Assembly: GCF_000316625.1 (NCBI RefSeq)
Contig: NC_019676.1
Location: 6,032,501 to 6,096,500 of the forward strand
Reading direction: 5' to 3'
DNA: 64,000 nucleotides
From: Nostoc sp. PCC 7107
GTDB lineage: Bacteria; Cyanobacteriota; Cyanobacteriia; Cyanobacteriales; Nostocaceae
Shown piece by piece: positions 1 through 64,000 of this stretch. Position numbers and translations under genes: made by a program. A model generated the notes under the pieces. That model had not been told where the DNA came from. It did not search any database and saw only the letters and a program-made list of their open reading frames with translations. Position 1 is the first letter of the stretch. Every line of letters starts with the position of its first letter.

Positions 1-1081
1 CCACTGATGCTTGATCTGAGGAATTACTATTTTGCCACAAAATCCAGCGACTACCTTGGGGTAAAGAAGATAGTGTCAGAGAATTTTGAGTTAACCAAAT
101 TAACGGATTGTTTGGCGCTTCTTGATTGCTGATATCTTCTGAAAATGTTGTTGCGGCTAAGGTTTCTAAAACAGTAGTATTGCCTTTCACTAAACCTGTC
201 GATGCTGTCCAGAGTTTAACAGGCATCCCCATGCGTTGTGTGTAAAAATACAAACTTGCTGCGGCAATTACGGCTTGTTCAAAATCGTCTTCTTGCCATT
301 TACCCGCACTATCTAAAGCAATAACTATTTCTTCTCCACCTGTGACAACTTCTAACTCTCGGACACGTAACTCACCATAACGGGCGCTTGTTCGCCAGTG
401 GATGAGTCTGGTGGGGTCGCCAATACGGTAGGGACGCAGCGATCGCACTAATCCTGATGTTGCAGTCTGCAAAGGTCGATTGATCGAATCGCCTTTTTTG
501 CTTTCTTCTAGCCCCATTTCATCCACTAACGGACAAGTAGTTAAAGGTAATACAGTCGGGTAAACAATGGCCGTCGCCTCACAATTTCGCTGACGACGAC
601 ACCAAAATAAACCTAAAGGTGCGCCAGTCGCTAATTCAACATTGTGCCAGCGATAAATACCTCGGCGCTGGGTAGGATGGTAATAAACCCAACGGTAACT
701 ATTTTTACTCGGAATAATTTCAATCGCCTGTTTAATTGGCTTACCCAAAACAAAAGGCAAAATATCCTCGACTTGCAGCAAACTGACAGATTGTGGTGTG
801 GAATTATGGATTTCTAATTCTACAGTCAGGTCATCCCCAGCGGAGACAGGTTGAATCGAATGGCGGGTGATAGTTAAACCAACAAGCGATCGCGGTGGTA
901 AAACTGCTGCTACTGCTAACAGCGCCACACTCACACCGCTAATGGCGTACAGCCAACCCGCCATCGTATTCACAGCCGCGCCAAAAAAACAAATGGCAAT
1001 TCCCGCAAGCACCCAACCGCCGTATGTCGGCGTACTTGCGCGATTTTCTAACCAATTGGTGATATGTTTGATAATTTTCAT
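1..1081 (-). CDS. DUF58 domain-containing protein (C-terminus cut by window edge)
   Basis: The minus-strand frame opens with ATG at 1081 and stays open to base 1, so about 360 residues are present and the C-terminus is missing. Two hydrophobic segments lie near residues 20-60 (GGWVLAGIAICFFGAAVN, then an Ala/Val-rich stretch). A beta-rich domain follows, then the DUF58 signature RPYRIGDPTRLIHWRTSAR and a vWA-like continuation with VIALDSAG. DUF58 proteins are membrane-anchored with a von Willebrand A-like fold and often sit beside MoxR AAA ATPases and transglutaminases; any such partner would lie left of the window. The biochemical role is unknown. Family assignment is firm because of the signature. 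Confidence 0.88.
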   Translation of the reverse strand, partial: MKIIKHITNWLENRASTPTYGGWVLAGIAICFFGAAVNTMAGWLYAISGVSVALLAVAAVLPPRSLVGLTITRHSIQPVSAGDDLTVELEIHNSTPQSVSLLQVEDILPFVLGKPIKQAIEIIPSKNSYRWVYYHPTQRRGIYRWHNVELATGAPLGLFWCRRQRNCEATAIVYPTVLPLTTCPLVDEMGLEESKKGDSINRPLQTATSGLVRSLRPYRIGDPTRLIHWRTSARYGELRVRELEVVTGGEEIVIALDSAGKWQEDDFEQAVIAAASLYFYTQRMGMPVKLWTASTGLVKGNTTVLETLAATTFSEDISNQEAPNNPLIWLTQNSLTLSSLPQGSRWILWQNSNSSDQASV

Positions 1082-1192
1082 GTTTCTTTTTTAACCCAAC
1101 ATCACCGAAAGTTCACAGGTGTATGGTGCTGAGGTTATTTCAGTAGCAGAACGAGCATAATAATTAGCAAGCATCACCTTTATGATTTAAAA

Positions 1193-2182
1193 ATGACTAA
1201 CAATTGGAGTCACATAGAAGAAAGCAATGCAATTATTCGCCGAGGCGGTATTTACTTCGGTAGAGGAGTGCGAGGTACAGAACAGTTTGTTTATGAACTT
1301 GTATCCAATGTCCTTGATGCTTACCTGGCACATCAAGCAACCTTTGTGAATGTAACTTTAGATGGAGCAACTATCTCAGTTGTAGATGACGGCCCAGGAC
1401 TCCCATTTGATGAACCCAGTGATATCGAAGGTGTTAGTCTGGCTACTAAGTTTCTCACCTCTATCCATCGGACACGCTCATATAATGAACACGTTCCCCA
1501 TGTTCACATGGCTAGACTTGGTGTTGGGCTGGCTCCAATTAATGCTACTAGTATTCAACTAACTGTACAAAGTTGGCGTTCTGGAATGCTGTGGGAACAG
1601 TCTTTTAATAAAGGAATTGCCCAAGGTTCTGCCAAGATTATTGAACAAGGTAATGGTCGAGGAACAAAAATTGAAGTAACACCTGATCCTGAACTTTTTA
1701 GGCAAACGCAACCCAGAGTCGGGATAATTCGTAGGGCTTTGTTTGACACGGCTCATTTATTTGCTGGGTTAAGGATTGGATTAAATGAAGAGCGTTTCTA
1801 TGCACCGCAAGGGCTAAAAATGCTGGGATATATATTTTTGACTCGGCAAACAGACGCTAACAATGAGCCATTTCATGTAACTTTGCATCATGAAAATATT
1901 TTGATTGAAGCAGCTGCTTTTGGTGATCGCTTCTCGCCAACCCAAACATTTTCATGGGTAAATGGAGCCAGAACCCCAGATGACGGTAGCCATGTAGAAG
2001 GTTTTTCACAAGCGTTAGCAGAGGTCAACTGGAAACCTGCACTGAGCTTAATTCATATTGTGATGTATGACCCGCGTTTTGCCGGGCCGACGCGAGATAG
2101 ATTGGATGTACCCCATATTAAGGAAGTAATTCAAGAAGCACTGCGCGAACCTTTATCTCAGTATCGAAGTGAATTAACCTAA
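1193..2182 (+). CDS. GyrB/Hsp90-type GHKL ATPase, stand-alone
   Basis: A 329-aa protein built like the N-terminal ATPase half of GyrB. A glycine-rich start (RRGGIYFGRGVRGTEQFVYE) leads into the N-box ELVSNVLDAYLA. The G1 box VVDDGPGLP and a G2-like LGVGLAPINA follow, then a transducer-like segment ending around residue 325. No TOPRIM or gyrase C-terminal domain is present, so this is not a topoisomerase subunit. ATP binding by the GHKL fold is expected; the target is unknown. The next gene starts 8 nt downstream on the same strand, so the two are probably co-transcribed. Homologues I recall are annotated only as 'ATP-binding protein'. Confidence 0.8.
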   Translation: MTNNWSHIEESNAIIRRGGIYFGRGVRGTEQFVYELVSNVLDAYLAHQATFVNVTLDGATISVVDDGPGLPFDEPSDIEGVSLATKFLTSIHRTRSYNEHVPHVHMARLGVGLAPINATSIQLTVQSWRSGMLWEQSFNKGIAQGSAKIIEQGNGRGTKIEVTPDPELFRQTQPRVGIIRRALFDTAHLFAGLRIGLNEERFYAPQGLKMLGYIFLTRQTDANNEPFHVTLHHENILIEAAAFGDRFSPTQTFSWVNGARTPDDGSHVEGFSQALAEVNWKPALSLIHIVMYDPRFAGPTRDRLDVPHIKEVIQEALREPLSQYRSELT

Positions 2183-2190
2183 TATAATCA

Positions 2191-2811
2191 ATGGTTTCTA
2201 TTACTATCAAAAATGGATACTTATGGCAAGTTCTGGGAAGACCTGCTGAATATAACAAATTTGTGTTTGCCCCAGTTTTAGGAGAATTATACGACGGAAT
2301 AAACATTAGACCTTATCGTAGACAAGAAGAAACTCCAACATTTCCCCTAACAGACTACATAGACAATCAATTACCAAAAATTATCGACCGTTGTCGTCAC
2401 GAATGCGGCAAAATCGCTGATGCTGTCTGGGTGCGTGCTAGAGTTCCGGCAATATTTGGTTTTACACCTTTAAGTTTGCCATTTGCCGATTATAAATACG
2501 CCTTGCTAGAGCAAACATTTGTAGCTTGTCAGCAATCTTCTGTCAATGATGACTGGGTAGCATATCCATTTGTTTGTGAAGACTATGATTTACGTGTTGG
2601 GTTACGATTTATTCCAGATACCTTATTAACAGAAGTATATCAATCTATTGCCAAGGCATTTTGGGAGTTACTGCTGCTTGAACCTGAGCATGTTCACCCG
2701 TTTTGTGATGGTTATGTACATTACAATGAATTGGGTGATGAAGAATGGTTACTTGTAGAGTTTAAGAATAGTCGATGTATTATCGAATTTGCTGATTATA
2801 TTGATTTTTGA
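2191..2811 (+). CDS. Hypothetical protein, partner of the GyrB-like ATPase
   Basis: A 206-aa soluble protein with no signal peptide or membrane segment and no motif I recognise. It is mixed alpha/beta with many aromatic and acidic residues; the middle carries several Cys residues (CRHEC, ACQQ, VCED) without a clear metal-binding spacing. It begins 8 nt after the GHKL ATPase, which implies one operon and a shared function. No function is proposed. It is likely a real gene because the frame is long, gap-free and tightly spaced. Confidence 0.7.
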   Translation: MVSITIKNGYLWQVLGRPAEYNKFVFAPVLGELYDGINIRPYRRQEETPTFPLTDYIDNQLPKIIDRCRHECGKIADAVWVRARVPAIFGFTPLSLPFADYKYALLEQTFVACQQSSVNDDWVAYPFVCEDYDLRVGLRFIPDTLLTEVYQSIAKAFWELLLLEPEHVHPFCDGYVHYNELGDEEWLLVEFKNSRCIIEFADYIDF

Positions 2812-2901
2812 TTGGTTACGAAATAATTAAAATGGGATTGTTTCCCTACACTTCGTTCCGGGCACAATGACATTATTGGCGTTGTGTAAGTCCTAAGTAT
2901 T

Positions 2902-3381
2902 TCATATTTCCTTTGGAAAAATTTTTTTCTCTGTCTGAGAACCGTCTTCATTTTCTCTGATGAACGTGTGAAATTCAAGCTCAAGTACATCACTTTTTTT
3001 CTTGAACCTCATGATTTCCCATACAGTCGGGTCTTCTTGCAATTTAGTTTGTATTATCATTACAGACTTAGTTTCATCTAGAGCATTATCAATGCGCTCA
3101 ATAATTAAATTTTGTCCATTATTCCAAAATGTTGTTGTTATTGTTAAGGTTATTAAAAACTCGCTGTCTTGAATTCTAATTCTTGTTCTTGTATTAGAAA
3201 GTAAACATAGGTCAATATCTAAATATTCGATTGCATGATTATATTCTGGAATACTGTTCCATATTAATTTTTCATCTTTTTCTAACAAACTAGTATCAAA
3301 ATACTCTTCAGGTGACATTTCAACTGTATGCCACTGCAAATCATTGATGAGTTTATAGTCTATAAATATGTTTAGAGGCAT
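2902..3381 (-). CDS. Hypothetical protein
   Basis: A 159-aa, acidic, beta-rich soluble protein with alternating hydrophobic patches (IRIQDSEFLITLTITTTFW) and a charged C-terminus. It has no recognised domain, signal peptide or membrane helix. It lies between a plus-strand pair and guaA, just beyond the guaA terminator hairpin, so it is transcribed independently of guaA. It has fewer HIP1 sites and is AT-richer than guaA. Function unknown. Confidence 0.6.
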   Translation of the reverse strand: MPLNIFIDYKLINDLQWHTVEMSPEEYFDTSLLEKDEKLIWNSIPEYNHAIEYLDIDLCLLSNTRTRIRIQDSEFLITLTITTTFWNNGQNLIIERIDNALDETKSVMIIQTKLQEDPTVWEIMRFKKKSDVLELEFHTFIRENEDGSQTEKKIFPKEI

Positions 3382-3403
3382 ATCAATATTCCGTTTATTT
3401 TTT

Positions 3404-3430
3404 CAAAAAAAAGGTGGGAATTTCCCACCT
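3404..3430 (-). terminator. Rho-independent terminator of guaA
   Basis: Read on the minus strand, an 8-bp perfect stem (GGTGGGAA / TTCCCACC) is followed directly by a run of eight T. It lies about 28 nt after the guaA stop codon. This is a textbook intrinsic terminator. Confidence 0.9.
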
Positions 3431-3457
3431 CAATCTTTCATTTAAATATCTATCTAA

Positions 3458-5080
3458 TTACTCCCATTCAATGGTTCCAGGTGGCTTAGATGTGATGTCG
3501 TAAACTACGCGATTCACACCTTTAACTTCATTGACAATTCGGTTAGAAATTACTTCCAAAATTTCATAAGGAAGACGCGCCCAATCTGCGGTCATACCGT
3601 CTTCACTGGTGATAATCCGCAAAACTACAGGATGAGCATAAGTACGCTGATCACCCATCACGCCAACGCTGCGAATTGGCAATAATACAGCAAAGGCTTG
3701 CCAAACTTCGTTATATAATCCACGTTGATTGATTTCTTGGCGGACAATTAAATCGGCATCGCGGAGAATATTCAGGCGTTCGGCGGTGACTTCACCGATG
3801 ATGCGAATTGCTAAACCAGGGCCGGGGAAGGGTTGGCGTTGGACGATTTCTTCTGGTAAACCAATAGAACGACCAACTTTGCGGACTTCATCTTTAAATA
3901 GTTTCCGCAGGGGTTCAACTAGTTTAAATCGCAAATCTTTGGGTAAACCGCCGACGTTGTGATGGCTTTTAATTTTGACTGCTACCCGTTCACCTGTTTG
4001 GGGGTCAACGTTGGTATCGGCAGATTCGATTACGTCTGGATAAAGTGTCCCTTGGGCTAAATAATCAAAGGGGCCGAAGTGCTTGGATGCTTCTTCAAAT
4101 GTACTAATGAATTCGTGACCGATGCGGCGGCGTTTTTCTTCGGGGTCGGTGACACCAGCGATAGTATCTAAGAAGCGATCGCGGGCATTGACATATTCTA
4201 CAGGAATATGAAACTGTTCTTGGAATAATTTCACCAACCGTTCTGGTTCATATTTCCGCATAAAGCCTTGGTCGATAAATACACAAGTCAGCTGATCGCC
4301 GATCGCTTTATGCAGTAAAAAGGCTAGGGTAGAAGAATCAACTCCCCCAGATAGTGCCAAAAGTACGCGTTTATCGCCAACTTTCCCGCGAATTTCCCGG
4401 ATTGCTTCTTCGACAAAGGCGGCGGTTGTCCAGGTTGGTTCGCATTCGCAGATATGATACACAAAGTTGCGAATTAAGGCTAAACCACCGATGGAATGTA
4501 CAACTTCGGGGTGGAACTGCACACCATATAGTTTCTTTTCGTGGTCGGCGATGGCTGCACAAGGGGTATTTTCTGTATGTGCCAAGACTTCAAAACCAGG
4601 TGGCATTTGAATTACAGAGTCGCCGTGGCTCATCCACATGGTTGTGCCATCTTCGACGTTAGTTAATAAGTCTGTGGGATCATCTATGTATAATGAGGCT
4701 TTGCCATATTCACCGCGATCGGCTTTGGCAACTTCTCCACCGAGTTGGTTGACCATCAACTGCATTCCATAACATACGCCCAGGATGGGAATGCCAAGAT
4801 GCCAAATTGCTGGGTCACAATGGGGAGCTTTTTCGTTATAAACTGAACTCGGCCCACCAGAGAGAATGATACCTTTGGGGTTGAGTTGCTGTAATTGTTC
4901 CGCTGTAGTGCGATAAGAGAGAACTTCAGAATATACTTGAGTTTCGCGGATGCGTCGGGCAATTAGTTCGGAATACTGAGAGCCAAAATCGAGAATAACA
5001 ATCATTTGACGATCAAGCCGCCTCAACTCTTCTACTGGTTGAGGCGCTTGTTCGGTTAGTAGAGTCACCGCTGTATTCAT
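3458..5080 (-). CDS. guaA: GMP synthase (glutamine-hydrolysing)
   Basis: A 540-aa enzyme that converts XMP to GMP with ATP and glutamine, the last step of guanine nucleotide synthesis. The N-terminal class I glutamine amidotransferase domain has the nucleophile in GVCYGMQL (Cys103) and the His-Glu pair in QFHPEV. The ATP-pyrophosphatase domain has the P-loop [12 protein letters not shown]. The C-terminal dimerisation domain ends in the family-typical KPPGTIEWE. The frame remains open upstream to 5155, but ATG 5080 ([11 protein letters not shown]) gives the normal cyanobacterial length and is preferred. It is followed by a strong terminator, so it is probably monocistronic. Confidence 0.97.
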
Positions 5081-5386
5081 GATGGGGGAGTTTGAATGAA
5101 GTAGTAGATAGTTGCACAGTAATCTGACCAAAATACCATCTATAGCCTGAGTCAAATAGATGAGAACAATGTTGATTGCACAAAGCTAGCAACTGGTTAT
5201 ATACTCAGCACTTGGCTCTATTTGCTTTCTGCGGCTGGTAAATGGTAAAGGATTCCCCTACAAACGCGGGTTATGAAGCGTTTGCTCGGCTAATCAGTCT
5301 GACATAGTATTAGAAGGAATAACTTACCCTAGAGTGGTTACTGAAAAAGCTATTTATGTAGATTATTAATGATTATTTATAATAAG
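5081..5386. other. Intergenic region upstream of guaA
   Basis: About 306 nt between the guaA start and the end of cbiD. It must hold the guaA promoter. No open frame of useful length, tRNA or clear hairpin was seen. Confidence 0.5.
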
Positions 5387-6502
5387 TTAACATAATTTCT
5401 CGCTCAAGAAACAAGCAGTTTTACTCTTTACGATAATTTTGCGATCGCGATCAAAGAGAATTGAGCCACATTTTGCTACTGCTGTACCTCGGTTATTATG
5501 GCTTTCCATGTATTCTTGAGAACGCGTATCTATGGCTTGGGCGATCGCACCATAAACTAAATTCACCCAATCACTACCACTAGAAGTATCTAATTCTCGC
5601 AGATATTTCAGTGCCGCTTCTGCCGTGGCACTATTAAATATTACTTGTATATCTGATGACTGCATCCCCGCCAAAGCACAGTGGGCTGCTAAAATTTCCC
5701 GCCGACCATCAGCTAAATGATGATGGGTGTGAAAAATCCCTCCAGCGAGTTTCAGCAACTTGCCATGATAGCCAAACAATAAGATTTCTTTAACGCCTAA
5801 AGCATCCGCTTCAACCAACATCGGCCCCAACCAGTTAGCTGTTTTGACTAATTGTTCGGGATTAATTCCCAGTTTTGCCGCTAAATCTAAACCGTTCTCA
5901 CCAATGCAAAATACCAAACTATTAAAACGACTGGCTTTTTGTTGTAATTCTGTGCGAAAAGCAGCTAACTGATCTGGTGAACTTAAAGGTTGAGAAATCC
6001 CGGTTGTCCCTAACAGCGAAAGTCCTTCCACTACACCAAAGGCAGCATTAGAAGTCCGCACAGCGAGCGATCGCCCGAACGGTAAAATAATTGTGACTGT
6101 GATTTTCTCACCCTGCGTTAGCATCCGCTGCAAGTTCTCTTGCAATAACCTTTGGGCATAACTATAAATCGCCGGCTGGTCATCTGCATTGAGAATTTTG
6201 CCAATCCCTTCACCACCTTTGATAGTGACTGCTGACTTAGTGTCTCCACCCCACTCCACAATTGTCCAAATTGGTGTATCCCTTGTCAGATCAAGATTAT
6301 CACCAGGGTCACTTCGGGTAATTGCCAGTGCCTGATTTGCTGATACCCCCGCTACCTGTTCAATCGGTATTTCAGCGATTTGTGGTGGTGTAATTAAATC
6401 AACCGCCACAGTTGGCAAAGGCTGACGTTGGCGTAACCAATGTAACGCCGCGATCGCCCCAGCACAAGCAAATACAGGTAAAGTGTATCCGGCTTTGGTC
6501 AT
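5387..6502 (-). CDS. cbiD: Cobalt-precorrin-5B (C1)-methyltransferase CbiD
   Basis: A 371-aa CbiD-family protein acting in the anaerobic (early-cobalt) route to cobalamin, where it methylates C1 of cobalt-precorrin-5B. The family hallmark opening SGYTLPVFA is present as KAGYTLPVFACAGAIAA. Conserved segments include KGGEGIGKI, GTTGIS and LLFGYHGKLLKLAGGIFHTHHHLADGR. It is full length. A conserved 100-aa protein starts upstream on the same strand, only 40 nt away, so the two and the DUF3177 gene may form one transcription unit. Confidence 0.93.
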   Translation of the reverse strand: MTKAGYTLPVFACAGAIAALHWLRQRQPLPTVAVDLITPPQIAEIPIEQVAGVSANQALAITRSDPGDNLDLTRDTPIWTIVEWGGDTKSAVTIKGGEGIGKILNADDQPAIYSYAQRLLQENLQRMLTQGEKITVTIILPFGRSLAVRTSNAAFGVVEGLSLLGTTGISQPLSSPDQLAAFRTELQQKASRFNSLVFCIGENGLDLAAKLGINPEQLVKTANWLGPMLVEADALGVKEILLFGYHGKLLKLAGGIFHTHHHLADGRREILAAHCALAGMQSSDIQVIFNSATAEAALKYLRELDTSSGSDWVNLVYGAIAQAIDTRSQEYMESHNNRGTAVAKCGSILFDRDRKIIVKSKTACFLSEKLC

Positions 6503-6522
6503 TCGTCAAAAATATAAAATTT

Positions 6523-6543
6523 CATACTTCATACTTCATACTT
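6523..6543. repeat. Heptanucleotide tandem repeat (CATACTT x3)
   Basis: Three exact CATACTT units lie between cbiD and the upstream small gene; the last overlaps that gene's stop codon. Such short tandem heptamers (STRR) are characteristic of heterocystous cyanobacteria. Confidence 0.75.
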
Positions 6544-6842
6544 CACACCCCCACTTCTACTAATAAAGCTTGCATTACTTCCCAAGAGATGCCTTTTTCG
6601 ATGTAGCGAGGTGCTTCAGGATTATAAGGACTAGCAATGCGATCGATACTCAGAATTGTGGCCTCGTCTAAGAGTACTGGGACATCAGGATCAAAAGCTG
6701 TGGGGCGCATCAAAGAACTCGAAAAACCTTTAAAAACCGCAATTTTGTCTTGTTCTTCGGCTATTTCCACCGTGATCAATAAAACTTCTTGGGGGCGTTT
6801 GCTGGTGTACTGTTCTAGGCGCTTGCCAATGGAATTACTCAT
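6543..6842 (-). CDS. Conserved cyanobacterial protein of ~99 aa
   Basis: A 99-aa soluble protein starting at ATG 6842; a TTG one codon earlier is less likely. It begins MSNSIGKRLEQYTSKRPQEV, followed by two beta-strand segments (LLITVEIAEEQ, KIAVFKGFSSSLMRPT) and a C-terminal helix (ISWEVMQALLVEVG). The pattern of a short beta sheet with the motif FDPDVP matches small uncharacterised proteins widespread in cyanobacteria. It sits between DUF3177 and cbiD on the same strand with short gaps. Function unknown. Confidence 0.75.
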   Translation of the reverse strand: MSNSIGKRLEQYTSKRPQEVLLITVEIAEEQDKIAVFKGFSSSLMRPTAFDPDVPVLLDEATILSIDRIASPYNPEAPRYIEKGISWEVMQALLVEVGV

Positions 6843-6869
6843 CAAATTGGAACTTTGCTATTTAGTTAA

Positions 6870-7463
6870 TTAATGTGGTGTAGCTGAACGCCCTTGTTTA
6901 CCCAGCTTAATGAGAACAAAGTAGCTTAAGTAAAGCACATAAATAGCTAAAAGGGAGATGCCCAGAAAACCGAGAAATGCCGGCTTGCTGTTGTGATGGA
7001 AATAGTCTTTAAAGAGTAAGGGCGCTTCAAACCAAACTCGACAATAGGGGGTTTTAATGGCTGTTTCGGAAAAAGCACAGCCGATAAACGGGAGAAAAGC
7101 GATCGCACCCAGCAGGCTATAAACTGTCACAGCCCAACGCCAAGAGGTAAAAATCAGCTTCAACAGACTACTTGGTTGATACTCAATTTCATCATTGAGA
7201 TCCACCCAAAACCACAGAGAAATTGGGATCAAAATCCGTGCTATCAACCCGGAAATAAAGCTGACTGGATACTCAGCAATCATCAAGTAAATTGTAATTG
7301 CCAAAAGACTAGCAACTCGCCAGTAAATCATTAACAGGCGTTGTATACCTTCTGCCTTTTGGACAAATGCCCAAATTAGCAGAATTAGGGGAATAATCAA
7401 CGTAAATAATACTGCCAGTCGATAATCAGCCCAGATATATGGGCGAAACCAAACGTCTTTCAT
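6870..7463 (-). CDS. DUF3177 family membrane protein
   Basis: A 197-aa integral membrane protein with about five hydrophobic helices: LAVLFTLIIPLILLIWAFV, LLAITIYLMI, ARILIPISLWFWV, YSLLGAIAFLPFIGC, and LGFLGISLLAIYVLYLSYFV at the C-terminus. The opening WFRPYIWADYRLAVLF and overall layout match the cyanobacterial DUF3177 family as I know it. Its function is uncharacterised. It lies 27 nt upstream of the ~99-aa gene on the same strand and probably shares its transcript. Confidence 0.78.
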   Translation of the reverse strand: MKDVWFRPYIWADYRLAVLFTLIIPLILLIWAFVQKAEGIQRLLMIYWRVASLLAITIYLMIAEYPVSFISGLIARILIPISLWFWVDLNDEIEYQPSSLLKLIFTSWRWAVTVYSLLGAIAFLPFIGCAFSETAIKTPYCRVWFEAPLLFKDYFHHNSKPAFLGFLGISLLAIYVLYLSYFVLIKLGKQGRSATPH

Positions 7464-7879
7464 TGTTGTTGCCAGACGATAAATAAAAAGTTTGCATGAA
7501 GAACAGATATTTAATATAACGGATACTTCTGCAAATACTTTAAATAGCTATGCAAAATAAATTACTTAATTGAGCAACAAAATTAGGAATAAGACAGGGG
7601 CTATAGTTATGGATAGCCTGATGTTGGACTGATGGTCAAATATCTAAATTAATATTAATTTAATTATTGGCGTGGGAATATTTTCTTGGGGCGACATTCA
7701 TCTCTTTGTAGGTAAAAAAACAAGCAACTTGCATATCTTTTACATTTGTAGCTTGTACTAACTGACAACTTATATTGAGGGTTGGTGACAAAACTTACCC
7801 CAAGAAGATGAAGTACAAGGTCGCAGTAAACAGATGTTGGTTGCTTGCCTGGATGAATAGAAATTTACCCACTCAATGT
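7464..7879. other. Intergenic region with nested inverted repeats
   Basis: About 416 nt between DUF3177 and cp12, both minus strand. It holds an AT palindrome near 7648-7667 and the nested inverted repeat at 7683-7806 listed separately. It lies downstream of cp12, so it also contains the cp12 3' end. No protein frame is supported. Confidence 0.5.
7683..7806. other. Nested inverted repeats, possible structured RNA
   Basis: TTCTTGGGG (7683-7691) pairs perfectly with CCCCAAGAA (7798-7806). Inside this, ACAAGC (7720-7725) pairs with GCTTGT (7751-7756). The ~124-nt element has no coding potential. It could be a small RNA, a cp12 3' UTR structure or a small mobile repeat; the sequence alone does not decide. 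Confidence 0.35.
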
Positions 7880-8119
7880 CTATTCATCGTAAACTCTGCA
7901 CTCAGCTGCATCTGGATTGTCATCGCAGTACTGTTCTAAAGAATTTTTGGGCTTACTTTGGCGCTGGTGAGAAGCTTCAGCCTGTAGTTCTTCAACTGCA
8001 TCCCAAGCCGCAGCGCACTCAGCAGAATTGCTACCTGAAATATCACAAACTGCACGAGCTTGTTCTACTTCTTCTTGAATTTGTTCTTGGATGTCAACTT
8101 TTGCTTTGGTTTCGCTCAT
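7880..8119 (-). CDS. cp12: Calvin-cycle regulatory protein CP12
   Basis: A 79-aa protein from ATG 8119 (MSETKAKVDIQEQIQEEVEQ). CP12 is an intrinsically disordered redox switch that binds GAPDH and phosphoribulokinase in the dark and inactivates the Calvin cycle. Both redox Cys pairs are present: CDISGSNSAEC in the N-terminal half and CDDNPDAAEC near the C-terminus. The core AWDAVEELQAEASHQR and the GAPDH-binding tail ECRVYDE are also present. An upstream in-frame ATG at 8167 would add 16 atypical residues and is rejected. Monocistronic by context. Confidence 0.95.
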   Translation of the reverse strand: MSETKAKVDIQEQIQEEVEQARAVCDISGSNSAECAAAWDAVEELQAEASHQRQSKPKNSLEQYCDDNPDAAECRVYDE

Positions 8120-8494
8120 AGCTTTCGTTTTGTTGTGTGCTGTTAATACTAGTATAGAAAAATTCAAAAATTGCTATTTTCTGTACTACCACTCATCATT
8201 CTACCTAATAAGTTGATCTACTTAGTGGATGTGGCAGGTGGATGATTGATAACGACGGCAAACTAGGATATTCAGACTCTATCTTTGTCTATCTTTTAAG
8301 ATTTTATAGAGTCCGTACTGCGAAAGTGCATCTATCAACTATATTTATTGCATGTAATGGGAATTGATGAATATCTGTCTGCGAAGGCAGCTATGTAGGA
8401 GGTGAAGCAGTGCGGTGAGGCAGTATGTGAGACAGCTTTGCCTCGTCAAAACCTTGGGCTAAAAGCACTACGAAAAAGGAAGAGATGAAATTTC
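8120..8494. other. Intergenic region between cp12 and the FIST gene
   Basis: About 375 nt holding the two divergent promoter regions. A hairpin with an 8-bp stem (GACTCTAT / ATAGAGTC) lies around 8275-8313. A purine-rich GGAAGAG precedes the FIST start. No reading frame or known riboswitch was recognised. Confidence 0.45.
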
Positions 8495-9703
8495 ATGGCA
8501 GATCAAATGCAGTGGGCTAATGCCCTATCAACCCGTCCTTCTCTAGAAGCCGCTGTTACGGAAGTGGTGCAAAAAACTACGTCTTTGTTAACAGCATCGG
8601 CGGATTTAGGGCTGGTATTTATTTCATCTGCTTTTGCTAGTGAATATTCCCGGCTTTTACCTTTGCTGGCAGAAAAACTTTCCGTACCCGTCATGATCGG
8701 TTGTAGCGGTGGTGGTGTAATTGGTACTACAACTGATGGGCAAACTCAAGAAATAGAAGCAGAAGCGGCTTTGAGCTTGACATTGGCACATCTGCCTGGA
8801 GTAAATCTTCAAGTTTCTCATATTTTGGCGGAAGAGTTACCCGATTTAGACAGTTCACCAGATGCTTGGGTGAATTTGATTGGTGTACAACCATCCGCCA
8901 CACCGCAGTTTATTTTGCTGTCTAGTTCTTTTTCGTCAGGAATCAATGAACTTTTGCAAGGTCTAGATTTTGCTTATCCTGGTTCTGTGATTGTGGGGGG
9001 ACAAGCCAGTGGTGGTATGGGTGGACGACAGACGCTATTTTGTAACGATCGCCTTTATCGTGAAGGAACTGTTGGCTTGGCGTTGAGTGGCAATATTATT
9101 TTAGAAACGATTGTGGCTCAAGGCTGTCGCCCAATTGGTCAACCGATGCAAATTACCAAGGCTGAACGCAATATTATTTTAGAACTAAATGAGCAAGTGC
9201 CATTGGTGGTGCTGCGGGATTTAATTAATAGTTTGAGTGATCAAGAGCGAACTTTAGCCCAGCATTCTTTATTTGTAGGGGTGGCGATGGATGAGTTTAA
9301 GCTGTCTTTGCAACAAGGAGACTTTTTAATTCGCAGTATTTTAGGGGTAGATCCCGCCGGCGGTGCGATCGCAATTGGCGATCGCGTTCGCCCTGGCCAA
9401 CGTTTACAATTTCATTTACGTGATGCTGAAGCTTCCGCAGAAGATTTGGAATTTCTGCTGGAGAAATATCACAATCAAGAAGCTTCTTCATCCTCGGCGA
9501 TCGCTGCTTTAATGTTTTCTTGCGTCGGTCGAGGTGAAGGACTTTATGGTAAACCTAATTTTGATTCCTCGCTATTTAGGCGCTACTTCCAAAATATACC
9601 GATCGGTGGTTTTTTCTGTGGTGGCGAAATCGGCCCTGTAGGCGGTAATACTTTTTTACATGGTTACACTTCTGTGTTTGGCATTTGTCGTCAGTATGAG
9701 TAA
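8495..9703 (+). CDS. FIST sensory-domain protein
   Basis: A 402-aa soluble protein made of a FIST N domain (residues ~25-230, with MIGCSGGGVIG and VIVGGQASGGMGGR) and a FIST C domain (~230-390, with SCVGRGEGLYG, GGFFCGGEIGPVGG and the terminal LHGYTSVFGI). FIST domains are thought to bind small ligands such as amino acids and usually feed signalling proteins. No kinase or cyclase domain is fused here, and the next gene is convergent, so the output partner is not evident. An SD-like GGAAGAG lies upstream. Confidence 0.9.
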   Translation: MADQMQWANALSTRPSLEAAVTEVVQKTTSLLTASADLGLVFISSAFASEYSRLLPLLAEKLSVPVMIGCSGGGVIGTTTDGQTQEIEAEAALSLTLAHLPGVNLQVSHILAEELPDLDSSPDAWVNLIGVQPSATPQFILLSSSFSSGINELLQGLDFAYPGSVIVGGQASGGMGGRQTLFCNDRLYREGTVGLALSGNIILETIVAQGCRPIGQPMQITKAERNIILELNEQVPLVVLRDLINSLSDQERTLAQHSLFVGVAMDEFKLSLQQGDFLIRSILGVDPAGGAIAIGDRVRPGQRLQFHLRDAEASAEDLEFLLEKYHNQEASSSSAIAALMFSCVGRGEGLYGKPNFDSSLFRRYFQNIPIGGFFCGGEIGPVGGNTFLHGYTSVFGICRQYE

Positions 9704-9819
9704 TGAGTGCTGAGTCACCGAACTTTGCTCAACGAGGGGAACCCGCGCACGCAAGTTCTCGCTGAGTAATGAGTAAGAAGTTCACCCCTACACCCTTGCT
9801 CTCACACACCCCTAATCCC

Positions 9820-10926
9820 TCATTTTTCCAATAGCAAGGTGCTGTTGTTATCAATGAGGTGAGGAGTACCACAACGGGCGATCGCACTGTAGGCTTGAAT
9901 GTAATGACGCACTTTTTGGGGAAATTGCGGGTAGTCAAACATTGCATCGCCATCAGCGATATTTGCCCAAAAGTAACGCAAACTAGGGGCAATTTCTTGA
10001 GCCTGTTCTGGTGGTAAGTTTAACGGTGGATGAGTGAGAAATTTCATTAAAAAAGGCAAAGAGCGATCGCCCATCCATTGTTTTGATAAATGTTGCAAAT
10101 CAGGAAAATCAGGTACAGATTCCACACGATGAGATAAAACTTGCAACCATTCTCTACCGTAGTTATCTTGGCGAAATTCAAAAACTCGATAAGGATGAGG
10201 ATAACTCACTAAAGAGCCAGTAGTGATATCGTAAACTCCATCAGAGCAGGCAATATCCTGAACGTGCAGATGACCTGTAAATACTAACTTGACTTGATAC
10301 TGACGGAGCAATTTTAGCAGTTGCGGCGCATTTTGCAGCATATAGCGATTGCCCATTGGATGGCGCGACTGCTGAGGTATATGCTCAACTACATTGTGAT
10401 GCACCATCACCAACACTAATTCTTCAGTTGCTGTTGCTAAAACATTTTCTAACCAAATTAGTTGTTGATTATCTAAACGCCCTAATTGCTGACCTTCTTC
10501 ATTAAAAAAGTTGGAATTAAGGCCAATCAACCGCACTCCAGGTAACACTTGTTGAGTGTAGTAAATTTGCTCAGGATTGTCATAACCAAACTTGCCGTAA
10601 TAATGAGGGAAATCAGCAAAACCAATGGATTGCTGATCTGCCATTAAGACAGGAACATCATGATTACCCGGAACAACATACACCGGAAATGGCAACTCAG
10701 ATAAGCGTTTTTGTAACCAACGATGGTTCTCTGGTTCACCGTGCTGAGTTAAGTCCCCTGGAAGCAACAGAAAATCTAAATCAAGTTGTGTTAAATGTTC
10801 TATGACACTTTCAAAAGCTGGAATACTAACTTCCACCAAATGAAACCGACTGGGATGATCCCAGATTGTATGGGGAAGTGCAATGTGTAAGTCGCTGACT
10901 ACAGCAAAGCGAAAGTTGAGAGCCAT
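9820..10926 (-). CDS. Calcineurin-like metallophosphoesterase
   Basis: A 368-aa protein from ATG 10926 (MALNFRFAVVSDLHIALPH). The metallophosphoesterase motifs are in order: D-x-H in VVSDLHI, GDLTQHGE, the GNHD box in VVPGNHDVP, VMVHHN and GHLHVQD. These bind the di-metal centre. A C-terminal helical extension of ~100 aa has no known motif. The frame remains open to 11025, but the extra 33 residues lack similarity to the family. The substrate is unknown; the layout resembles cyclic-nucleotide or phospholipid phosphodiesterases (Icc/CpdA-like). Confidence 0.9.
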   Translation of the reverse strand: MALNFRFAVVSDLHIALPHTIWDHPSRFHLVEVSIPAFESVIEHLTQLDLDFLLLPGDLTQHGEPENHRWLQKRLSELPFPVYVVPGNHDVPVLMADQQSIGFADFPHYYGKFGYDNPEQIYYTQQVLPGVRLIGLNSNFFNEEGQQLGRLDNQQLIWLENVLATATEELVLVMVHHNVVEHIPQQSRHPMGNRYMLQNAPQLLKLLRQYQVKLVFTGHLHVQDIACSDGVYDITTGSLVSYPHPYRVFEFRQDNYGREWLQVLSHRVESVPDFPDLQHLSKQWMGDRSLPFLMKFLTHPPLNLPPEQAQEIAPSLRYFWANIADGDAMFDYPQFPQKVRHYIQAYSAIARCGTPHLIDNNSTLLLEK

Positions 10927-11339
10927 TGATTTGCAGACAATTTTATAAATACGGGTAAAAAAAGCCTTTTCCACAAAGTATAACCTTTGCTCTGTCAACT
11001 CTGGCGGAAAATCATTACTTAACATTTGTATATGAAGCTGAGATCCCCGACTTCTTGAAGAAGCCGGGGATCTGATTATTCACGTATAATTGAACATTTC
11101 TATATTTTTGTTAGCTACTAGAAAAATAAAATATAATCTCTGCGTAAAAATAGCTCAAATGTTGACTGATTATTTGATATTTTTTAAACTTTTTTTGATA
11201 AATACAGAATGTTTAATATTTTAAAAATTGAATAGTTCATTAATTATTTAGCTGTCAAATTAGACTTATTATATAATAATATACTTGATTTTTCTCTACA
11301 AATCACTGTTTACTGTCGTTGCTACAAGGAGTATCCACT
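10927..11339. other. Divergent promoter region of the phosphoesterase and trmB
   Basis: About 413 nt, very AT-rich. It contains one copy of the 33-bp palindrome (11041-11073). AAGGAG at 11326-11331 is the trmB ribosome binding site. No other gene was seen. Confidence 0.6.
11041..11073. repeat. 33-bp dispersed palindrome, copy 1
   Basis: A nearly perfect palindrome that starts AGATCCCCGACTTCTT and ends with the reverse complement of that start. Three further copies of exactly 33 bp are at 19729, 22952 and 47212. It can fold into a 14-15 bp hairpin. Confidence 0.85.
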
Positions 11340-11978
11340 TTGGCAGCAGTTAGAGTCCGCCAACACGTTAACCCACTTGCCCAAAAATATCGCACACCAG
11401 TCAATCCCCTAGAGTGGGAAAAAATTTATGCACAACCAAACCAACCACTGCATCTAGATATTGGTTGTGCTAAAGGGCGGTTTGTGTTGCAAATGGCGCA
11501 GGTAGAACCTAACTGGAATTTTTTGGGTTTAGAAATTCGGGAATCATTGGTAGTGGAGGCGAATCAGCTGCGTTCTGAGTTGGGTTTAACTAACCTGTAT
11601 TATTTGTATGGCAATGCGAATAACTCTTTGCAATCTCTGTTATCTGGTTTAACTCCAGGCATTTTACAGCGGGTGACGATTCAATTTCCCGATCCGTGGT
11701 TTAAAAATCGTCATGCTAAACGCCGTGTAGTGCAACCAAAATTAGTGGCAGAATTAGCACAATATTTAGCAGTTGGTGGGGTGGTATTTCTGCAATCAGA
11801 TATGAAGTTTGTCGCCGTAGAAATGTGCGATCGCTTTGCCGAAAACTCAGCCTTTGCGCGATTTGGTACAGATGAATGGTTAACAGAAAATCCATTAGCA
11901 GTACCCACAGAACGAGAAATATTTACTCAAAACAAAGGCGAACCAATTTATCGCGCTTTATTTGTGAAACAAGGGTAA
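11340..11978 (+). CDS. trmB: tRNA (guanine-N7-)-methyltransferase TrmB
   Basis: A SAM-dependent enzyme forming m7G46 in tRNA. It shows the SAM motif LDIGCAKGRFVLQMA, the GLEIRE acidic loop and the TrmB signature QFPDPWFKNRHAKRRVVQ. The C-terminal TEREIFTQNKGEPIYRALF is also typical. The start is assigned to TTG 11340, 8 nt after AAGGAG, giving 212 aa. A TTG at 11319 is in frame but lies upstream of that Shine-Dalgarno site. Confidence 0.94.
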   Translation: MAAVRVRQHVNPLAQKYRTPVNPLEWEKIYAQPNQPLHLDIGCAKGRFVLQMAQVEPNWNFLGLEIRESLVVEANQLRSELGLTNLYYLYGNANNSLQSLLSGLTPGILQRVTIQFPDPWFKNRHAKRRVVQPKLVAELAQYLAVGGVVFLQSDMKFVAVEMCDRFAENSAFARFGTDEWLTENPLAVPTEREIFTQNKGEPIYRALFVKQG

Positions 11979-11980
11979 TC

Positions 11981-12268
11981 TTACAACTTCACCCCTTCTT
12001 GTTGTAACTGCTTAAATGGATCAAGTAGAAAATCAATAATTCGGCTTTGGCTGTATCACCTGGGCGCAAGGGTATACATTAGTTAATTTATCTTCGTTAT
12101 TTTGCAGTAATCCAGCAGCTAAGAGAATGGTATTTAGAGGTTGACGAATATCATGAGAAAGCATAGAAACAAATTCTGATCGGAACTGGTGATTTCATTT
12201 GCTTTCACTAGTTCAGCAGTGCAATCGTCAACTCGAAATTGTAATGTCTGATTTACTTGATGTAATGG
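11981..12268 (-). pseudogene. Histidine-kinase remnant (HisKA region)
   Basis: Translation on the minus strand gives a coiled-coil lead-in (LHQVNQTLQFRVDDCTAELV) in one frame. The phosphoacceptor H-box SEFVSMLSHDIRQPLNTIL and LAAGLLQNNEDKLTN follow in another, so there is a frameshift near 12178. After a stop, a C-terminal-like DPFKQLQQEGVKL ends at 11981. The ATPase domain is absent. The remnant overlaps the end of the mannosyltransferase gene. It is clearly derived from a hybrid or cyanobacterial sensor kinase and cannot encode a working protein. Confidence 0.75.
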
Positions 12269-12269
12269 T

Positions 12270-13721
12270 TTAAATCCAAGAGCTAAACCACATCCGTAGT
12301 TTATAACTTTCGGATGTGATGGGTAAACCTAAGTAAATGGGCAACCAATACACAAAAGCCACCAAAATCATCACAAAAATGGTGACACCGATCGCCTGCA
12401 ATGGCCGATAATAACTACGCAGACACTGATCAACAAACCAAGCGATCGCTAAAAATGCAAATACTACAGCCGTCATGTAGTGGTAAATAAAAGCGCACCG
12501 CGATACTCTCATCCAAGGTGCTAAGTTAGTGGCATAATTTACAACTATATATAAGGCAATCCATGTATCAACAGTGATATTTTTTGGTAAGGTAAACCGT
12601 TTTTGCTGTTTCCAAAACATGAATATTGCAACAATCAGCATTCCTATTAAAAATAAAATGGCAGCAGCACCAAACCACCATAAAAAAGGATTACCCATTG
12701 CATGAACATCATAAATAATTTTTCCAGCGTTAGCAGGTAAATCAGGCCCCAAGCCAGGTAATGGATCAGTCACTTTTTGGGCTGTTTGATAATAATATGC
12801 CATTGGTCTAGTTAACAACGGCCATTTATACCAAGCAGCACAGTAGGGGTGTACTTCAGCATTATTTCCACCCAGCCGTTCGTGAAAAGCTAAGATTTGC
12901 TTGTGGACGGCGATAAATCCGTATTTGGTATCTAGTTGTAAATGGGGAATCCAACTCAGACTATAAATAGTAAGTGGGAGGACTCCTAAAAATAAGACAA
13001 CTTGCCAAACATACAATTGAGTTAAATTTTGTAGCGGTGAGGAGGATTGTTGATTATTTTCTGGAGGATTCTGATTGATTTTTTTGCCTGAAATATCCCA
13101 TATCCAAGCAAATATCCACAAAAAATAAACGCCAGCTAGAAAAAATAACCCATTCCATTTAGTAGCAATTGAACAACCAAAAGCGATACCCGCAATTATT
13201 AAATATAATTTCCGCTTTTGTCTCTGGTTATTTAAGGCTAAAAGAAATAACCAATGGCCTAACAAACCAAATAAAACTATATATATATTAATTAAGGCAT
13301 AGCGAGATTCAACAATAAATATGCCATCAACAGCGGTGAATAAGCCAGCAATTAAGGCAAAACTACGCCGAGAACTTAATTGATAAGCAATTCCCGCATT
13401 GAGTAAAGGGATAAACGAACCTAAAAAAGCATTAATCCAACGATAATCCCAAGGCGATCGCAGTGAACCAGTCAGTCCATTTACGCTCTCATGCACAAAT
13501 CTTACATGACTACCGAGCCATATTCCCATTGCAATAATATATTTACCTAATGGGGGATGACCATCAAAAAAGGGAACATGAGTAAGATAGTTGTTGCCAA
13601 ATTTAGCGTAGTAAACTTCATCAAAGACTAAGGTGTTAAACCTATCTAATCCCCAAAACCTCAAAGCGAGTGAAATTAAAAATATACTCGCTAAACCAAT
13701 ACGGAACCAGTTTTTAGTCAT
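12270..13721 (-). CDS. Dolichyl-phosphate-mannose-protein mannosyltransferase-like (PMT) glycosyltransferase
   Basis: A 483-aa GT-C fold membrane enzyme. After the first helix it has the PMT acidic motif FDEVYYAKFGNNYL and FFDGHPPLGKYIIA. A long luminal loop and about ten further helices follow. The family transfers mannose or another sugar from a polyprenyl-phosphate carrier to proteins or lipids on the outer face of the plasma membrane. Acceptor and sugar cannot be told. The neighbours are a kinase remnant and a GNAT acetyltransferase 20 nt upstream on the same strand. Confidence 0.9.
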   Translation of the reverse strand: MTKNWFRIGLASIFLISLALRFWGLDRFNTLVFDEVYYAKFGNNYLTHVPFFDGHPPLGKYIIAMGIWLGSHVRFVHESVNGLTGSLRSPWDYRWINAFLGSFIPLLNAGIAYQLSSRRSFALIAGLFTAVDGIFIVESRYALINIYIVLFGLLGHWLFLLALNNQRQKRKLYLIIAGIAFGCSIATKWNGLFFLAGVYFLWIFAWIWDISGKKINQNPPENNQQSSSPLQNLTQLYVWQVVLFLGVLPLTIYSLSWIPHLQLDTKYGFIAVHKQILAFHERLGGNNAEVHPYCAAWYKWPLLTRPMAYYYQTAQKVTDPLPGLGPDLPANAGKIIYDVHAMGNPFLWWFGAAAILFLIGMLIVAIFMFWKQQKRFTLPKNITVDTWIALYIVVNYATNLAPWMRVSRCAFIYHYMTAVVFAFLAIAWFVDQCLRSYYRPLQAIGVTIFVMILVAFVYWLPIYLGLPITSESYKLRMWFSSWI

Positions 13722-13741
13722 TAGTCAATGGTCAATAGTCT

Positions 13742-14326
13742 TTAGTCATGGTTATTTGTCATTCTTTGCCGTGTCTCTGTTGTCTCTGACTCCCTAGCTT
13801 CTTTTTGGAACAAAAATAATTCTATGCCGTAATACTTGTTTGTTCTACCCATAGGTTTCATACCTAGTCGCTGAGTAACGCGGATAGAGGCATGATGTTC
13901 TGGTTTGACAACAGCATAAATTACAGGCAATTGCAGTATATTAAATCCGTATTTGAGCATAGCTTGTGCTGCTTCTGTTGCATACCCTTGACCCCAAGAA
14001 GCACGTCGTAAGTGCCAACCAACCTCATAATCCTGAGTAGGTAAACGATGATTATCAGGTAGTTGTTCGAGGAGGATCGTGCCGACAATTTCTGTGGTTT
14101 CTTTTTCTACAATTGCCCAAGACCCAGTACCATTATTTAATCTTTGGTATTCCTCGACGTTCTCTATTAAGTGCTGGTGTTGTAATTCTATGCTCTTGAT
14201 CAGAGCATTTATACCAAGAAAGTACGTTACTTCCGGATCACCATAAATTGCAAACGCTTGTTCAGCATCACTGTCGGGTATCCAACTACGAATGAGCAAG
14301 CGTTCAGTTTCAAACAGAATTGTCAT
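13742..14326 (-). CDS. GNAT-family N-acetyltransferase (RimJ/RimL type)
   Basis: A 194-aa protein opening MTILFETERLLIRSW, typical of the RimJ/RimL-like acetyltransferase_3 family. It has YEVGWHLRRASWGQGYATEAAQAML, with the acetyl-CoA-binding Q/R-x-x-G-x-G/A, then HASIRVTQRLGMK. The substrate is unknown; ribosomal-protein or small-molecule amines are typical for the family. It lies upstream of the PMT gene on the same strand. The C-terminal ~20 residues are low-complexity and polar. Confidence 0.88.
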   Translation of the reverse strand: MTILFETERLLIRSWIPDSDAEQAFAIYGDPEVTYFLGINALIKSIELQHQHLIENVEEYQRLNNGTGSWAIVEKETTEIVGTILLEQLPDNHRLPTQDYEVGWHLRRASWGQGYATEAAQAMLKYGFNILQLPVIYAVVKPEHHASIRVTQRLGMKPMGRTNKYYGIELFLFQKEARESETTETRQRMTNNHD

Positions 14327-14449
14327 CTTACCTTGGGTTGAGATTAGCAGCGATCGCTACCTTTAGGTCATAATCTTTTACTGCTGCTAATCTTACTAAC
14401 TCTAGATGCACTTTTAACCATCCTGCGGCTAAAAATCTATTTCTAGTTT

Positions 14450-16963
14450 TTACTGAGGATTTTCGACTTTGGCGATTTCCAGCATTGTCTTTAACACCGA
14501 ATCTGGATTTAAACTGATAGAATCAATTCCCTGTTCGACTAAAAATTGGGCAAATTCTGGATAATCGCTGGGTGCTTGTCCGCAGATACCGATTTTTCGG
14601 TGGCGTTTTTTGGCTGATTCAATGGCCATTTTGACCATTTGCTTAACGGCGGGACTGCGTTCATCAAATAATCTGGCGACTAAAGCCGAATCTCTGTCTA
14701 AACCCAAGGTTAGCTGAGTTAAATCATTGGAACCGATGGAAAAACCATCAAATACTTCTGCAAATTCTTCTGCCAAAATTACGTTACTTGGTAACTCGCA
14801 CATGACATAAACTTGCAAGTTATTCACACCTTGTTTTAAGTCATTTTTTGCCATCTCTGCTAATACTAACCGCCCTTCTTCGGGAGTGCGGCAAAATGGA
14901 ATCATGGGGATGACATTGGTTAAACCCATTTCATCTCGGACTCGTTTGATGGCTTGACATTCTAAGGCAAAAGCGGCTTTATAACCCTCATCATAATAAC
15001 GTGCTGCACCACGCCAACCCAGCATGGGGTTTTCTTCATGAGGTTCAAATTGTTTACCACCTAATAAATTGGCGTATTCATTACTCTTAAAATCTGACAT
15101 CCGCACAATTACAGGTTTGGGATAGAAGGCTGCGGCAATTCTGCCTATACCTTGGGCTAATTTATCCACAAAATATTGTGGTTTATCATCATAAAGTGAA
15201 GTGATTTCTGCAATTTGGGCTTTCACTTTTTCATCTTGCAATTGGTTGTAGTGAATTAACGCCATCGGATGAATTTGAATTTGATTCGCAATGATAAATT
15301 CCGTCCGCGCTAAACCTACGCCATCATTGGGAATTGCAGATAAGCTAAAAGCCTCTTGAGGATTTCCCACATTCATTAAAATTTGCGTGCGGGTGTGGGG
15401 TAAGTTTTCTAAGGGAACTTCTTTGACTTCAAAAGGTAATAAGCCGGGATAAACTTGACCTTCTTCGCCTTCAGCACAGGAAATTGTGACTTCTTGATTA
15501 TTTTGCAAGACTTGTGTCGCATTCCCGCAACCAACGATCGCCGGCACACCCAATTCTCGTGCAATAATCGCTGCATGACAGGTACGTCCGCCAGCGTTGG
15601 TAATAATTGCACTGGCGCGTTTCATAATTGGTTCCCAGTCGGGGTCGGTTCTTTCGGTGACTAAGACATCCCCCGGTTGAAATTCCTGAATGTTGCGGAC
15701 ATCTAAAATTAGGCGGACTTTACCTTGGCTGATGGCTTCGCCTATGGCGCGTCCTGTAACTAGAGGTAATGGGGTTTCCTTACCTGATATCAAGCGATAA
15801 CTCCGCAAGACATTGCCGTTTTTCTGCGACTGCACAGTTTCAGGACGCGCTTGCACTATAAATAGTTGATTGGTAATGCCATCTTTTGCCCACTCAATAT
15901 CCATTGGGGTGTAATTACCGTGGACTTGGGAATAATGGTCTTCGATGACGCACGCCCATTTTCCTAGTTGTAAAATTTCTTCATCATTCAGGGCAAATTT
16001 AGTGCGATCGCTTTCACTAACGGGTACATTTTTGGTTAACTTACAATTATCATCTTCTGCCCTAACTGTTAATGTATGGGCGCTATCAGCAGCACAAGCC
16101 ATGACATCTATTTCCGTTGCCGGCACATAAATCATTTTGATTTCTTTACTACCCAATTTCTTATCTAGAATTGGGCGAAAACCTGTTTTTAATGTGGGTT
16201 TAAATACCACATATTCATCGGGATTGACGGCACCTTGGACGACGTTTTCACCTAAACCGTATGCAGCCGTAATCAAAGCGGCATCTTTAAACCCGGTCTC
16301 GGTATCAATCGAAAACATCACCCCAGATGTTGCTAAATCAGAACGCACCATTTTTTGGACACCAACGGATAAAGCCACATCAAAATGATCAAATCCTTTA
16401 GTATGACGATAAGAAATAGCGCGGTCAGTAAATATAGAAGCAAAACATTTGTGACAAGCTGTGATTACTTCTTCCACACCAACAATATTTAAATAAGTTT
16501 CTTGCTGTCCAGCAAAACTCGCATCGGGGAGGTCTTCAGCAGTGGCGCTAGAACGGACTGCAACATCAGTTTCAGTTTGATATTGATCACATAAACTTGT
16601 GTAGGCTTTGGCAATTGCCTGTCGTAAATCTTCAGGGAATGGTGTGTGCAGTAATAGCGATCGCGCTTTGTCTCCACGTTCGCGTAAATTGTTTACATCC
16701 TCAACATTTAAGTCAGCAAAAAGTTGACGTAATTTTGCTTCTAAACCTGCTGATTGGATGAAATAACGATAAGCATAAGCCGTAGTTGCAAACCCCATTG
16801 GTACATTCACACCTTTGGGGTTTAATTGTTGAATCATCTCTCCCAAGGAGGCATTTTTTCCACCTACTAGGTGTATATCTTTAATGCCTACCTCATCAAA
16901 CCAAAGAATCAGCGATCGCTCTTGAGAAAGTGAAGAAAATGTTTGATGAGATACTGTAACCAT
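14450..16963 (-). CDS. ppsA: Phosphoenolpyruvate synthase
   Basis: An 837-aa enzyme making PEP from pyruvate and ATP (AMP + Pi). The N-terminal ATP-grasp domain begins VGGKNASLGEMI and carries AVRSSATAEDLPDASFAGQQETYLN. The swivelling phosphohistidine domain has the catalytic His in GGRTCHAAIIARELG. The C-terminal PEP-binding barrel ends with the active-site Cys segment GICGQAPSDYPEFAQFL. Full length. A strong Shine-Dalgarno GGGAGGT lies 7 nt before the ATG (16971-16977), suggesting high translation. The gene is monocistronic by context. Confidence 0.96.
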   Translation of the reverse strand: MVTVSHQTFSSLSQERSLILWFDEVGIKDIHLVGGKNASLGEMIQQLNPKGVNVPMGFATTAYAYRYFIQSAGLEAKLRQLFADLNVEDVNNLRERGDKARSLLLHTPFPEDLRQAIAKAYTSLCDQYQTETDVAVRSSATAEDLPDASFAGQQETYLNIVGVEEVITACHKCFASIFTDRAISYRHTKGFDHFDVALSVGVQKMVRSDLATSGVMFSIDTETGFKDAALITAAYGLGENVVQGAVNPDEYVVFKPTLKTGFRPILDKKLGSKEIKMIYVPATEIDVMACAADSAHTLTVRAEDDNCKLTKNVPVSESDRTKFALNDEEILQLGKWACVIEDHYSQVHGNYTPMDIEWAKDGITNQLFIVQARPETVQSQKNGNVLRSYRLISGKETPLPLVTGRAIGEAISQGKVRLILDVRNIQEFQPGDVLVTERTDPDWEPIMKRASAIITNAGGRTCHAAIIARELGVPAIVGCGNATQVLQNNQEVTISCAEGEEGQVYPGLLPFEVKEVPLENLPHTRTQILMNVGNPQEAFSLSAIPNDGVGLARTEFIIANQIQIHPMALIHYNQLQDEKVKAQIAEITSLYDDKPQYFVDKLAQGIGRIAAAFYPKPVIVRMSDFKSNEYANLLGGKQFEPHEENPMLGWRGAARYYDEGYKAAFALECQAIKRVRDEMGLTNVIPMIPFCRTPEEGRLVLAEMAKNDLKQGVNNLQVYVMCELPSNVILAEEFAEVFDGFSIGSNDLTQLTLGLDRDSALVARLFDERSPAVKQMVKMAIESAKKRHRKIGICGQAPSDYPEFAQFLVEQGIDSISLNPDSVLKTMLEIAKVENPQ

Positions 16964-17361
16964 AAGTGTTACCTCCCAAATAGATATTCTCGTTAATGAG
17001 TTTTAAATTTTAGTGAATAACTTTGATATCTCGCACCCAGCAGGTATTTTGGCGCTTAATTAGCGTCTGACAAATTTTGTGGCTGCTTAATAATTCCTTT
17101 GGGATCACGATAACAAATAAATCCAAGTTTTGGGTAGTATGTGCAGCATTCCTTAAAATAGTTCATCAAGTATCAACAAATACTGCATGAATTAGCAACT
17201 TTCTCAAACAATTACGCAAAATGTAACGAAAAATAAAGAGACATTGCATTGCAATATCTCTTTAAATACCCATTTTTAATGGGTATTTAGGGGAGTCTAG
17301 ATATGTACAACTCACATTAAATTGGTATTAGCTTGATTGGTACTAACTTACTATTGCTGCT
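16964..17361. other. Intergenic region between hppD and ppsA
   Basis: About 398 nt. The ppsA Shine-Dalgarno is at the left edge and the hppD terminator hairpins at 17228-17288. The remaining ~200 nt should contain the ppsA promoter; no gene was seen. Confidence 0.55.
17228..17288 (-). terminator. Tandem hairpin terminator of hppD
   Basis: On the minus strand, after the hppD stop, a hairpin with an 11-bp stem (AAATACCCATT / AATGGGTATTT) is followed directly by a second stem (AAAGAGA...TCTCTTT) and then ATTTTT. The last element resembles an intrinsic terminator. Confidence 0.7.
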
Positions 17362-18384
17362 TTATTGCAAAGTTCCACGTTTTATTTGTTCGCTTTCAAT
17401 TGCTTCAAATAAAGCCCGAAAATTACCTTCGCCAAAACCTTGCGCTTGGAAACGCCTTTCAATAAACTCAAAGAAAAATGTCGGCTGTGCAAAGATAGGT
17501 TGAGTAAAAATTTGCAGTAATAAAGCGTTTTGACTATTAACCTGCCAGTCTACTAAAATTTCTTGTTGTGCGATCGCTTCTAGTTCTAAGGGCGATAAGC
17601 GGAATTCTGTCCGCTTTTTTAGCTGGGAGTAGTAAGTTTGGGGAACTGACAGTAAAGATAAACCACGGCTACGTAATTGGGCGATCGCACTAATCAAGTT
17701 GGATGTTCGCAAAGCAATGTGTTGAATCCCCGCACCGCGATTCACAGTTAAAAATTCTTGAATTTGCGAATTACTCGAAGCTGGTTCATTAATGGGTAAT
17801 TGTACACTGCCATTGCGGGAAACTAGCACTTGGCTATATAACCCAGAGCGATCGGTGGTAATTTTAAATGCTTGTTGTGGTTGCAAATCTAAAACGTTTT
17901 TGTACCAAGCCACAGCACGCTCTAACTCACCAACTGGTACATTTAACACTAGATGATCGATGGTGGTAAACATAGGGCGATCGCGTGTTTCCCGTTTTCC
18001 CCCCACTGGTTTTTCCATCAAAGTATGAGTCATTCCACCCCAAGCCGCAATTTTACCGCACTTATAACCGAGATATTCTTGGATGGGTTCTAAGATTGTA
18101 GCTCCTTGTGTGGCTGCTTGAGCGATCGCATCTGCTACATCTGTTACAGCAAAAGCAATATCCGCCACACCAGGAGGATGTTGACGCAAAAACTCCGCAA
18201 CCGGACTTGTGGGCAATAATGGTGAAGATAGCAAAAAACAAATAGCACCACTTTGTACCATTTCCGTACAAGTGTGATTGAAACTTATTCCACTATTAAC
18301 TGCGGTAAATCCTAGATAATCTACGAACCAATCCCGCCAAACCGGAGCATTTTCTACATAGAAGTGAACGTGAGCAATTTCCAT
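17362..18384 (-). CDS. hppD: 4-hydroxyphenylpyruvate dioxygenase
   Basis: A 340-aa Fe(II) enzyme of two tandem VOC domains. It converts 4-hydroxyphenylpyruvate to homogentisate, which in cyanobacteria feeds tocopherol synthesis. The C-terminal domain shows the iron-ligand segments TIDHLVLNV, GIQHIALRT and FFFEFIERR, plus the C-terminal GFGEGNFRALFEAIE that closes the active site. The N-terminal domain (MEIAHVHFYVENAPVWRDWF) is the degenerate structural copy. Slightly shorter than plant enzymes, as usual for cyanobacteria. It has its own terminator and no operon partners. Confidence 0.93.
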   Translation of the reverse strand: MEIAHVHFYVENAPVWRDWFVDYLGFTAVNSGISFNHTCTEMVQSGAICFLLSSPLLPTSPVAEFLRQHPPGVADIAFAVTDVADAIAQAATQGATILEPIQEYLGYKCGKIAAWGGMTHTLMEKPVGGKRETRDRPMFTTIDHLVLNVPVGELERAVAWYKNVLDLQPQQAFKITTDRSGLYSQVLVSRNGSVQLPINEPASSNSQIQEFLTVNRGAGIQHIALRTSNLISAIAQLRSRGLSLLSVPQTYYSQLKKRTEFRLSPLELEAIAQQEILVDWQVNSQNALLLQIFTQPIFAQPTFFFEFIERRFQAQGFGEGNFRALFEAIESEQIKRGTLQ

Positions 18385-18524
18385 AAATCTCGAAAATCTA
18401 GCATGAGAGCTTATCTATGTCTAAATTTTGCCTGTTTTGCTAGATTATCAAGTCCTTCCTAAGCAATAATTATGTAAGCATCCTACATGATTACACCTGA
18501 ATAAGCAAGAGTTTGTATAGGAGG

Positions 18525-19610
18525 TTATTTAACTGCTATCTCCCATCCTTTAGGTGTTTTCTTGAGTTTAAATGAAGTACAAGATTGCAGAAATTTAATA
18601 AAACTACCACTTAATTGCAAGCTTTTGATTTGTTCGGTAATGGATTTACCATATTGCTGCTTAAACTCGCCACCCACGAGGTTAATGTTAATGTGAATTC
18701 CGGGAGAGTTGCTAGTTAGTTTATTAACAATATTTTTTAATACCTGTTCTAATTGTAGTTTGGTAGCAATACTTGTTAATTGAGACTTAGCAGCACTATC
18801 TGTAACTGCATTTTTAGTAGGATCAATTTCAAATAACGTGATATATACTGGAGCATTTAGATCAATTTGATGAAGGACAAATTCAGCCGGGTAATTCACA
18901 AATATTTCCCTAGCTTTCTTCCCTGGTAAGTGTTTAGCGGCCACCTGAGTAATATTTACTTTATACTTATCCTTATAGTTTTGGGAGATTGTAGCTAAGT
19001 TAATCCAATAACTATGAGTGCGTTTTTGTTCTGCTTTAATTAACTCTTTAATTTGGGGAATAAATTGAGATATATCGGGAATCTCTGGTACAGCATTATT
19101 ACTTCGTCTCACAAGCTGATCTGTGTAACTATTTAATACTGTAATATCTTCACCTTGTTGACTTACTTGATATACTGTTAAGCCATGTTGCCGTAAATGG
19201 TTACATAAATTAGTCATCACTTTATCAGAAGAACAAACCAAAACTTCTCTCGCTTTGGGATATCTTTCGTGAATAGATGAACCAAAGGCGATCATTTTTC
19301 CGTCAGCATTATCTTTACCTACGGGGACATGAATTAAATCGTAACCACGTCCATGCAACTCTACATCTAGTTTGCTCATGCCGCACCAATTGGCAAAGGC
19401 GATTTTAATTTGAATTGGACAAGTACAAACTGTGGTTAAAAATTTTTCGGTTTCAGTGTTGATTTGTAAGTTTTCCGCATCTAATAATAAAACTGCTACC
19501 TCAGTTTTGTTACCAGAAGCAGCATAGACAAGCATTTGTTCGGCTTCAGATGACTGAATTTCGGTGATCCGACCTGAGCCATTTAACTCAGTTGTTTTAG
19601 CATAGCTCAT
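18525..19610 (-). CDS. NYN (PIN-like) domain protein with OST-HTH/LOTUS-like domain
   Basis: A 361-aa soluble protein. Residues ~35-170 form a NYN/LabA-like PIN nuclease fold: EVAVLLLDAENLQI with the metal-binding Asp, then LHGRGYDLIHVPVGKDNADGKM and VLVCSSDKVMTNL with further acidic residues. Residues ~185-265 (FIPQIKELIKAEQKRTHSYWI ... GKKAREIFVNYPAEF) look like an OST-HTH/LOTUS RNA-binding domain. The last ~90 residues are unassigned. The combination points to RNA processing or silencing-type control. The neighbours are unrelated. Confidence 0.75.
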   Translation of the reverse strand: MSYAKTTELNGSGRITEIQSSEAEQMLVYAASGNKTEVAVLLLDAENLQINTETEKFLTTVCTCPIQIKIAFANWCGMSKLDVELHGRGYDLIHVPVGKDNADGKMIAFGSSIHERYPKAREVLVCSSDKVMTNLCNHLRQHGLTVYQVSQQGEDITVLNSYTDQLVRRSNNAVPEIPDISQFIPQIKELIKAEQKRTHSYWINLATISQNYKDKYKVNITQVAAKHLPGKKAREIFVNYPAEFVLHQIDLNAPVYITLFEIDPTKNAVTDSAAKSQLTSIATKLQLEQVLKNIVNKLTSNSPGIHININLVGGEFKQQYGKSITEQIKSLQLSGSFIKFLQSCTSFKLKKTPKGWEIAVK

Positions 19611-19728
19611 AAATTACCACAGGTAATTTAGCTTAGATGATTTATTATCCAAGCTAGGAAAATACTCATGTTATATCTATGCAATAAACTATCTGATAAC
19701 CGTAAAACTCCTGAAAATAAATTTCCTT

Positions 19729-19761
19729 AGATCCCCGACTTCTTTAAGAAGTCGGAGATAT
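19729..19761. repeat. 33-bp dispersed palindrome, copy 2
   Basis: Same family as the copy at 11041, with two or three substitutions in the right arm (GTCGGAGATAT). It lies between the NYN gene and the pstB paralogue. Confidence 0.8.
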
Positions 19762-19883
19762 GAACATCACCAATTTTGATAAATAATAAATATAGGACTT
19801 ATATTAGATTTTAGAAAAAACAGTACACAAAAAATACTCTTTCCTCAGCCTGATTTCAGACTTCAAACTTCAGACTTTTTCTA

Positions 19884-20693
19884 CTAGCCTCTATTTTCAT
19901 ATTTATTACCACCCAGACGGCTTAACACATATTCACGAGTACGGACATCTAAGGCGTTAGTAAAAATTTTTTTTGTCAGTCCAAATTCTACCATTTGACC
20001 AATACGATGTTCATTGGTATTGAAAAAAGCTGTGAAATCAGATATGCGGGTGACTTGCTGCAAATTATGGCTAATAATTACCATTGTTAATTCCGATCGC
20101 AAACGCAAACTCTGAATTAAACCTTCCACCTTTGTCGTCGCTATCGGATCAAGCCCAAAACAAGGTTCATCCATCAGAATGACTTTCGGTTTAACTGCTA
20201 AAGCACGGGCTATACAAAGTCGTTGTTGTTGTCCGCCAGAAAGCTCTAAAGCAGATTTATGCAGTTTATTTTTGACTTCATCCCAAAGATCAGCCTCTTT
20301 GATAGCAGATTCGACAATTTGATCTAACTCTACCTTCGGTCGCCATCCCAGGATTTTTACACCGTAAGCAACATTATCATAAACACTCATAGGAAAAAGA
20401 TTTGGCTTAGGCAGCACCATGCTAACTTGGCGACGTAAGCGATTTAAATTGACTCGACGCTCATAAATATTTTGATTGTAAAATTCTACTTTCCCCTCAA
20501 CTTGAACATCAGCTTCTAATTCGTTCATCCGATTGAGGCTTTTAATAAAAGTAGACTTACCACAACCACTAGGGCCAATAATTGCTGTTACTTTGTCCTG
20601 GTAAATATCCATTGATACCCCTTCCAGGATTTTTTGGGTGTTGTAGTAAAGGCTAAGATTTTTAACTTTGATTGCTGGAATTAGCTTATTCAT
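19884..20693 (-). CDS. PstB-like phosphate ABC transporter ATP-binding protein, atypical Q-loop
   Basis: A 269-aa ABC ATPase of the PstB family. It has Walker A GPSGCGKST, signature [18 protein letters not shown], Walker B VILMDEPCFGLDP and H-loop ISHN. It differs from the operon PstB at 24845. Where that protein has [11 protein letters not shown], this one reads MVLPKPNLFPMS, so the Q-loop Gln is missing. The D-loop segment is CFGLDP instead of TSALDP. It is transcribed away from the pst operon across a 1.2-kb spacer. It may be an alternative ATPase for the same permease or a regulator. The family is certain, the exact role is not. Confidence 0.88.
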   Translation of the reverse strand: MNKLIPAIKVKNLSLYYNTQKILEGVSMDIYQDKVTAIIGPSGCGKSTFIKSLNRMNELEADVQVEGKVEFYNQNIYERRVNLNRLRRQVSMVLPKPNLFPMSVYDNVAYGVKILGWRPKVELDQIVESAIKEADLWDEVKNKLHKSALELSGGQQQRLCIARALAVKPKVILMDEPCFGLDPIATTKVEGLIQSLRLRSELTMVIISHNLQQVTRISDFTAFFNTNEHRIGQMVEFGLTKKIFTNALDVRTREYVLSRLGGNKYENRG

Positions 20694-21587
20694 GCCAGAA
20701 AATCGTAAGTGTATAGATGTTGACTAAACGCAATCATAAAAATCCGTGGCTTTGTATTACTACACTGGTGATCAAACTGGAAGTTAATTTCTACAATTTC
20801 GTTATACAGCAAATATACTGATATTAGATATCTGTATAAGATTCAAGTAAAAAATCATAACTCTCCTTAAGATTTACTGTAAAATATGCTACCACGTAAT
20901 CCTACAACTTTCCGATTTTTTATTGGTAAATTTCGGAATTTTTGAGATTTATTTTTAGATATTGCCAGCAAAAAACGATATTAAGACCTATTTCATAAAC
21001 TCTTCTTTAAAAAGCAAATTGTTTTTTAAACTTTGCATAAATTTTTTGCAGCGCGTCATTGTTTTTTTAAATAGATTATGTATTTTTAGTAGCTAGTCTA
21101 CAAGTGTAAAGATGGCGATCGCTACAAAATTGAGACTTAAATATAGATACTACATACTTACGCCATAAGATAGAAAGAAAATCAACGTTAATGTGCTTTA
21201 TGTCTACAGAGTGAATTTTGTTATGTTCTAATTATTTGATTTTGTATATAAAATATTATACTTTATTTTAGCTAAATACTTACGCGATTAAAAAATAAAC
21301 TTCTAAGTCATGGCTAAATTTAAATATACCTTAATAACTAATTTTTCAGCATTTAAATTAACACATAGTTGCTGGAAAATACAGCATCTTTTAAATAAGT
21401 GAAGCACACTATTTAAGTCTCGAATCTAGGTAGAGAGACTATTCTAATTCTGATGTATGAATTTCCACTCCAGAATTCTGCTTGATTATTGATTCAGCAG
21501 AGATCAGGTTAACAATACATCTCTAAAAGAATACTGAAGAATATAGTGCTGCTTAACCGCATCATCATAATCAAAAATGCGTCAAAG

Positions 21588-21628
21588 CTTAACTACTTTA
21601 TAACCAATAATTAATTTTTTTATTACCT
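21588..21628 (+). promoter_or_regulatory. Candidate Pho box (8-bp direct repeats, 11-bp period)
   Basis: Four octamers spaced by 3 nt: CTTAACTA, TATAACCA, ATTAATTT, TATTACCT. They match the cyanobacterial Pho-box consensus YTTAAYYW at 8, 7, 7 and 6 of 8 positions. They lie about 280-320 bp before pstS. A SphR/PhoB-type regulator binding here under phosphate starvation is the inference. Confidence 0.5.
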
Positions 21629-21676
21629 TGGTAAGTCACTTTTTTTACAGTGATAGGTAAAGTCTTGACCCTCCGA

Positions 21677-21790
21677 ATTTTAGATTTTGGATTTTGGATT
21701 TTGGATTTTTTTGGGGTACAAGCCCCACCCCTAGTGGGCGGAAAAATCTAAAAGACGCTCGCGGACTTGCTAACGTCAATCTAAAATCCT
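21677..21790. repeat. Composite repeat: GATTTTG heptamers flanked by inverted copies
   Basis: Four tandem GATTTTG-like units (21683-21710) are followed by GGGGTACAAGCCCC. An inverted counterpart AATCTAAAA is at 21778 (compare TTTTAGATT at 21679). The whole can fold into a long imperfect hairpin. It does not encode protein. Confidence 0.6.
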
Positions 21791-21906
21791 CAAGCCCCGT
21801 ACCTTTGTGGTCGAGGTTAATCCAAAATTGGTTGACCAGTTATTAACCTGATCAATTTTTTAGACCTTTGGAAACACAAAGCATCAAACAAAAGAGGATC
21901 GTTGTT

Positions 21907-22917
21907 GTGAGTAAAATTAACTTGAAGCTTAATAGCTGGACAGTAGTTGCCGGGATTTCGATGATCACAACTACTTTGGGTTTATCCATGTCTGCGGTTC
22001 AATCTCAAAGTGTGAAAACTATTGCAATTGATGGTTCTAGTACTGTTTTCCCCATCACAGAAGCAGTAGCAGAAGAATTTCAAAAATCTCAAGGCGGTAG
22101 AGTTCGGGTGACAGTGGGTGTTTCCGGTACTGGTGGTGGGTTTAAAAAATTCTGTCGGGGTGAGACAGATATTTCCGGTGCTTCCCGTCCCATTCTGCAA
22201 AAAGAAATCGAAGCTTGTAAAGCAGCTGGTATTCGTTACATGGAACTACCAGTAGCTTATGATGCCTTAACAGTAGTAGTTAATCCACAAAATACTTGGG
22301 TGAAGAATTTGTCTGTTGGCGAACTCAAAAAAATGTGGGAACCAGGCGCACAGGGTAAAGTTAATAATTGGAGTCAGATCCGCCAAGGATTTCCCAATGC
22401 ACCTTTAAAGTTATTTGGCCCTGGTGCTAATTCGGGAACTTTTGACTATTTTACCGAGGCTATTGTGGGCAAAGCGAAATCTAGTCGCGGTGACTTTACA
22501 GCCAGTGAAGACGACAACGTACTTGTACAAGGTGTGTCACGGGATAAAAACGCCATTGGCTATTTTGGTTACGCCTACTATGCAGAAAACCAAAAAAGGT
22601 TAAAAGCAGTACCTGTTAATGGTGTATTACCATCGCCAACTACCGTAAAAAATGGTAGTTACTCTCCCTTATCTCGTCCTTTGTTTATCTACGTCAGTTC
22701 CAAGTCTGTGGATAAACCAGAAGTGAAACAGTTTGTGCAATTTTATTTACGCAATGGGGCAAAATTCGCCCAAGAAACAAGATATGTAGCGTTACCAGCT
22801 TCCGCCTACACCACAGCCCAAAGCCATTTTGGTAAAAAGAGATTTGGGACTGTTTTTGGTGGTAAAGAGGCTGTAGGCTTGAAAATTGAAGAACTGCTGC
22901 GTCGAGAAGCTCAGTAA
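21907..22917 (+). CDS. pstS: Phosphate ABC transporter substrate-binding protein (PstS/SphX type)
   Basis: A 336-aa periplasmic phosphate receptor. After an N-terminal signal segment ([20 protein letters not shown]) the mature part opens [21 protein letters not shown]. It contains the phosphate-binding loops [23 protein letters not shown] and [13 protein letters not shown]. The SphX-type length and C-terminus fit cyanobacterial paralogues. The start chosen is GTG 21907 ([10 protein letters not shown]), preceded by AGAGG; a TTG at 21868 would add 13 residues before the signal peptide. First gene of the pst operon. Confidence 0.92.
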
Positions 22918-22951
22918 TTCAACTTATTTCCTGATTTTATCGTTTTTCATT

Positions 22952-22984
22952 AGATCCCCGATTTGTTCAAGAAGTCGGGGATCT
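22952..22984. repeat. 33-bp dispersed palindrome, copy 3 (within the pst operon)
   Basis: Same 33-bp family as at 11041, placed between the pstS stop and the pstC start. As an intra-operon hairpin it could stabilise or attenuate the transcript between the abundant binding protein and the permease genes. Confidence 0.85.
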
Positions 22985-23011
22985 ATCAAAGTTGAGTCTG
23001 GTATTCTGAGC

Positions 23012-23926
23012 ATGACTATTGCCAAAAAAACTCGATTTTCTGCCAAGCTGTTACGTGATTTGCGAGAACGAATCATCGAATTTATCTTGTTTCTCTCAGC
23101 GTTATCTTCGGTAGCAACAACAATAGCTATCGTGGGTATTTTGCTTTACGAGTCGGTGAAATTCTTCCATCAAGTATCGTTATGGGAATTTTTGACAGAT
23201 ACTCAGTGGACACCGTTATTTGATGACAAGCATTTTGGTATTTGGCCTTTAGTTGCTGGTACATTAACTACAACAGCAGTCGCCTTATTCGTAGCTATCC
23301 CTTTGGGGACAGTCATTGCAATTTACCTGAGTGAATTTGCACCTCCCGTAGTTAGGGAAGTAGTTAAGCCAGTTTTAGAATTACTTGCAGGTATTCCGAC
23401 TGTTGTTTATGGTTACTTTGCACTGTTATTCGTCACGCCATTGTTGCAAGTTCTGTTACCAGACTTATCTGGTTTTAATATGCTGAGTGCAGGTTTAGTT
23501 ATCGGGATGATGATTATTCCCTACGTGAGTTCCCTGAGTGAAGATGCGATGCGTGCTGTTCCGACACATTTACGGGAAGGATCTTACGCAACGGGGGCGA
23601 CACGCTTACAGACAGCGTTACGTGTAGTTTTACCCTCAGCAATTTCAGGTATTTCCGCTGCGTATATTTTGGGAATTTCCCGCGCTGTGGGGGAAACAAT
23701 GGTGGTGGCTATTGCAGCAGGAGGACAACCAAATCTCACCTTTAACCCCTTGGAACCAGCGGCAACCATGACTGCTTATATTGTCGGCGTGAGTCTGGGC
23801 GACTTACCCCACGGTAGTTTGGAGTATGAAACTATCTTTGCAGTGGGACTGACGCTGATGCTGATGACCTTGGTATTCAACATTATTGGTTATTTCCTCA
23901 GCAAGCGCTATCGAGAAATTTATTAA
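23012..23926 (+). CDS. pstC: Phosphate ABC transporter permease PstC
   Basis: A 304-aa inner-membrane permease with six helices: N-terminal FILFLSALSSVATTIAIVGILL, then LVAGTLTTTAVALFVAIPLG and others. The EAA-like coupling loop is YATGATRLQTALRVVLPSAISGI, followed by AYILGISRAVGETMVVAIAAGG, diagnostic for PstC. The frame is open upstream to 22886, overlapping pstS, but ATG 23012 is the natural start. It pairs with PstA, which starts one base after the pstC stop. Confidence 0.95.
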   Translation: MTIAKKTRFSAKLLRDLRERIIEFILFLSALSSVATTIAIVGILLYESVKFFHQVSLWEFLTDTQWTPLFDDKHFGIWPLVAGTLTTTAVALFVAIPLGTVIAIYLSEFAPPVVREVVKPVLELLAGIPTVVYGYFALLFVTPLLQVLLPDLSGFNMLSAGLVIGMMIIPYVSSLSEDAMRAVPTHLREGSYATGATRLQTALRVVLPSAISGISAAYILGISRAVGETMVVAIAAGGQPNLTFNPLEPAATMTAYIVGVSLGDLPHGSLEYETIFAVGLTLMLMTLVFNIIGYFLSKRYREIY

Positions 23927-23927
23927 G

Positions 23928-24851
23928 ATGGTTAGTCAAACGATTCCCTACATTCGCAAAATTATCACGCGCAACAAGCGATCGCAAAATATTTTTAGCA
24001 TCATTGGCTTGTTGTCTATGTTAATTGGTATTGCCACCTTACTCGCATTAATCTTTGACTTGTTTAGTGATGGATGGCCGCGTCTTTCTTGGCAATTTCT
24101 CACCTCATTTCCCAGCCGCAAAGCCGAACAAGCAGGTATCCTCTCGGCTTGGGTAGGGACAATGTTAGTCATGCTAGTTACAGCATTCGCCGCAATTCCC
24201 ATTGGTATCGCATCGGGAATTTATTTAGAAGAATACGCCCGCAAAAACTGGATATCTGCTTTAATCGAAATTAACGTCACCAACCTCGCCGGAGTCCCTT
24301 CCATCATTTACGGACTTTTGGCGTTGGGTGTGTTTGTCTATGGCTTAAACTTGGGTCAAAGTGTAATTACCGCTGGGTTAACTTTAGCATTATTAGTTTT
24401 ACCAGTAGTCATTGTCACTACCCGCGAAGCCCTCCGCGCCATTCCTAATAGCATTCGGGAAGCCGCCTACGCTACTGGTGCTTCCAAATGGCAAATGATT
24501 TGGGATCATGTTTTGCCATATTCTACCGGGACAATTTTAACTGGAATTATTGTCGCATTAGCCAGAGCGATCGGGGAAACTGCACCCCTAGTTACCATTG
24601 GCGCACTCACATTTATCGCTTTTTTACCAGACTCCCCCATCACAGGACAATTCCCTTTTGTCTCCTTTGCTTGGTTACTAGCTCCCTTCACAGTACTACC
24701 AATTCAAATGTTTGATTGGGTGTCTCGTCCTCAAGCTGAATTTCAGGTGAACGCCGCCGCCGCAGGTATCGTGCTAATTGCTATTACCCTCGCCATGAAT
24801 GCTGTCGCTATTTACATTCGCTATCGTTTACGCCAAAAAATCAAATGGTAG
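23928..24851 (+). CDS. pstA: Phosphate ABC transporter permease PstA
   Basis: A 307-aa second permease subunit. It has six helices and the coupling loop [23 protein letters not shown], followed by [21 protein letters not shown], characteristic of PstA. ATG 23928 lies one base after the pstC TAA. Its own stop overlaps the pstB start (ATGGTAG), which implies translational coupling through the operon. Confidence 0.95.
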
Positions 24852-25618
24852 AAACTCCTCTGAAAGCCTCTGTTGATTACCTCAATTTTTACTACGGTGG
24901 CAAAGTTCACGCCCTCAAAGACATTCATTTACCCATTGCAGATAAGCAGGTAACAGCCCTAATTGGCCCTTCTGGATGTGGTAAAACCACCTTGCTGCGA
25001 TGCTTTAACCGGATGCACGATTTATATCCAGGAAATCGCTATAAAGGTGAAATCACCCTCAAACCAGATGGAATTAACCTCCTCAGTCATAAAGTAGACC
25101 CCATTGAAGTACGAATGCGAATTAGCATGGTATTTCAAAGACCAAATCCTTTTCCTAAGTCAATTTACGAAAATGTTGCTTATGGTTTGCGAGTCCGGGG
25201 TGAATCAAAACGTGGTGTGATTGATGACAAGGTAGAAAAAGCTTTACGCAACGCCGCTTTATGGGATGAAGTCAAGGATCGGTTAAATGATTTAGCCTAT
25301 AATCTTTCTGGTGGTCAACAGCAGAGGTTATGTATTGCCCGTGCATTAGCTACTGAACCAGAGATAGTGTTATTTGATGAGCCGACATCTGCATTAGACC
25401 CCATAGCTACTGCCAGTATTGAAGAGTTGATTGGCAAGTTAAAAGAAACAGTAACAATATTAATTGTCACTCACAGTATGCAGCAGGCCGCGCGGGTTTC
25501 TGACTATACGGCGTTTATGTATTTGGGTGAATTGATTGAATTTAACAAAACAGAAGTGATTTTTCATCATCCCACCGATAAAAAGACCGCAGATTATGTA
25601 AGTGGGCGATTTGGGTAA
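24845..25618 (+). CDS. pstB: Phosphate ABC transporter ATP-binding protein PstB
   Basis: A 257-aa ATPase energising high-affinity phosphate uptake. It has the complete canonical set: Walker [11 protein letters not shown]-loop [11 protein letters not shown], signature [17 protein letters not shown], Walker [14 protein letters not shown] and H-loop VTHSMQ. The start codon overlaps the pstA stop. This is the regular PstB, in contrast to the divergent paralogue at 19884-20693. Confidence 0.96.
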
Positions 25619-26263
25619 TGTGAGAGTAGTGAGTGGACATGGTTATAGTCCACTATTCCGATGCTGCCCACCTTTCCATTTTTTACTCCCCTCTTTTTTC
25701 TCCTCCTCAAAACTATATCTATCAACTTTTTCAGCTTTTTTAAGTCTTTTTACTTTTTGTTGAGAAAGATCCGGTTAATGGATAGCCTTTTTAAGGGGGT
25801 CGCCGCAGGCGAGGGGATCTTAACTAAACCGTATTAAAACCATGTAGAAACGTGACATATCACGTCTCTACAGTATTTAAAATATACAAACTGCTCTAAT
25901 GTGTAATTCCTAATTCAGAAATTCTGTAATATTCTCTACTAAGTAGAATTTCTTCAACAAACAATACACAAAAAATCCTCTTTTCTACTCCCAACTGACC
26001 AAGAGAATTTCCTACATCAGATGATAAACAAATTATATTAGCAGGATGCAAATATTTTCTACAACAACTGACAAGACAGTTAAAAAAGTTATCATATTCT
26101 AAATTTTTATCATTAACCTTTTGATAGATTAGACCTGATCAAAAAAAGCTGTATATTGGGACGAGCTAACATATAATTTATGATTGCTCTTCATGCTGTA
26201 TCAGTAAATTGCATCTCAACAGACCGAAAATTATTTACTGTATTTTTAGTAACCTGATAAGTC
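25619..26263. other. Intergenic region after the pst operon
   Basis: 645 nt between pstB and the efflux adaptor. It contains a 30-bp hairpin repeat at 25843-25872 and several AT-rich stretches. No gene was recognised. The promoter of the adaptor gene should lie in the right third. Confidence 0.5.
25843..25872. repeat. Hairpin repeat (GTAGA-ACGTGA-CATA-TCACGT-CTAC type)
   Basis: A 30-bp imperfect palindrome with a CATA loop. It resembles the very common 'gtagagacg...cgtctctac' interspersed hairpins of filamentous cyanobacteria. It lies between convergent or independent units and may act as a terminator for the pst operon. Confidence 0.7.
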
Positions 26264-27580
26264 ATGACATCCCCTGAGCCGCAAATTGATTTTGAAAAAG
26301 AACTTCCAGAAACATCAGAACAACCACCTCAAAATAGATGGCGCTGGTGGCGATTATTGTTAGCTTTAATACTAATAGTAGGGGGTGGAGTGGCGATCGC
26401 TTGGCGTTTACTTACTCCTGTACCTCAAACACCGTCAACTCATGCTCAAACACCAGGGGTAAGAGCTAAAATTTCACCTGTGCAATTAGGCACAATTGAG
26501 GAAAGTGCAGACTATATTGCAACTTTAGAATCTCGGCGTTCCATCAACCTCCAGTCGAGAATTCCCGGACAAATTACCCAGATATTTGTCAAGCCGGGAC
26601 AGACTATCACCGCAGGTACACCCATTATCCAAATAGATTATAAAGCCCAACAACCAACAGCCCTAGGCAACAATGGTTCAACCCAAGCAACCGCAGCACT
26701 ACTAGAAAGCGCTCGCGCCACACTCCGCGCTTTGGAAGTAGAACGGATATCAAAGTTGGCTGAGGTGCAATCAAATCAATTAGATTACGATAGATCTGCC
26801 AATCTAGCAGACCAAGGTGCAATATCACGACAGTCTAAGGATTTATCTGCTAACAGGCTGGCGACGGCGAGGGCTAATCTTGATGCGGTGAATTCTCGAA
26901 TTCAAGCCCAAAAAGCTAGTATCTTACAAGCGGAAAATGCTATCCAGCAAGCTGATATTAATAGTAGACAACCACCCGCGTCGCTTCAGTATGACAAAAT
27001 TACTGCACCCTTTGGTGGTACGGTGGGCGATATCTCCGTCAAAGTTGGTGATTTTGTCACGACTTCTTCACGACTTATGACTGTTGCTGAAAACCGACCT
27101 TTAGAAGTTGCTTTAACTCTACCACTAGAGCGCGGCCCCAAATTACGCAAGGGAATGCCTATAGAAATTATGAATTCTCAAGGGCAAGTTCTGGGTACAA
27201 GTCGAGTATTTTTAATTACGCCCAATGTGAGCAATCAACCACCATCAATCTTAATTAAAGCATTGTTTAATAATCCCCAAGGGCAGTTAAGGGCTGGTCA
27301 ATTAGTGCGGACAAGAGTGATTTGGAGTCAGCATTCTGGAGTTTTGATTCCGACTACAGCAGTAACTCGCGTGGCGGGGGAAACTTTTGTCTATGTGGCG
27401 AAACAGCAAACAACCCCTCAAGGAGTTTCACAGGTGGTAGCGCAACAAAGGCGCGTGAAGTTAGGCAATATCAAAAATAACTATTACCAAGTTTTGGCAG
27501 GATTACAGCCGGAAGATGAAATTATTATCTCAGGGTTGCTGAATATTCGGGATGGTGTGGCTATTGTGCCTGAGTCTTAG
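26264..27580 (+). CDS. RND/HlyD-type efflux periplasmic adaptor (membrane fusion protein)
   Basis: A 438-aa protein with a cytoplasmic N-terminus, one membrane helix (LLLALILIVGGGVAIAWRLL, ~30-50) and a periplasmic adaptor. A lipoyl-like half motif INLQSRIPGQITQIFVKPGQTITAGTPIIQID comes first. Long coiled-coil helices (~145-240) follow, then the second lipoyl half YDKITAPFGGTVGDISVKVGD, a beta barrel and a membrane-proximal domain. Such adaptors link an inner-membrane pump to an outer-membrane channel. No pump gene follows here, so its partner must be encoded elsewhere. Confidence 0.9.
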   Translation: MTSPEPQIDFEKELPETSEQPPQNRWRWWRLLLALILIVGGGVAIAWRLLTPVPQTPSTHAQTPGVRAKISPVQLGTIEESADYIATLESRRSINLQSRIPGQITQIFVKPGQTITAGTPIIQIDYKAQQPTALGNNGSTQATAALLESARATLRALEVERISKLAEVQSNQLDYDRSANLADQGAISRQSKDLSANRLATARANLDAVNSRIQAQKASILQAENAIQQADINSRQPPASLQYDKITAPFGGTVGDISVKVGDFVTTSSRLMTVAENRPLEVALTLPLERGPKLRKGMPIEIMNSQGQVLGTSRVFLITPNVSNQPPSILIKALFNNPQGQLRAGQLVRTRVIWSQHSGVLIPTTAVTRVAGETFVYVAKQQTTPQGVSQVVAQQRRVKLGNIKNNYYQVLAGLQPEDEIIISGLLNIRDGVAIVPES

Positions 27581-27648
27581 TGTGGGTAAATTTAACCTTG
27601 GTGCGTTAGTTTAAGAGCAAATTATCGCTAGTAAAGCAGGATTAATAT

Positions 27649-28389
27649 ATGGCAGCTTTAACAGGGAAAGTTGCAATTGTGACTGGTGCATCGCGGGGTA
27701 TTGGCAGAGCGATCGCTTTAAAATTAGCTCATCAAGGTGCATCTGTTGTAGTTAATTATGCCGGGAATGCAGCCAAAGCCCAGGAAGTTGTTGCAGAAAT
27801 CGCACAACTGGGAGTGCAAGCAATTTCTATCCAAGCTGATGTGGGGAATGTGGCTGATATTGAAGCACTTTTTCAGAAAACAATTGCCCATTTTGGCAAG
27901 ATTGATATCTTGGTCAACAATGCTGGCACAATTATTTACAAGCCAATTACAGAAATTACTGAAGCAGAGTTTGACAAACTTTTTGCTGTCAATGTCAAAG
28001 GTACTTTTTTTGCCTGTCAACAAGCTGCACAGCATTTAGCCATAGGTGGCAGAATTATTAATTTTTCTTCATCCACTACAGGGATGATGTTACCAACCTA
28101 CAGTGCTTATGCTGCAACTAAAGGCGCAGTGGAACAGATAACGCGGGTGTTGTCTAAAGAGTTAGGTGCTAAGGAAATCACGGTGAATGTTGTTTCTCCT
28201 GGCCCAACAGATACAGAACTGTTCCGTGAAGGTAAAACCACAGAACAAATCAATCGTCTAGCCCAAATGTCGGCTTTTAACAAGCTGGGTGATGTCCAAG
28301 AAATTGCCGATGTGGTGGCTTTTTTAGCTAGTGAGGAAGCACGTTGGATAACTGGGCAAAATATTCGCGTCAATGGCGGGGCAGTTTGA
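27649..28389 (+). CDS. Short-chain dehydrogenase/reductase (SDR), FabG-like
   Basis: A 246-aa classical SDR. The NAD(P)-binding motif is TGASRGIG (12-19), the structural motif NNAG (90-93), the catalytic Ser around 140-142 and YxxxK as Tyr154/Lys158. The PGPTDTE segment after the active site and the terminal WITGQNIRVNGG are standard. It reduces or oxidises an unknown carbonyl/alcohol; it resembles 3-ketoacyl-ACP or glucose-dehydrogenase-like SDRs. It is 68 nt downstream of the efflux adaptor and may be co-transcribed with it. Confidence 0.92.
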   Translation: MAALTGKVAIVTGASRGIGRAIALKLAHQGASVVVNYAGNAAKAQEVVAEIAQLGVQAISIQADVGNVADIEALFQKTIAHFGKIDILVNNAGTIIYKPITEITEAEFDKLFAVNVKGTFFACQQAAQHLAIGGRIINFSSSTTGMMLPTYSAYAATKGAVEQITRVLSKELGAKEITVNVVSPGPTDTELFREGKTTEQINRLAQMSAFNKLGDVQEIADVVAFLASEEARWITGQNIRVNGGAV

Positions 28390-28584
28390 GAAATTTATCA
28401 ATAAAAAATCTGGCAAATTTTTAGTTTTATAATCTTCCTGGAACAGCAGTCAAAACAGGTAAAGAAAGATGGGCGAACAGAAATTTGGATAAAACGTTTT
28501 CTGGTATACAAAATTTCCTCATTAACCTGATTTAAAGTCTGTTTTTTTTGCTAGGCAATATTAGCTGATAGGTATCTCAACACT

Positions 28585-29298
28585 ATGGATTTATCCAACA
28601 TTACTACTCTACATAACTTAGAAGCAGCCTTCGGTGGTGAATCGATGGCGAACCGCAAGTATTTGTTTTTCGCTAAAGTTGCTAGTAAATTAGGATTTGC
28701 GGATTTAGCAAAACTTTTCCGTGAAACCGCAGAACAAGAAACCGAACACGCTTTTGCTCATTTTCAGTTGCTGCATCCAGAACTAGTGGTTGAAGATCCT
28801 GCGGCTTTAACTGATGAACAAAAAAAGCAAATTATCTCTCGTTGCTTATCTTTAGCAATTGAAGGAGAGACTTACGAATACACTACAATGTATCCTGAAT
28901 TTGCCGCCGCGGCACAAAGTGATAGGGACAATCCAGCCGCCGCCGAATTTCTCAAACAAGCACAAGAATCTGGCGAACACGCTGATACATTTCGAGAAGC
29001 CGCACACCGTTTTGGTTTGCTTAAATTTATCGAAAATTACCACGCCGATCGCTACACTGAAGCATTAGAAGTCTTAAATGGTGGGCAAGCTGTCGCCAAA
29101 GTAGCGAGTGATGATCCTCAAACGCGCAAATGGATTTGTCGTCAATGCAGTATGATTTACGATCCGGTGGCTGGCGATCCCGATTCGGGAATTGCACCTG
29201 GTACACCGTTTGAAGATATTCCTGATGATTGGCAATGTCCAATTTGTGGTGCTACCAAAAAGACTTTTAAACCACTAGAAGAAAAAGTTGCTGCTTAA
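28585..29298 (+). CDS. Rubrerythrin
   Basis: A 237-aa peroxide-scavenging non-haem iron protein. The ferritin-like four-helix domain carries the diiron ligands in [22 protein letters not shown] and SGEHAD (residues ~19-132). The C-terminal rubredoxin domain has Cys185, Cys188, Cys218 and Cys221 (WICRQCSM ... CPICG). It reduces H2O2 using electrons passed through the rubredoxin iron. In heterocystous cyanobacteria rubrerythrin protects nitrogenase-containing cells; whether that applies here is inference. It is followed by an inverted-repeat element that can serve as terminator. Confidence 0.96.
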
Positions 29299-29307
29299 GA
29301 TATAAAG

Positions 29308-29410
29308 ATTAGAGACTAGTAGAGTCCGCCGTAAATAAGCACCCCATTTCAAATTGCCAAAAAGGTTCATATATAAGCTTTTTGACTTTACGGCGGTACT
29401 AGTCTCTAAT
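29308..29410. repeat. 103-bp element with 24-bp terminal inverted repeats (MITE-like)
   Basis: The ends are exact inverted repeats, ATTAGAGACTAGTA plus CCGCCGTAAA, with a 4-nt insertion (GAGT) in the left arm. An inner pair, CAAAAAG / CTTTTTG, continues the foldback. It has no coding capacity. Its position, 10 bp after rubrerythrin, means it also acts as a potential bidirectional terminator. Confidence 0.75.
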
Positions 29411-29509
29411 CCTTCGTCTCTGTTTCATCTGCAAAATTTAGTTAATAGAAAATTACAGTAAAATACTCAGCAACTGTAAAGTTCTTGCTTATCAATACTC
29501 GCTGTTACA

Positions 29510-29767
29510 CTATTTTTCAACTAACTCAGAATCAATGTAATCTTCTGTATGACTACACCCTTCACCCATTGAACGATCTCGGAATATTCGACAACAAGTA
29601 TGCTCATCGTCTACACTTGTTTTTTGATTTATGTCTGCGGGACGATGCGAATTTTCTTCTACAATTTTCCAAGTTGTGTTAATCACTTCTTGTGTATTTG
29701 TATATTTGCCTAATTCGCTGCGAAATTTATGTAGTTGCTCATCTTCAGGTGTTACCAAAATATTCAT
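29510..29767 (-). CDS. Hypothetical protein of 85 aa
   Basis: A small acidic protein (MNILVTPEDEQLHKFRSELG) with a Cys-containing C-terminal half (DEHTCCRIFRDRSMGEGCSH). It has no recognised domain and no membrane segment. It is isolated between rubrerythrin and a TPR gene. The coding nature is plausible but not proved; it could be a remnant. Confidence 0.45.
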   Translation of the reverse strand: MNILVTPEDEQLHKFRSELGKYTNTQEVINTTWKIVEENSHRPADINQKTSVDDEHTCCRIFRDRSMGEGCSHTEDYIDSELVEK

Positions 29768-30140
29768 TGGTTGAGTACCTCTGTTATCTGTTATAAAATT
29801 CTACTGCGTTTTGCTATTAATAACCTTTTGATTAACTATAGAAAACATAAATAAGTTGTTAACAAATCTATTTATTATCTGTTGCTTTTTCAATCTCTTG
29901 ACGAGCCAGTTGATAAATCAAATGGATTGTTATCTTACAACAAAATAAAAAGACCAATATTAAGAGATTTATACTGATTGTGGTTATGAGTAGGATTTTA
30001 CGCGTATTTCTGCTGTATTGTAGTCGCTCCTAGTTTATATTTACAACGACAATTGTGAAAATCCGCTGAAGTCAATTGATACAAAACAGCGCCCCATCCT
30101 AAAATTAGGGGACGGGAGTTTCACAGCCCATTAAACTTAG
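29768..30140. other. Intergenic region before the TPR gene
   Basis: 373 nt, AT-rich. Near the right end an imperfect inverted repeat (CCCCATCCTAAAATTAGGGG, ~30092-30111) lies just upstream of the TPR gene start. It could be a hairpin in the 5' UTR or the end of an old transposon. No gene was seen. Confidence 0.45.
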
Positions 30141-31970
30141 ATGAATGCTGACGACTTTTTTAACCAAGGGTTTAACAAAAATTTGCAAGGAGACTTTCAA
30201 GGAGCGATCGCAGATTATACGGAGGCTATTCAGCTAAAACCTAACTTTGCTGAAGCCTATTATAATCGCGGCAATATTTTTTATAGCTCACTCCGAGATT
30301 ATCGTGCAGCGATCGCCGATTTCCACAAGGCAATTCAACTTAAACCTAATTTTGCTGAAGCTTATCATAACCGAGGCAACACGCTTTACTCTCTAGCAGA
30401 TTATGAAGAAGCGATCGCTAATTATGAATGGGCATTAGCCATCAATCCCAAATTAGCAGAATCCCATCACGGTCGCGGAAATGTTTACTGTGCGTTAGGA
30501 GAGTATGATCGAGCGATCGCTGATTATCACCAAGCGATCGAGATTAATCCTGAATTAGTGACACATATAGATTTTGACATAGCGCGAGCTTTTCATTATC
30601 GGGGTGTAGCTCGCAGTGAAAATGGCGATTATCAAGGCGCATTAGCAGATTTTCAGCAAGCATTACAGTGGTATCCCCAATATGCTGCCGTTTACAGCAG
30701 TCGAGGGAATATTTTCCATATTTTAGAAGAATATGAGCAAGCGATCGCCGATCATGAACGAGCATTACAGCTAGATCCTCATTTAGTGGAGGCTTATCAT
30801 TATCGAGGTAATACTTGCTATGCTTTAGGCGACTATCCAGGTGCAATTGCTGATTATAATCGCGCCTTACAAATTAACCCACATTTTGCCCAGGCGTACT
30901 ACAATCGCGGACTTGTTCGTTCTTACCTCAAAGATTATCCAGCGGCGATCGCGGACTTTAACCAAGCTCTGCAATTAAATCCTGATGATGTGCAAGCATA
31001 CTACGAACGGGGATTAGTCCGGGCAACTTTAGGCGATTTTCCAGGTGCGATTACCGATTATGAACAAGCACTAGCAAAAAATCCGACTTTAGCTTTAGTC
31101 TACGGTTTTTTGGCTCATGCCCGTTGTCAGTTGGGTGACTATCAAGGCACAATCGCCGATAGCAATCACATATTGCAAATTCACCCCGAATATGCAGAAG
31201 GATACTGCGATCGCGCTACGGCTCGTCGTTGTTTAGGCGATTATCAAGGAGCAATTTTAGATTACAATCGTGCCTTGCAACTCCACCCTAATTTAGCTAC
31301 AGCATACTATGGTCGTGGTTTAGCCCGCGAAGCTCTGCAAGATTATCTCGCAGCAGTAGAAGAATACGCCCAAGCAATCAAAATCGATCCTGATTTTTCT
31401 CCAGCTTACTGTAACCGGGGTAATGCCCTCCGCCTTTTAGGTGCTGAACAAAGAGCTTTAGCTGATTACAATCAAGCCATCAAAATCAACCCCAGTTTAG
31501 TAGAGGCTTATTACAATCGGGGTTCCCTGCACTATGCTTTGCAAGACTATCATGGTGCAATTGCCGATTACACCACAGCTTTGCAAATTAACCCTAACTC
31601 AGCAGCATTTTACAGCGATCGCGCCAGTGCTTACTATGCTCTGCAAGATTATCAAAAGGCGATCGCCGATTATAATCAAGCCATTGTCCTTGACCCCAGT
31701 TTTGCCGAAGACTGGTATCATCGCGGACGTAGCCGTTTGCTATTGGGCGACTTACAAGGCGCATTAGCTGACTTAAACCAAGCCTTGCAACGTCAACCTC
31801 ATTGGGCTTCAGCTTATATGTTACGCGCTGATGTCTACCGCCAACTAGAAGATTTTCAAGGTGCGATCGCTGATTTTCAACAATCTGCCAACATCTATTA
31901 TCAAGAAGGAAACATTGAGTATTATCAACAAATGTTAACAGCGATCGCCCAACTAAAATCTAACGTCTAA
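30141..31970 (+). CDS. Tetratricopeptide-repeat protein (almost entirely TPR)
   Basis: A 609-aa soluble protein built of about sixteen or seventeen consecutive 34-residue TPR units, each with the pattern AYYNRG...DYxxAIADYxxALxLNP. It has no signal peptide, membrane helix or effector domain. TPR solenoids bind partner proteins; none is indicated by the neighbours. The gene is rich in HIP1 sites, many at the repeated 'ga-gcgatcgc-(c/t)gattat' positions encoding AIADY, so HIP1 spacing follows the TPR period. Confidence 0.93.
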   Translation: MNADDFFNQGFNKNLQGDFQGAIADYTEAIQLKPNFAEAYYNRGNIFYSSLRDYRAAIADFHKAIQLKPNFAEAYHNRGNTLYSLADYEEAIANYEWALAINPKLAESHHGRGNVYCALGEYDRAIADYHQAIEINPELVTHIDFDIARAFHYRGVARSENGDYQGALADFQQALQWYPQYAAVYSSRGNIFHILEEYEQAIADHERALQLDPHLVEAYHYRGNTCYALGDYPGAIADYNRALQINPHFAQAYYNRGLVRSYLKDYPAAIADFNQALQLNPDDVQAYYERGLVRATLGDFPGAITDYEQALAKNPTLALVYGFLAHARCQLGDYQGTIADSNHILQIHPEYAEGYCDRATARRCLGDYQGAILDYNRALQLHPNLATAYYGRGLAREALQDYLAAVEEYAQAIKIDPDFSPAYCNRGNALRLLGAEQRALADYNQAIKINPSLVEAYYNRGSLHYALQDYHGAIADYTTALQINPNSAAFYSDRASAYYALQDYQKAIADYNQAIVLDPSFAEDWYHRGRSRLLLGDLQGALADLNQALQRQPHWASAYMLRADVYRQLEDFQGAIADFQQSANIYYQEGNIEYYQQMLTAIAQLKSNV

Positions 31971-32474
31971 AGCGAGGAAATTTTCTCCTTAATTAGCTAG
32001 ATTGAGGCAATTTTTGCATAAAGTCTATGTTTATTTTGTAAATTACTGGTTTGACATAGATTTCTCAGCTATTATGATTGATTAGCGTATAGTTTTGTTG
32101 TTTTTTGGGAAAGGCGGAGAGCAGATATAAATCAAGCATCCGCCATTTATTTTTTCAAGTAATTTGACGAATCATAGCAATATCAAAACATCAAATACCC
32201 AGCTAGAGACTTGGAAAAAATGAGCTATCTTTCATACAAAATACTCGTGTAGTGTAATTCTTAATGTGAAAGGTGTAGCGATCGCTTTAACTTTCTCTTG
32301 CGATTCCTCATCATTACCAAAAGTCACACATAGACTATCAATTTCCTCGCTGGGTTGAAAGGAACTGCAAAAAGTCACAACCGCACAGTTAACATCAGTT
32401 ATTGTGGCAAATTGTCAACTCATGTGCGTTAAATTACTAAACAATAGTAATAGTCGTCGTTGAGCAGTTTGTTT
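31971..32474. other. Intergenic region with a possible coding remnant
   Basis: 504 nt. A minus-strand frame ending near 32240 reads like protein (FQPSEEIDSLCVTFGNDEE ... TLHEYFV, ~60 codons) but has no ATG and is closed by a stop upstream. It may be a decayed gene end. Nothing else was recognised. Confidence 0.35.
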
Positions 32475-32882
32475 ATGACTGAAAATGATCACAACGAGCA
32501 ATCCACAAGCCATGAGTTATCTTCACATTCCGGTGCGAGATACTGGGGTAACGTGGAGGTAATAGAAGAAGGTGATAACTATAGAATTAGTCGCGTGGAA
32601 ATTAAGCCCAGGCATGGCATTAAACCACAAATCCATTACCATCGCAATGAACATTGGGTTGTAGTATCTGGTGTTGCTAAGGTAACTTGTGGAGAAGCGG
32701 AAGTGTTGCTGAACCGCAATGAATCTACTTACGTTCCAGCCGCAACATTACATAAAGTAGAAAATCCTGGCTTAATTCCCTTAGTAATTTTAGAAATTCA
32801 AAACGGGGAATATTTGGGTGAGGATGACATAGAACGTCCTTATGACCTCAACTTAATCAAGCCAACATCTGAAAATAAGTGA
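32475..32882 (+). CDS. Cupin protein, C-terminal mannose-6-phosphate isomerase-like
   Basis: A 135-aa single-domain cupin from ATG 32475; a TTG at 32460 is an alternative. It shows the phosphomannose-isomerase type II signature ARYWGNVEVIEEG, then the metal-binding cupin motif IHYHRNEHWVVVSGVAKVTCG and the second motif VPAATLHKVENPG. In larger proteins this domain follows a GDP-mannose pyrophosphorylase; here it stands alone. It may isomerise mannose-6-phosphate or simply bind a sugar. No sugar genes are adjacent. Confidence 0.87.
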   Translation: MTENDHNEQSTSHELSSHSGARYWGNVEVIEEGDNYRISRVEIKPRHGIKPQIHYHRNEHWVVVSGVAKVTCGEAEVLLNRNESTYVPAATLHKVENPGLIPLVILEIQNGEYLGEDDIERPYDLNLIKPTSENK

Positions 32883-32945
32883 AGTGTATCAATGGTCAAG
32901 AGTTAATAGTCAAAAATTACTTTTAACTTTTGACTTTTGACTTTA

Positions 32946-33704
32946 TTAAAACCATCCTTCTTGTTCCAAAGTTTCAATTAGCTGTAAGCCACGAGGGTCG
33001 CCTACGCCGAGTAGTGAGGCTTTGGCATCTTCTCGCACGCCTAAATCTTTGTCTTCAGCAAAGGCTTGAATTAAAGCATCAATGGCTGTGGCATAAACAA
33101 TATTAGAGGGCAATTCTTTGCATAACTGTCCAATTGACCAGGCGCTATTACTCCGAACTGCGGAAATTGGGTCTTGGACTAAAGCTTCAATTAAAGGGGG
33201 AATTGCCCCAACAACGGCTTCGTAACCCACCTCGGCCATTTGTGCTAAAGCACTAGCCGACCACAAGCGTACAGCGGAAATATCTGTTCTTAAAGCATCT
33301 GCTAGGGGTGCTAAACAACGGCGATCGCGGCAATTACCCAACGCCCAAACTACGCCTTTACGGACATAGCCGTTCCAGTCGTGGTGGAATTGGGAAATTA
33401 ACGGTTCTACCGCTTCTGTACTAGGATTGCGGCCAATACTATATGCTGCACTCACTCGCACTAGGGGGCATGAATCCGTTAACAAGCGAATCAATAGGGG
33501 GGTAGCTCTTTCATCTTCAATATCACAAAAAGCACGCGCCGCCAACATTCTCTGCTGCGGTTGCGGATTTTCCAGAAGGGCTAACATCACTTCTGGATCT
33601 GGTTTTGCCACTTCTGACTCAGCAGTTAGTGGCTCCATTTTATCGAGAGGGCTTTCTAGCTCTACGTCAGGATCGAGTAGGCTGAGGTCATCGTCATCAT
33701 ACAT
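32946..33704 (-). CDS. HEAT-repeat protein
   Basis: A 252-aa protein. An acidic 40-residue N-terminus precedes about six HEAT/PBS-lyase-like helical repeats (e.g. RMLAARAFCDIEDERATPLLIRL, VRVSAAYSIGRNPSTEAVEPL, VRKGVVWALGNCRDRRCLAPL, VRSNSAWSIGQLC). The repeat style resembles the CpcE/CpcF phycobilin lyase superfamily, but no phycobilisome genes are nearby. A protein-binding scaffold role is safer than an enzymatic call. Confidence 0.88.
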   Translation of the reverse strand: MYDDDDLSLLDPDVELESPLDKMEPLTAESEVAKPDPEVMLALLENPQPQQRMLAARAFCDIEDERATPLLIRLLTDSCPLVRVSAAYSIGRNPSTEAVEPLISQFHHDWNGYVRKGVVWALGNCRDRRCLAPLADALRTDISAVRLWSASALAQMAEVGYEAVVGAIPPLIEALVQDPISAVRSNSAWSIGQLCKELPSNIVYATAIDALIQAFAEDKDLGVREDAKASLLGVGDPRGLQLIETLEQEGWF

Positions 33705-33946
33705 ACTTCATTTAAATGCCCAGCGGGATTTTCAGATAACCCCCCGTGCCAATAATTCTAAGCCTGATAGGTATTTGCTAAATTATTGTACACTTTATGT
33801 TCGACATGATTAGATTTGTTTGGGAAATAGGGAGTGGGGAGTTGGGAATGGTGAGTAGAACTAATGACTAATTGCTAACTGTCCCAAGTGTTTCAGAATT
33901 TTTAGCACTGCAAACAAATTGTTACGAGACTGCGATCGCCATGCTT

Positions 33947-34495
33947 CTAGCCATAGCTGTCACCGACGAAATAACCTGAAAGTTCTTTCAACATCCACAG
34001 AGATTGAGTTTGATAACCGAGTTGGTGGTAGAGATTTAAGGCGGGTTGGTTGGATTGAAAGACTTGTAAGCCAATTTGTTTATCGCCTCTTTTCATTGCC
34101 CAATTTTCTACATACTGCATCAAAGCTTTACCAATTCCTCGCCGTCGATATTCTGGAACGACGTAAAGCAGAAAAATATGAGCATGGCGATCACCATTAA
34201 CTTGATCTACTGCATTCCCCACCCAAAGACAAGCAACGGGAGACGCAGAAGAATTGAGTTGATTTATTTCCCCATTTTCCCCTGCACCCTTACCCCCCTG
34301 CACCCTTAATTCCACATCTACCCACCATAAAGGCGTATCTTTGGATAAATATTGCTCAACTGTGCGGGCGAGGTGGGCAAAATCTTGCTGGGGGAAACGC
34401 TCCTGGTAAGTGCTTTGCATGAACTTGACTAGGAGCGATCGCTCTAATGTAGAGCCACGACGAATCAAATACCCTGGTAGAAGTTGCTCAGACAC
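33947..34495 (-). CDS. GNAT-family N-acetyltransferase
   Basis: A ~182-aa protein with an N-terminal substrate domain and the GNAT core HAHIFLLYVVPEYRRRGIGKALMQYVENWA (Q/RxxGxG/A acetyl-CoA motif as RRRGIGKA), followed by LGYQTQSLWMLKEL. The start is placed at GTG 34495, directly after the stop of the small membrane gene (34497); a TTG at 34522 would overlap that gene. A Gly/Asn linker in the middle (GGKGAGENGEINQLNSS) looks like a lineage-specific insertion. Substrate unknown. Likely co-transcribed with the upstream 59-aa gene. Confidence 0.85.
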   Translation of the reverse strand: MSEQLLPGYLIRRGSTLERSLLVKFMQSTYQERFPQQDFAHLARTVEQYLSKDTPLWWVDVELRVQGGKGAGENGEINQLNSSASPVACLWVGNAVDQVNGDRHAHIFLLYVVPEYRRRGIGKALMQYVENWAMKRGDKQIGLQVFQSNQPALNLYHQLGYQTQSLWMLKELSGYFVGDSYG

Positions 34496-34496
34496 T

Positions 34497-34676
34497 TTAT
34501 TTGCTGAGGCTGAACAAATCAATAGTAGTAGCCGGCATAATCACACCAGTGCCTTCAATGGGTGCGGGTGCGGCCATATCGGAAGGTAAGAAGATGCGGG
34601 CGCTGGTTGCTACTAGAGCAACAATAAATACTAAAACTACTAGTAACGGGGCGATGTATTGACGAAATATAGCCAT
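34497..34676 (-). CDS. Small conserved membrane protein, 59 aa
   Basis: Begins MAIFRQYIAPLLVVLVFIVA at ATG 34676 and ends LFSLSK at 34497. One membrane helix (residues ~8-26) is followed by an Ala/Pro-rich exported segment. The codon use and clear TM segment support a real gene, and I recall near-identical small proteins in other cyanobacteria without an assigned function. Two bases separate its stop from the acetyltransferase start, so the two are translationally coupled. Confidence 0.7.
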   Translation of the reverse strand: MAIFRQYIAPLLVVLVFIVALVATSARIFLPSDMAAPAPIEGTGVIMPATTIDLFSLSK

Positions 34677-34694
34677 AAGTTTAGTGCTGAGTTG

Positions 34695-34727
34695 TGAGTG
34701 CTGAGTGCTGAGTGCTGAGTGCTGAGT
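34695..34727. repeat. Heptanucleotide tandem repeat (TGAGTGC x4.7)
   Basis: Four exact TGAGTGC units plus a partial fifth lie upstream of the 59-aa gene. STRR-type repeat. Confidence 0.8.
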
Positions 34728-34766
34728 TGAAGAATTTTCCCCTGCCTCTAACCTCTATTTTTAACC

Positions 34767-35171
34767 TTAACGCCGATCGCGTTCCAAATCATCAATGACT
34801 CGTTCACAGTACCAACTTTCTGGCATCCCTGGATAATTTTGCTTGGCCTGCTCAATTAAGCGTTCCGCTGTAACAGTGTCGCCATCTAATTTAGCAATCA
34901 GCTTGTTTTTGAGTTGAGTATCGGTGATGCGATCGTTAATCTCTGTCATAGACATATTTTCCGGCACAACTTGGGACTGTTCCCGGCGCAACTGCCAAAA
35001 TAGAACGTAATAAAGTGTCCCAAAAATTAAAATCAGGCTGAGTGTGCCAAAAAAAGTAAAGAGATTAAAAGTCAAGAATCCAAGCACTAACTGTGACAGG
35101 ACATAGCCAAGTAACAAACCTGTAAGTAAAAGAATAAATGTACCAATAACAACAATTACTTGGCTTCCCAT
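34767..35171 (-). CDS. Small membrane protein with cytoplasmic helical tail
   Basis: A 134-aa protein with two N-terminal membrane helices (VIVVIGTFILLLTGLLLGYVL and LFTFFGTLSLILIFGTLYYVLF) and a charged helical C-terminus (ITDTQLKNKLIAKLDGDTVTAERLIEQAK). It overlaps the end of the AmpG-like gene by 16 nt on the same strand, which indicates co-translation. Function unknown; the family seems restricted to cyanobacteria. Confidence 0.75.
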   Translation of the reverse strand: MGSQVIVVIGTFILLLTGLLLGYVLSQLVLGFLTFNLFTFFGTLSLILIFGTLYYVLFWQLRREQSQVVPENMSMTEINDRITDTQLKNKLIAKLDGDTVTAERLIEQAKQNYPGMPESWYCERVIDDLERDRR

Positions 35172-36667
35172 ACATCCTCATCTTCTTCCTCAAGTCCTGG
35201 TCTAGATATTACCACTGGCTTTTGATTCCAGGGCGCAACAAACGGTAAAAGTAACAATCCTGGTAAGGCTGCTACTAAGGTTAACAAGAAAAATACAGGC
35301 CAGCCGGTGGCTTTGGCCCAATCGCCTGCGGGTGCTGAAAGAACATCTCTACTAATCGCCATTAAGCTAGAAAATAATGCAAATTGAGTGGTTGTAAAAC
35401 GGTGATTGCAGAGGCTCATTAAAAATGCCACTGTAGCAACTGTGACTAATCCGGCGCTAAAGTTTTCGATATTTACTGCCAAGATTAATAACGAGAAATT
35501 TTTGCCAGCAACGGCTAAGGCATAATAACCCAAGTTGCTCAATAATTGCAGTATGCCAAATATCCATAAACCGCGATTTAGGTGAATTTTGGTTAAGATT
35601 ACGCCACCAGCTAATACACCAACAGTCGTGGCAAGAAAACCTATCCCAGCTTGAATTCCCCCAATTTCGGTTTTGGTAAAGTTAATTTCTCGCAAAAATA
35701 AATTAGCGGTGATACCTACTAAAGAATCACCCAGTTTATAAAGAATGATAAAAATCAGAATTACACTAGCTTGAGCGAAGCCAAAACGATGAAAAAATTC
35801 TTTAAACGGTAGAAAAATCGCCTCTTGTAAGTTTTGTGGGGCTTGGTTTTCTGGAGCCTCAGCAAGTAGCTCATCAGGCAATAATAAGGATGAAATTATC
35901 CAAGCGACGATCAAGCTTGCCAGTAGCCAATAAAATATGGGGAGAGCAATCAAGCCAGTAAAAACGCTTCCGAGTAAACCAGCTACTAAGGCCGTAATGA
36001 ATAGCACGAAGATCACATCTTTGGCAGATATCGGCGCAGTTTCTCGGTTATTAATGACCTGTGGTTCTCTGGGTGCAGATAAGGTGACAAGTATACTCCC
36101 CGCCATTAAAGCGGCCATGAGTAAGTAAACACCATTCCAAGGGAGGTGATCGGCTAATACCAAAGCTAGAGAACTGGTGACAAACAAAGCAACACGATAA
36201 CCCAGTACCCAAACAGATGCACCTGCTTCTGCTTCCAGGGGATTGAGGATATCAGTACGGTAGGCATCACCGGCGATGTCTTGGGTGGCGCTTAAAAAGG
36301 TGATAATTAGACAGTTGATTGCCAAAATTTGCAATACTTGGTCACTTTGGGAAGGCTGTTGAAGTGCGAGAGTAGCGATCGCAATTGTTAACCCAATTTG
36401 AGTCACAATTAACCAACCTCGTCTAGCACCCAAAAACGGCGGTACAAACCTATCTAACAAAGGCGACCACAAAAATTTTAAGGAATAAGGTAACGCCAAC
36501 AAACCAAATAAAGTAATTTTGCCGATATCAACCTTGGCATCTTGCATCCACACTTGCAATGTTCTACTAGTCAAGAACAAAGGCAATCCCGATGCAAAAC
36601 CCAGCAATAACAAAGCCCCCATCTTGCGACTTTGGACGGCTTGTCGCAATGCTTGGATTTCTCTCAT
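35156..36667 (-). CDS. AmpG-like MFS transporter (muropeptide permease family)
   Basis: A 503-aa integral membrane protein with about twelve to fourteen helices. It opens with the AmpG-like LLLGFASGLPLFLTSRTLQVWMQDAKVD, then LPYSLKFLWSPLLDRF and FLSATQDIAGDAYRTDIL, hallmarks of AmpG (import of anhydromuropeptides for cell-wall recycling). Cyanobacterial members may carry other substrates, so the name is by family only. The next gene overlaps its 3' end. Confidence 0.88.
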   Translation of the reverse strand: MREIQALRQAVQSRKMGALLLLGFASGLPLFLTSRTLQVWMQDAKVDIGKITLFGLLALPYSLKFLWSPLLDRFVPPFLGARRGWLIVTQIGLTIAIATLALQQPSQSDQVLQILAINCLIITFLSATQDIAGDAYRTDILNPLEAEAGASVWVLGYRVALFVTSSLALVLADHLPWNGVYLLMAALMAGSILVTLSAPREPQVINNRETAPISAKDVIFVLFITALVAGLLGSVFTGLIALPIFYWLLASLIVAWIISSLLLPDELLAEAPENQAPQNLQEAIFLPFKEFFHRFGFAQASVILIFIILYKLGDSLVGITANLFLREINFTKTEIGGIQAGIGFLATTVGVLAGGVILTKIHLNRGLWIFGILQLLSNLGYYALAVAGKNFSLLILAVNIENFSAGLVTVATVAFLMSLCNHRFTTTQFALFSSLMAISRDVLSAPAGDWAKATGWPVFFLLTLVAALPGLLLLPFVAPWNQKPVVISRPGLEEEDEDVWEAK

Positions 36668-36816
36668 CGTTTCAATATTCCTCTACTCACCTAAGCGAAT
36701 TGCAGTTATCTTGCCATAGTTACTGTGTCGTTTCATAATTTGACTAAAATAGTCAAGAATCAAAATTCAGTAAAAATTCTTATACATTTCGCTTAAAAGC
36801 ACTTGATATTTACTCT

Positions 36817-37404
36817 CTAATCAGCACTTTTCTGAAATTTTTTCGTGATAAAGAAGTCTTTAAACCTCCGCCAATTTGCTTTTACAACTTTCCATTGTTG
36901 TAGCAAATGCAGAATGATAAAAGACAAAAATGTATAGGCTATCCAAAAATGAATGCTTCTACCTAAGTCTACTAAACTAGAGTTTTTCGGGAAAAAATCG
37001 GGTAGCGTCAACCAAAAAAAATGTACATTGTTACTTTGATAAGAATTAGAAAAAAAGAAGCCACTGACAGGAACTGCAAACATCAATAAATAAAGCAAAG
37101 TATGCAGTGTGAATTTACGTGTCCATTCAGGAGTAAACCTTGGCAGATTTTTCGTGTATTTTCGCCACCATACCCGCAACAAAACTAAAATCCGCCAAGT
37201 CAGCAAAGCTACTACCAAAGCTCCGATTGATTTATGAAAATCATATAATTCTGATCTTAGGAAAGTTCCACGGGATAGACGCGCCATACCTGAACCAGTA
37301 GTAAATAAAACTAAATAACAGGCAGACATGATCCAATGTACAGACATGAGTTGCTTAAACGCAGAATTATTCCTAGCTTTCTTAACTGCTGATGTTAAAT
37401 TCAT
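36817..37404 (-). CDS. Cytochrome b561-like di-haem membrane protein
   Basis: A 195-aa four-helix protein. Candidate haem ligands are His23 (QLMSVHWIMSACYLVLF), a His in DFHKSIGALVVALLTWR, a His in FTLHTLLYLLMFAVPVSGF and one in IHFWIAYTFLSFIILHLLQQW. It belongs to the cytochrome b561 / Ni-hydrogenase b-type superfamily, which moves electrons across the membrane, often for superoxide or quinone redox. No partner dehydrogenase is adjacent. It probably runs alone. Confidence 0.88.
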   Translation of the reverse strand: MNLTSAVKKARNNSAFKQLMSVHWIMSACYLVLFTTGSGMARLSRGTFLRSELYDFHKSIGALVVALLTWRILVLLRVWWRKYTKNLPRFTPEWTRKFTLHTLLYLLMFAVPVSGFFFSNSYQSNNVHFFWLTLPDFFPKNSSLVDLGRSIHFWIAYTFLSFIILHLLQQWKVVKANWRRFKDFFITKKFQKSAD

Positions 37405-37652
37405 CTCAATACACCTGATGTTGTCATAGTTTTACCCTTATCCCCATCAATACCTGAACTAGTGATAGGTTGGCAAACCCAATGATATCTATCATATACT
37501 CAGAGAAATTTCTTCAACATGATACAAGGTATATGCACCCTGAGCAGCCATAACGTTTGATAGCAATTGTTGATATTTTAGGAACCTCAACGATTAAATC
37601 CTGACACTGCTAGAAATGTAATTACCCAGATTGAACGAGTTCGTGCGATTTC

Positions 37653-39113
37653 TTAATCTTCCTGAAGTGAATAAATTTGATGTCCTCTAATTTCTACTCC
37701 ATGATCAGCTAGACATTTTAACCAACCTTCACGGGTACCAATGTCACTTTTTTGCTGGAGTAAGCCTAATTCCTGTTCTTGTTGGGTGAGTTTAGCAAAT
37801 TCTTCGTATTGGGGATAGTTAGGCATAACAAAGGTTTCTTTACGGTGCAGAACAGGGGGATTTGCCCGATTTGCATAGTCGCGGTGGGTGACATACAAAG
37901 TTTTTAAATCAATTGAGATGCTGGCTTTGAGTGCTGGATGGGGGTCTGTGTCGAAGTCTGGATAAAATAAATAAGATATTTGCGGTTTATCAAGACAATA
38001 TTTGATCAGTGTCGCCCCATCGACTCGCCCAATGGTGCGACTGGCGCAACCTTCATAAATGCGGAGTAAGGGATCGAGGGCGGCGAGGGCGGAAACATGA
38101 ACGTAAAGTGCGCCACGTGTTTGTTTGCCGATTTTGCTTTTTTCACAAGCTGTTTGAACTACTTTTGGTCTACCCAAACTAAATAGTTTTTGGTCGGCGA
38201 CTTCGCAAGCTTCCTCATAATTACCGAAGAAGGCTTTGATGTCGTGGCGCATTTCTGGCGCTAGTTTGGAGAATTTGGGACGTTGATCAAAGTGGGTCAG
38301 GGCGAGGTAAACTTGGATATCTAAAGAACGACGATAGGCGATCGCATCCCATTCTGCTTCATCGGTGGCTTGGAGGACAACAGTAAAGGCGCGGCGGAAG
38401 TTACCAAATTCACTTAATAGTTCTTGTTCGTTTCCTAATTCACCCTTGACAGGCAATCTACCGCGTTTGGTGAAAAATTCCATGAGTGGTTGCAGTGTTT
38501 CCTGATAATCTTCAAACCGCTTGCTAGGGATGCGGACTCGCGGTGTATAGGTGCGAGAAAAGAAACGGATGGCTTTGAAACTTTCTTTTTCAGCTTCGTC
38601 GCGGAAGACAAAGTAAACCCCCAGAGCTACCGGGACTGCATCAACATTAAGAATTTCATCAATATATTTTTTAAGTTCTGCTTGCTCATAATATTTTTGA
38701 AAGGTATTACGGCTAGTGACAATGCCGTCATTGTAAGCGAGTTGCGCTTTACTGGGCGCGTTAATTAAGACTTGAGCCGCCACAATTAAAACTTTGCGAG
38801 TGAGTTCCCAGGCTTTAATTAAACTTTGGTTGCGTTCTTCTAAATCTTCGATGACGTTGACAACATAACCCAAGTTAACCACATCAGCCGAATTAATCTG
38901 TTGATTGGGGTAGTAGTATGGATCCCAACCTGCGCTGGTATAGCCGAGGTTTCCGACACGCTGGACATCGCCACCGTAACCACAACCATAGTCAAAAAAA
39001 CTTGTGTCCTGATTGATGATTGACCATTCTATGGCTAATCTTACAGGACGAGAGATTTCTGTGCGTGCGATCGCAGCGCGATGGCGATCGATTTCTAAGT
39101 AGCTCTCCGGCAT
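37653..39113 (-). CDS. DNA phosphorothioation-associated putative methyltransferase
   Basis: A 486-aa protein of the Dnd-associated methyltransferase family. It opens RHRAAIARTEISRPVRLA, which is diagnostic. The SAM-binding motif is FFDYGCGYGGDVQRV, then SAGWDPYYYP and ADVVNLGYVVNVIEDLEER. The rest (residues ~200-486) is a family-specific domain without a known fold assignment. In many bacteria it sits beside dnd genes that replace a non-bridging oxygen of DNA by sulphur. Here dndE is 29 nt upstream on the same strand, so the two form an operon. The target of methylation is unknown. Confidence 0.87.
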   Translation of the reverse strand: MPESYLEIDRHRAAIARTEISRPVRLAIEWSIINQDTSFFDYGCGYGGDVQRVGNLGYTSAGWDPYYYPNQQINSADVVNLGYVVNVIEDLEERNQSLIKAWELTRKVLIVAAQVLINAPSKAQLAYNDGIVTSRNTFQKYYEQAELKKYIDEILNVDAVPVALGVYFVFRDEAEKESFKAIRFFSRTYTPRVRIPSKRFEDYQETLQPLMEFFTKRGRLPVKGELGNEQELLSEFGNFRRAFTVVLQATDEAEWDAIAYRRSLDIQVYLALTHFDQRPKFSKLAPEMRHDIKAFFGNYEEACEVADQKLFSLGRPKVVQTACEKSKIGKQTRGALYVHVSALAALDPLLRIYEGCASRTIGRVDGATLIKYCLDKPQISYLFYPDFDTDPHPALKASISIDLKTLYVTHRDYANRANPPVLHRKETFVMPNYPQYEEFAKLTQQEQELGLLQQKSDIGTREGWLKCLADHGVEIRGHQIYSLQED

Positions 39114-39142
39114 AAAAATATCAAGAAGAACTACATTAATCC

Positions 39143-39532
39143 TTATATCTTCTTTAGTGCGATCGCAATCAAATCTTCAATTTTCTTGATATTTGGATCG
39201 CCTGCTAAGTAACCAATACCACGATGCAAATGTAGGCGAAATTGAGTTACTAAGGTTTCTTTATCTGTGGCGTAACCATCATTGTGACAGCGTTGCTTAA
39301 GGGCGAGAAGGAGAATATCCGACATTTCGCCACCAAAGACGCGCCAAGTCATTTCCACATTGCTATCTTGAGGAATGGGTACGGGTGAGGGTGGAGTTGG
39401 TTCAGCGAGGGAACGACAAAACGCCCAGCGACACAGAATATTCCATTGATCAATTTTGGTGTTACGACGGAGTTTTAATAGTTGGTCTTTGGCTGTTTGA
39501 GAAAGTTTAATTCTTTCGATTGGGGATTCCAT
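39143..39532 (-). CDS. dndE: DNA sulfur modification protein DndE
   Basis: A 129-aa protein matching DndE: MESPIERIKLSQTAKDQLLK at the start, a helix with KIDQWNILCRWAFCRSL, TWRVFGGEMSDILLLALKQRC in the middle and FRLHLHRGIGYLAGD near the end. DndE binds nicked DNA and is part of the DndCDE modification complex. DndB, DndC and DndD are absent from this window. It is first in a minus-strand pair with the associated methyltransferase and diverges from the DUF4007 gene. Confidence 0.88.
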   Translation of the reverse strand: MESPIERIKLSQTAKDQLLKLRRNTKIDQWNILCRWAFCRSLAEPTPPSPVPIPQDSNVEMTWRVFGGEMSDILLLALKQRCHNDGYATDKETLVTQFRLHLHRGIGYLAGDPNIKKIEDLIAIALKKI

Positions 39533-39715
39533 GATTCCAAGTTAAAGAAATACTCTACATTATGCTTTCACATAATTAACCATACTGAACACCATGTTAA
39601 TAAATTTGCTATAATTCGTTTTTATGTCTATCAAGTGAAATTTGTGAACATACCTAATACTAGACATTAAAAAACGCTAATAAAATAAAACATATTTTTA
39701 TTGTTAAATAATACT

Positions 39716-40540
39716 ATGGCTAAATTACAACTACATTTTAATGGCTCTTTTGCTCTTAAAAAAGACGAAATCAGTAGGCTTATTTATGCTGCAAACCAAG
39801 ACCAAGGTTTAAATGATAGCTTGCCTAATTTGATGGAGAAAACAAGTTTAGGTAATGGCAAAGTAGGAAGAGTCAAAAGTTGGGCTGTACGCGCAGGGTT
39901 AATTAAAAATAATCACCCTAGTCCAGAAGGTGAAATTGTCTTAAAGTTAGATCCAGTACTGGAGTCAACTATTACAGATTGGTTGATGCACTTTTATTTA
40001 AGTTTTGGCGATCGCGGTTTAAAAACAACACCAGAAAATCCTGCCGATTGGGGCGGATGGTCTTACTTTGTATATACATTTTTGCCGCGTTATCATAAAT
40101 TTACGAAAGAAGAATTGCTATATCACAGTACATCAATATTTGAAGAAGAAAGCAAAGTAATTGCTAACAGAATTAATTACATATTACGCGCATATACTGA
40201 GTTTACTGCTTTAGCATCATGCAAGTTTTTGACTCAAGAAAAAGAGCAATATGTTAGTGGATATCCTAATTTACCTAACTCTTATCTATTAGGATACTTC
40301 TTAGCAAAATTATGGGAACGTGACTTTCAAGGCGAAGGTTCTGTTCTTACTGAGTCGATTTTGAACAAAAAAATGGGACTGGCTGCTGTGTTGGGGATAA
40401 CATCTGAGGCATTGCAAGAACAGCTAAATGCCCTAGAAGCTTACGGCATCATTGAACAGCGACGGGCTGTACCGCCCTTTCAAGTAATTCCGCGTTGGGA
40501 TAATCCTTTGACATTGCTTGAGAAAGCCTATGACAGATGA
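39716..40540 (+). CDS. DUF4007 family protein (Dnd/BREX-associated)
   Basis: A 274-aa protein from ATG 39716 (MAKLQLHFNGSFALKKDEI). It matches DUF4007 in layout: an N-terminal F-x-G/S-F segment, GNGKVGRVKSWAVRAGLI (compare the family's G-x-G-K-N/V motif), DPVLESTITDWLMHFYLSFG and SYFVYTFLPRYHKFTKEEL. DUF4007 genes commonly sit in DNA-phosphorothioation and BREX-like clusters; the function is unproven, with a winged-helix DNA-binding role likely from the C-terminal region. It starts 183 nt from divergent dndE and overlaps the next gene by 11 nt. Confidence 0.72.
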   Translation: MAKLQLHFNGSFALKKDEISRLIYAANQDQGLNDSLPNLMEKTSLGNGKVGRVKSWAVRAGLIKNNHPSPEGEIVLKLDPVLESTITDWLMHFYLSFGDRGLKTTPENPADWGGWSYFVYTFLPRYHKFTKEELLYHSTSIFEEESKVIANRINYILRAYTEFTALASCKFLTQEKEQYVSGYPNLPNSYLLGYFLAKLWERDFQGEGSVLTESILNKKMGLAAVLGITSEALQEQLNALEAYGIIEQRRAVPPFQVIPRWDNPLTLLEKAYDR

Positions 40541-40970
40541 AATTTCTGTAAGACTGCGAGATGCTAGACCCGATGACAAAATTCATTTGTTGTTGTGGGA
40601 CTTACCAGATGAAACCGAAATTTTGCGTATCGTTCATTACAATAACGCTCATCATGTGAATTACCGAAAAAATTTGCTACAAAGGATTCATCCGGGAAAA
40701 AGTTTTCTGACTCTTCATCACAATTTAGACACTGAACTAAATGCCATCAAGTCAATGTGCTGTGGGGTGGACAAGCAGATTATTTTGTTGGAAGGGTTTG
40801 ATTGTTTAATTACTTATCTACAAGTTACACCTGGCAGTCGCATTACGCTTTTCTGGAAACAACTAGAAGAGACGCGCAAGTTAGAAAAACTTTTGTGGAT
40901 ACTGCTACCCCAGCAATTAGAACCTAAAAATTGGCCAGCAGAACGAATTAAGCGTATTCCTTCAGGATAA
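40530..40970 (+). CDS. Unknown protein of 146 aa in the Dnd/BREX-like cluster
   Basis: Starts at ATG 40530, 11 nt inside the end of the DUF4007 gene, so it is translationally coupled. It is a soluble alpha/beta protein with KSFLTLHHNLDTEL, IILLEGFDCLITYL and a C-terminal helix ending LWILLPQQLEPKNWP. The pattern of a conserved hydrophobic strand followed by an 'FWKxLEETRKLEKLLWILLP' segment is reminiscent of P-loop-like BrxB proteins without a P-loop, but I cannot assign it. It is followed 33 nt later by the large ATPase. Confidence 0.6.
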   Translation: MTDEISVRLRDARPDDKIHLLLWDLPDETEILRIVHYNNAHHVNYRKNLLQRIHPGKSFLTLHHNLDTELNAIKSMCCGVDKQIILLEGFDCLITYLQVTPGSRITLFWKQLEETRKLEKLLWILLPQQLEPKNWPAERIKRIPSG

Positions 40971-41003
40971 TTATCTTTTTGCATTTACCATTTTGAATTT
41001 ACT

Positions 41004-44000
41004 ATGCTCCTCAACCAAATTGTTGAAATCAACGAAAAGGGTAATATTGCCAGTTCTGTGAACTTTGGTATGATGGACAATTCAGAAATGAATTTGTCTT
41101 TATGCGAGAGTTTTATTTTTAACTACGACCAAACAAAACCTGAGTTATCTACAGTGGGGATTTTAGATGCAGTGCAACGTAGTTATCATAGTGCTAATCA
41201 GCCCAATATCCATTTGATGATTCAACAATATGGTAAAGGTAAATCACATTTTGCGATCGCTATAGCCAACTTTTTCCAAAAACCCTTCCAAAGTCCAGAA
41301 GTACAAGGTATTCTGTCGCAAGTAGAAAAGGCAACATCTGGTAAAAGTCAGGCTGTTGCGGAAGGATTGAAGCTATTTAAACAAAATCAACGTCACCAAC
41401 ATTTAGTTATTTGTCTTAGTGGTGATATAGGTGGCGAAATTAGGAAGCAATTTTTACAACAACTCGTTAAAAGTTTAGCCGCAGCAGATATTCAAGATTC
41501 TTTAGCCCAGCATATATGTAGAGAACCGCTAGAATACTTGGAAAGTTTAGATTCAGGAGAAAGGCAAAAGGCAGAGAAGTATTTACAAAGTATTGGTAAT
41601 CCTGATGGTAATTTAAATTCTCTCATCAGCTTACTCAGAGATAATAATGCTGGTGTGATAGCCACAGTCAAAAAACTAGCCTATCATCTCACAAAATTGA
41701 CTGCTGATTTTACTGCCGATATAAATATCCAAGCAATTCTAGAAGAATTAATCAAAAAATATTGCACTGGTCAAAATGCCCAGTTCCAAGGAATTTTAAT
41801 TTTATTTGACGAGTTAAACTATTATTTAAAATCTTGAGCAGCCGATGATATTGGTGCTGGTGGTACAGCACTGCAAAATATTATTAACATTTGTGAGAAT
41901 TACAAAGGTAAAATTGCTCTGCTCAGTTTCACGCAAATTCATCCAGGTAGAGGGTTAGGAATTTCTGCTAATGCCATGCCAGAATATCTTAAAATTGCCA
42001 CTCGCCTTGCTCGAAAAGATGGCACTACCTATGATAATCCCACTTCTAGCTTAGAACTCGTGGTAAAAAACTTACTGCCAAAAAATGCCCCTAACTGGCA
42101 AACATTTCGTTCTCAATGGTATGACACTCTGAGGAGAGAAGCTGAGACAGCCTTTGAGCGAAGAATTAAAATTTATCGAGAAAAAGGCTGGTCTTTTCAA
42201 GAATTTTACACGCACTTGTCTGAAGGCTGTTTTCCCCTCCACCCGCTTACGGCATATCTATTATGCAACCTTGATTTTACTCAAGACCGAACAGCTATTC
42301 AGTTTATTAAAGGCTATGTCAAAAACTTTATTGCGACTCAACTTGTAGATAATGCTGGAAAACTCAATTATATCTATCCCATTTCTTTAGTAGATACTTT
42401 TCTAGAGAACTTTTCAAACTATCCTATTTATACTCAATATAAAAAAGCTGTAGATTTAGTAGTTGGTGCTGATGATATAGATGAATTAATTGTTCTGAAG
42501 GCTTTATTTTTATATGAAGCTAGTGGAGAAAAACTTACCAAGCCAGATAGAGAGGAACATCAAGAGATTCTAGTAACTTTGACAGGTTTATCTAAGTCTA
42601 AACTCCAGGCGGCACTAGATAAACTTCAAAAGGAAAGAGATTTAATTTACTACCGTCCAGAAATTAAACTTTACCGTTTTTGGGAAGGGATTAACCCTAC
42701 AGGTATTCAAGAAGAAATTGAAGAGAAAGTTAAATCGCTGACAACATCTATTAATGATGTTGTGACTTATTGCGGTGAAATTAATATTCTGAGGGAATAT
42801 CCATATATTAATACAGTTGCTGCTACATATTTTGTGAAAACTTACAAATTAGTCAGCGAAGACTGGCGGTTTGAGCGAAAGATATATAGTGTTGATAAAT
42901 TTATTAACGTACTAGAGAACAATCGGATTCTCAGAGATACCAAAGAAAAGGGAATTTTGGCTTATATCTTAGCAGAAACTCAAGAAGAGTTGCAAGAGTT
43001 TCGTAGTAATGTAGCTAGTTATTTGTCTAAATCAGCCTTTAAAAATCTTATTGCTGTTGCAATTCCTACAGAGGAGACAGGTAATTTAGCACGAATTATT
43101 TTACAAATAAAAGCTCTAGAAAAAACTGATGCTGCTGATAAAAGATTTTTGGGTAAAGCTTATCAAGAACAACTTCAGCGTTGGCAAAAAGAGGCAAGAA
43201 TTCGGTTAACCAGATTATTAGATAATTGCACTTATTATTGTGAGGGAATTGATAAACTTCCATCTACAGAACAACGTAAAGAACAACGCGTCATTAGCGT
43301 ACTTTTACAAGATTTATACCCCTTTGTTCCGCCTATTGATGAAATTGATAAAATGCGTTCAGACCATCAAACAGGCAAAAAAATTGTCAGATGGACTGCA
43401 AAGCAAATGTTTATAGACAATAATATTGGTCAACAAACACTTGAAGATCAGTCTTATAGGACTGTTATTGACCAGATTTTTGTTAAATTGTGGGGTTTAT
43501 TTAAGAAAACATCTGATAAATATATCGTTCAAGAACCAAATAATGAAAAAATCGGTGTTGCTTGGGATAAAATTTCTGAAATAACTGACTTACAAGGATC
43601 ACTACAAAAAAGTGTTGACTTAGAAGAAATTTGGAATGTACTTTCTGTCCCACCTTTTGGTTATAGCGAGTACAACTTTACGATGTTACTGGCAGGGTGG
43701 CTGGCAATTCACCGCAAAGAAGTTAGTTTAAGAGGACGCATCAAGCTGACTACTAAAAAAGGAGAGTTGGTTCCATTAGAAACCAAGTCTGTGCAGAATT
43801 GGGGTAATACTGATATTCTGCAAAACCCTACTGCATTTGTTGAAGAATGGATTATTAAACAAAAGGCTAAACTAATTCGTCGCCAACAAATACAAATGCC
43901 GACTCTGCCACCATTGCCTATGGAATATGATCAGGCGCAAGAGTATCTAGAGGCGGTTGCTGACTTTTTAGAGTCTAATGAACCGGATGAGTCAGAAAAA

Positions 44001-45608
44001 CAAGAGTTAAAGAAGAATCAAAAGCTGGTAAATGCTGGGGTTGCTGAAATTAACAAGTGGTTCCAGCCAGTAGAAAGTCTGGAAAACTTACCTAGTGATG
44101 CACAATTGCCAGTATTACTACCACTTTACCCCCAACTGTTGAAGCGATCGCCAAACAACTCAATTTTACCAACAGAACAACAACGCGATCGCTTTTCTCA
44201 AGCCTTACAAACTGTTGGCAACAAAATTAACCAACTTGTAACAGCAAAAAGTCAGCTTGTTGAGTCCCTATCTAGCGAACAAGCCTGCAATAATTATCAA
44301 AGAGAAGTTCAACAAATAATTGACCAAATTAACCAAATTGCAGACTTGCCTTCTCATCTAGTCGAGAGTTTGCAAAATGCTCTCTGTACTGCCAACATCA
44401 GATTAACAGATATCAGGCAACAAGAAGAAGCAGGACAAAAGCAAGCCGAAGATACACAAATCATGCAGAGTATTCGCAATTCTGCAACAAAAATTCAAAC
44501 AATGTATCTTGCCCAAGCGGCGTTGCAAGAAATTGCAAATCTACAGTCTCGCTTCAACTATCCCGACAAATTTCAGTCTGAAGTTAATGAAATTTTGCAG
44601 TCAATTCAAAATAGAACTACTGAGTATCGTTCTAGTTTGGTAAATCTTCGTTCTCAACTCCAGTTAGTAAATAATCTCTCTGATTTGGATGCTATCAATA
44701 CAGAATATGCCAAACTGAATAATATCTTTCACAATTCTGATGATTACGCAGGCTATCAAGAAATACAGCCACAAATCCAAAGTTTAAAAAATGACCTAGA
44801 GAAAATCCAAAATTTAGAAAATCGCTATCAACAAAGTAATTCTATTGCCAGTTGCAATGAGGCTTTGAAAATAATTTCTAGTCGTGATTTGAATATAGTT
44901 AATAATGAACGCTTTCAAAACAAAATTTCTCAGTTAGCAGTCAATTTCCAGCAAAAAATCCAAGAATATACTGCTGAATTAGAAGAATACAAGCATAATT
45001 TAGAGTATATTACAACCGTAGAAGATTCCCAAAGAATTCAAAAAGAATTACTAAAAAAGTCATCTCAATATTCAGGGTCAGAAATAGAGACAGAGTATGA
45101 AAGAACCATAGAAGAATTGACTCTAATAATTGAGTTATTGCAAATAGCTGATTCAAGAAAATTAGAGACCTTCGCAGCTTGCAAAACTCAGTTAGATAGC
45201 TTGCAGGATTGGGAAAATAGAAATAATGCACTGATAGAAAAATTTAGCGATCGCTTACACTCAATCCGTACACAAATACAACAAAAACAGCAAGCTGATA
45301 CCCAGCAATGGATTGAAGATTTAGAAAGTAGTTTGACCGAGATAAATCAATTGTCTAATGATACGGATAAACTCGCAGCCGCAAACAATTTATTAGATAA
45401 AATTCAAGATGAAAAATCAAAATATCTCAGCTTAATTGACACGCCAGCAATTCAATTAATAGAAAGTATAGAACGTCAATGTATTGAGGAACGCGACAAA
45501 GATATTGCCAATCAAATTTTCTTACTATTCCAGCAACTTCCTCGTCTAGAGCAACAAAATGTCTACGACAGAATAGGACAAATGCTCTTAGAAATAACGG
45601 AGGAGTGA
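41004..45608 (+). pseudogene. BrxC/PglY-like large ATPase, interrupted by in-frame TGA
   Basis: One frame of 1535 codons is broken only by TGA at 41836-41838, between DELNYYLKS and AADDIGAGG. The N-terminal part holds a P-loop of the short form MIQQYGKGKSHFAIA (Walker A GKGKS) and, ~180 residues later, Walker B ILILFDELNYYL just before the stop. The remainder holds a helical AAA-type lid, an unassigned middle, and long coiled coil (residues ~1000-1530). Length and motifs suit the BrxC/PglY ATPases of BREX and related systems. The sense codon before mutation was perhaps Trp (TGG). Unless read through, the product is a 277-aa fragment. Start codon overlap and spacing support membership in the same operon. 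Confidence 0.62.
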
Positions 45609-45613
45609 CAGGT

Positions 45614-46084
45614 ATGAGTGATAAACATATCATACTAGACCCTACCGCACTCTATGATATTCCTTCTGGTTATATCCCCATCACCACAGAGGTGGAATGG
45701 ATAGAGTTTTTTGGTGTCAGTAATGCTTGCTGCTGGGTAAAAGGTGAGCGATTATGTGAATGGGCAAAAACTTGGTTAAGAGTGTGGAATAGAAGTGAAG
45801 AAATCGCGGAAATTAAGCAACATCCTCGCAGTAAATTAACACAATTATTTGATAATGTACCCTTACCAAAAGATTGGAGTGACGAGCGATTACTGATTGT
45901 TGCTACCAAGTTAGATGCTTATCCCCAAGACAACCCTATTGCCCACTTTTTAGCAGACAACATCCCTGACAGTAACAGGCAGATATGGTTTGCTGAACCT
46001 TCCATTTCCCATCTCGCCGCTTGGTTAGCAATTATAGTCCCACTAGAATATCAACCTTTTGAGCGAGTCTGGCAGCAGCAGTTT
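45614..46084 (+). pseudogene. N-terminal part of an unidentified gene (position suits PglZ), truncated by IS
   Basis: ATG 45614 lies six bases after the ATPase stop, behind GGAG. The first ~157 residues (MSDKHIILDPTALYDIPSGY ... FERVWQQQF) are native. At 46085 the frame enters the ISAzo13-like inverted repeat and ends at 46273 in IS-derived sequence. The fragment has Trp-rich segments (IEFFGVSNACCWVKGERL) and no motif I can name. In BREX-like loci PglZ follows the PglY/BrxC ATPase, so a PglZ N-terminus is possible by position only. Confidence 0.5.
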
Positions 46085-46953
46085 AGGGACTTCCAGAGAA
46101 TAAAATATACAATTAATAAAAATGATAATCATTATGAAAGAGAGAGAGCAGTTGCCGACGGCAACTGCTCTCTCCCACCAAAATATATGCAAGATAAATG
46201 CCTGTACTCAAAAATACAAGAGCGCAGTGAGCAGAATGGCTATTGCCGCGAAAAACCGTTATTTAACTTCTAACAATTACGTTGCTCCGTAGCAAATATC
46301 AACAAACCACTTGCCTAAGTTTGGTAAATTCTCTTGACCAAAATTAGTCAAACGTGAAATTTTATTTTCAATTTCTTGCATGGCTTCTTTAGTTAAACGC
46401 ACCCCAGTAGCATAAGTTTGAGTTACTAACTTAACAACTGGATGTTTGCCATTCCAAGTCATAGTTTTAGCAAAGTTTAATGCGGTTTCGACTTCATCTA
46501 GGATGCTGCCATTCCAATGATTTTCTAATATAGCCCAAGTTCTTTCAATCGGGTTATATTTGCTGTGATATGGAGGATAATATGCTAAACGTATATTTAG
46601 TTGATGTTTTTGAGAGAATTCAACTATACGTTTCATAAACTGAGTACGTCGAGAGTTATTCTGACCTCCATTGTCTTGATTAATAAGTAAAGTTTTAATT
46701 TCGGGAAATCGCCAACTTTGGGACTAATGAATCTGCGTTTGGCTGCTCCTTTTAATTGCTGTGCAGTTTCCTTCAGCAAGTTTTTCAATGAATCCGTTAA
46801 TTCCATTGACACCTATGCACATCCAAAAATTGAATCATCATTGAATTTACTACAAAAAGGGAAGGAAGAGGTTCCCAACGGCAACCTCTTCCTTCCCCCA
46901 CCGGAATGATTATCATTTTTATTGTTTGTATATTTTATTCTCTGGAAGTCCCT
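46085..46953. mobile_element. ISAzo13-family element, internally deleted
   Basis: The 869-bp element is bounded by 49-bp inverted repeats with two mismatches (outer ends AGGGACTTCCAGAGAATAAA). Just inside each end is a strong hairpin, GAGAGAGCAGTTGCC... on the left and GGAAGAGGTT...AACCTCTTCC on the right. The transposase inside is missing its centre. No target-site duplication is visible, which fits a deletion or recombination at this site. Full ISAzo13 elements are longer (about 1.4 kb or more by transposase length). Confidence 0.8.
46277..46806 (-). pseudogene. ISAzo13-family transposase, internally deleted and frameshifted
   Basis: The N-terminus MELTDSLKNLLKETAQQLKG starts at 46806 and loses register near KRRF. 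The C-terminal half resumes in another frame with LLINQDNGGQNNSRR, then the catalytic-region LAYYPPYHSKYNPIERTWA and FAKTMTWNGKHPVVKL to NLGKWFVDI. The middle of the DDE domain is gone. It cannot make a functional transposase. Confidence 0.8.
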
Positions 46954-47203
46954 CATTTCTTACGTACAGCAGCATACTCACTTTGAAAAAAACGTAACTA
47001 TTCGTGACCAGAATGCTATTTTGAAATCAGCATCAGGGTTTCTTAAAATTCTCTATCCTCATTTAGAATTAACGTTAATGGACTATGAGCGTGATTGCCT
47101 AGAACCTGCTTGTAAATTACGCCAAGCTATCCGAAATTCACAATATTATCTAGATGATGAATTTAAGCAGATTGGTAGAGAAATTTATGTAGAGGCAAAG
47201 TAA
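46954..47203 (+). pseudogene. C-terminal fragment, BrxL (Lon-like)-type
   Basis: After the right IS end an open frame runs to TAA 47203 with no start of its own. It reads ASGFLKILYPHLELT ... LEPACKLRQAIRNSQYYLDDEF. The 'SGFLKxLxP ... E..L..A...R..I' pattern resembles the extreme C-terminus of BrxL-type Lon-like proteins (recalled, not aligned). It does not continue the gene on the left of the IS, so a segment carrying most of both genes was probably lost. Confidence 0.45.
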
Positions 47204-47211
47204 CAATCAGA

Positions 47212-47244
47212 AGATTCCCGACTTGTTGCAGCAGTCGAGAATCT
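47212..47244. repeat. 33-bp dispersed palindrome, copy 4 (diverged)
   Basis: AGATTCCCGACTTGTTGC... with compensatory-looking changes in both arms, 33 bp like the others. It lies 9 bp after the BrxL-like fragment and 5 bp before the IS4 end. Confidence 0.7.
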
Positions 47245-47269
47245 GAAGCTTCAAGGGGCGACAAGCAAG

Positions 47270-47604
47270 CTAAAGTGCTTGCTGTATAAGCTTCATAGCC
47301 CTTAACCCGCGCTGATAATATGCTTGCTTATTGCGACTGAAACCGACCAGTTCCTCGACCCATGCTTGACACCCATACCAAGCAACTATCCAATTGAAAC
47401 CATATAAACCTATCCAGAAATTACTATGACGTTTCTGGGTTCTATTTTTTTCTTCTTGGCGACAAATATAAGAATCAAGTTTTTGAAATTTAGTTCTTTG
47501 CCCATGTAACCAAGCACTGGTCATAGCCAAAGCAATTAAGAAAATTAGACGTACAAGTCTATCAGGATTAGCTTGAGAACTCTCTAAATTGTACCCACCT
47601 GTTT
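47270..47604 (-). pseudogene. IS4 transposase, C-terminal part
   Basis: The frame reads TGGYNLESSQANPDRLVRLI to RGLRAMKLIQQAL and ends at 47270. It is the continuation of the transposase that starts at 49396; the two halves join in frame (FKDC + KTGGYNLE) when the IS630 copy and one TA are removed. Confidence 0.85.
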
Positions 47605-47624
47605 TATAGCTATAGCCAGTTTTA

Positions 47625-48185
47625 TTAGGACGCTGCGTGCTTGAGAACGAATTCGATAGCATCACGTAAATGATCACAATTGTGTAATTGTTTGCGAATC
47701 CTACTTTTTAACCATGCCCAACACTTCTCAATACGATTAAGGTCTGGTGAATAGGGAGGTAAATAAACAAGTTCACAGCCTGCATCATGTATGAGTTGGG
47801 CAATTCGACCACCATGATGAAACGTCGCATTATCCACAATTACCCACTCACCGGGACGCAAAACCGGAATCAAACATGTTTCTAGCCAGGTTTCAAACAC
47901 TGTGCGGTTACACGCCCCCTCGACTGTAAATGGGGCAATCAATTGATTATCCCGATACCCAGCAATCATGTTAATGCGTCCCTGTCGCCGACCGGATTTG
48001 AGGTCGTAAAATCGTTCCCCTGTTGGTGAGTACCCATAGCCGTAGTTATCTCGTTCATCCATTCCCGATTCATCGACATAAACCAAGTGTGGTGCTTTTG
48101 GGTTCTTCAGTTGTGCTAGAAAGGTTGCTCGTTTGGCTTCATCTCGTTGACAGTAGCCATATGTTTTTTTTACGGGTGTGTCCAA
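47625..48185 (-). CDS. IS630-family transposase, DDE catalytic part (orfB)
   Basis: The DDE domain has HLVYVDESGMDERDNYGY (first Asp), WVIVDNATFHHGGRI (second Asp) and LPPYSPDLNRIEKCW (Glu). It overlaps orfA, and a run of eight A on its strand (48164-48171) lies in the overlap. The orfB frame is +1 relative to orfA, so the full transposase probably arises by slippage at the A-run, as in many IS630 members. No obvious defect. Confidence 0.9.
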   Translation of the reverse strand: MDTPVKKTYGYCQRDEAKRATFLAQLKNPKAPHLVYVDESGMDERDNYGYGYSPTGERFYDLKSGRRQGRINMIAGYRDNQLIAPFTVEGACNRTVFETWLETCLIPVLRPGEWVIVDNATFHHGGRIAQLIHDAGCELVYLPPYSPDLNRIEKCWAWLKSRIRKQLHNCDHLRDAIEFVLKHAAS

Positions 48186-48501
48186 TTTTCTGCAATGCCC
48201 GTGAAATCGTGCGTTGACTAATCTCTCCTTCCCATAACTCTACCATTTGGACTTGAGTTTTATCACCATTTGCTTTGACAAATGCGCGAAACTTCTCCCA
48301 ATCATCGATTTTGCCACCCCTTTGGCATTCCTGCCTCGATTTGACCTTGATATCACCCGTTTGGGCTTTTCTTTGACACCACAAGTTAATCGTATTGCGA
48401 CTGATATTGAACAATTGGCTCGCCTCACTCTTTTTGAGACCGTCCAACTCAATTGCTTGCATCACCTTTTGCCGGAAATCATCACTATAGGGTTTAGCCA
48501 T
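48139..48501 (-). CDS. IS630-family transposase, helix-turn-helix part (orfA)
   Basis: A 120-aa N-terminal DNA-binding part. It opens MAKPYSDDFRQKVMQAIELD with the typical IS630 HTH (SEASQLFNISRNTINLWCQR) and a second helical module (QVQMVELWEGEISQRTISRAL). It ends shortly after the A-run. See orfB for the frame relation. Confidence 0.9.
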   Translation of the reverse strand: MAKPYSDDFRQKVMQAIELDGLKKSEASQLFNISRNTINLWCQRKAQTGDIKVKSRQECQRGGKIDDWEKFRAFVKANGDKTQVQMVELWEGEISQRTISRALQKIGHTRKKNIWLLSTR

Positions 48502-48569
48502 CTGAGTTTGAATCGCAATACTAGGAATACTTCATAGTTTATGTCCTAATCTTATTGGCTACAGCTATA

Positions 48570-49396
48570 CAATCTTTGAACATCGCCTCAATCCCAAAAC
48601 GTTGAGCATATATTTTGAGGGCAGTGTTTAAATCAGGTAAATTAGTTAATAAATACCAAGCTTCCTTATCTTGCTTTCCTCGATACTTCCTTTTCCAATA
48701 AACAGCTAAATTGAAGCAACCAAAACCTTTTTTTTGAGTAACTTTAATGTCGGTATAAAAGGAGCGGATACCTGGGTAAATCTCAATGCTACTCAAAGGC
48801 TGAAATTTCTGTCTTTTCTTCCGAAAAGTAGTATCCTTTTTTTGACGGAATACAAAACTCAGGTTCTGCTTTTGGAGCCAATGTGCTAGTTCTACACTGT
48901 GAAATTCTCTATCCCCAATAATTACTAGTTTATACTTTTTTAATAAGCGAATTACTGGGCGTAATACTTTTTGTTGTTCTTCTAAGTTACTACTACCATC
49001 TTTTCCTAGCAGACACCAATATATTGGCCAAGCTCTCTTTTGGTAAATTACACTAACCATCAACACATTGTTTTCTTTCCACTGCGTTCTATCCATAGCA
49101 ATGGTTAATTGTGACCCTAGTTTAAAATGTTGGTTAATTATTGCTTCAATAATCGGAAACCACAACAATACTACACTCAAGGCATTCAGTGTTAAAAACC
49201 TTTGTAAATGCCGTCTACGACTGTTTTGCTGTATAGGTAAAGGTAGAGTCGCTGCCAGTCTTTCTATCCTTACCTGCTTCTGATTTTGTAACAACCACAC
49301 CAACATCTTCAGGGTGATTAACTGTGCTTTATTTAGGTATTTTTCTAAGAAGTTTTGGTAGAATGATGCCAGCATTATGACGACGGTCTTAATCAA
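48570..49396 (-). pseudogene. IS4 transposase, N-terminal part, cut by IS630
   Basis: Reads from MIKTVVIMLASFYQNFLEKYL through the DDE segments LTIAMDRTQWKENNVLMVSV and LVIIGDREFHSVELAHW to YAQRFGIEAMFKDC. The IS4 signature Y-x2-R-x3-E-x6-K is interrupted by IS630 just before its Lys, which sits at the start of the C-terminal part. The last seven residues of the frame are IS630-derived. Confidence 0.87.
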
Positions 49397-49714
49397 ATTA
49401 CGAGACCGTTCTTTTTTACCATTAAACTGTACCCTACAGGTAGCCGCTTAATAACTGTACAGTTCATTCTCAATAAGCACCCAATTTTTTCAAGGGTTAT
49501 GTGCCTCTCAAACCTTTAGCTTGCAGGGTTTAGAGGCGATTGTCGCCCCTTGAAGGGTTACAGAGTACAGAGTTGACAGCGATCGCCGCAGCCATTAGAT
49601 TTTCGGCGTTGCTAACTAATTAAAGGGATGAATTTTGTTTCGCGCAAAGGCAAGGCAGCGCGTTGGGCGGGTTCCCCAACTTAAAGCGACTGCCGCGCAA
49701 AGGTGCTGTTTTGA

Positions 49715-52700
49715 TCACAAACCATTGCCAATCAAAATAAAGGCTGACCAGTAAAAAGGATGACTGAGATGCTCGCTTATCTGTGGAGTGAGGTTACTTT
49801 TATGGGGCGGAAAACTCATTTTTGAGTAGTTTCCCGTAATCAGGGCAATTTGTGCTTGACGTAGGGCTTCGGCCTTGGTTGTTTTGCCTTGGGCAAGGAT
49901 GTTGTAAAAAGCATTCATTAGTACTTGTGTACCGCCATCATCTACTGACCACAAAGAGGCGATCGCGGCTCTTGCGCCTGTTTGTTGTATCTGGTAGCCA
50001 AAACCGAGAATTTCTCTACCATTGCCAAATTGATCGCCTAATCCGGTTTCACAGGCTGAAAGTACGATTAAATCGACATTGGGCAATCGCCAGTTTTTGA
50101 TATCTCGGAGGGTGACGCGATCGCCATTTCCTAACAAAATAAATGATTCTTCTGGCTGTCCGGTGGTAAATGCGGCGTGAGTTGCTAAATGGACGATGGC
50201 GTAATCATTCATTTCCAGCACAATATCTGAATTGAATTGCTTGTCTAATAATTTTTTGGTGCTGGGAATGGTTTGAGCGAGTGTTTCGATTTCTAAACTA
50301 GCAAAGGGTAAACCGGAAAAGTCAAACTGCTGAGATCCTACCTGAAAACTATAGTTGCCTTGGGTAAAGGCTGCCGCTAATACATTTAATTGATTGTGGG
50401 GTTTGGTGTTGAGGTCGGTTAAGCTGACGGCAGTAATATTATTGATTTGGAAGCGTTCAATTAACCATTTTTGACCGTCATAAAGGGCGGCTAGAGGAAC
50501 ATAACGCAGTTGTCCGTCGGGAGCATAGATGATGGTTTTGGCTTGTGCTTGCGCTAAGTCATTTTCTAGGGGTTTAATCAGCAAATCGTAGAGTTTTTGG
50601 GCTGGAACTGTGATTTTTGGGGTACGTTTTGGTAAAGTGGTGCGAAATTCCAAAATTGCTCGGTTGAGTTCTGCTTGAGTGACAGCCACGGTGCGGCGGA
50701 TGGGCGGTGCGTAGGGAGTGACTAAAACTAGTTCTAAGCGATCGCTCAATACTAGAGGATAAAGTATGACTGCGCCTTGCTGAAGTTGTTTTAAGTTATC
50801 CTGTAAGACGCTGGCAGAGGATTCCAGGTTAAAATTCTGCCCTTGGGTGGTTTGCTGGAGTTGGGCGATCCATTCGCGCACTTTCGGGCTATCGAGGAAG
50901 GTGTTAAAGTCTTTGGCTAGTGTCTGCTGAATTTTGCGTAATTCTAAAATACGCTGTTTCTGGGCTGGAGTGCGGCTGCTGACACTAATGTTTTCCAGTT
51001 GGGCGAGTTCTCTACCAAGGGCGATCGCTTGCTCAAATTCTGCTTGCATCACCTCTCGAATTTGCCGTTCTTGGGGACGTTCCACAACACCAGTCGCCGT
51101 TTTTTCACTTCCTCGCACGTCGCGGAGATAATCATCAATTTCTTGGACTTTGAGTAAGTCTAGTACTTGTTGCGCTTCTAAAATTCGGTTGCGTTGCAGC
51201 AGGATATCGGCTAAATGGCGATAATCTTTGGCAATGGTTTCGGTATAAGATTGCTGTTGTTCTTTGCTTAATTCCCGAATATTATTGCGAATTGTTTCTC
51301 TAGCATTTACTGATTGTTTGAAGAAGATAATTGCTAATTCTGGTTGGTTCTGTTTTTCAAGTAACTTCCCGATAGTATTGAGAATGTATCCTTCAACTTC
51401 TTTGTTGCCAATTTCTTGAGCAATTACTAAACTTTGTTGTAAGAATTTTCCGGCTAATTCATATTGCCCTTGCTCTAAATAAACGTTTCCTATGGCGTAG
51501 AGATTTATCCCTTGTGCATTTCTGGATTGGAATTGTTGATAAATAGTTAAAGGTGGTTGCAAATACTCCAAGGCTAATTGATATTTTTCTTGCTTGAAGT
51601 GAACAATCCCAATATTGTAATATGTTGTTGCTTTGAGAAATTCTTGTTGTTCTTTGTTCTGAATTTTTTGCAGCACTGTTAAGGCTTGCTGATGGAAATC
51701 TAACGCTAATTCATACTTTTCTTGTCTGTAGTGAATATTGCCGATCGCATTCAGCACCCTCACTTCACCTGCAATGTCTCCTATTCTGTTTCCGTCTGAT
51801 TCGAGCAGTACGGGTTGTCTGGCGATTTTTAAGGCTTCCTGATAAGCTTTTAAAGCCAGTTCGTATTGTCCTAACACTTTATAAATCTGTCCCATATCAA
51901 ATTCAATTCCTACCCAGGTGCCTAAAATTTCTTGCCGGATGGGTAAGGCTTTTTGATAGTAATCGAGAGCTAATTTATACTCTCCCAAGCTGCTGTAAAC
52001 TCTCGCCATGCGATGGAAAGTCTGCCATTGCTTTGGCTCATCACCTATTTTTTTTGCAATCTCCAAAACTCGTTGGTATTTTTCTAAAGCTTCTCGATAT
52101 TTACCTGCTCTCGAAAATTCATTACCTTGGATGGTGTAAATTTCTGCTATGGAGTTGAGGCTGGCTTTTTCCCAACCGCGATCGCCGATTTCTTGTTGAA
52201 TTGCCAAAGCTTGCTGATAATATTTCAACGCCTGCTGGTAATTTCTTTGGCGATGGTAAACGTCTCCCAGGTGGAACAAAGTTCTGCCCGTACCTGTTTT
52301 ATCTTCTATTTGTTGATAAATTAATAAAGCTGTTTCAAAGGTTTTGATGGCTCTGGCATATTCCCTTTTTATATATTGCTGCCAACCTACTTCATACAGT
52401 TGATCAGCTTTCAATTTTTCTGGTGTTTGAGCGAAGAAAATCACGCCACCTACGGGGTTAAAAGTCGTAATTTTTCCAGATGAAAAGCGAATTTCGATTT
52501 GTTCGCCATCAAAAGCCCCGCTCAACGGCGTTTTGCTCAGGATAGTTGCTGTATTATCACTTTGTTTTGCGATTTCCTGTCTAATTGCCAAGGCTTGTTG
52601 ATCAACTTGAGTAACGGCTTGATTTTCTCCTAATTGTTTGTAAACTGCACTCATCTGGGTGAGAATTATCCCCTCCCAAGGGCGATTTTTTTGCTGGCGA

Positions 52701-55315
52701 ACAATTGTTAAGGCTTGCCGGTAAGCTTGTAATGCCGCTTGGTACTGAGTTTTGAGGTATTGTCCTTGAGTTGCGTAACTGTTTCCCTTGGCAAACAAAA
52801 CTACTGCTTCTCCCTCTAGGGGGTGTACTTGCACAAGAGTTTTTTTCGCTGCATCCCTACCAACTTCCGCAATTAAGACGGCTTTTTGACCTGTAATATT
52901 TTCTTGACTACGGTTGCTAATTTCGCGCTGTAATGTGCTTGCTTGCTTACGATACTCCTGCGCTGTTTGCTTCTGCCCTAATTTGGCGTAAATTGCGGCG
53001 ATACTGTTGAGAATTGCGGCTTGATCTGGCTTTTCAAAGGGTATTCTTGTCCAGCGAAATAATTCCTGTTGTCCAAATTGGCGGATTTGTTGTTCTGGTA
53101 CAAAATAGTTATCTTGAGTTTGAGGATCACGAGCGATCGCTAATGCTTGCTGGTAAGCTGTCAACGCTGCTTCATACTGTCCTAAATTGGTGTAAATTTC
53201 CCCAATTTGGGTTAACAATATCGGTTTTTGATTAACCAACCTGTGGCTACTGTTCTCCATGTCCACAATTGCCAGAGATTGCTGATAATCATCCAAGGCA
53301 GTCTGATACTGTCCTAATACTGCGTAAACTGCACCCATGCTTCTTTTAATTCGCTGTTCCTGCTGGCGATAATCTCCTGGTGACAATTCCTCTCTGCGCC
53401 AACGAACTTCGACATTTTCTGGGCTGGACATTTCTGCATTGATGATTGCCAAGGCTTCTTTGTAGAATTGCAAGGCAGTTTGGTACTGTCCTAGAGTTTT
53501 GTGGATATCTGCAATATTCGCTAAGGTATTTTCTTCCTCATTTTCAGCAAAGTTCTGCCATCCAGCTACCCCAGCGATTACTTCTAGCCATTGTCCGCGT
53601 TTCTCTATTTCGGCTATTTCTGCGGATTCAACAGTCGTGATGGCAGTTTTGATTGGTTTTCCTTTCCCTACCTGAATCAAACCGTTGCTGAGTCCATCTT
53701 CTAGTTTGATTCCCTCTGGGCGATGAATGTTGACATCAGTACCAAAGGCTACCCGAATTGTCTGGGGAATTGGTGTTTTTGTTGCCTGTTCATCAACTTC
53801 CCGACGAATTGCCAAGCTTTGCTGATAGGCATCTAAGGCTACTTGTAACTGTCCGAGACTTTCGTAAATTGTCCCCATTTGATTGAGAATTACCCATTCC
53901 CAGGGACGATTTTTTTGCTGACGGACGATCGCTAAAGCTTGCTGATAGGATGACAAGGCGGCTGGGTATCTTGCAAACTTGGCGTGAGCTTCACCGTTGC
54001 GGTAGTGGATGAGTGCTTCCCCTGTCAGCAGTGTAATTAAAGTTGGTCTTTTTTGGGGTATGTTGTAAGTCACCAAAATTGCCTGTTTGACAATATTTGT
54101 CGCCCACCCCACATGAACACCCATTTCCTGTCTGATGGCTAACGCTTGTTCTTGATACTCCTGCGCCGTTTGTGGGTAGCCTTGGTTATGGTAAATATAG
54201 CCCAGATTATTCAGGATTTTCTCTTCCAGGGAGCGATCGCCAATTTCTCGCGCTATTGGTAAAGCCTGTTGATAATACTCCAGGGCTATTTGCGGCTGTC
54301 CTCCTTTGTTTTTGTGAGTGAAGGTGTTTTTGTAGGTAGAGGCGATCGCATTCAGGATTTTTGCTGTTAACGGGCGATCGCCAATTTCGCGGACAATAGC
54401 TAAAGCTGGTTCGGAGAAATCCAGGGAAATCGGGCGCGATTCCCGTTGATTGTCGATTCCCCAGTTGTAATCTTGGCTCAAATTCAACATTACTGTAGCT
54501 TCGCCGATGCGATCGCCTGCTTGACGCATCTGGGCTAAGGCTTGTTCGTAATATTTCACAGCTTGTTCTTTTTGATCTACTGTGGCGTAAGTCATGCCAA
54601 TACCGTTGAGACTCCAACCAACACCCGCCCCATCGCCCAAAGCCTCCATAATCATTAAGGCTTGCTGGTAATATTTTCTTACCTCCAAGTAAGACTTAAT
54701 TTCCTCCGGCTTTTTGATCGTCTGGTAGTAAAGTTGCGATTTAATATAGCTAACGTAAGTATTTCCCAAGCCAATCAAAGTAATCGCTTCCCCAGATTTA
54801 TCTTTTACCTCACGCCGCATTGATAAAGCTTGCTGGTAGGATTGCACAGCATTTTTGTACTGTCCTTGGATTTCGTCAACTGCGGCGATGTGATGCAGTG
54901 ATGCGGCTTCCTCTCCACGGTTATTCAATTCCCGTGTAATTGCTAAAGCTTGTTTATGATGTTGAAGGGCGGTTTGAGTTTGTCCTTGATGGCGATAAAC
55001 TTCTCCGAGTTTGTTGAGAACTGCGGCTGTGTGAGCGCGATCGCCAATTGCTTGATAAATATTTAATGCTTGTTGAAAAGACTGTAATGCACTTAGAAAT
55101 TTGCTTTTATCAAGGTGTTGATCACCTTGCTTAAAAAGCTTATCTGCTAAAAGTTTTTGAGCTTCTGAGATTTGAGAAAAAACCTGAGAATTAGCAATTA
55201 ATTGTCCTGCAACAGCTTGCCTTTGAATAGAGCTATAGTTTACCAGCCCACTCTCAATGGCAAAGATAGTCAATAAAATAGCAAGTGCATTCAGTCCAAA
55301 TCTTGGGGATTGCAT
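49715..55315 (-). CDS. Giant TPR-CHAT protein
   Basis: An 1866-aa protein. It opens with a hydrophobic N-terminal segment (LNALAILLTIFAIESGLV, signal anchor or signal peptide). About 1350 residues of TPR (QALxIYQxIGDR / ALAIxREIGxR units) follow. A coiled-coil linker comes next, then a CHAT protease-like domain (~1530-1866) with the catalytic-type His1713 (HLATHAAF) and Cys1755 (LSACETGLG). Two non-TPR inserts near residues 530-600 and 950-1010 carry FEGG-like beta segments (VAFGTDVNIHRPEGIKLEDG; GEQIEIRFSSGKITTFNPVGG). CHAT is a caspase-like peptidase fold. The protein may be exported or membrane-bound. Substrate unknown. HIP1 sites are frequent, unlike the block to its right. Confidence 0.92.
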   Translation of the reverse strand: MQSPRFGLNALAILLTIFAIESGLVNYSSIQRQAVAGQLIANSQVFSQISEAQKLLADKLFKQGDQHLDKSKFLSALQSFQQALNIYQAIGDRAHTAAVLNKLGEVYRHQGQTQTALQHHKQALAITRELNNRGEEAASLHHIAAVDEIQGQYKNAVQSYQQALSMRREVKDKSGEAITLIGLGNTYVSYIKSQLYYQTIKKPEEIKSYLEVRKYYQQALMIMEALGDGAGVGWSLNGIGMTYATVDQKEQAVKYYEQALAQMRQAGDRIGEATVMLNLSQDYNWGIDNQRESRPISLDFSEPALAIVREIGDRPLTAKILNAIASTYKNTFTHKNKGGQPQIALEYYQQALPIAREIGDRSLEEKILNNLGYIYHNQGYPQTAQEYQEQALAIRQEMGVHVGWATNIVKQAILVTYNIPQKRPTLITLLTGEALIHYRNGEAHAKFARYPAALSSYQQALAIVRQQKNRPWEWVILNQMGTIYESLGQLQVALDAYQQSLAIRREVDEQATKTPIPQTIRVAFGTDVNIHRPEGIKLEDGLSNGLIQVGKGKPIKTAITTVESAEIAEIEKRGQWLEVIAGVAGWQNFAENEEENTLANIADIHKTLGQYQTALQFYKEALAIINAEMSSPENVEVRWRREELSPGDYRQQEQRIKRSMGAVYAVLGQYQTALDDYQQSLAIVDMENSSHRLVNQKPILLTQIGEIYTNLGQYEAALTAYQQALAIARDPQTQDNYFVPEQQIRQFGQQELFRWTRIPFEKPDQAAILNSIAAIYAKLGQKQTAQEYRKQASTLQREISNRSQENITGQKAVLIAEVGRDAAKKTLVQVHPLEGEAVVLFAKGNSYATQGQYLKTQYQAALQAYRQALTIVRQQKNRPWEGIILTQMSAVYKQLGENQAVTQVDQQALAIRQEIAKQSDNTATILSKTPLSGAFDGEQIEIRFSSGKITTFNPVGGVIFFAQTPEKLKADQLYEVGWQQYIKREYARAIKTFETALLIYQQIEDKTGTGRTLFHLGDVYHRQRNYQQALKYYQQALAIQQEIGDRGWEKASLNSIAEIYTIQGNEFSRAGKYREALEKYQRVLEIAKKIGDEPKQWQTFHRMARVYSSLGEYKLALDYYQKALPIRQEILGTWVGIEFDMGQIYKVLGQYELALKAYQEALKIARQPVLLESDGNRIGDIAGEVRVLNAIGNIHYRQEKYELALDFHQQALTVLQKIQNKEQQEFLKATTYYNIGIVHFKQEKYQLALEYLQPPLTIYQQFQSRNAQGINLYAIGNVYLEQGQYELAGKFLQQSLVIAQEIGNKEVEGYILNTIGKLLEKQNQPELAIIFFKQSVNARETIRNNIRELSKEQQQSYTETIAKDYRHLADILLQRNRILEAQQVLDLLKVQEIDDYLRDVRGSEKTATGVVERPQERQIREVMQAEFEQAIALGRELAQLENISVSSRTPAQKQRILELRKIQQTLAKDFNTFLDSPKVREWIAQLQQTTQGQNFNLESSASVLQDNLKQLQQGAVILYPLVLSDRLELVLVTPYAPPIRRTVAVTQAELNRAILEFRTTLPKRTPKITVPAQKLYDLLIKPLENDLAQAQAKTIIYAPDGQLRYVPLAALYDGQKWLIERFQINNITAVSLTDLNTKPHNQLNVLAAAFTQGNYSFQVGSQQFDFSGLPFASLEIETLAQTIPSTKKLLDKQFNSDIVLEMNDYAIVHLATHAAFTTGQPEESFILLGNGDRVTLRDIKNWRLPNVDLIVLSACETGLGDQFGNGREILGFGYQIQQTGARAAIASLWSVDDGGTQVLMNAFYNILAQGKTTKAEALRQAQIALITGNYSKMSFPPHKSNLTPQISEHLSHPFYWSAFILIGNGL

Positions 55316-55580
55316 CGAAGATATTTTTTGGAATTTGAAAATATTTTTGGGAATTTTAATCTATCTTACAAAGATACAATATAAAATCTCATTGCGAGTT
55401 AATATCTGGGTAATTTGCAATTAGGATTTTGAGAAGCAGTGAAAATAGAGAAAGGCAATCGCTCTCGTTGCTTGGCGCGGTATAAATCTTCGTCAATTTC
55501 TCTCAATTGTTGTCAAATTGTGGCGGATGAAAAATTGATAACCAATGGTTATCAATTTCTGGCAACCCTACGAGCGCCAG

Positions 55581-55793
55581 CTATCTTCCACCCGGCAACC
55601 ACCGCATCATCTCCCGCAACTCAACAGCCTCCCCATCAATTGTATAAACAACCCCACCCGACATCGCCAACACAATCCGCTGCCGCCGCGCCCACTCGAA
55701 CCATGCACTTGAAACAAGTGGTTACATTGTTGTTGCTTTTGTCCCAATTAACGCACAGATGATTGCTAATACCTCATTTTCTATCTGTTCCAT
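55581..55793 (-). pseudogene. Small gene remnant with in-frame stop
   Basis: ATG 55793 opens MEQIENEVLAIICALIGTKA; an in-frame TAA follows after 23 codons. The same frame then continues PLVSSAWFEWARRQRIVLAM and VVYTIDGEAVELREMMRWLP to TAG 55581. A 71-codon gene with one nonsense mutation is the simplest reading. Family unknown. The plus-strand frame over it has an unnatural composition and is rejected. Confidence 0.5.
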
Positions 55794-56035
55794 GAGTAAA
55801 TAAGTAAGAAAATTGACTTGTTTATCCAAAAAATACTGATAATTTACACAAGAGATTTATCAAATAATTAACAAAATAGCCAATGATTTCAAAACTCTTT
55901 TACCTTTGTATAAAGAATCCCAAAGCATTAATAGACAAAGCTTTTGGATAAGCTAAGGTAAAGATAAAATAGTATGAGCCACAATTCAAACCTCCAACTG
56001 ATGGGCGTAATTATAAGTAATTGACAAGGGTAGCT

Positions 56036-56227
56036 ATGACTAAAGAATACATGGATTCTCTAGAGTCAGTTGTTGACCAATTAACATTGGCAGCCGTTTT
56101 AGAAATGTTAGAACGAATTTGTCATAAAAAAGCCGAAAATTTGAGAACTCACTGGCAAGATGAAAATTCTGCCAAGCTTTGGGACAAAGCGGCCAGACAG
56201 ATAGAACAGATAAATATTGATGTTTAA
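56036..56227 (+). CDS. Hypothetical protein of 63 aa
   Basis: ATG 56036 follows an SD-like AAGGG at 5 nt. The protein (MTKEYMDSLESVVDQLTLAA) is all-alpha and ends in QIEQINIDV. It is likely the first gene of the accessory block. No function assigned. Confidence 0.55.
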   Translation: MTKEYMDSLESVVDQLTLAAVLEMLERICHKKAENLRTHWQDENSAKLWDKAARQIEQINIDV

Positions 56228-56378
56228 GGGAGCAATCAAATTCTGTAACGGATGTTCATCCAATCGATTTAAGGCTGGGAGGCATCCCTAATAAGGGTGA
56301 ACGAAAAAAGGTGTGGGAGAGTAGTTAGCGGACATCATACGCTAACATAGCTCTTGATGTCATGCAACCAAAAGACCC

Positions 56379-57662
56379 ATGAACAACCTCCAATCAATTC
56401 TGTCTCACATCAGTGACACACTCTTCGACTTACCGGAGTGTCACCATTTAGAAGAATTTGTGGGCGAATTCTACAATATGTGGCTAAAATTAGGGAATTT
56501 TGTGCAACAAAGCTTATTCCAAGCCTTAATTGAAGAAAAAGAAGTCGAATACTCACATCCGAGAACTAAACGAGAAAAAAGATATTACACCCCATTAGGT
56601 GAAATGGTTCTTGTACGTAGAGCTTATGAGACAACAGATGGTATTAAAGTCCTAGTTGATGAAGAGTTAGGGCTACCAAAAGATAAATGGCTACCAATGG
56701 TATGAGAATTAGCCTGTGCCTTGGGAGTTAGTAGTGAATTTCCAAATTCTCACTCTTTGTTTCAAAAATGGACAAGACTAGATTTGACACAAAAAACCTT
56801 AGCTAATCAAGTAGAAAAGACAGGAAATCAATTACAAACACAAGAGTTTCAGGTTCGATGTGAGCCAGACACTTCTTCACAGTTTGAAATTCCCAATCAA
56901 GAGCAAGAACCACCAGATTTATTATATGTGGGAGTTGATGGAGTCATGACTCCCTTGAATCAAAAACAAGGATATAAAGAAGCAAAAGTTGGTGTAATTT
57001 TCTGGAGTAAAGACCATAAAAAACTTGGTAAAAAAAGAGGTGTAATCCGACAACGAGAATATGTAGCTACTTTAAAATCACGCGGAGAATTTAGAGAAAG
57101 AGTATCGCAGTTATATAATCAAGTAGCAGGTAAAAAAAACACAAAAACCGTATTTCTTGGTGACGGCGCACATTGGATTTGGGCGATGGCATCAGAACAA
57201 TTTCCAGGCGCAGTGGAGATTCTCGACTTTTTTCATCTCTCGGAATATGTGTAGGCAGTGGCGAAAGCCGCTTATCCAAACAAAGAAGACTATCAAAAGG
57301 ATTGGGTAAAAACTCAACAACAACTTTTGAAAAAATCTGAATGGACTACAGTAATTGAAAATTGTCATCACTTCCCCAAAAAGAAGAAAGATTTAAGCAA
57401 AGCAATTACTAATTTAGAGCGTTATTTAACTAATAATCAGAGTCGGATTGATTATCGCTCCTATTTAAAAGCTGGTTTAATGATTGGTTCAGGAGTTGTT
57501 GAAAGTTCCAATCGACGTGTGGTTACTCAAAGATTAAAACAGGCTGGTATGCACTGGTCTTTTTTTGGAGCAGAAGGAGTTATGGCTCTGAGGGCAGCAT
57601 ATTTAAGTAATTCAACGCGATGGTCAAATTTTTGGTCATCCTTATCTTATAATTCCCCATAA
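56379..57662 (+). pseudogene. ISKra4-family transposase, two in-frame stops
   Basis: One frame from MNNLQSILSHISDTLFDLPE to NFWSSLSYNSP. It is broken by TGA at 56703-56705 (KWLPMV*ELACALG) and TAG at 57252-57254 (HLSEYV*AVAKAAYP). Catalytic-region segments LLYVGVDGVMTPL, VFLGDGAHWIW and MIGSGVVESSNRRVVTQRL are intact. Frame and order fit ISKra4. Without suppression it yields three fragments. Confidence 0.82.
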
Positions 57663-57713
57663 GTTAGCATAAAGCTGACGATAATATTTGTCCTTTTAAG
57701 CTTGTATTTAATA

Positions 57714-58115
57714 GTGGTCAAAACGAGAGAACAAAGTCTTTCAGATTTAGCAGACAGAATAGAACAATTACAAACCAAAAGGGAAGAAATCAACCAAGAA
57801 ATCTCCACTCTCCTTAAAAGTGAGGTAGCTGAATCTGGTTGTTGGATTGTTCGTTACCGAGCTAAGGGTAAGGGTGGAGCTTATTGGTATTACAAGTGGC
57901 AATCATCCCAGGCCATCTTTGTTACCAAAAATGGATTTAAGAGTTGCCATCAATATATTGGTAAAGCAGGTAGCCCAGCTTTCTTGAAGGCAGTTGAGAT
58001 GATGAAAAATCGGACAAAAATCGAAGCGTTAAACCAAGTGCTTCATACACTAGCGCTAGGATTAAATGACCTAGTTGAAGAAGCTACAAGATATCAGAAA
58101 TCTGATGAGAGTTAA
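57714..58115 (+). CDS. Passenger protein of the ISKra4-like element
   Basis: A 134-aa basic protein from GTG 57714 (TTG 57702 is an alternative). An N-terminal coiled coil (LSDLADRIEQLQTKREEINQ) leads to a compact domain GCWIVRYRAKGKGGAYWYYK ... HQYIGKAGSPAFLKAVEMM. The 'YWYY-KWQ ... K...KYIG' pattern recurs in cyanobacterial transposon-linked proteins and suggests DNA binding. It lies wholly within the inverted ends, so it is cargo of the element rather than part of the host operon. Confidence 0.65.
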   Translation: MVKTREQSLSDLADRIEQLQTKREEINQEISTLLKSEVAESGCWIVRYRAKGKGGAYWYYKWQSSQAIFVTKNGFKSCHQYIGKAGSPAFLKAVEMMKNRTKIEALNQVLHTLALGLNDLVEEATRYQKSDES

Positions 58116-58289
58116 ACCATCCTCTTAGTCAGAGTTTAGTTAGCGTATGATATCCGCTAACTATTTTCTCTTCCTCACACTTTTTTTCGTTCACCCTTTA
58201 GCGTTGATGTTTGCGATCGCTTAGAAAGGCTGTTCAACCTAGCGCAGAAAACCCTAGATCAATCGAAGCTATTGGGAGGTGGTAGTAAT

Positions 58290-58775
58290 TTGGCGAATAT
58301 ACAGACCCAAGCCATAGAAAGTGTGAGTGAACAATTGCAGATTGAAGGAGTCAGCCGCGAAACGTTCAAAGCGTTCTTGGACATTGTGGCAGGTAAGGCT
58401 GTAGCTAAAGCATTAGCTGTTCATCAATTTGAACAAGAACTATTCAACCAAATCAAGAGTGAGCTTGATGTTGAGAGTTTACAGCAACAAACACAAGCGG
58501 GATTTGATGAAATAGCGTTTATTTATCAGTTAGCGAAAAACCCCGAAATCAGACAACAAATTACCAAAGACTACGGACTCAAGACTGCACACGAAATTAG
58601 ACAAGAAGTTCAAACGCTCACCAATAGTGCGACCTCTGGTTTTGATCCAAAAGCATTTTTGGATGAAATAGGAGTTCCAACGCCCGAAAAAAAGTCCACA
58701 CCACCGACAACAATTCAGGACTTGAAAAATTTGACACGCTCTTTGTTCCAAAAACCACTCCAGTCACCAAGTTGA
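58290..58775 (+). CDS. Hypothetical helical protein, first intact gene of the accessory operon
   Basis: About 161 aa from TTG 58290, preceded by GGGAGG at 10 nt; TTG 58272 is an alternative. It is all-alpha (ESVSEQLQIEGVSRETFKAF, KAVAKALAVHQFEQELFNQI) with a Pro/Thr-rich linker and C-terminal helix. The frame is open leftward to the IS end without a start codon, so the gene may have been longer before the ISKra4 insertion. Its stop overlaps the next start (TTGA). Confidence 0.6.
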   Translation: MANIQTQAIESVSEQLQIEGVSRETFKAFLDIVAGKAVAKALAVHQFEQELFNQIKSELDVESLQQQTQAGFDEIAFIYQLAKNPEIRQQITKDYGLKTAHEIRQEVQTLTNSATSGFDPKAFLDEIGVPTPEKKSTPPTTIQDLKNLTRSLFQKPLQSPS

Positions 58776-58915
58776 TAGAACAATTTTTTCAACAAAATTG
58801 GTTGGGGTTTTCAATCATCTTTTTTATGGTGTGTGTTGGGCTGTCTGTTTACATTCGGATTACCCAAGCCCCAGTCCCTCAAACAAATACAGAACAGATC
58901 CAAGTGCAACAGTGA
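58772..58915 (+). CDS. 47-aa single-pass membrane peptide
   Basis: TTG 58772 overlaps the previous TGA. It reads IEQFFQQNWLGFSIIFFMVC then a membrane helix and VYIRITQAPVPQTN, ending at TGA 58915. The hydrophobic helix (residues ~10-30) and stop/start overlaps on both sides (TTGA, GTGA) argue for a real gene despite its size. Confidence 0.6.
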   Translation: MIEQFFQQNWLGFSIIFFMVCVGLSVYIRITQAPVPQTNTEQIQVQQ

Positions 58916-59241
58916 ACTATTCACCAGAATATTTAAGTTACATTCGCTCATCCCAATGGAAAGCAAAATCCATCAAATGTCAACAATTAACCAAAAAACA
59001 CTGCGTAATTTTTCCCTGGTGTAAGTCAAATCATGCTCATCATTTGACTTACGATAATCTCAAATATGAATTGCCAGTAAGAGATATAGTTCCCTTGAGT
59101 AAAACTGCCCATTCTTTAGTTCACTGGGCAATATTCTGGAAGACTCCTTTGAGAGTAGGAGTGAACTGGTTACTAAGATTGTTGATGATTATTTCTGTAG
59201 TTCTTTGGGCAATTATTCAGATTGCAAACAGGAGATACTGA
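58912..59241 (+). CDS. HNH-endonuclease-like protein with C-terminal membrane helix
   Basis: A 109-aa protein from GTG 58912, overlapping the previous stop (GTGA). The N-terminal part shows an HNH/McrA-like layout: YLSYIRSSQWKAKS, a Cys pair (CVIFPWC), the His-rich HAHHLTYDNLKYELP and a trailing H...H (KTAHSLVHW). The C-terminal ~25 residues are a membrane helix (VNWLLRLLMIISVVLWAIIQ). A tethered HNH nuclease is unusual. Only one complete CxxC pair is visible, so metal binding is uncertain. Its stop overlaps the next start (TGATG). Confidence 0.62.
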   Translation: MNYSPEYLSYIRSSQWKAKSIKCQQLTKKHCVIFPWCKSNHAHHLTYDNLKYELPVRDIVPLSKTAHSLVHWAIFWKTPLRVGVNWLLRLLMIISVVLWAIIQIANRRY

Positions 59242-59405
59242 TGTGTCTAGAACGTGAAATCTTAAATGCTGTCGGCTTTGAATCTCCTCAACTCGAACCA
59301 GAAAATGTGGTGAATCAGGCTGAAGAAATAGTAGTTAAGGACGAACCAATCGCAAATACCATCGACAATTTCAGCAAAATTTTAGAGCAATACGAGGGGG
59401 CTTAA
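59241..59405 (+). CDS. Hypothetical acidic protein of 54 aa
   Basis: ATG 59241 overlaps the HNH stop (TGATG). It reads MCLEREILNAVGFESPQLEP and ends SKILEQYEGA. Soluble, acidic, with no motif. The coupling with its neighbour supports translation. Confidence 0.55.
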   Translation: MCLEREILNAVGFESPQLEPENVVNQAEEIVVKDEPIANTIDNFSKILEQYEGA

Positions 59406-59412
59406 TGCTCTC

Positions 59413-59823
59413 ATGAAATATCAAAAGCAAGCACTGTTGGGGTTATTGGGATTGGGTTTAATCATTAGTCCTTGGTTATCGCAACTACCAGCCCAATTCA
59501 AAACTTACAACAGTGGCATCACCATTAGAGAATCAGAAGAATTAGAACGCATTAAAGCCGAACAACGAGCAGCGACCGCCGACAAAATTAACGAACTGGG
59601 AGTGATGCCCTCTTTCAAGAAGTTGCGAATCAATGATTACTTAGACTCCAAACGATTTAACCCCAGACCCAATACTACAGGGTATCTCGAAGATGAAACA
59701 GTTTTTGTCTATGACTCAACGGGTAAATGCGTTGGGCGAATTGAAGCAAGGAAATGGAAATGGAAATATCAATTCAAGAATGCCTGCAAGAATTCGCCAC
59801 TTTATCAAGATTTTGACAACTGA
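59413..59823 (+). CDS. Membrane-anchored hypothetical protein, 136 aa
   Basis: Starts MKYQKQALLGLLGLGLIISP, a signal-anchor or signal peptide, 8 nt after the previous stop. A coiled-coil segment (EELERIKAEQRAATADK) follows, then a beta domain with ETVFVYDSTGKCVGRIEARK. It was possibly exported. Same operon. Function unknown. Confidence 0.6.
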   Translation: MKYQKQALLGLLGLGLIISPWLSQLPAQFKTYNSGITIRESEELERIKAEQRAATADKINELGVMPSFKKLRINDYLDSKRFNPRPNTTGYLEDETVFVYDSTGKCVGRIEARKWKWKYQFKNACKNSPLYQDFDN

Positions 59824-60018
59824 TCTCCCGATTTATGCGGTAAACAGTGTGTTGACTTTTTTTGAATTTTGAATTGGAGCGTTCGCGTAGCGTCTCGTAG
59901 AGAAGCGACTTGACTCATCAAATATTTCCACTAATTACAGTTCACGAATGTTTGTTTTTTAATCTAATTGCTCTAATTTCAGAGCAAAAAATCCGCCAAC
60001 TTATTGAAAATATTGAGT
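59824..60018. other. Spacer with a dispersed cyanobacterial repeat
   Basis: It contains GAGCGTTCGCGTAGCGTCTC followed by GTAGAGAAG (about 59877-59906), a motif repeated many times in Nostocalean genomes. It breaks the otherwise tight operon upstream of the ATPase. No gene. Confidence 0.6.
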
Positions 60019-60245
60019 ATGAAATTCCTCACTCCCAAAAATAAATCTCAACCAAACTCCGAATCATCACCCTAGCCACATCTGCGGTTGGTGCGGTTTG
60101 TTATGCCACCTCTCCGCTTGCTCCGATTGGTGCAGTTGTTGCCGGAGTTGGTTATCTCTGGTCAATTGTTCAGGACTTAAACGATACTCATCAATTTGCA
60201 CCAATTCCTTTTATTCGTGGCGACTTCCTCAGTTTCCTCTCGGCT
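60019..60245 (+). pseudogene. Out-of-frame membrane N-terminus of the coupling-type ATPase
   Basis: ATG 60019 reads MKFLTPKNKSQP, then terminates 18 codons on. One base shift places it in the ATPase frame, which reads RIITLATSAVGAVCYATSPL and a second hydrophobic run ending YLWSIVQDLND before ATG 60246. A single-base indel near 60055 is the simplest explanation. Confidence 0.55.
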
Positions 60246-61709
60246 ATGGGTGATAGTGTTGCCAGGGAAGAATATTTTGCTAATCAGAACGAACTTGCCG
60301 AGTTGATGCTGCACTTAGAGCCAATGGAGAAATACGAGTTCGCCATGCTCAAGCAATGTTCTCATGTTGTCTGTGAATACCTGAATGCCGTTGAGCCTGG
60401 GAAAAGATTTTACGCTTACCGTTGGCTACTCGATTGGTTTATTCAGCTGAAAGGGCAGTTTCCCACTACTGAACAATTATCTGGGCATTTGGCGCAAGTT
60501 ACCATCGACCCCAGAGTCAACTATCAACAAGTGGAGGCCATTCAGCAAGCAACCAAACCCCAGAATTTGGGTATCCCTCCGGCGCGATTTGCACAATTAC
60601 CAACTCCAGTCTCTCAAACAACACAAGTATTAACACCACAAATTAATCGGGATGAGATTTATCCTGTGCATTCTCAGTCATCCTCTTCGTCCACCACAGA
60701 TCAAATTATTAATACTGAAATCTCCACCTACACGAAATCTCCCCATACTGAATATGACTTAATCGGTCACATTGCCAGAAAAGTTACTAATATGCTGTGG
60801 GTTGGTGTTCCTGGTTCTGGCAAGGGCATCACCATTAGCAACGCCATCGATGCCATCAAGCGGCTGCATCCTGGCATACATATCTTTTATATTGACCCCA
60901 AAGGTGACGAGAAAGAAACTGGTTATTTCAATGGTCGTGTTGATACCCTCAAACGCGCCAAGATTCTTGAAATGTCTCCCGCCGAAGCCGTCAATTGGGT
61001 CAAAGAATGCTTTACCGAGTTCCAGAAAATCTCCGGCCCAAAGCTGATCATTCTGGATGAAGGCACGGCTGTTTGTTCCAAGTTCAAAAATGCTAAGGGT
61101 GAAATTGGTTGGCTCAAGGACAAAATCATCTCTTACTGTTCTTGCGGTGATAGCTCCGGTTGGTATTTTTGGATTGTCGTTCAAAACGGGAGCACGGACG
61201 ACTTGGGCATTTCTGGCGGTTTGCGCTCTCAGTTAACCTCAGTCGCCTTGGTTTCGCCCGATAAAGTCCCAGCTTACAGTGCCATGATCGCCACTCAACT
61301 TATTCCGAGCGATCGCAAGATTACTTCAACCCAAGTGATGGAAATTGCCGCACAATCACCGGTTGGTCGGGCAGTTTATTACGGAGGTATCAATGAATGG
61401 TTCCCCATGCCACAGTTAAAGAATTTTTCTGGCTATGACCGGGATACCAATAAGTTTATTGATTCTACTCCCAGCAATCAGCAGCCTTTTGGGACTGAAA
61501 ATAATTCATCAGACAAGTCTCTAACCCAAGCTCAACAGATGTTGGCACTGTTAGAAAAAACCACAGCCACTTCAATCGATGAGTTTATTCGTCAGGAATT
61601 GAATTTAGACGGAGTTCCACCAGATTTAATTCGTTTAGGAATCGAAAAATTACTCCAGGATTCTCATCTTAGATATAAGTTCGACGGCTGGAATAATAAC
61701 CAAAATTAA
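60246..61709 (+). CDS. Coupling-protein / FtsK-HerA-like P-loop ATPase
   Basis: A 487-aa protein as read from ATG 60246. It has Walker A GVPGSGKGI (Gly in place of the usual Ser/Thr after Lys), the coupling-protein-like strand IFYIDPKGDEKETG, Walker B LIILDEGTAVC and a sensor-type IVVQNGS...GLRSQLT. The 'DPKGD/E' motif is shared with VirD4/TraD coupling proteins and HerA/FtsK. A membrane N-terminus is encoded just upstream but out of frame. It fits a DNA pump of a conjugative or plasmid-like element. No relaxase is present. The C-terminus (residues ~410-487) has a helical segment like a winged helix. Confidence 0.72.
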   Translation: MGDSVAREEYFANQNELAELMLHLEPMEKYEFAMLKQCSHVVCEYLNAVEPGKRFYAYRWLLDWFIQLKGQFPTTEQLSGHLAQVTIDPRVNYQQVEAIQQATKPQNLGIPPARFAQLPTPVSQTTQVLTPQINRDEIYPVHSQSSSSSTTDQIINTEISTYTKSPHTEYDLIGHIARKVTNMLWVGVPGSGKGITISNAIDAIKRLHPGIHIFYIDPKGDEKETGYFNGRVDTLKRAKILEMSPAEAVNWVKECFTEFQKISGPKLIILDEGTAVCSKFKNAKGEIGWLKDKIISYCSCGDSSGWYFWIVVQNGSTDDLGISGGLRSQLTSVALVSPDKVPAYSAMIATQLIPSDRKITSTQVMEIAAQSPVGRAVYYGGINEWFPMPQLKNFSGYDRDTNKFIDSTPSNQQPFGTENNSSDKSLTQAQQMLALLEKTTATSIDEFIRQELNLDGVPPDLIRLGIEKLLQDSHLRYKFDGWNNNQN

Positions 61710-61725
61710 CATTTTCAGGAAAAAT

Positions 61726-61929
61726 ATGATTAAACATATAATTCGTTGTCTCCCTGAGTCTATTCTTGATGTTGTGAATGCCCATTCTCTAGCGGAATTA
61801 GACCGACGCAAGCTGATAATTTGGTCAGAAGATATGCCAGTTGTAGAACCAAACGAGGAACATTCGGCGTACAATCTGGCTGCTCGATTCCAAAAAGTAA
61901 CTCCTGAGAATATGTCATTATTCAATTAG
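61726..61929 (+). CDS. Hypothetical protein of 67 aa
   Basis: Starts 16 nt after the ATPase stop. MIKHIIRCLPESILDVVNAH, soluble, no known motif. It overlaps the next putative small frame. Probably in the same operon. Confidence 0.5.
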   Translation: MIKHIIRCLPESILDVVNAHSLAELDRRKLIIWSEDMPVVEPNEEHSAYNLAARFQKVTPENMSLFN

Positions 61930-62093
61930 GGGCATCAAACGCAGACGGATATTTCTGCCAAATTTGCACGACTGCTAGTGGAGAACTCCGAAAAGTTCCA
62001 GAAAGTAATGAACATTTCGTTGATATCAAGATAACGAAAATACAAGCCAAGCATTTGCTTGAGCAATTACAGCAGCTAATAGAAGAAGATTAG
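61917..62093 (+). CDS. Putative small Cys-containing protein without a standard start
   Basis: The frame reads IIQLGASNADGYFCQICTTA and ...AKHLLEQLQQLIEED to TAG 62093. Composition looks genuine (CxxC, helical end) but only ATT codons can start it. It could use an unusual ATT start or be the frameshifted end of the 67-aa gene before it. Confidence 0.35.
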   Translation: MIQLGASNADGYFCQICTTASGELRKVPESNEHFVDIKITKIQAKHLLEQLQQLIEED

Positions 62094-62127
62094 GATTGAG
62101 CGATCCCACTTCAAGGAATAAGTTTCT

Positions 62128-62319
62128 ATGAACAATCAAAAACCTAAGTTAATCCACTATTATTACCAGCAATTGGCTTTGATCAAAGACCCCTATCTCC
62201 GCGCCAACCCCAACATTACAAAAGATTTCCCAACAGTAATTTCAGATCCGCACAAGTTCGCAGCATTTGATATTGCTGTAGAACTTCATCGGGATGGTAG
62301 TCGTCCTTGGGCTGGGTAA
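62128..62319 (+). CDS. Hypothetical protein of 63 aa
   Basis: ATG 62128 follows AAGGAA at a normal distance. MNNQKPKLIHYYYQQLALIK, basic N-terminus, no recognised motif. Confidence 0.5.
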   Translation: MNNQKPKLIHYYYQQLALIKDPYLRANPNITKDFPTVISDPHKFAAFDIAVELHRDGSRPWAG

Positions 62320-62321
62320 TT

Positions 62322-62507
62322 ATGAACATTTATGAGATGAAAAATAAGCTTGCTCATCTACTCAAGCAAACAGCTTATTTTGGGTTAAGATTTTTAGTTG
62401 TGCTGTTGATTACTGGTGGTTAAACTTCAGAGTTTAACTTAGGGTTGAGTGTAGTTTTAGGTATTGGTTTTGTTGTTTGGGATGAAAATAACAGAAGTAT
62501 GAAATAA
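62322..62507 (+). pseudogene. Small membrane protein with in-frame stop (copy A)
   Basis: ATG 62322 opens MNIYEMKNKLAHLLKQTAYF and a hydrophobic run ending LLITGG. A TAA at 62421 interrupts it. The frame goes on TSEFNLGLSVVLGIGFVVWD and ends at 62507. The second half is a near copy of 63385-63489, where the stop position encodes Arg (GGRPSGF). Confidence 0.6.
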
Positions 62508-62529
62508 TTAGTTAGAGAAGCTTCGCACT

Positions 62530-63174
62530 ATGGATACAGCCGCAGATTTGTTATTTCTAAATGAAGAAGTTGCTTTAAGAATCAATTCTTTTTCTGAGGG
62601 TGAATATTTAGTGATTCAGACATATCCTCAAGAGAAAAGCCTAAAAGTAAGCAAGCGTAGTTTTGATTATAATGATGCCAAACAATACTGTGAGCTTGAA
62701 GGGTTAAGCCACGACTACGCCACGTTTGAATTAAGAATAATTCGAGATAATAAACTTTGGACAGTCAATAATTTAGGTTATCCCCGAACAATTTCTCAAC
62801 AACAAGACTGGAAGGTTAGTCCAGAATATTTTGAGGCTATTAAGGACAACGATAATTATGGAGAAATCATTGTCTGCTTTTGCAGCTATCCTTATTTTCA
62901 TGGAGAAGCTGTTGAATGTTGGCACTCTGTAACTTGTTTGGTTGATGATCACGGGCGAGAAATACATTCTTGCCCTAATTGTCATATTTCCTTAGTTGAT
63001 GAATTAGATGATAATTCTGATGATTTTTACGAGCAAATAACACAACCAGCAGTTTGTATTGGCTGTGCTAACTATCACGGGCAAGAATATGCTGAAGAAT
63101 TATTAATTTGCGCCGTTCACCCTTATGGTTGGGATGGAGTGTCTTGCCCGGATTTTGCTGTAAATAATAACTAG
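62530..63174 (+). CDS. Cys-rich hypothetical protein, probable zinc ribbon
   Basis: A 214-aa soluble protein. An N-terminal alpha/beta half (SEGEYLVIQTYPQEKSLKVS) leads to a Cys-rich C-terminal half with SCPNCHISL, AVCIGCANYHGQEY, CAVHPYGW and VSCPDF. The two CxxC pairs and following Cys/His suggest one or two zinc sites. The GWDGVSCPDF ending resembles small 'CPDF' zinc-binding proteins in cyanobacteria. Function unknown. Confidence 0.65.
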   Translation: MDTAADLLFLNEEVALRINSFSEGEYLVIQTYPQEKSLKVSKRSFDYNDAKQYCELEGLSHDYATFELRIIRDNKLWTVNNLGYPRTISQQQDWKVSPEYFEAIKDNDNYGEIIVCFCSYPYFHGEAVECWHSVTCLVDDHGREIHSCPNCHISLVDELDDNSDDFYEQITQPAVCIGCANYHGQEYAEELLICAVHPYGWDGVSCPDFAVNNN

Positions 63175-63196
63175 ATAAAACTATTAAATAAAAAAT

Positions 63197-63376
63197 ATGA
63201 ACTCCCAAGACCCAACCGCAAATAATACTAGCGAACAGCCTCATGTAATTGTAGTAGACGAATTTGCTGCCATTAGCAAATCCCTTGAAGAGCATTCACA
63301 ACGTCAAGAGATTTTAGAGAAAATTCAGGAGTATCAATCTCAGGTTTTACGGGCGGCTCGGAATAAGGAAGATTAG
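63197..63376 (+). CDS. Hypothetical protein of 59 aa
   Basis: ATG 63197, MNSQDPTANNTSEQPHVIVV, then an amphipathic helical C-terminus (SLEEHSQRQEILEKIQEYQS). Stop TAG at 63376. It is probably part of the operon; the small antitoxin-like size is noted but no toxin is adjacent. Confidence 0.5.
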   Translation: MNSQDPTANNTSEQPHVIVVDEFAAISKSLEEHSQRQEILEKIQEYQSQVLRAARNKED

Positions 63377-63384
63377 TTTTTACT

Positions 63385-63489
63385 TTGTTGATAACTGGTG
63401 GTCGTCCTTCAGGGTTTATCTTGGGGTTGAGCGTAATTTTAGGGATTGGTTTTGTTGTTTGGAGTGAAATAGAGAGAATTCAGGAATAG
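63385..63489 (+). CDS. Small membrane peptide, copy B
   Basis: From TTG 63385 the frame reads LLITGGRPSGFILGLSVILG and GFVVWSEIERIQE, 34 aa. It lacks the N-terminal 30 residues present in the copy at 62322 and may itself be a fragment. It starts 8 nt after the previous stop. Confidence 0.45.
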   Translation: MLITGGRPSGFILGLSVILGIGFVVWSEIERIQE

Positions 63490-63567
63490 TTAATTAGATT
63501 TTCTACAATAAAATTTGGATAAGGTTTCTAGAATTTTTCAGAGATACTAAACCCTTGGAGATTTTTC

Positions 63568-64000
63568 ATGACCTATACCCCACCGAAAATACTGAGTTTT
63601 GAAGAATTTATCACTGAACATGGGGACAATACGCGTTACGAACTAATTGATGGAGAATTAAGAGACATGGAACCTACAGGCCCTCACGAAGCTGTTGCCG
63701 GGAATATCGCAGGTAGAATCTATGTCGAAATTTTTCATTCTAAGTTTAATTGGATAGTGCCAAAAACCTGTTTGATTAAACCACCTGCTGCTGAAGCTAC
63801 AGCTTTGCGTCCTGATGTGATCGTTTTAGATAAAGAACAATTAGCGGGGGAACCTCTGTGGCAAAAAGAACCGATTATTTGTAACGGTAATACAATTAAG
63901 CTAGTTGCTGAAGTTGTCAGTACTAATTGGCAGGATGACTATGCTAGAAAAGTTGAAGAATATGCCTTTCTTAATATAACTGAATATTGGATTGTCGATT
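63568..64000 (+). CDS. Uma2 family (DUF820) putative endonuclease, truncated by window end
   Basis: ATG 63568 opens MTYTPPKILSFEEFITEHGD. The typical RYELIDGELRDMEPTGPHEA, RPDVIVLDKEQ and KLVAEVVSTNWQDDYARKVEEY segments of Uma2 proteins follow; these have a PD-(D/E)XK-like core (D...E-V-V). 144 residues are present; about 45 more would be expected. Uma2 genes are highly multiplied in cyanobacteria and of unknown role. Confidence 0.87.
   Translation, partial: MTYTPPKILSFEEFITEHGDNTRYELIDGELRDMEPTGPHEAVAGNIAGRIYVEIFHSKFNWIVPKTCLIKPPAAEATALRPDVIVLDKEQLAGEPLWQKEPIICNGNTIKLVAEVVSTNWQDDYARKVEEYAFLNITEYWIVD

Follow-up and report, generated by a model that had tools for sequence, protein, structure and literature searches.

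A decayed BREX-like gene set beside dndE in Nostoc sp. PCC 7107 and its counterparts nested in the dnd clusters of other heterocystous cyanobacteria

BREX type 4 (brxP-brxC-pglZ-brxL) shares with the five-gene cassette described here (DUF4007 protein, 146-aa protein, BrxC/SspC-like ATPase, PglZ, and BrxL) a phosphorothioate context, DUF4007, the BrxC/SspC-like ATPase, PglZ, and BrxL, whereas the loci reported below lack BrxP/PAPS reductase, carry a separate gene for the 146-aa, putatively BrxB-like protein, and are nested in a dnd cluster. With Dnd (dndBCDE) plus DndFGH the locus has the writer genes dndC, dndD, and dndE in common, but the effector linked to them here is a BREX-type core; one study reports DndFGH as absent from cyanobacteria (PMC8569181). 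In Ssp (SspABCD-SspE), according to another study, SspB and SspC replace DndE and DndD (PMC10853773). The cassette DUF4007 protein and SspC-like ATPase are distantly related to Ssp components, and in 12 loci the cassette sits beside genes of Ssp, the other phosphorothioate writer; the nested loci yielded nothing resembling SspA, SspD, or SspE. DndCDEA-PbeABCD likewise joins a phosphorothioate writer to a multi-gene effector set, PbeABCD being described as a small protein and a DndE together with an HKD/SF2 helicase and a CxC ABC-ATPase (PMC10853773); none of these families occurred among the cassette proteins scanned, and PbeABCD was rejected as the identity of the cassette. No Dnd/BREX-nested cassette was found in print among open-licence PMC papers.

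Gene content of the island and the distant dnd genes

The window, a 64,000-nucleotide stretch of the Nostoc sp. PCC 7107 genome, contains the following features.

34767..36667, minus strand: p134 and an MFS transporter, left flank (blastp synteny)
37653..39113, minus strand: DNA phosphorothioation-associated putative methyltransferase, TIGR04096 (722 bits, cut-off 150)
39143..39532, minus strand: dndE (153 bits Pfam, 140 bits NCBIfam)
39533..39715, no strand: 183-bp spacer between the divergent dndE and DUF4007 genes, presumed promoter region
39716..40540, plus strand: DUF4007 protein (SspB/BrxA-like), open (PF13182 35 bits, cut-off 27; PADLOC SspB 32.5 bits)
40530..40970, plus strand: 146-aa protein, open, with a predicted AAA+/STAND-like (NTPase-like) fold
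41004..45608, plus strand: BrxC/SspC-like ATPase, 1,534 codons to the end stop (PADLOC SspC 23.7 bits, N-terminal part)
45614..46085, plus strand: pglZ, 5' end only, ~165 of 730 codons (76% identity to residues 1-165 of PglZ from loci L146 and L142)
46085..46953, minus strand: remnant of an ISAzo13-type IS, its 49-nt terminal inverted repeats 96% complementary
46955..47203, plus strand: brxL, reduced to its 3' end, ~80 terminal codons of ~485 (PF13337 55 bits)
47241..47248, no strand: 8-bp direct repeat, left border of a 92.5-kb segment (sequence read by eye)
47249..49555, minus strand: IS-like element bounded by perfect 16-nt terminal inverted repeats, forming the left end of the 92.5-kb segment

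Every gene named in the original prediction is present: the methyltransferase, DndE, the DUF4007 protein, the 146-aa protein, the ATPase, the start of PglZ, and the end of BrxL, the last being 91% identical to residues 403-482 of L142 BrxL. The dndE gene is the sole DndE match in this genome, and the brxL fragment its only BrxL match. Within the order, 253/291 genomes have a match to the TIGR04096 methyltransferase, 246 of them above cut-off. Matches of the DUF4007 protein and the ATPase to known families are weak, and the 146-aa protein, predicted to be BrxB-like, went unmatched in Pfam, NCBIfam, and PADLOC at E 0.1. The arrangement is beyond chance, since 8.4 kb from the methyltransferase to PglZ align at 80% DNA identity with locus L146 of Nostoc carneum. 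The island is also decaying, as had been proposed: a single in-frame stop interrupts the ATPase at 41835-41837 (codon 278), and the IS remnant, into which the final few pglZ codons run, replaces ~2.9 kb of pglZ and brxL.

The genes dndB, dndC, and dndD had been described as missing, which holds for the neighbourhood of the island but not for the genome. On the same 6.33-Mb contig, ~100 kb from the island and beyond the IS-bounded 92.5-kb segment, lie dndC (702 bits) and dndD (784 bits), both on the strand and in the order expected. This contig also has, likewise ~100 kb away, a DndB-like gene (45 bits, cut-off 29). DndC, DndD, and DndE all exceed their model cut-offs, loss of dndBCD from the genome is ruled out by these distant genes, and the earlier alternative, a system split across the genome, describes what was found. 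This genome has SspD as well, in an Ssp locus of its own at 5.12 Mb.

A second copy of the 8-bp repeat, likewise read by eye, occurs at L035:12291-12298, one base ahead of the end of dndD; 52 nt near the right end of the IS-like element (49503-49554) are repeated beside dndD (L035:12239-12290). Ten of the longer ORFs in the segment, a minority of its total, were scanned: three are transposase-type genes, and the others gave a polyphosphate kinase, an OprB porin, two FAD enzymes, an ABC transporter, a WD40/AAA protein, and a TPR match. On these ten ORFs, we set aside the idea that the segment is a phage or conjugative element and read it tentatively as an IS-mediated insertion or rearrangement.

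Nested cassettes in related genomes

The island is collinear with a locus retained in other heterocystous cyanobacteria. A genome scan returned 47 loci, a lower bound because it relied on short patterns, and in 10 of the 47 the cassette is nested in a dnd cluster, in the order methyltransferase-dndE, reversed cassette, dndD-dndC (L144 and L145 are visible from one side only, at contig ends). These 10 further loci bear out the composite of Dnd and BREX-like genes originally proposed. The p134 and MFS transporter genes adjoin the methyltransferase in all nested loci checked by blastp synteny (L142, L146, L148, L151, and L182). All five cassette genes are open in four nested loci. Counting the window, 10 nested copies could be assessed, and six of these are broken. 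Unbroken relatives hold PglZ and BrxL, rather than unrelated genes, exactly where the window holds the IS remnant. In relatives without a nested cassette, dndC-dndD-dndE are contiguous (7/7), the spacer between dndD and dndE spans ~30 to 510 bp (five measured), and the TIGR04096 methyltransferase follows dndE in six of seven.

The window and the nested copies form one branch of the tree, spanning three families (SH-aLRT 74 with Fischerella, 100 for the other ten rows), and nesting may have been a single event. Pairwise dN/dS within the nested set was 0.06-0.26 (eight loci for DUF4007 and the 146-aa gene, seven for the ATPase, six for pglZ and brxL), and the set is under purifying selection. 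In L147 and L148, two of the four unbroken loci, PglZ deviates at DHG and SHGG motif positions that are otherwise conserved in an alignment of 16 PglZ, so these two proteins may be impaired.

Membership of BREX type 4 was not supported. Blastp found no SspD-like gene, which would be the PAPS reductase (BrxP), in any of the 10 loci with a nested cassette as far as their contigs reach, and full-length L142 PglZ scored 24.4 bits against the type 4 model NF033445 (cut-off 140); BREX type 4 proper was rejected on both counts. The same PglZ reached 18.6 bits against PF08665 (cut-off 25), PADLOC PglZ scores were 92 bits (L045) and 100 bits (L041), and PglZ resembles PorX (profile 1e-7, Foldseek 5e-10). 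L142 BrxL scored 433 bits against TIGR02688 (cut-off 329). For the cassette ATPase, SspC scores were 47 and 86 bits (L045 and L041) and the BrxC score 22 bits, and that of L146 matched no BREX model of Pfam or NCBIfam. No modification enzyme was found inside the cassette among the proteins scanned, nor were SspA, SspB, SspC, and SspD found together with the cassette in the window island or nested loci.

Linkage to phosphorothioate writers and proposed mechanism

At the 12 Ssp-linked loci, an SspD-like gene stands beside the cassette in all 12, an SspC-like gene in 11, and an SspA-like gene in five, others of which may fall outside the stretches examined. Ssp models were applied to one pair of sister loci, L040/L041 (SspB 363, SspC 1421, SspD 377, SspE 1101, and SspA 433 bits); at L041 the cassette DUF4007 protein and ATPase scored 49 and 86 bits, compared with 363 and 1421 bits for the locus's own SspB and SspC. 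DndC and DndE were both present in the genomes of all 10 nested loci, all 18 loci with no writer adjacent, and five of 12 Ssp-linked loci; SspD was present in 0/10, 1/18, and 12/12, respectively (Fisher 0.0004, without kinship correction). A kinship-corrected test left four independent pairs and was not significant (median p 0.5), too weak to decide.

Class assignments were as follows. L150 counts as having no writer adjacent despite upstream SspB/SspC-like genes, SspD having been found neither in the locus nor in the genome, and the L153 genome was scored Dnd-positive with DndC in two pieces. L179, L184, and L187, with a DUF4007 match and no other cassette gene seen, were excluded from the Ssp-linked class; counting them in gives 7/15 with Dnd (Fisher p 0.0005). 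L180, L181, and L185, whose contigs end close to the cassette, were set apart (SspD evidence in L181 is a 49-residue fragment at the contig end), as was L186, a second copy in the genome of L173.

In our view the island is probably the decayed form of a Dnd/BREX hybrid locus, in which a writer-less BREX-type core used phosphorothioate from Dnd or Ssp. The main competing explanation, which we regard as unlikely, is that the spacer between dndD and dndE is a safe landing place, the cassette an independent BREX-like defence blind to phosphorothioate, and the nesting functionally meaningless. In its favour, 18 loci have no writer next to the cassette, nesting may go back to one event, and Dnd is so common in the order (DndC in 228 and DndE in 240 of 291 genomes, 78-82%) that co-occurrence tells little; 18/18 Dnd-positive genomes (p 0.012 against 228/291) are only weakly unexpected because Dnd is near universal. 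However, the cassette lacks a writer of its own, and at other loci it adjoins Ssp genes. Of the 44 loci with a cassette, L185 alone lies in a genome in which neither the DndC and DndE pair nor SspD was found; its contig is 5 kb long and has an SspE-like gene adjacent to the cassette.

That the cassette aids mark writing, through the choice of sites or the processivity of Dnd, and does not restrict, is highly improbable. The replacement of DndE and DndD by SspB and SspC, distant relatives of the cassette DUF4007 protein and ATPase, as reported in PMC10853773, would fit such a role. Yet most dndC genomes lack the cassette, its ATPase occurring in 14/291 genomes of the order, and the scored Ssp-linked locus has full-size SspB and SspC of its own in addition to the cassette. 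PglZ and BrxL, moreover, are effector-type genes. Just as doubtful is a BREX type 4 locus that lost its PAPS reductase and is now plain debris unlinked to Dnd: the ATPase-PglZ-BrxL order is similar, a DUF4007 gene is present, and the window copy is debris, but four nested relatives keep all five genes open, the set is under purifying selection, none of the 10 has a PAPS reductase of its own, and PglZ falls far short of the type 4 cut-off.

Returning to the hybrid locus, its gene content, nesting, synteny, decay, purifying selection, and alternative linkage to Ssp are shown by the sequences; from them we infer its restriction function, its dependence on phosphorothioate, and the role of each protein, most likely as follows. 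An ancestral writer-less BREX-type core would have come to occupy, in opposite orientation, the dndD-dndE spacer and persisted there in one lineage. DndC, DndD, and DndE, with a cysteine desulfurase, would write phosphorothioate at host sites. A complex of the DUF4007 protein (a putative SspB/BrxA-like DNA binder), the 146-aa protein (a putative BrxB-like inactive NTPase), and BrxC would scan DNA for unmarked sites; the ATPase would then engage PglZ, a PglZ-superfamily phosphodiesterase/nuclease, and BrxL, an AAA+ DNA-binding ring, which would keep unmarked DNA from replicating. The effector of the window copy is dead; marking of DNA probably continues, since dndC, dndD, dndE, and the methyltransferase are open. 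On the broader proposal we are evenly divided: that a portable BREX core without a writer docks onto either Dnd or Ssp, recognising the mark itself and not the enzyme behind it. In its nested form it would supply the restriction partner that cyanobacterial Dnd has been taken not to have.

One study reported restriction components to be absent from cyanobacteria and hence argued for an antioxidant origin of Dnd (PMC8569181). A BREX-type effector nested in dnd, every gene of which is open in some strains, makes the question of cyanobacterial Dnd restriction testable, and its placement inside the dnd cluster suggests a defence that reads sulphur marks. Repeated loss of the effector while the marking genes stay open would help account for the frequency of solitary dnd clusters. 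Were one effector set to serve both Dnd and Ssp marks, BREX-like self recognition would rest on a DNA mark and not on a dedicated enzyme.

A cassette remnant and a divided dnd cluster

The window holds a broken copy of a five-gene BREX-like cassette, comprising genes for DUF4007, a 146-aa protein, a BrxC/SspC-like ATPase, PglZ and BrxL.

Features of the remnant and of the dnd genes on the same contig
Window, minus: TIGR04096 methyltransferase gene, 722 bits
Window, minus, divergent from the cassette: dndE, 140-153 bits
Window, plus: DUF4007 gene, 35 bits
Window, plus: 146-aa gene, without family match
Window, plus: BrxC/SspC-like ATPase gene, frame of 1,534 codons
Window, plus: pglZ, start only, ~165 residues left
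Window, plus: brxL, end only, last ~80 residues left
Contig 6,172,305-6,174,287, minus, as dndE: dndD
Contig 6,175,317-6,176,654, minus, as dndE: dndC

The ATPase frame contains a single stop, at codon 278 of 1,534. PglZ is cut off after its ~165 residues by a remnant of ISAzo13 type (869 bp, inverted repeats of 49 nt), beyond which lies the BrxL end. Compared with the Nostoc carneum locus (L146), DNA identity was 80% over window positions 37671-46085 and 86% over 46955-47251, with ~2.9 kb of pglZ and brxL absent from the window. The genome gave no BrxL match other than this fragment, nor was a second ATPase of this kind found in it. The effector is dead in the window copy, and the writer (phosphorothioate-marking) genes are open.

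The original prediction held that dndB, dndC and dndD were missing here, the system being either split across the genome or dead; a genome search showed that they are not lost, locating dndC, dndD and a DndB-like gene on the same 6.33-Mb contig of which the window (6,032,501-6,096,500) is part. The DndB-like gene (PF14072, 45 bits) is situated beyond dndC and adjoins an HNH endonuclease gene (L035:18489-19436, in the stretch containing dndD); this gene, which has a homologue in the nested locus L182, is another candidate for a partner of dnd in cyanobacteria. Seven relatives lacking a nested cassette (L192-L197 and L199, the genome of L197 carrying the cassette elsewhere) had dndC, dndD and dndE adjacent, with a DndB-like gene before dndC; the methyltransferase gene came after dndE in six, and an MFS transporter gene, which also flanks the window's cluster, was present in five. 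The five dndD-dndE spacers measured were about 30, 68, 68, 383 and 510 bp. The window genome keeps this order and strand; what separates dndE from dndD there is the remnant of the cassette plus a segment of 92.5 kb. Across 291 genomes of the order, matches to dndC (78%), dndE (82%) and the TIGR04096 methyltransferase (87%) were close to core genes.

The 92.5-kb segment opens with an IS-like element (47249-49555), and its dndD-side end carries 52 nt that recur without change at the right end of that element. An 8-bp repeat, ATCTGAAG, occurs at both outer borders, as judged by eye, and the sequence outside them resembles the brxL-dndD spacer of L146. Ten longer ORFs scanned within the segment encode mostly housekeeping functions and transposases. 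The segment looks like a later event; we read it as a probable insertion or rearrangement, mediated by IS elements, where brxL bordered dndD. It also contains two TnpB-like genes of IS605 type that score identically (L188:7013-8434 and L190:2843-4264, both stretches of this segment) and, just inside it, a long, repetitive open frame of 1,866 aa (window 49715-55315), TPR-like by eye.

Nested cassettes in other cyanobacteria

A pattern scan with a DUF4007 alignment over 84,980 species genomes yielded 82 candidate stretches and, from these, 47 loci, all cyanobacterial judging by record title. In 10 of the 47 (L141-L148, L151 and L182), from Nostoc, Chrysosporum and Fischerella, the cassette lies between a divergent dndE and a convergent dndD, the arrangement being visible on one side only in L144 and L145 because their contigs end. 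In a tree of 43 rows these loci and the window grouped on a single branch (SH-aLRT 74 and FastTree support 0.87 with Fischerella; 100 and 1.00 for the other ten rows), and pairwise dN/dS within the set was 0.06-0.26.

Scored by tblastn against L146, all five cassette genes were open in L146 itself, L147, L148 (shorter ATPase) and L151. The cassette was broken in L141, L142, L143, L144 and L182, by differing lesions; broken copies, including the window, make up 6 of the 10 assessable (L145 was not assessable). A stretch from the interior of pglZ to that of brxL is gone in L143, L144 and the window, and in L182 the missing stretch begins within the ATPase gene and ends within brxL. The adjoining dnd genes were open within the extent of the stretches, also beside broken copies. 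At another locus, L165, the PglZ frame exceeds 1,300 aa (16691-20815); long frames also occur in L166, L168, L170, L174, L176 and L177. That of L165, the sole long frame scanned, has NERD and protein kinase domains at its start, which is reminiscent of PglW in type 2 BREX.

Cassettes beside Ssp genes or without an adjacent writer

An SspD-like PAPS reductase gene adjoins the cassette in 12 of the 47 loci, accompanied, within the stretch available, by an SspC-like gene in 11 and an SspA-like gene in five. In one pair of sister loci of this class (L040/L041), to which PADLOC models were applied, the order was SspB (363 bits), SspC (1421), SspD (377), SspE (1101), cassette and SspA (433); within the cassette, DUF4007 scored 49 as SspB, the ATPase 86 as SspC, PglZ 100 and BrxL 421. 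The cassette DUF4007 and ATPase genes there come on top of a complete Ssp set. A further 18 loci lacked an adjacent writer; outside these three classes, three loci were dropped and four kept apart.

DndC and DndE were both encoded in the genomes of 10/10 nested loci, 18/18 loci with no writer beside them (DndC being fragmented in one genome) and 5/12 Ssp-linked loci, and SspD in 0/10, 1/18 and 12/12, respectively; base rates among 291 genomes of the order were 228 for DndC (E 1e-50), 240 for DndE and 45 for SspD. This Dnd/Ssp contrast gave a Fisher value of 0.0004 with loci treated as independent, and no significance once corrected for kinship. Among the loci kept apart, the genomes of L180 and L181 have SspD (a fragment in L181), that of L186 has both writers, and no writer was found in that of L185, where an SspE-like gene adjoins the cassette. 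The window genome has a separate locus (L198; 5,110,500-5,130,400) with SspC-, SspD- and SspA-like genes, other ORFs lying between the latter two, and no match to the BREX-like cassette.

A putative Dnd-BREX restriction-modification system

The available text of three Dnd and BREX reviews (PMC10853773, PMC12839542 and PMC8569181) makes no mention of this nesting; in those portions the word BREX is absent from PMC10853773 and PMC8569181, and DndE from PMC12839542. The same portion of PMC8569181 describes cyanobacteria as without restriction components and their dnd clusters as varied in layout.

We take the nested locus to be a putative restriction-modification system pairing Dnd with a BREX-type core. 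Dnd would write phosphorothioate on DNA, as expected from established knowledge on DndC, DndD and DndE, and the core would act against DNA lacking this mark, given the known properties of PglZ, BrxL and BrxC. That the two may be linked is suggested by the nesting itself, by the lack of any other writer in the locus and by the second linkage, to Ssp.
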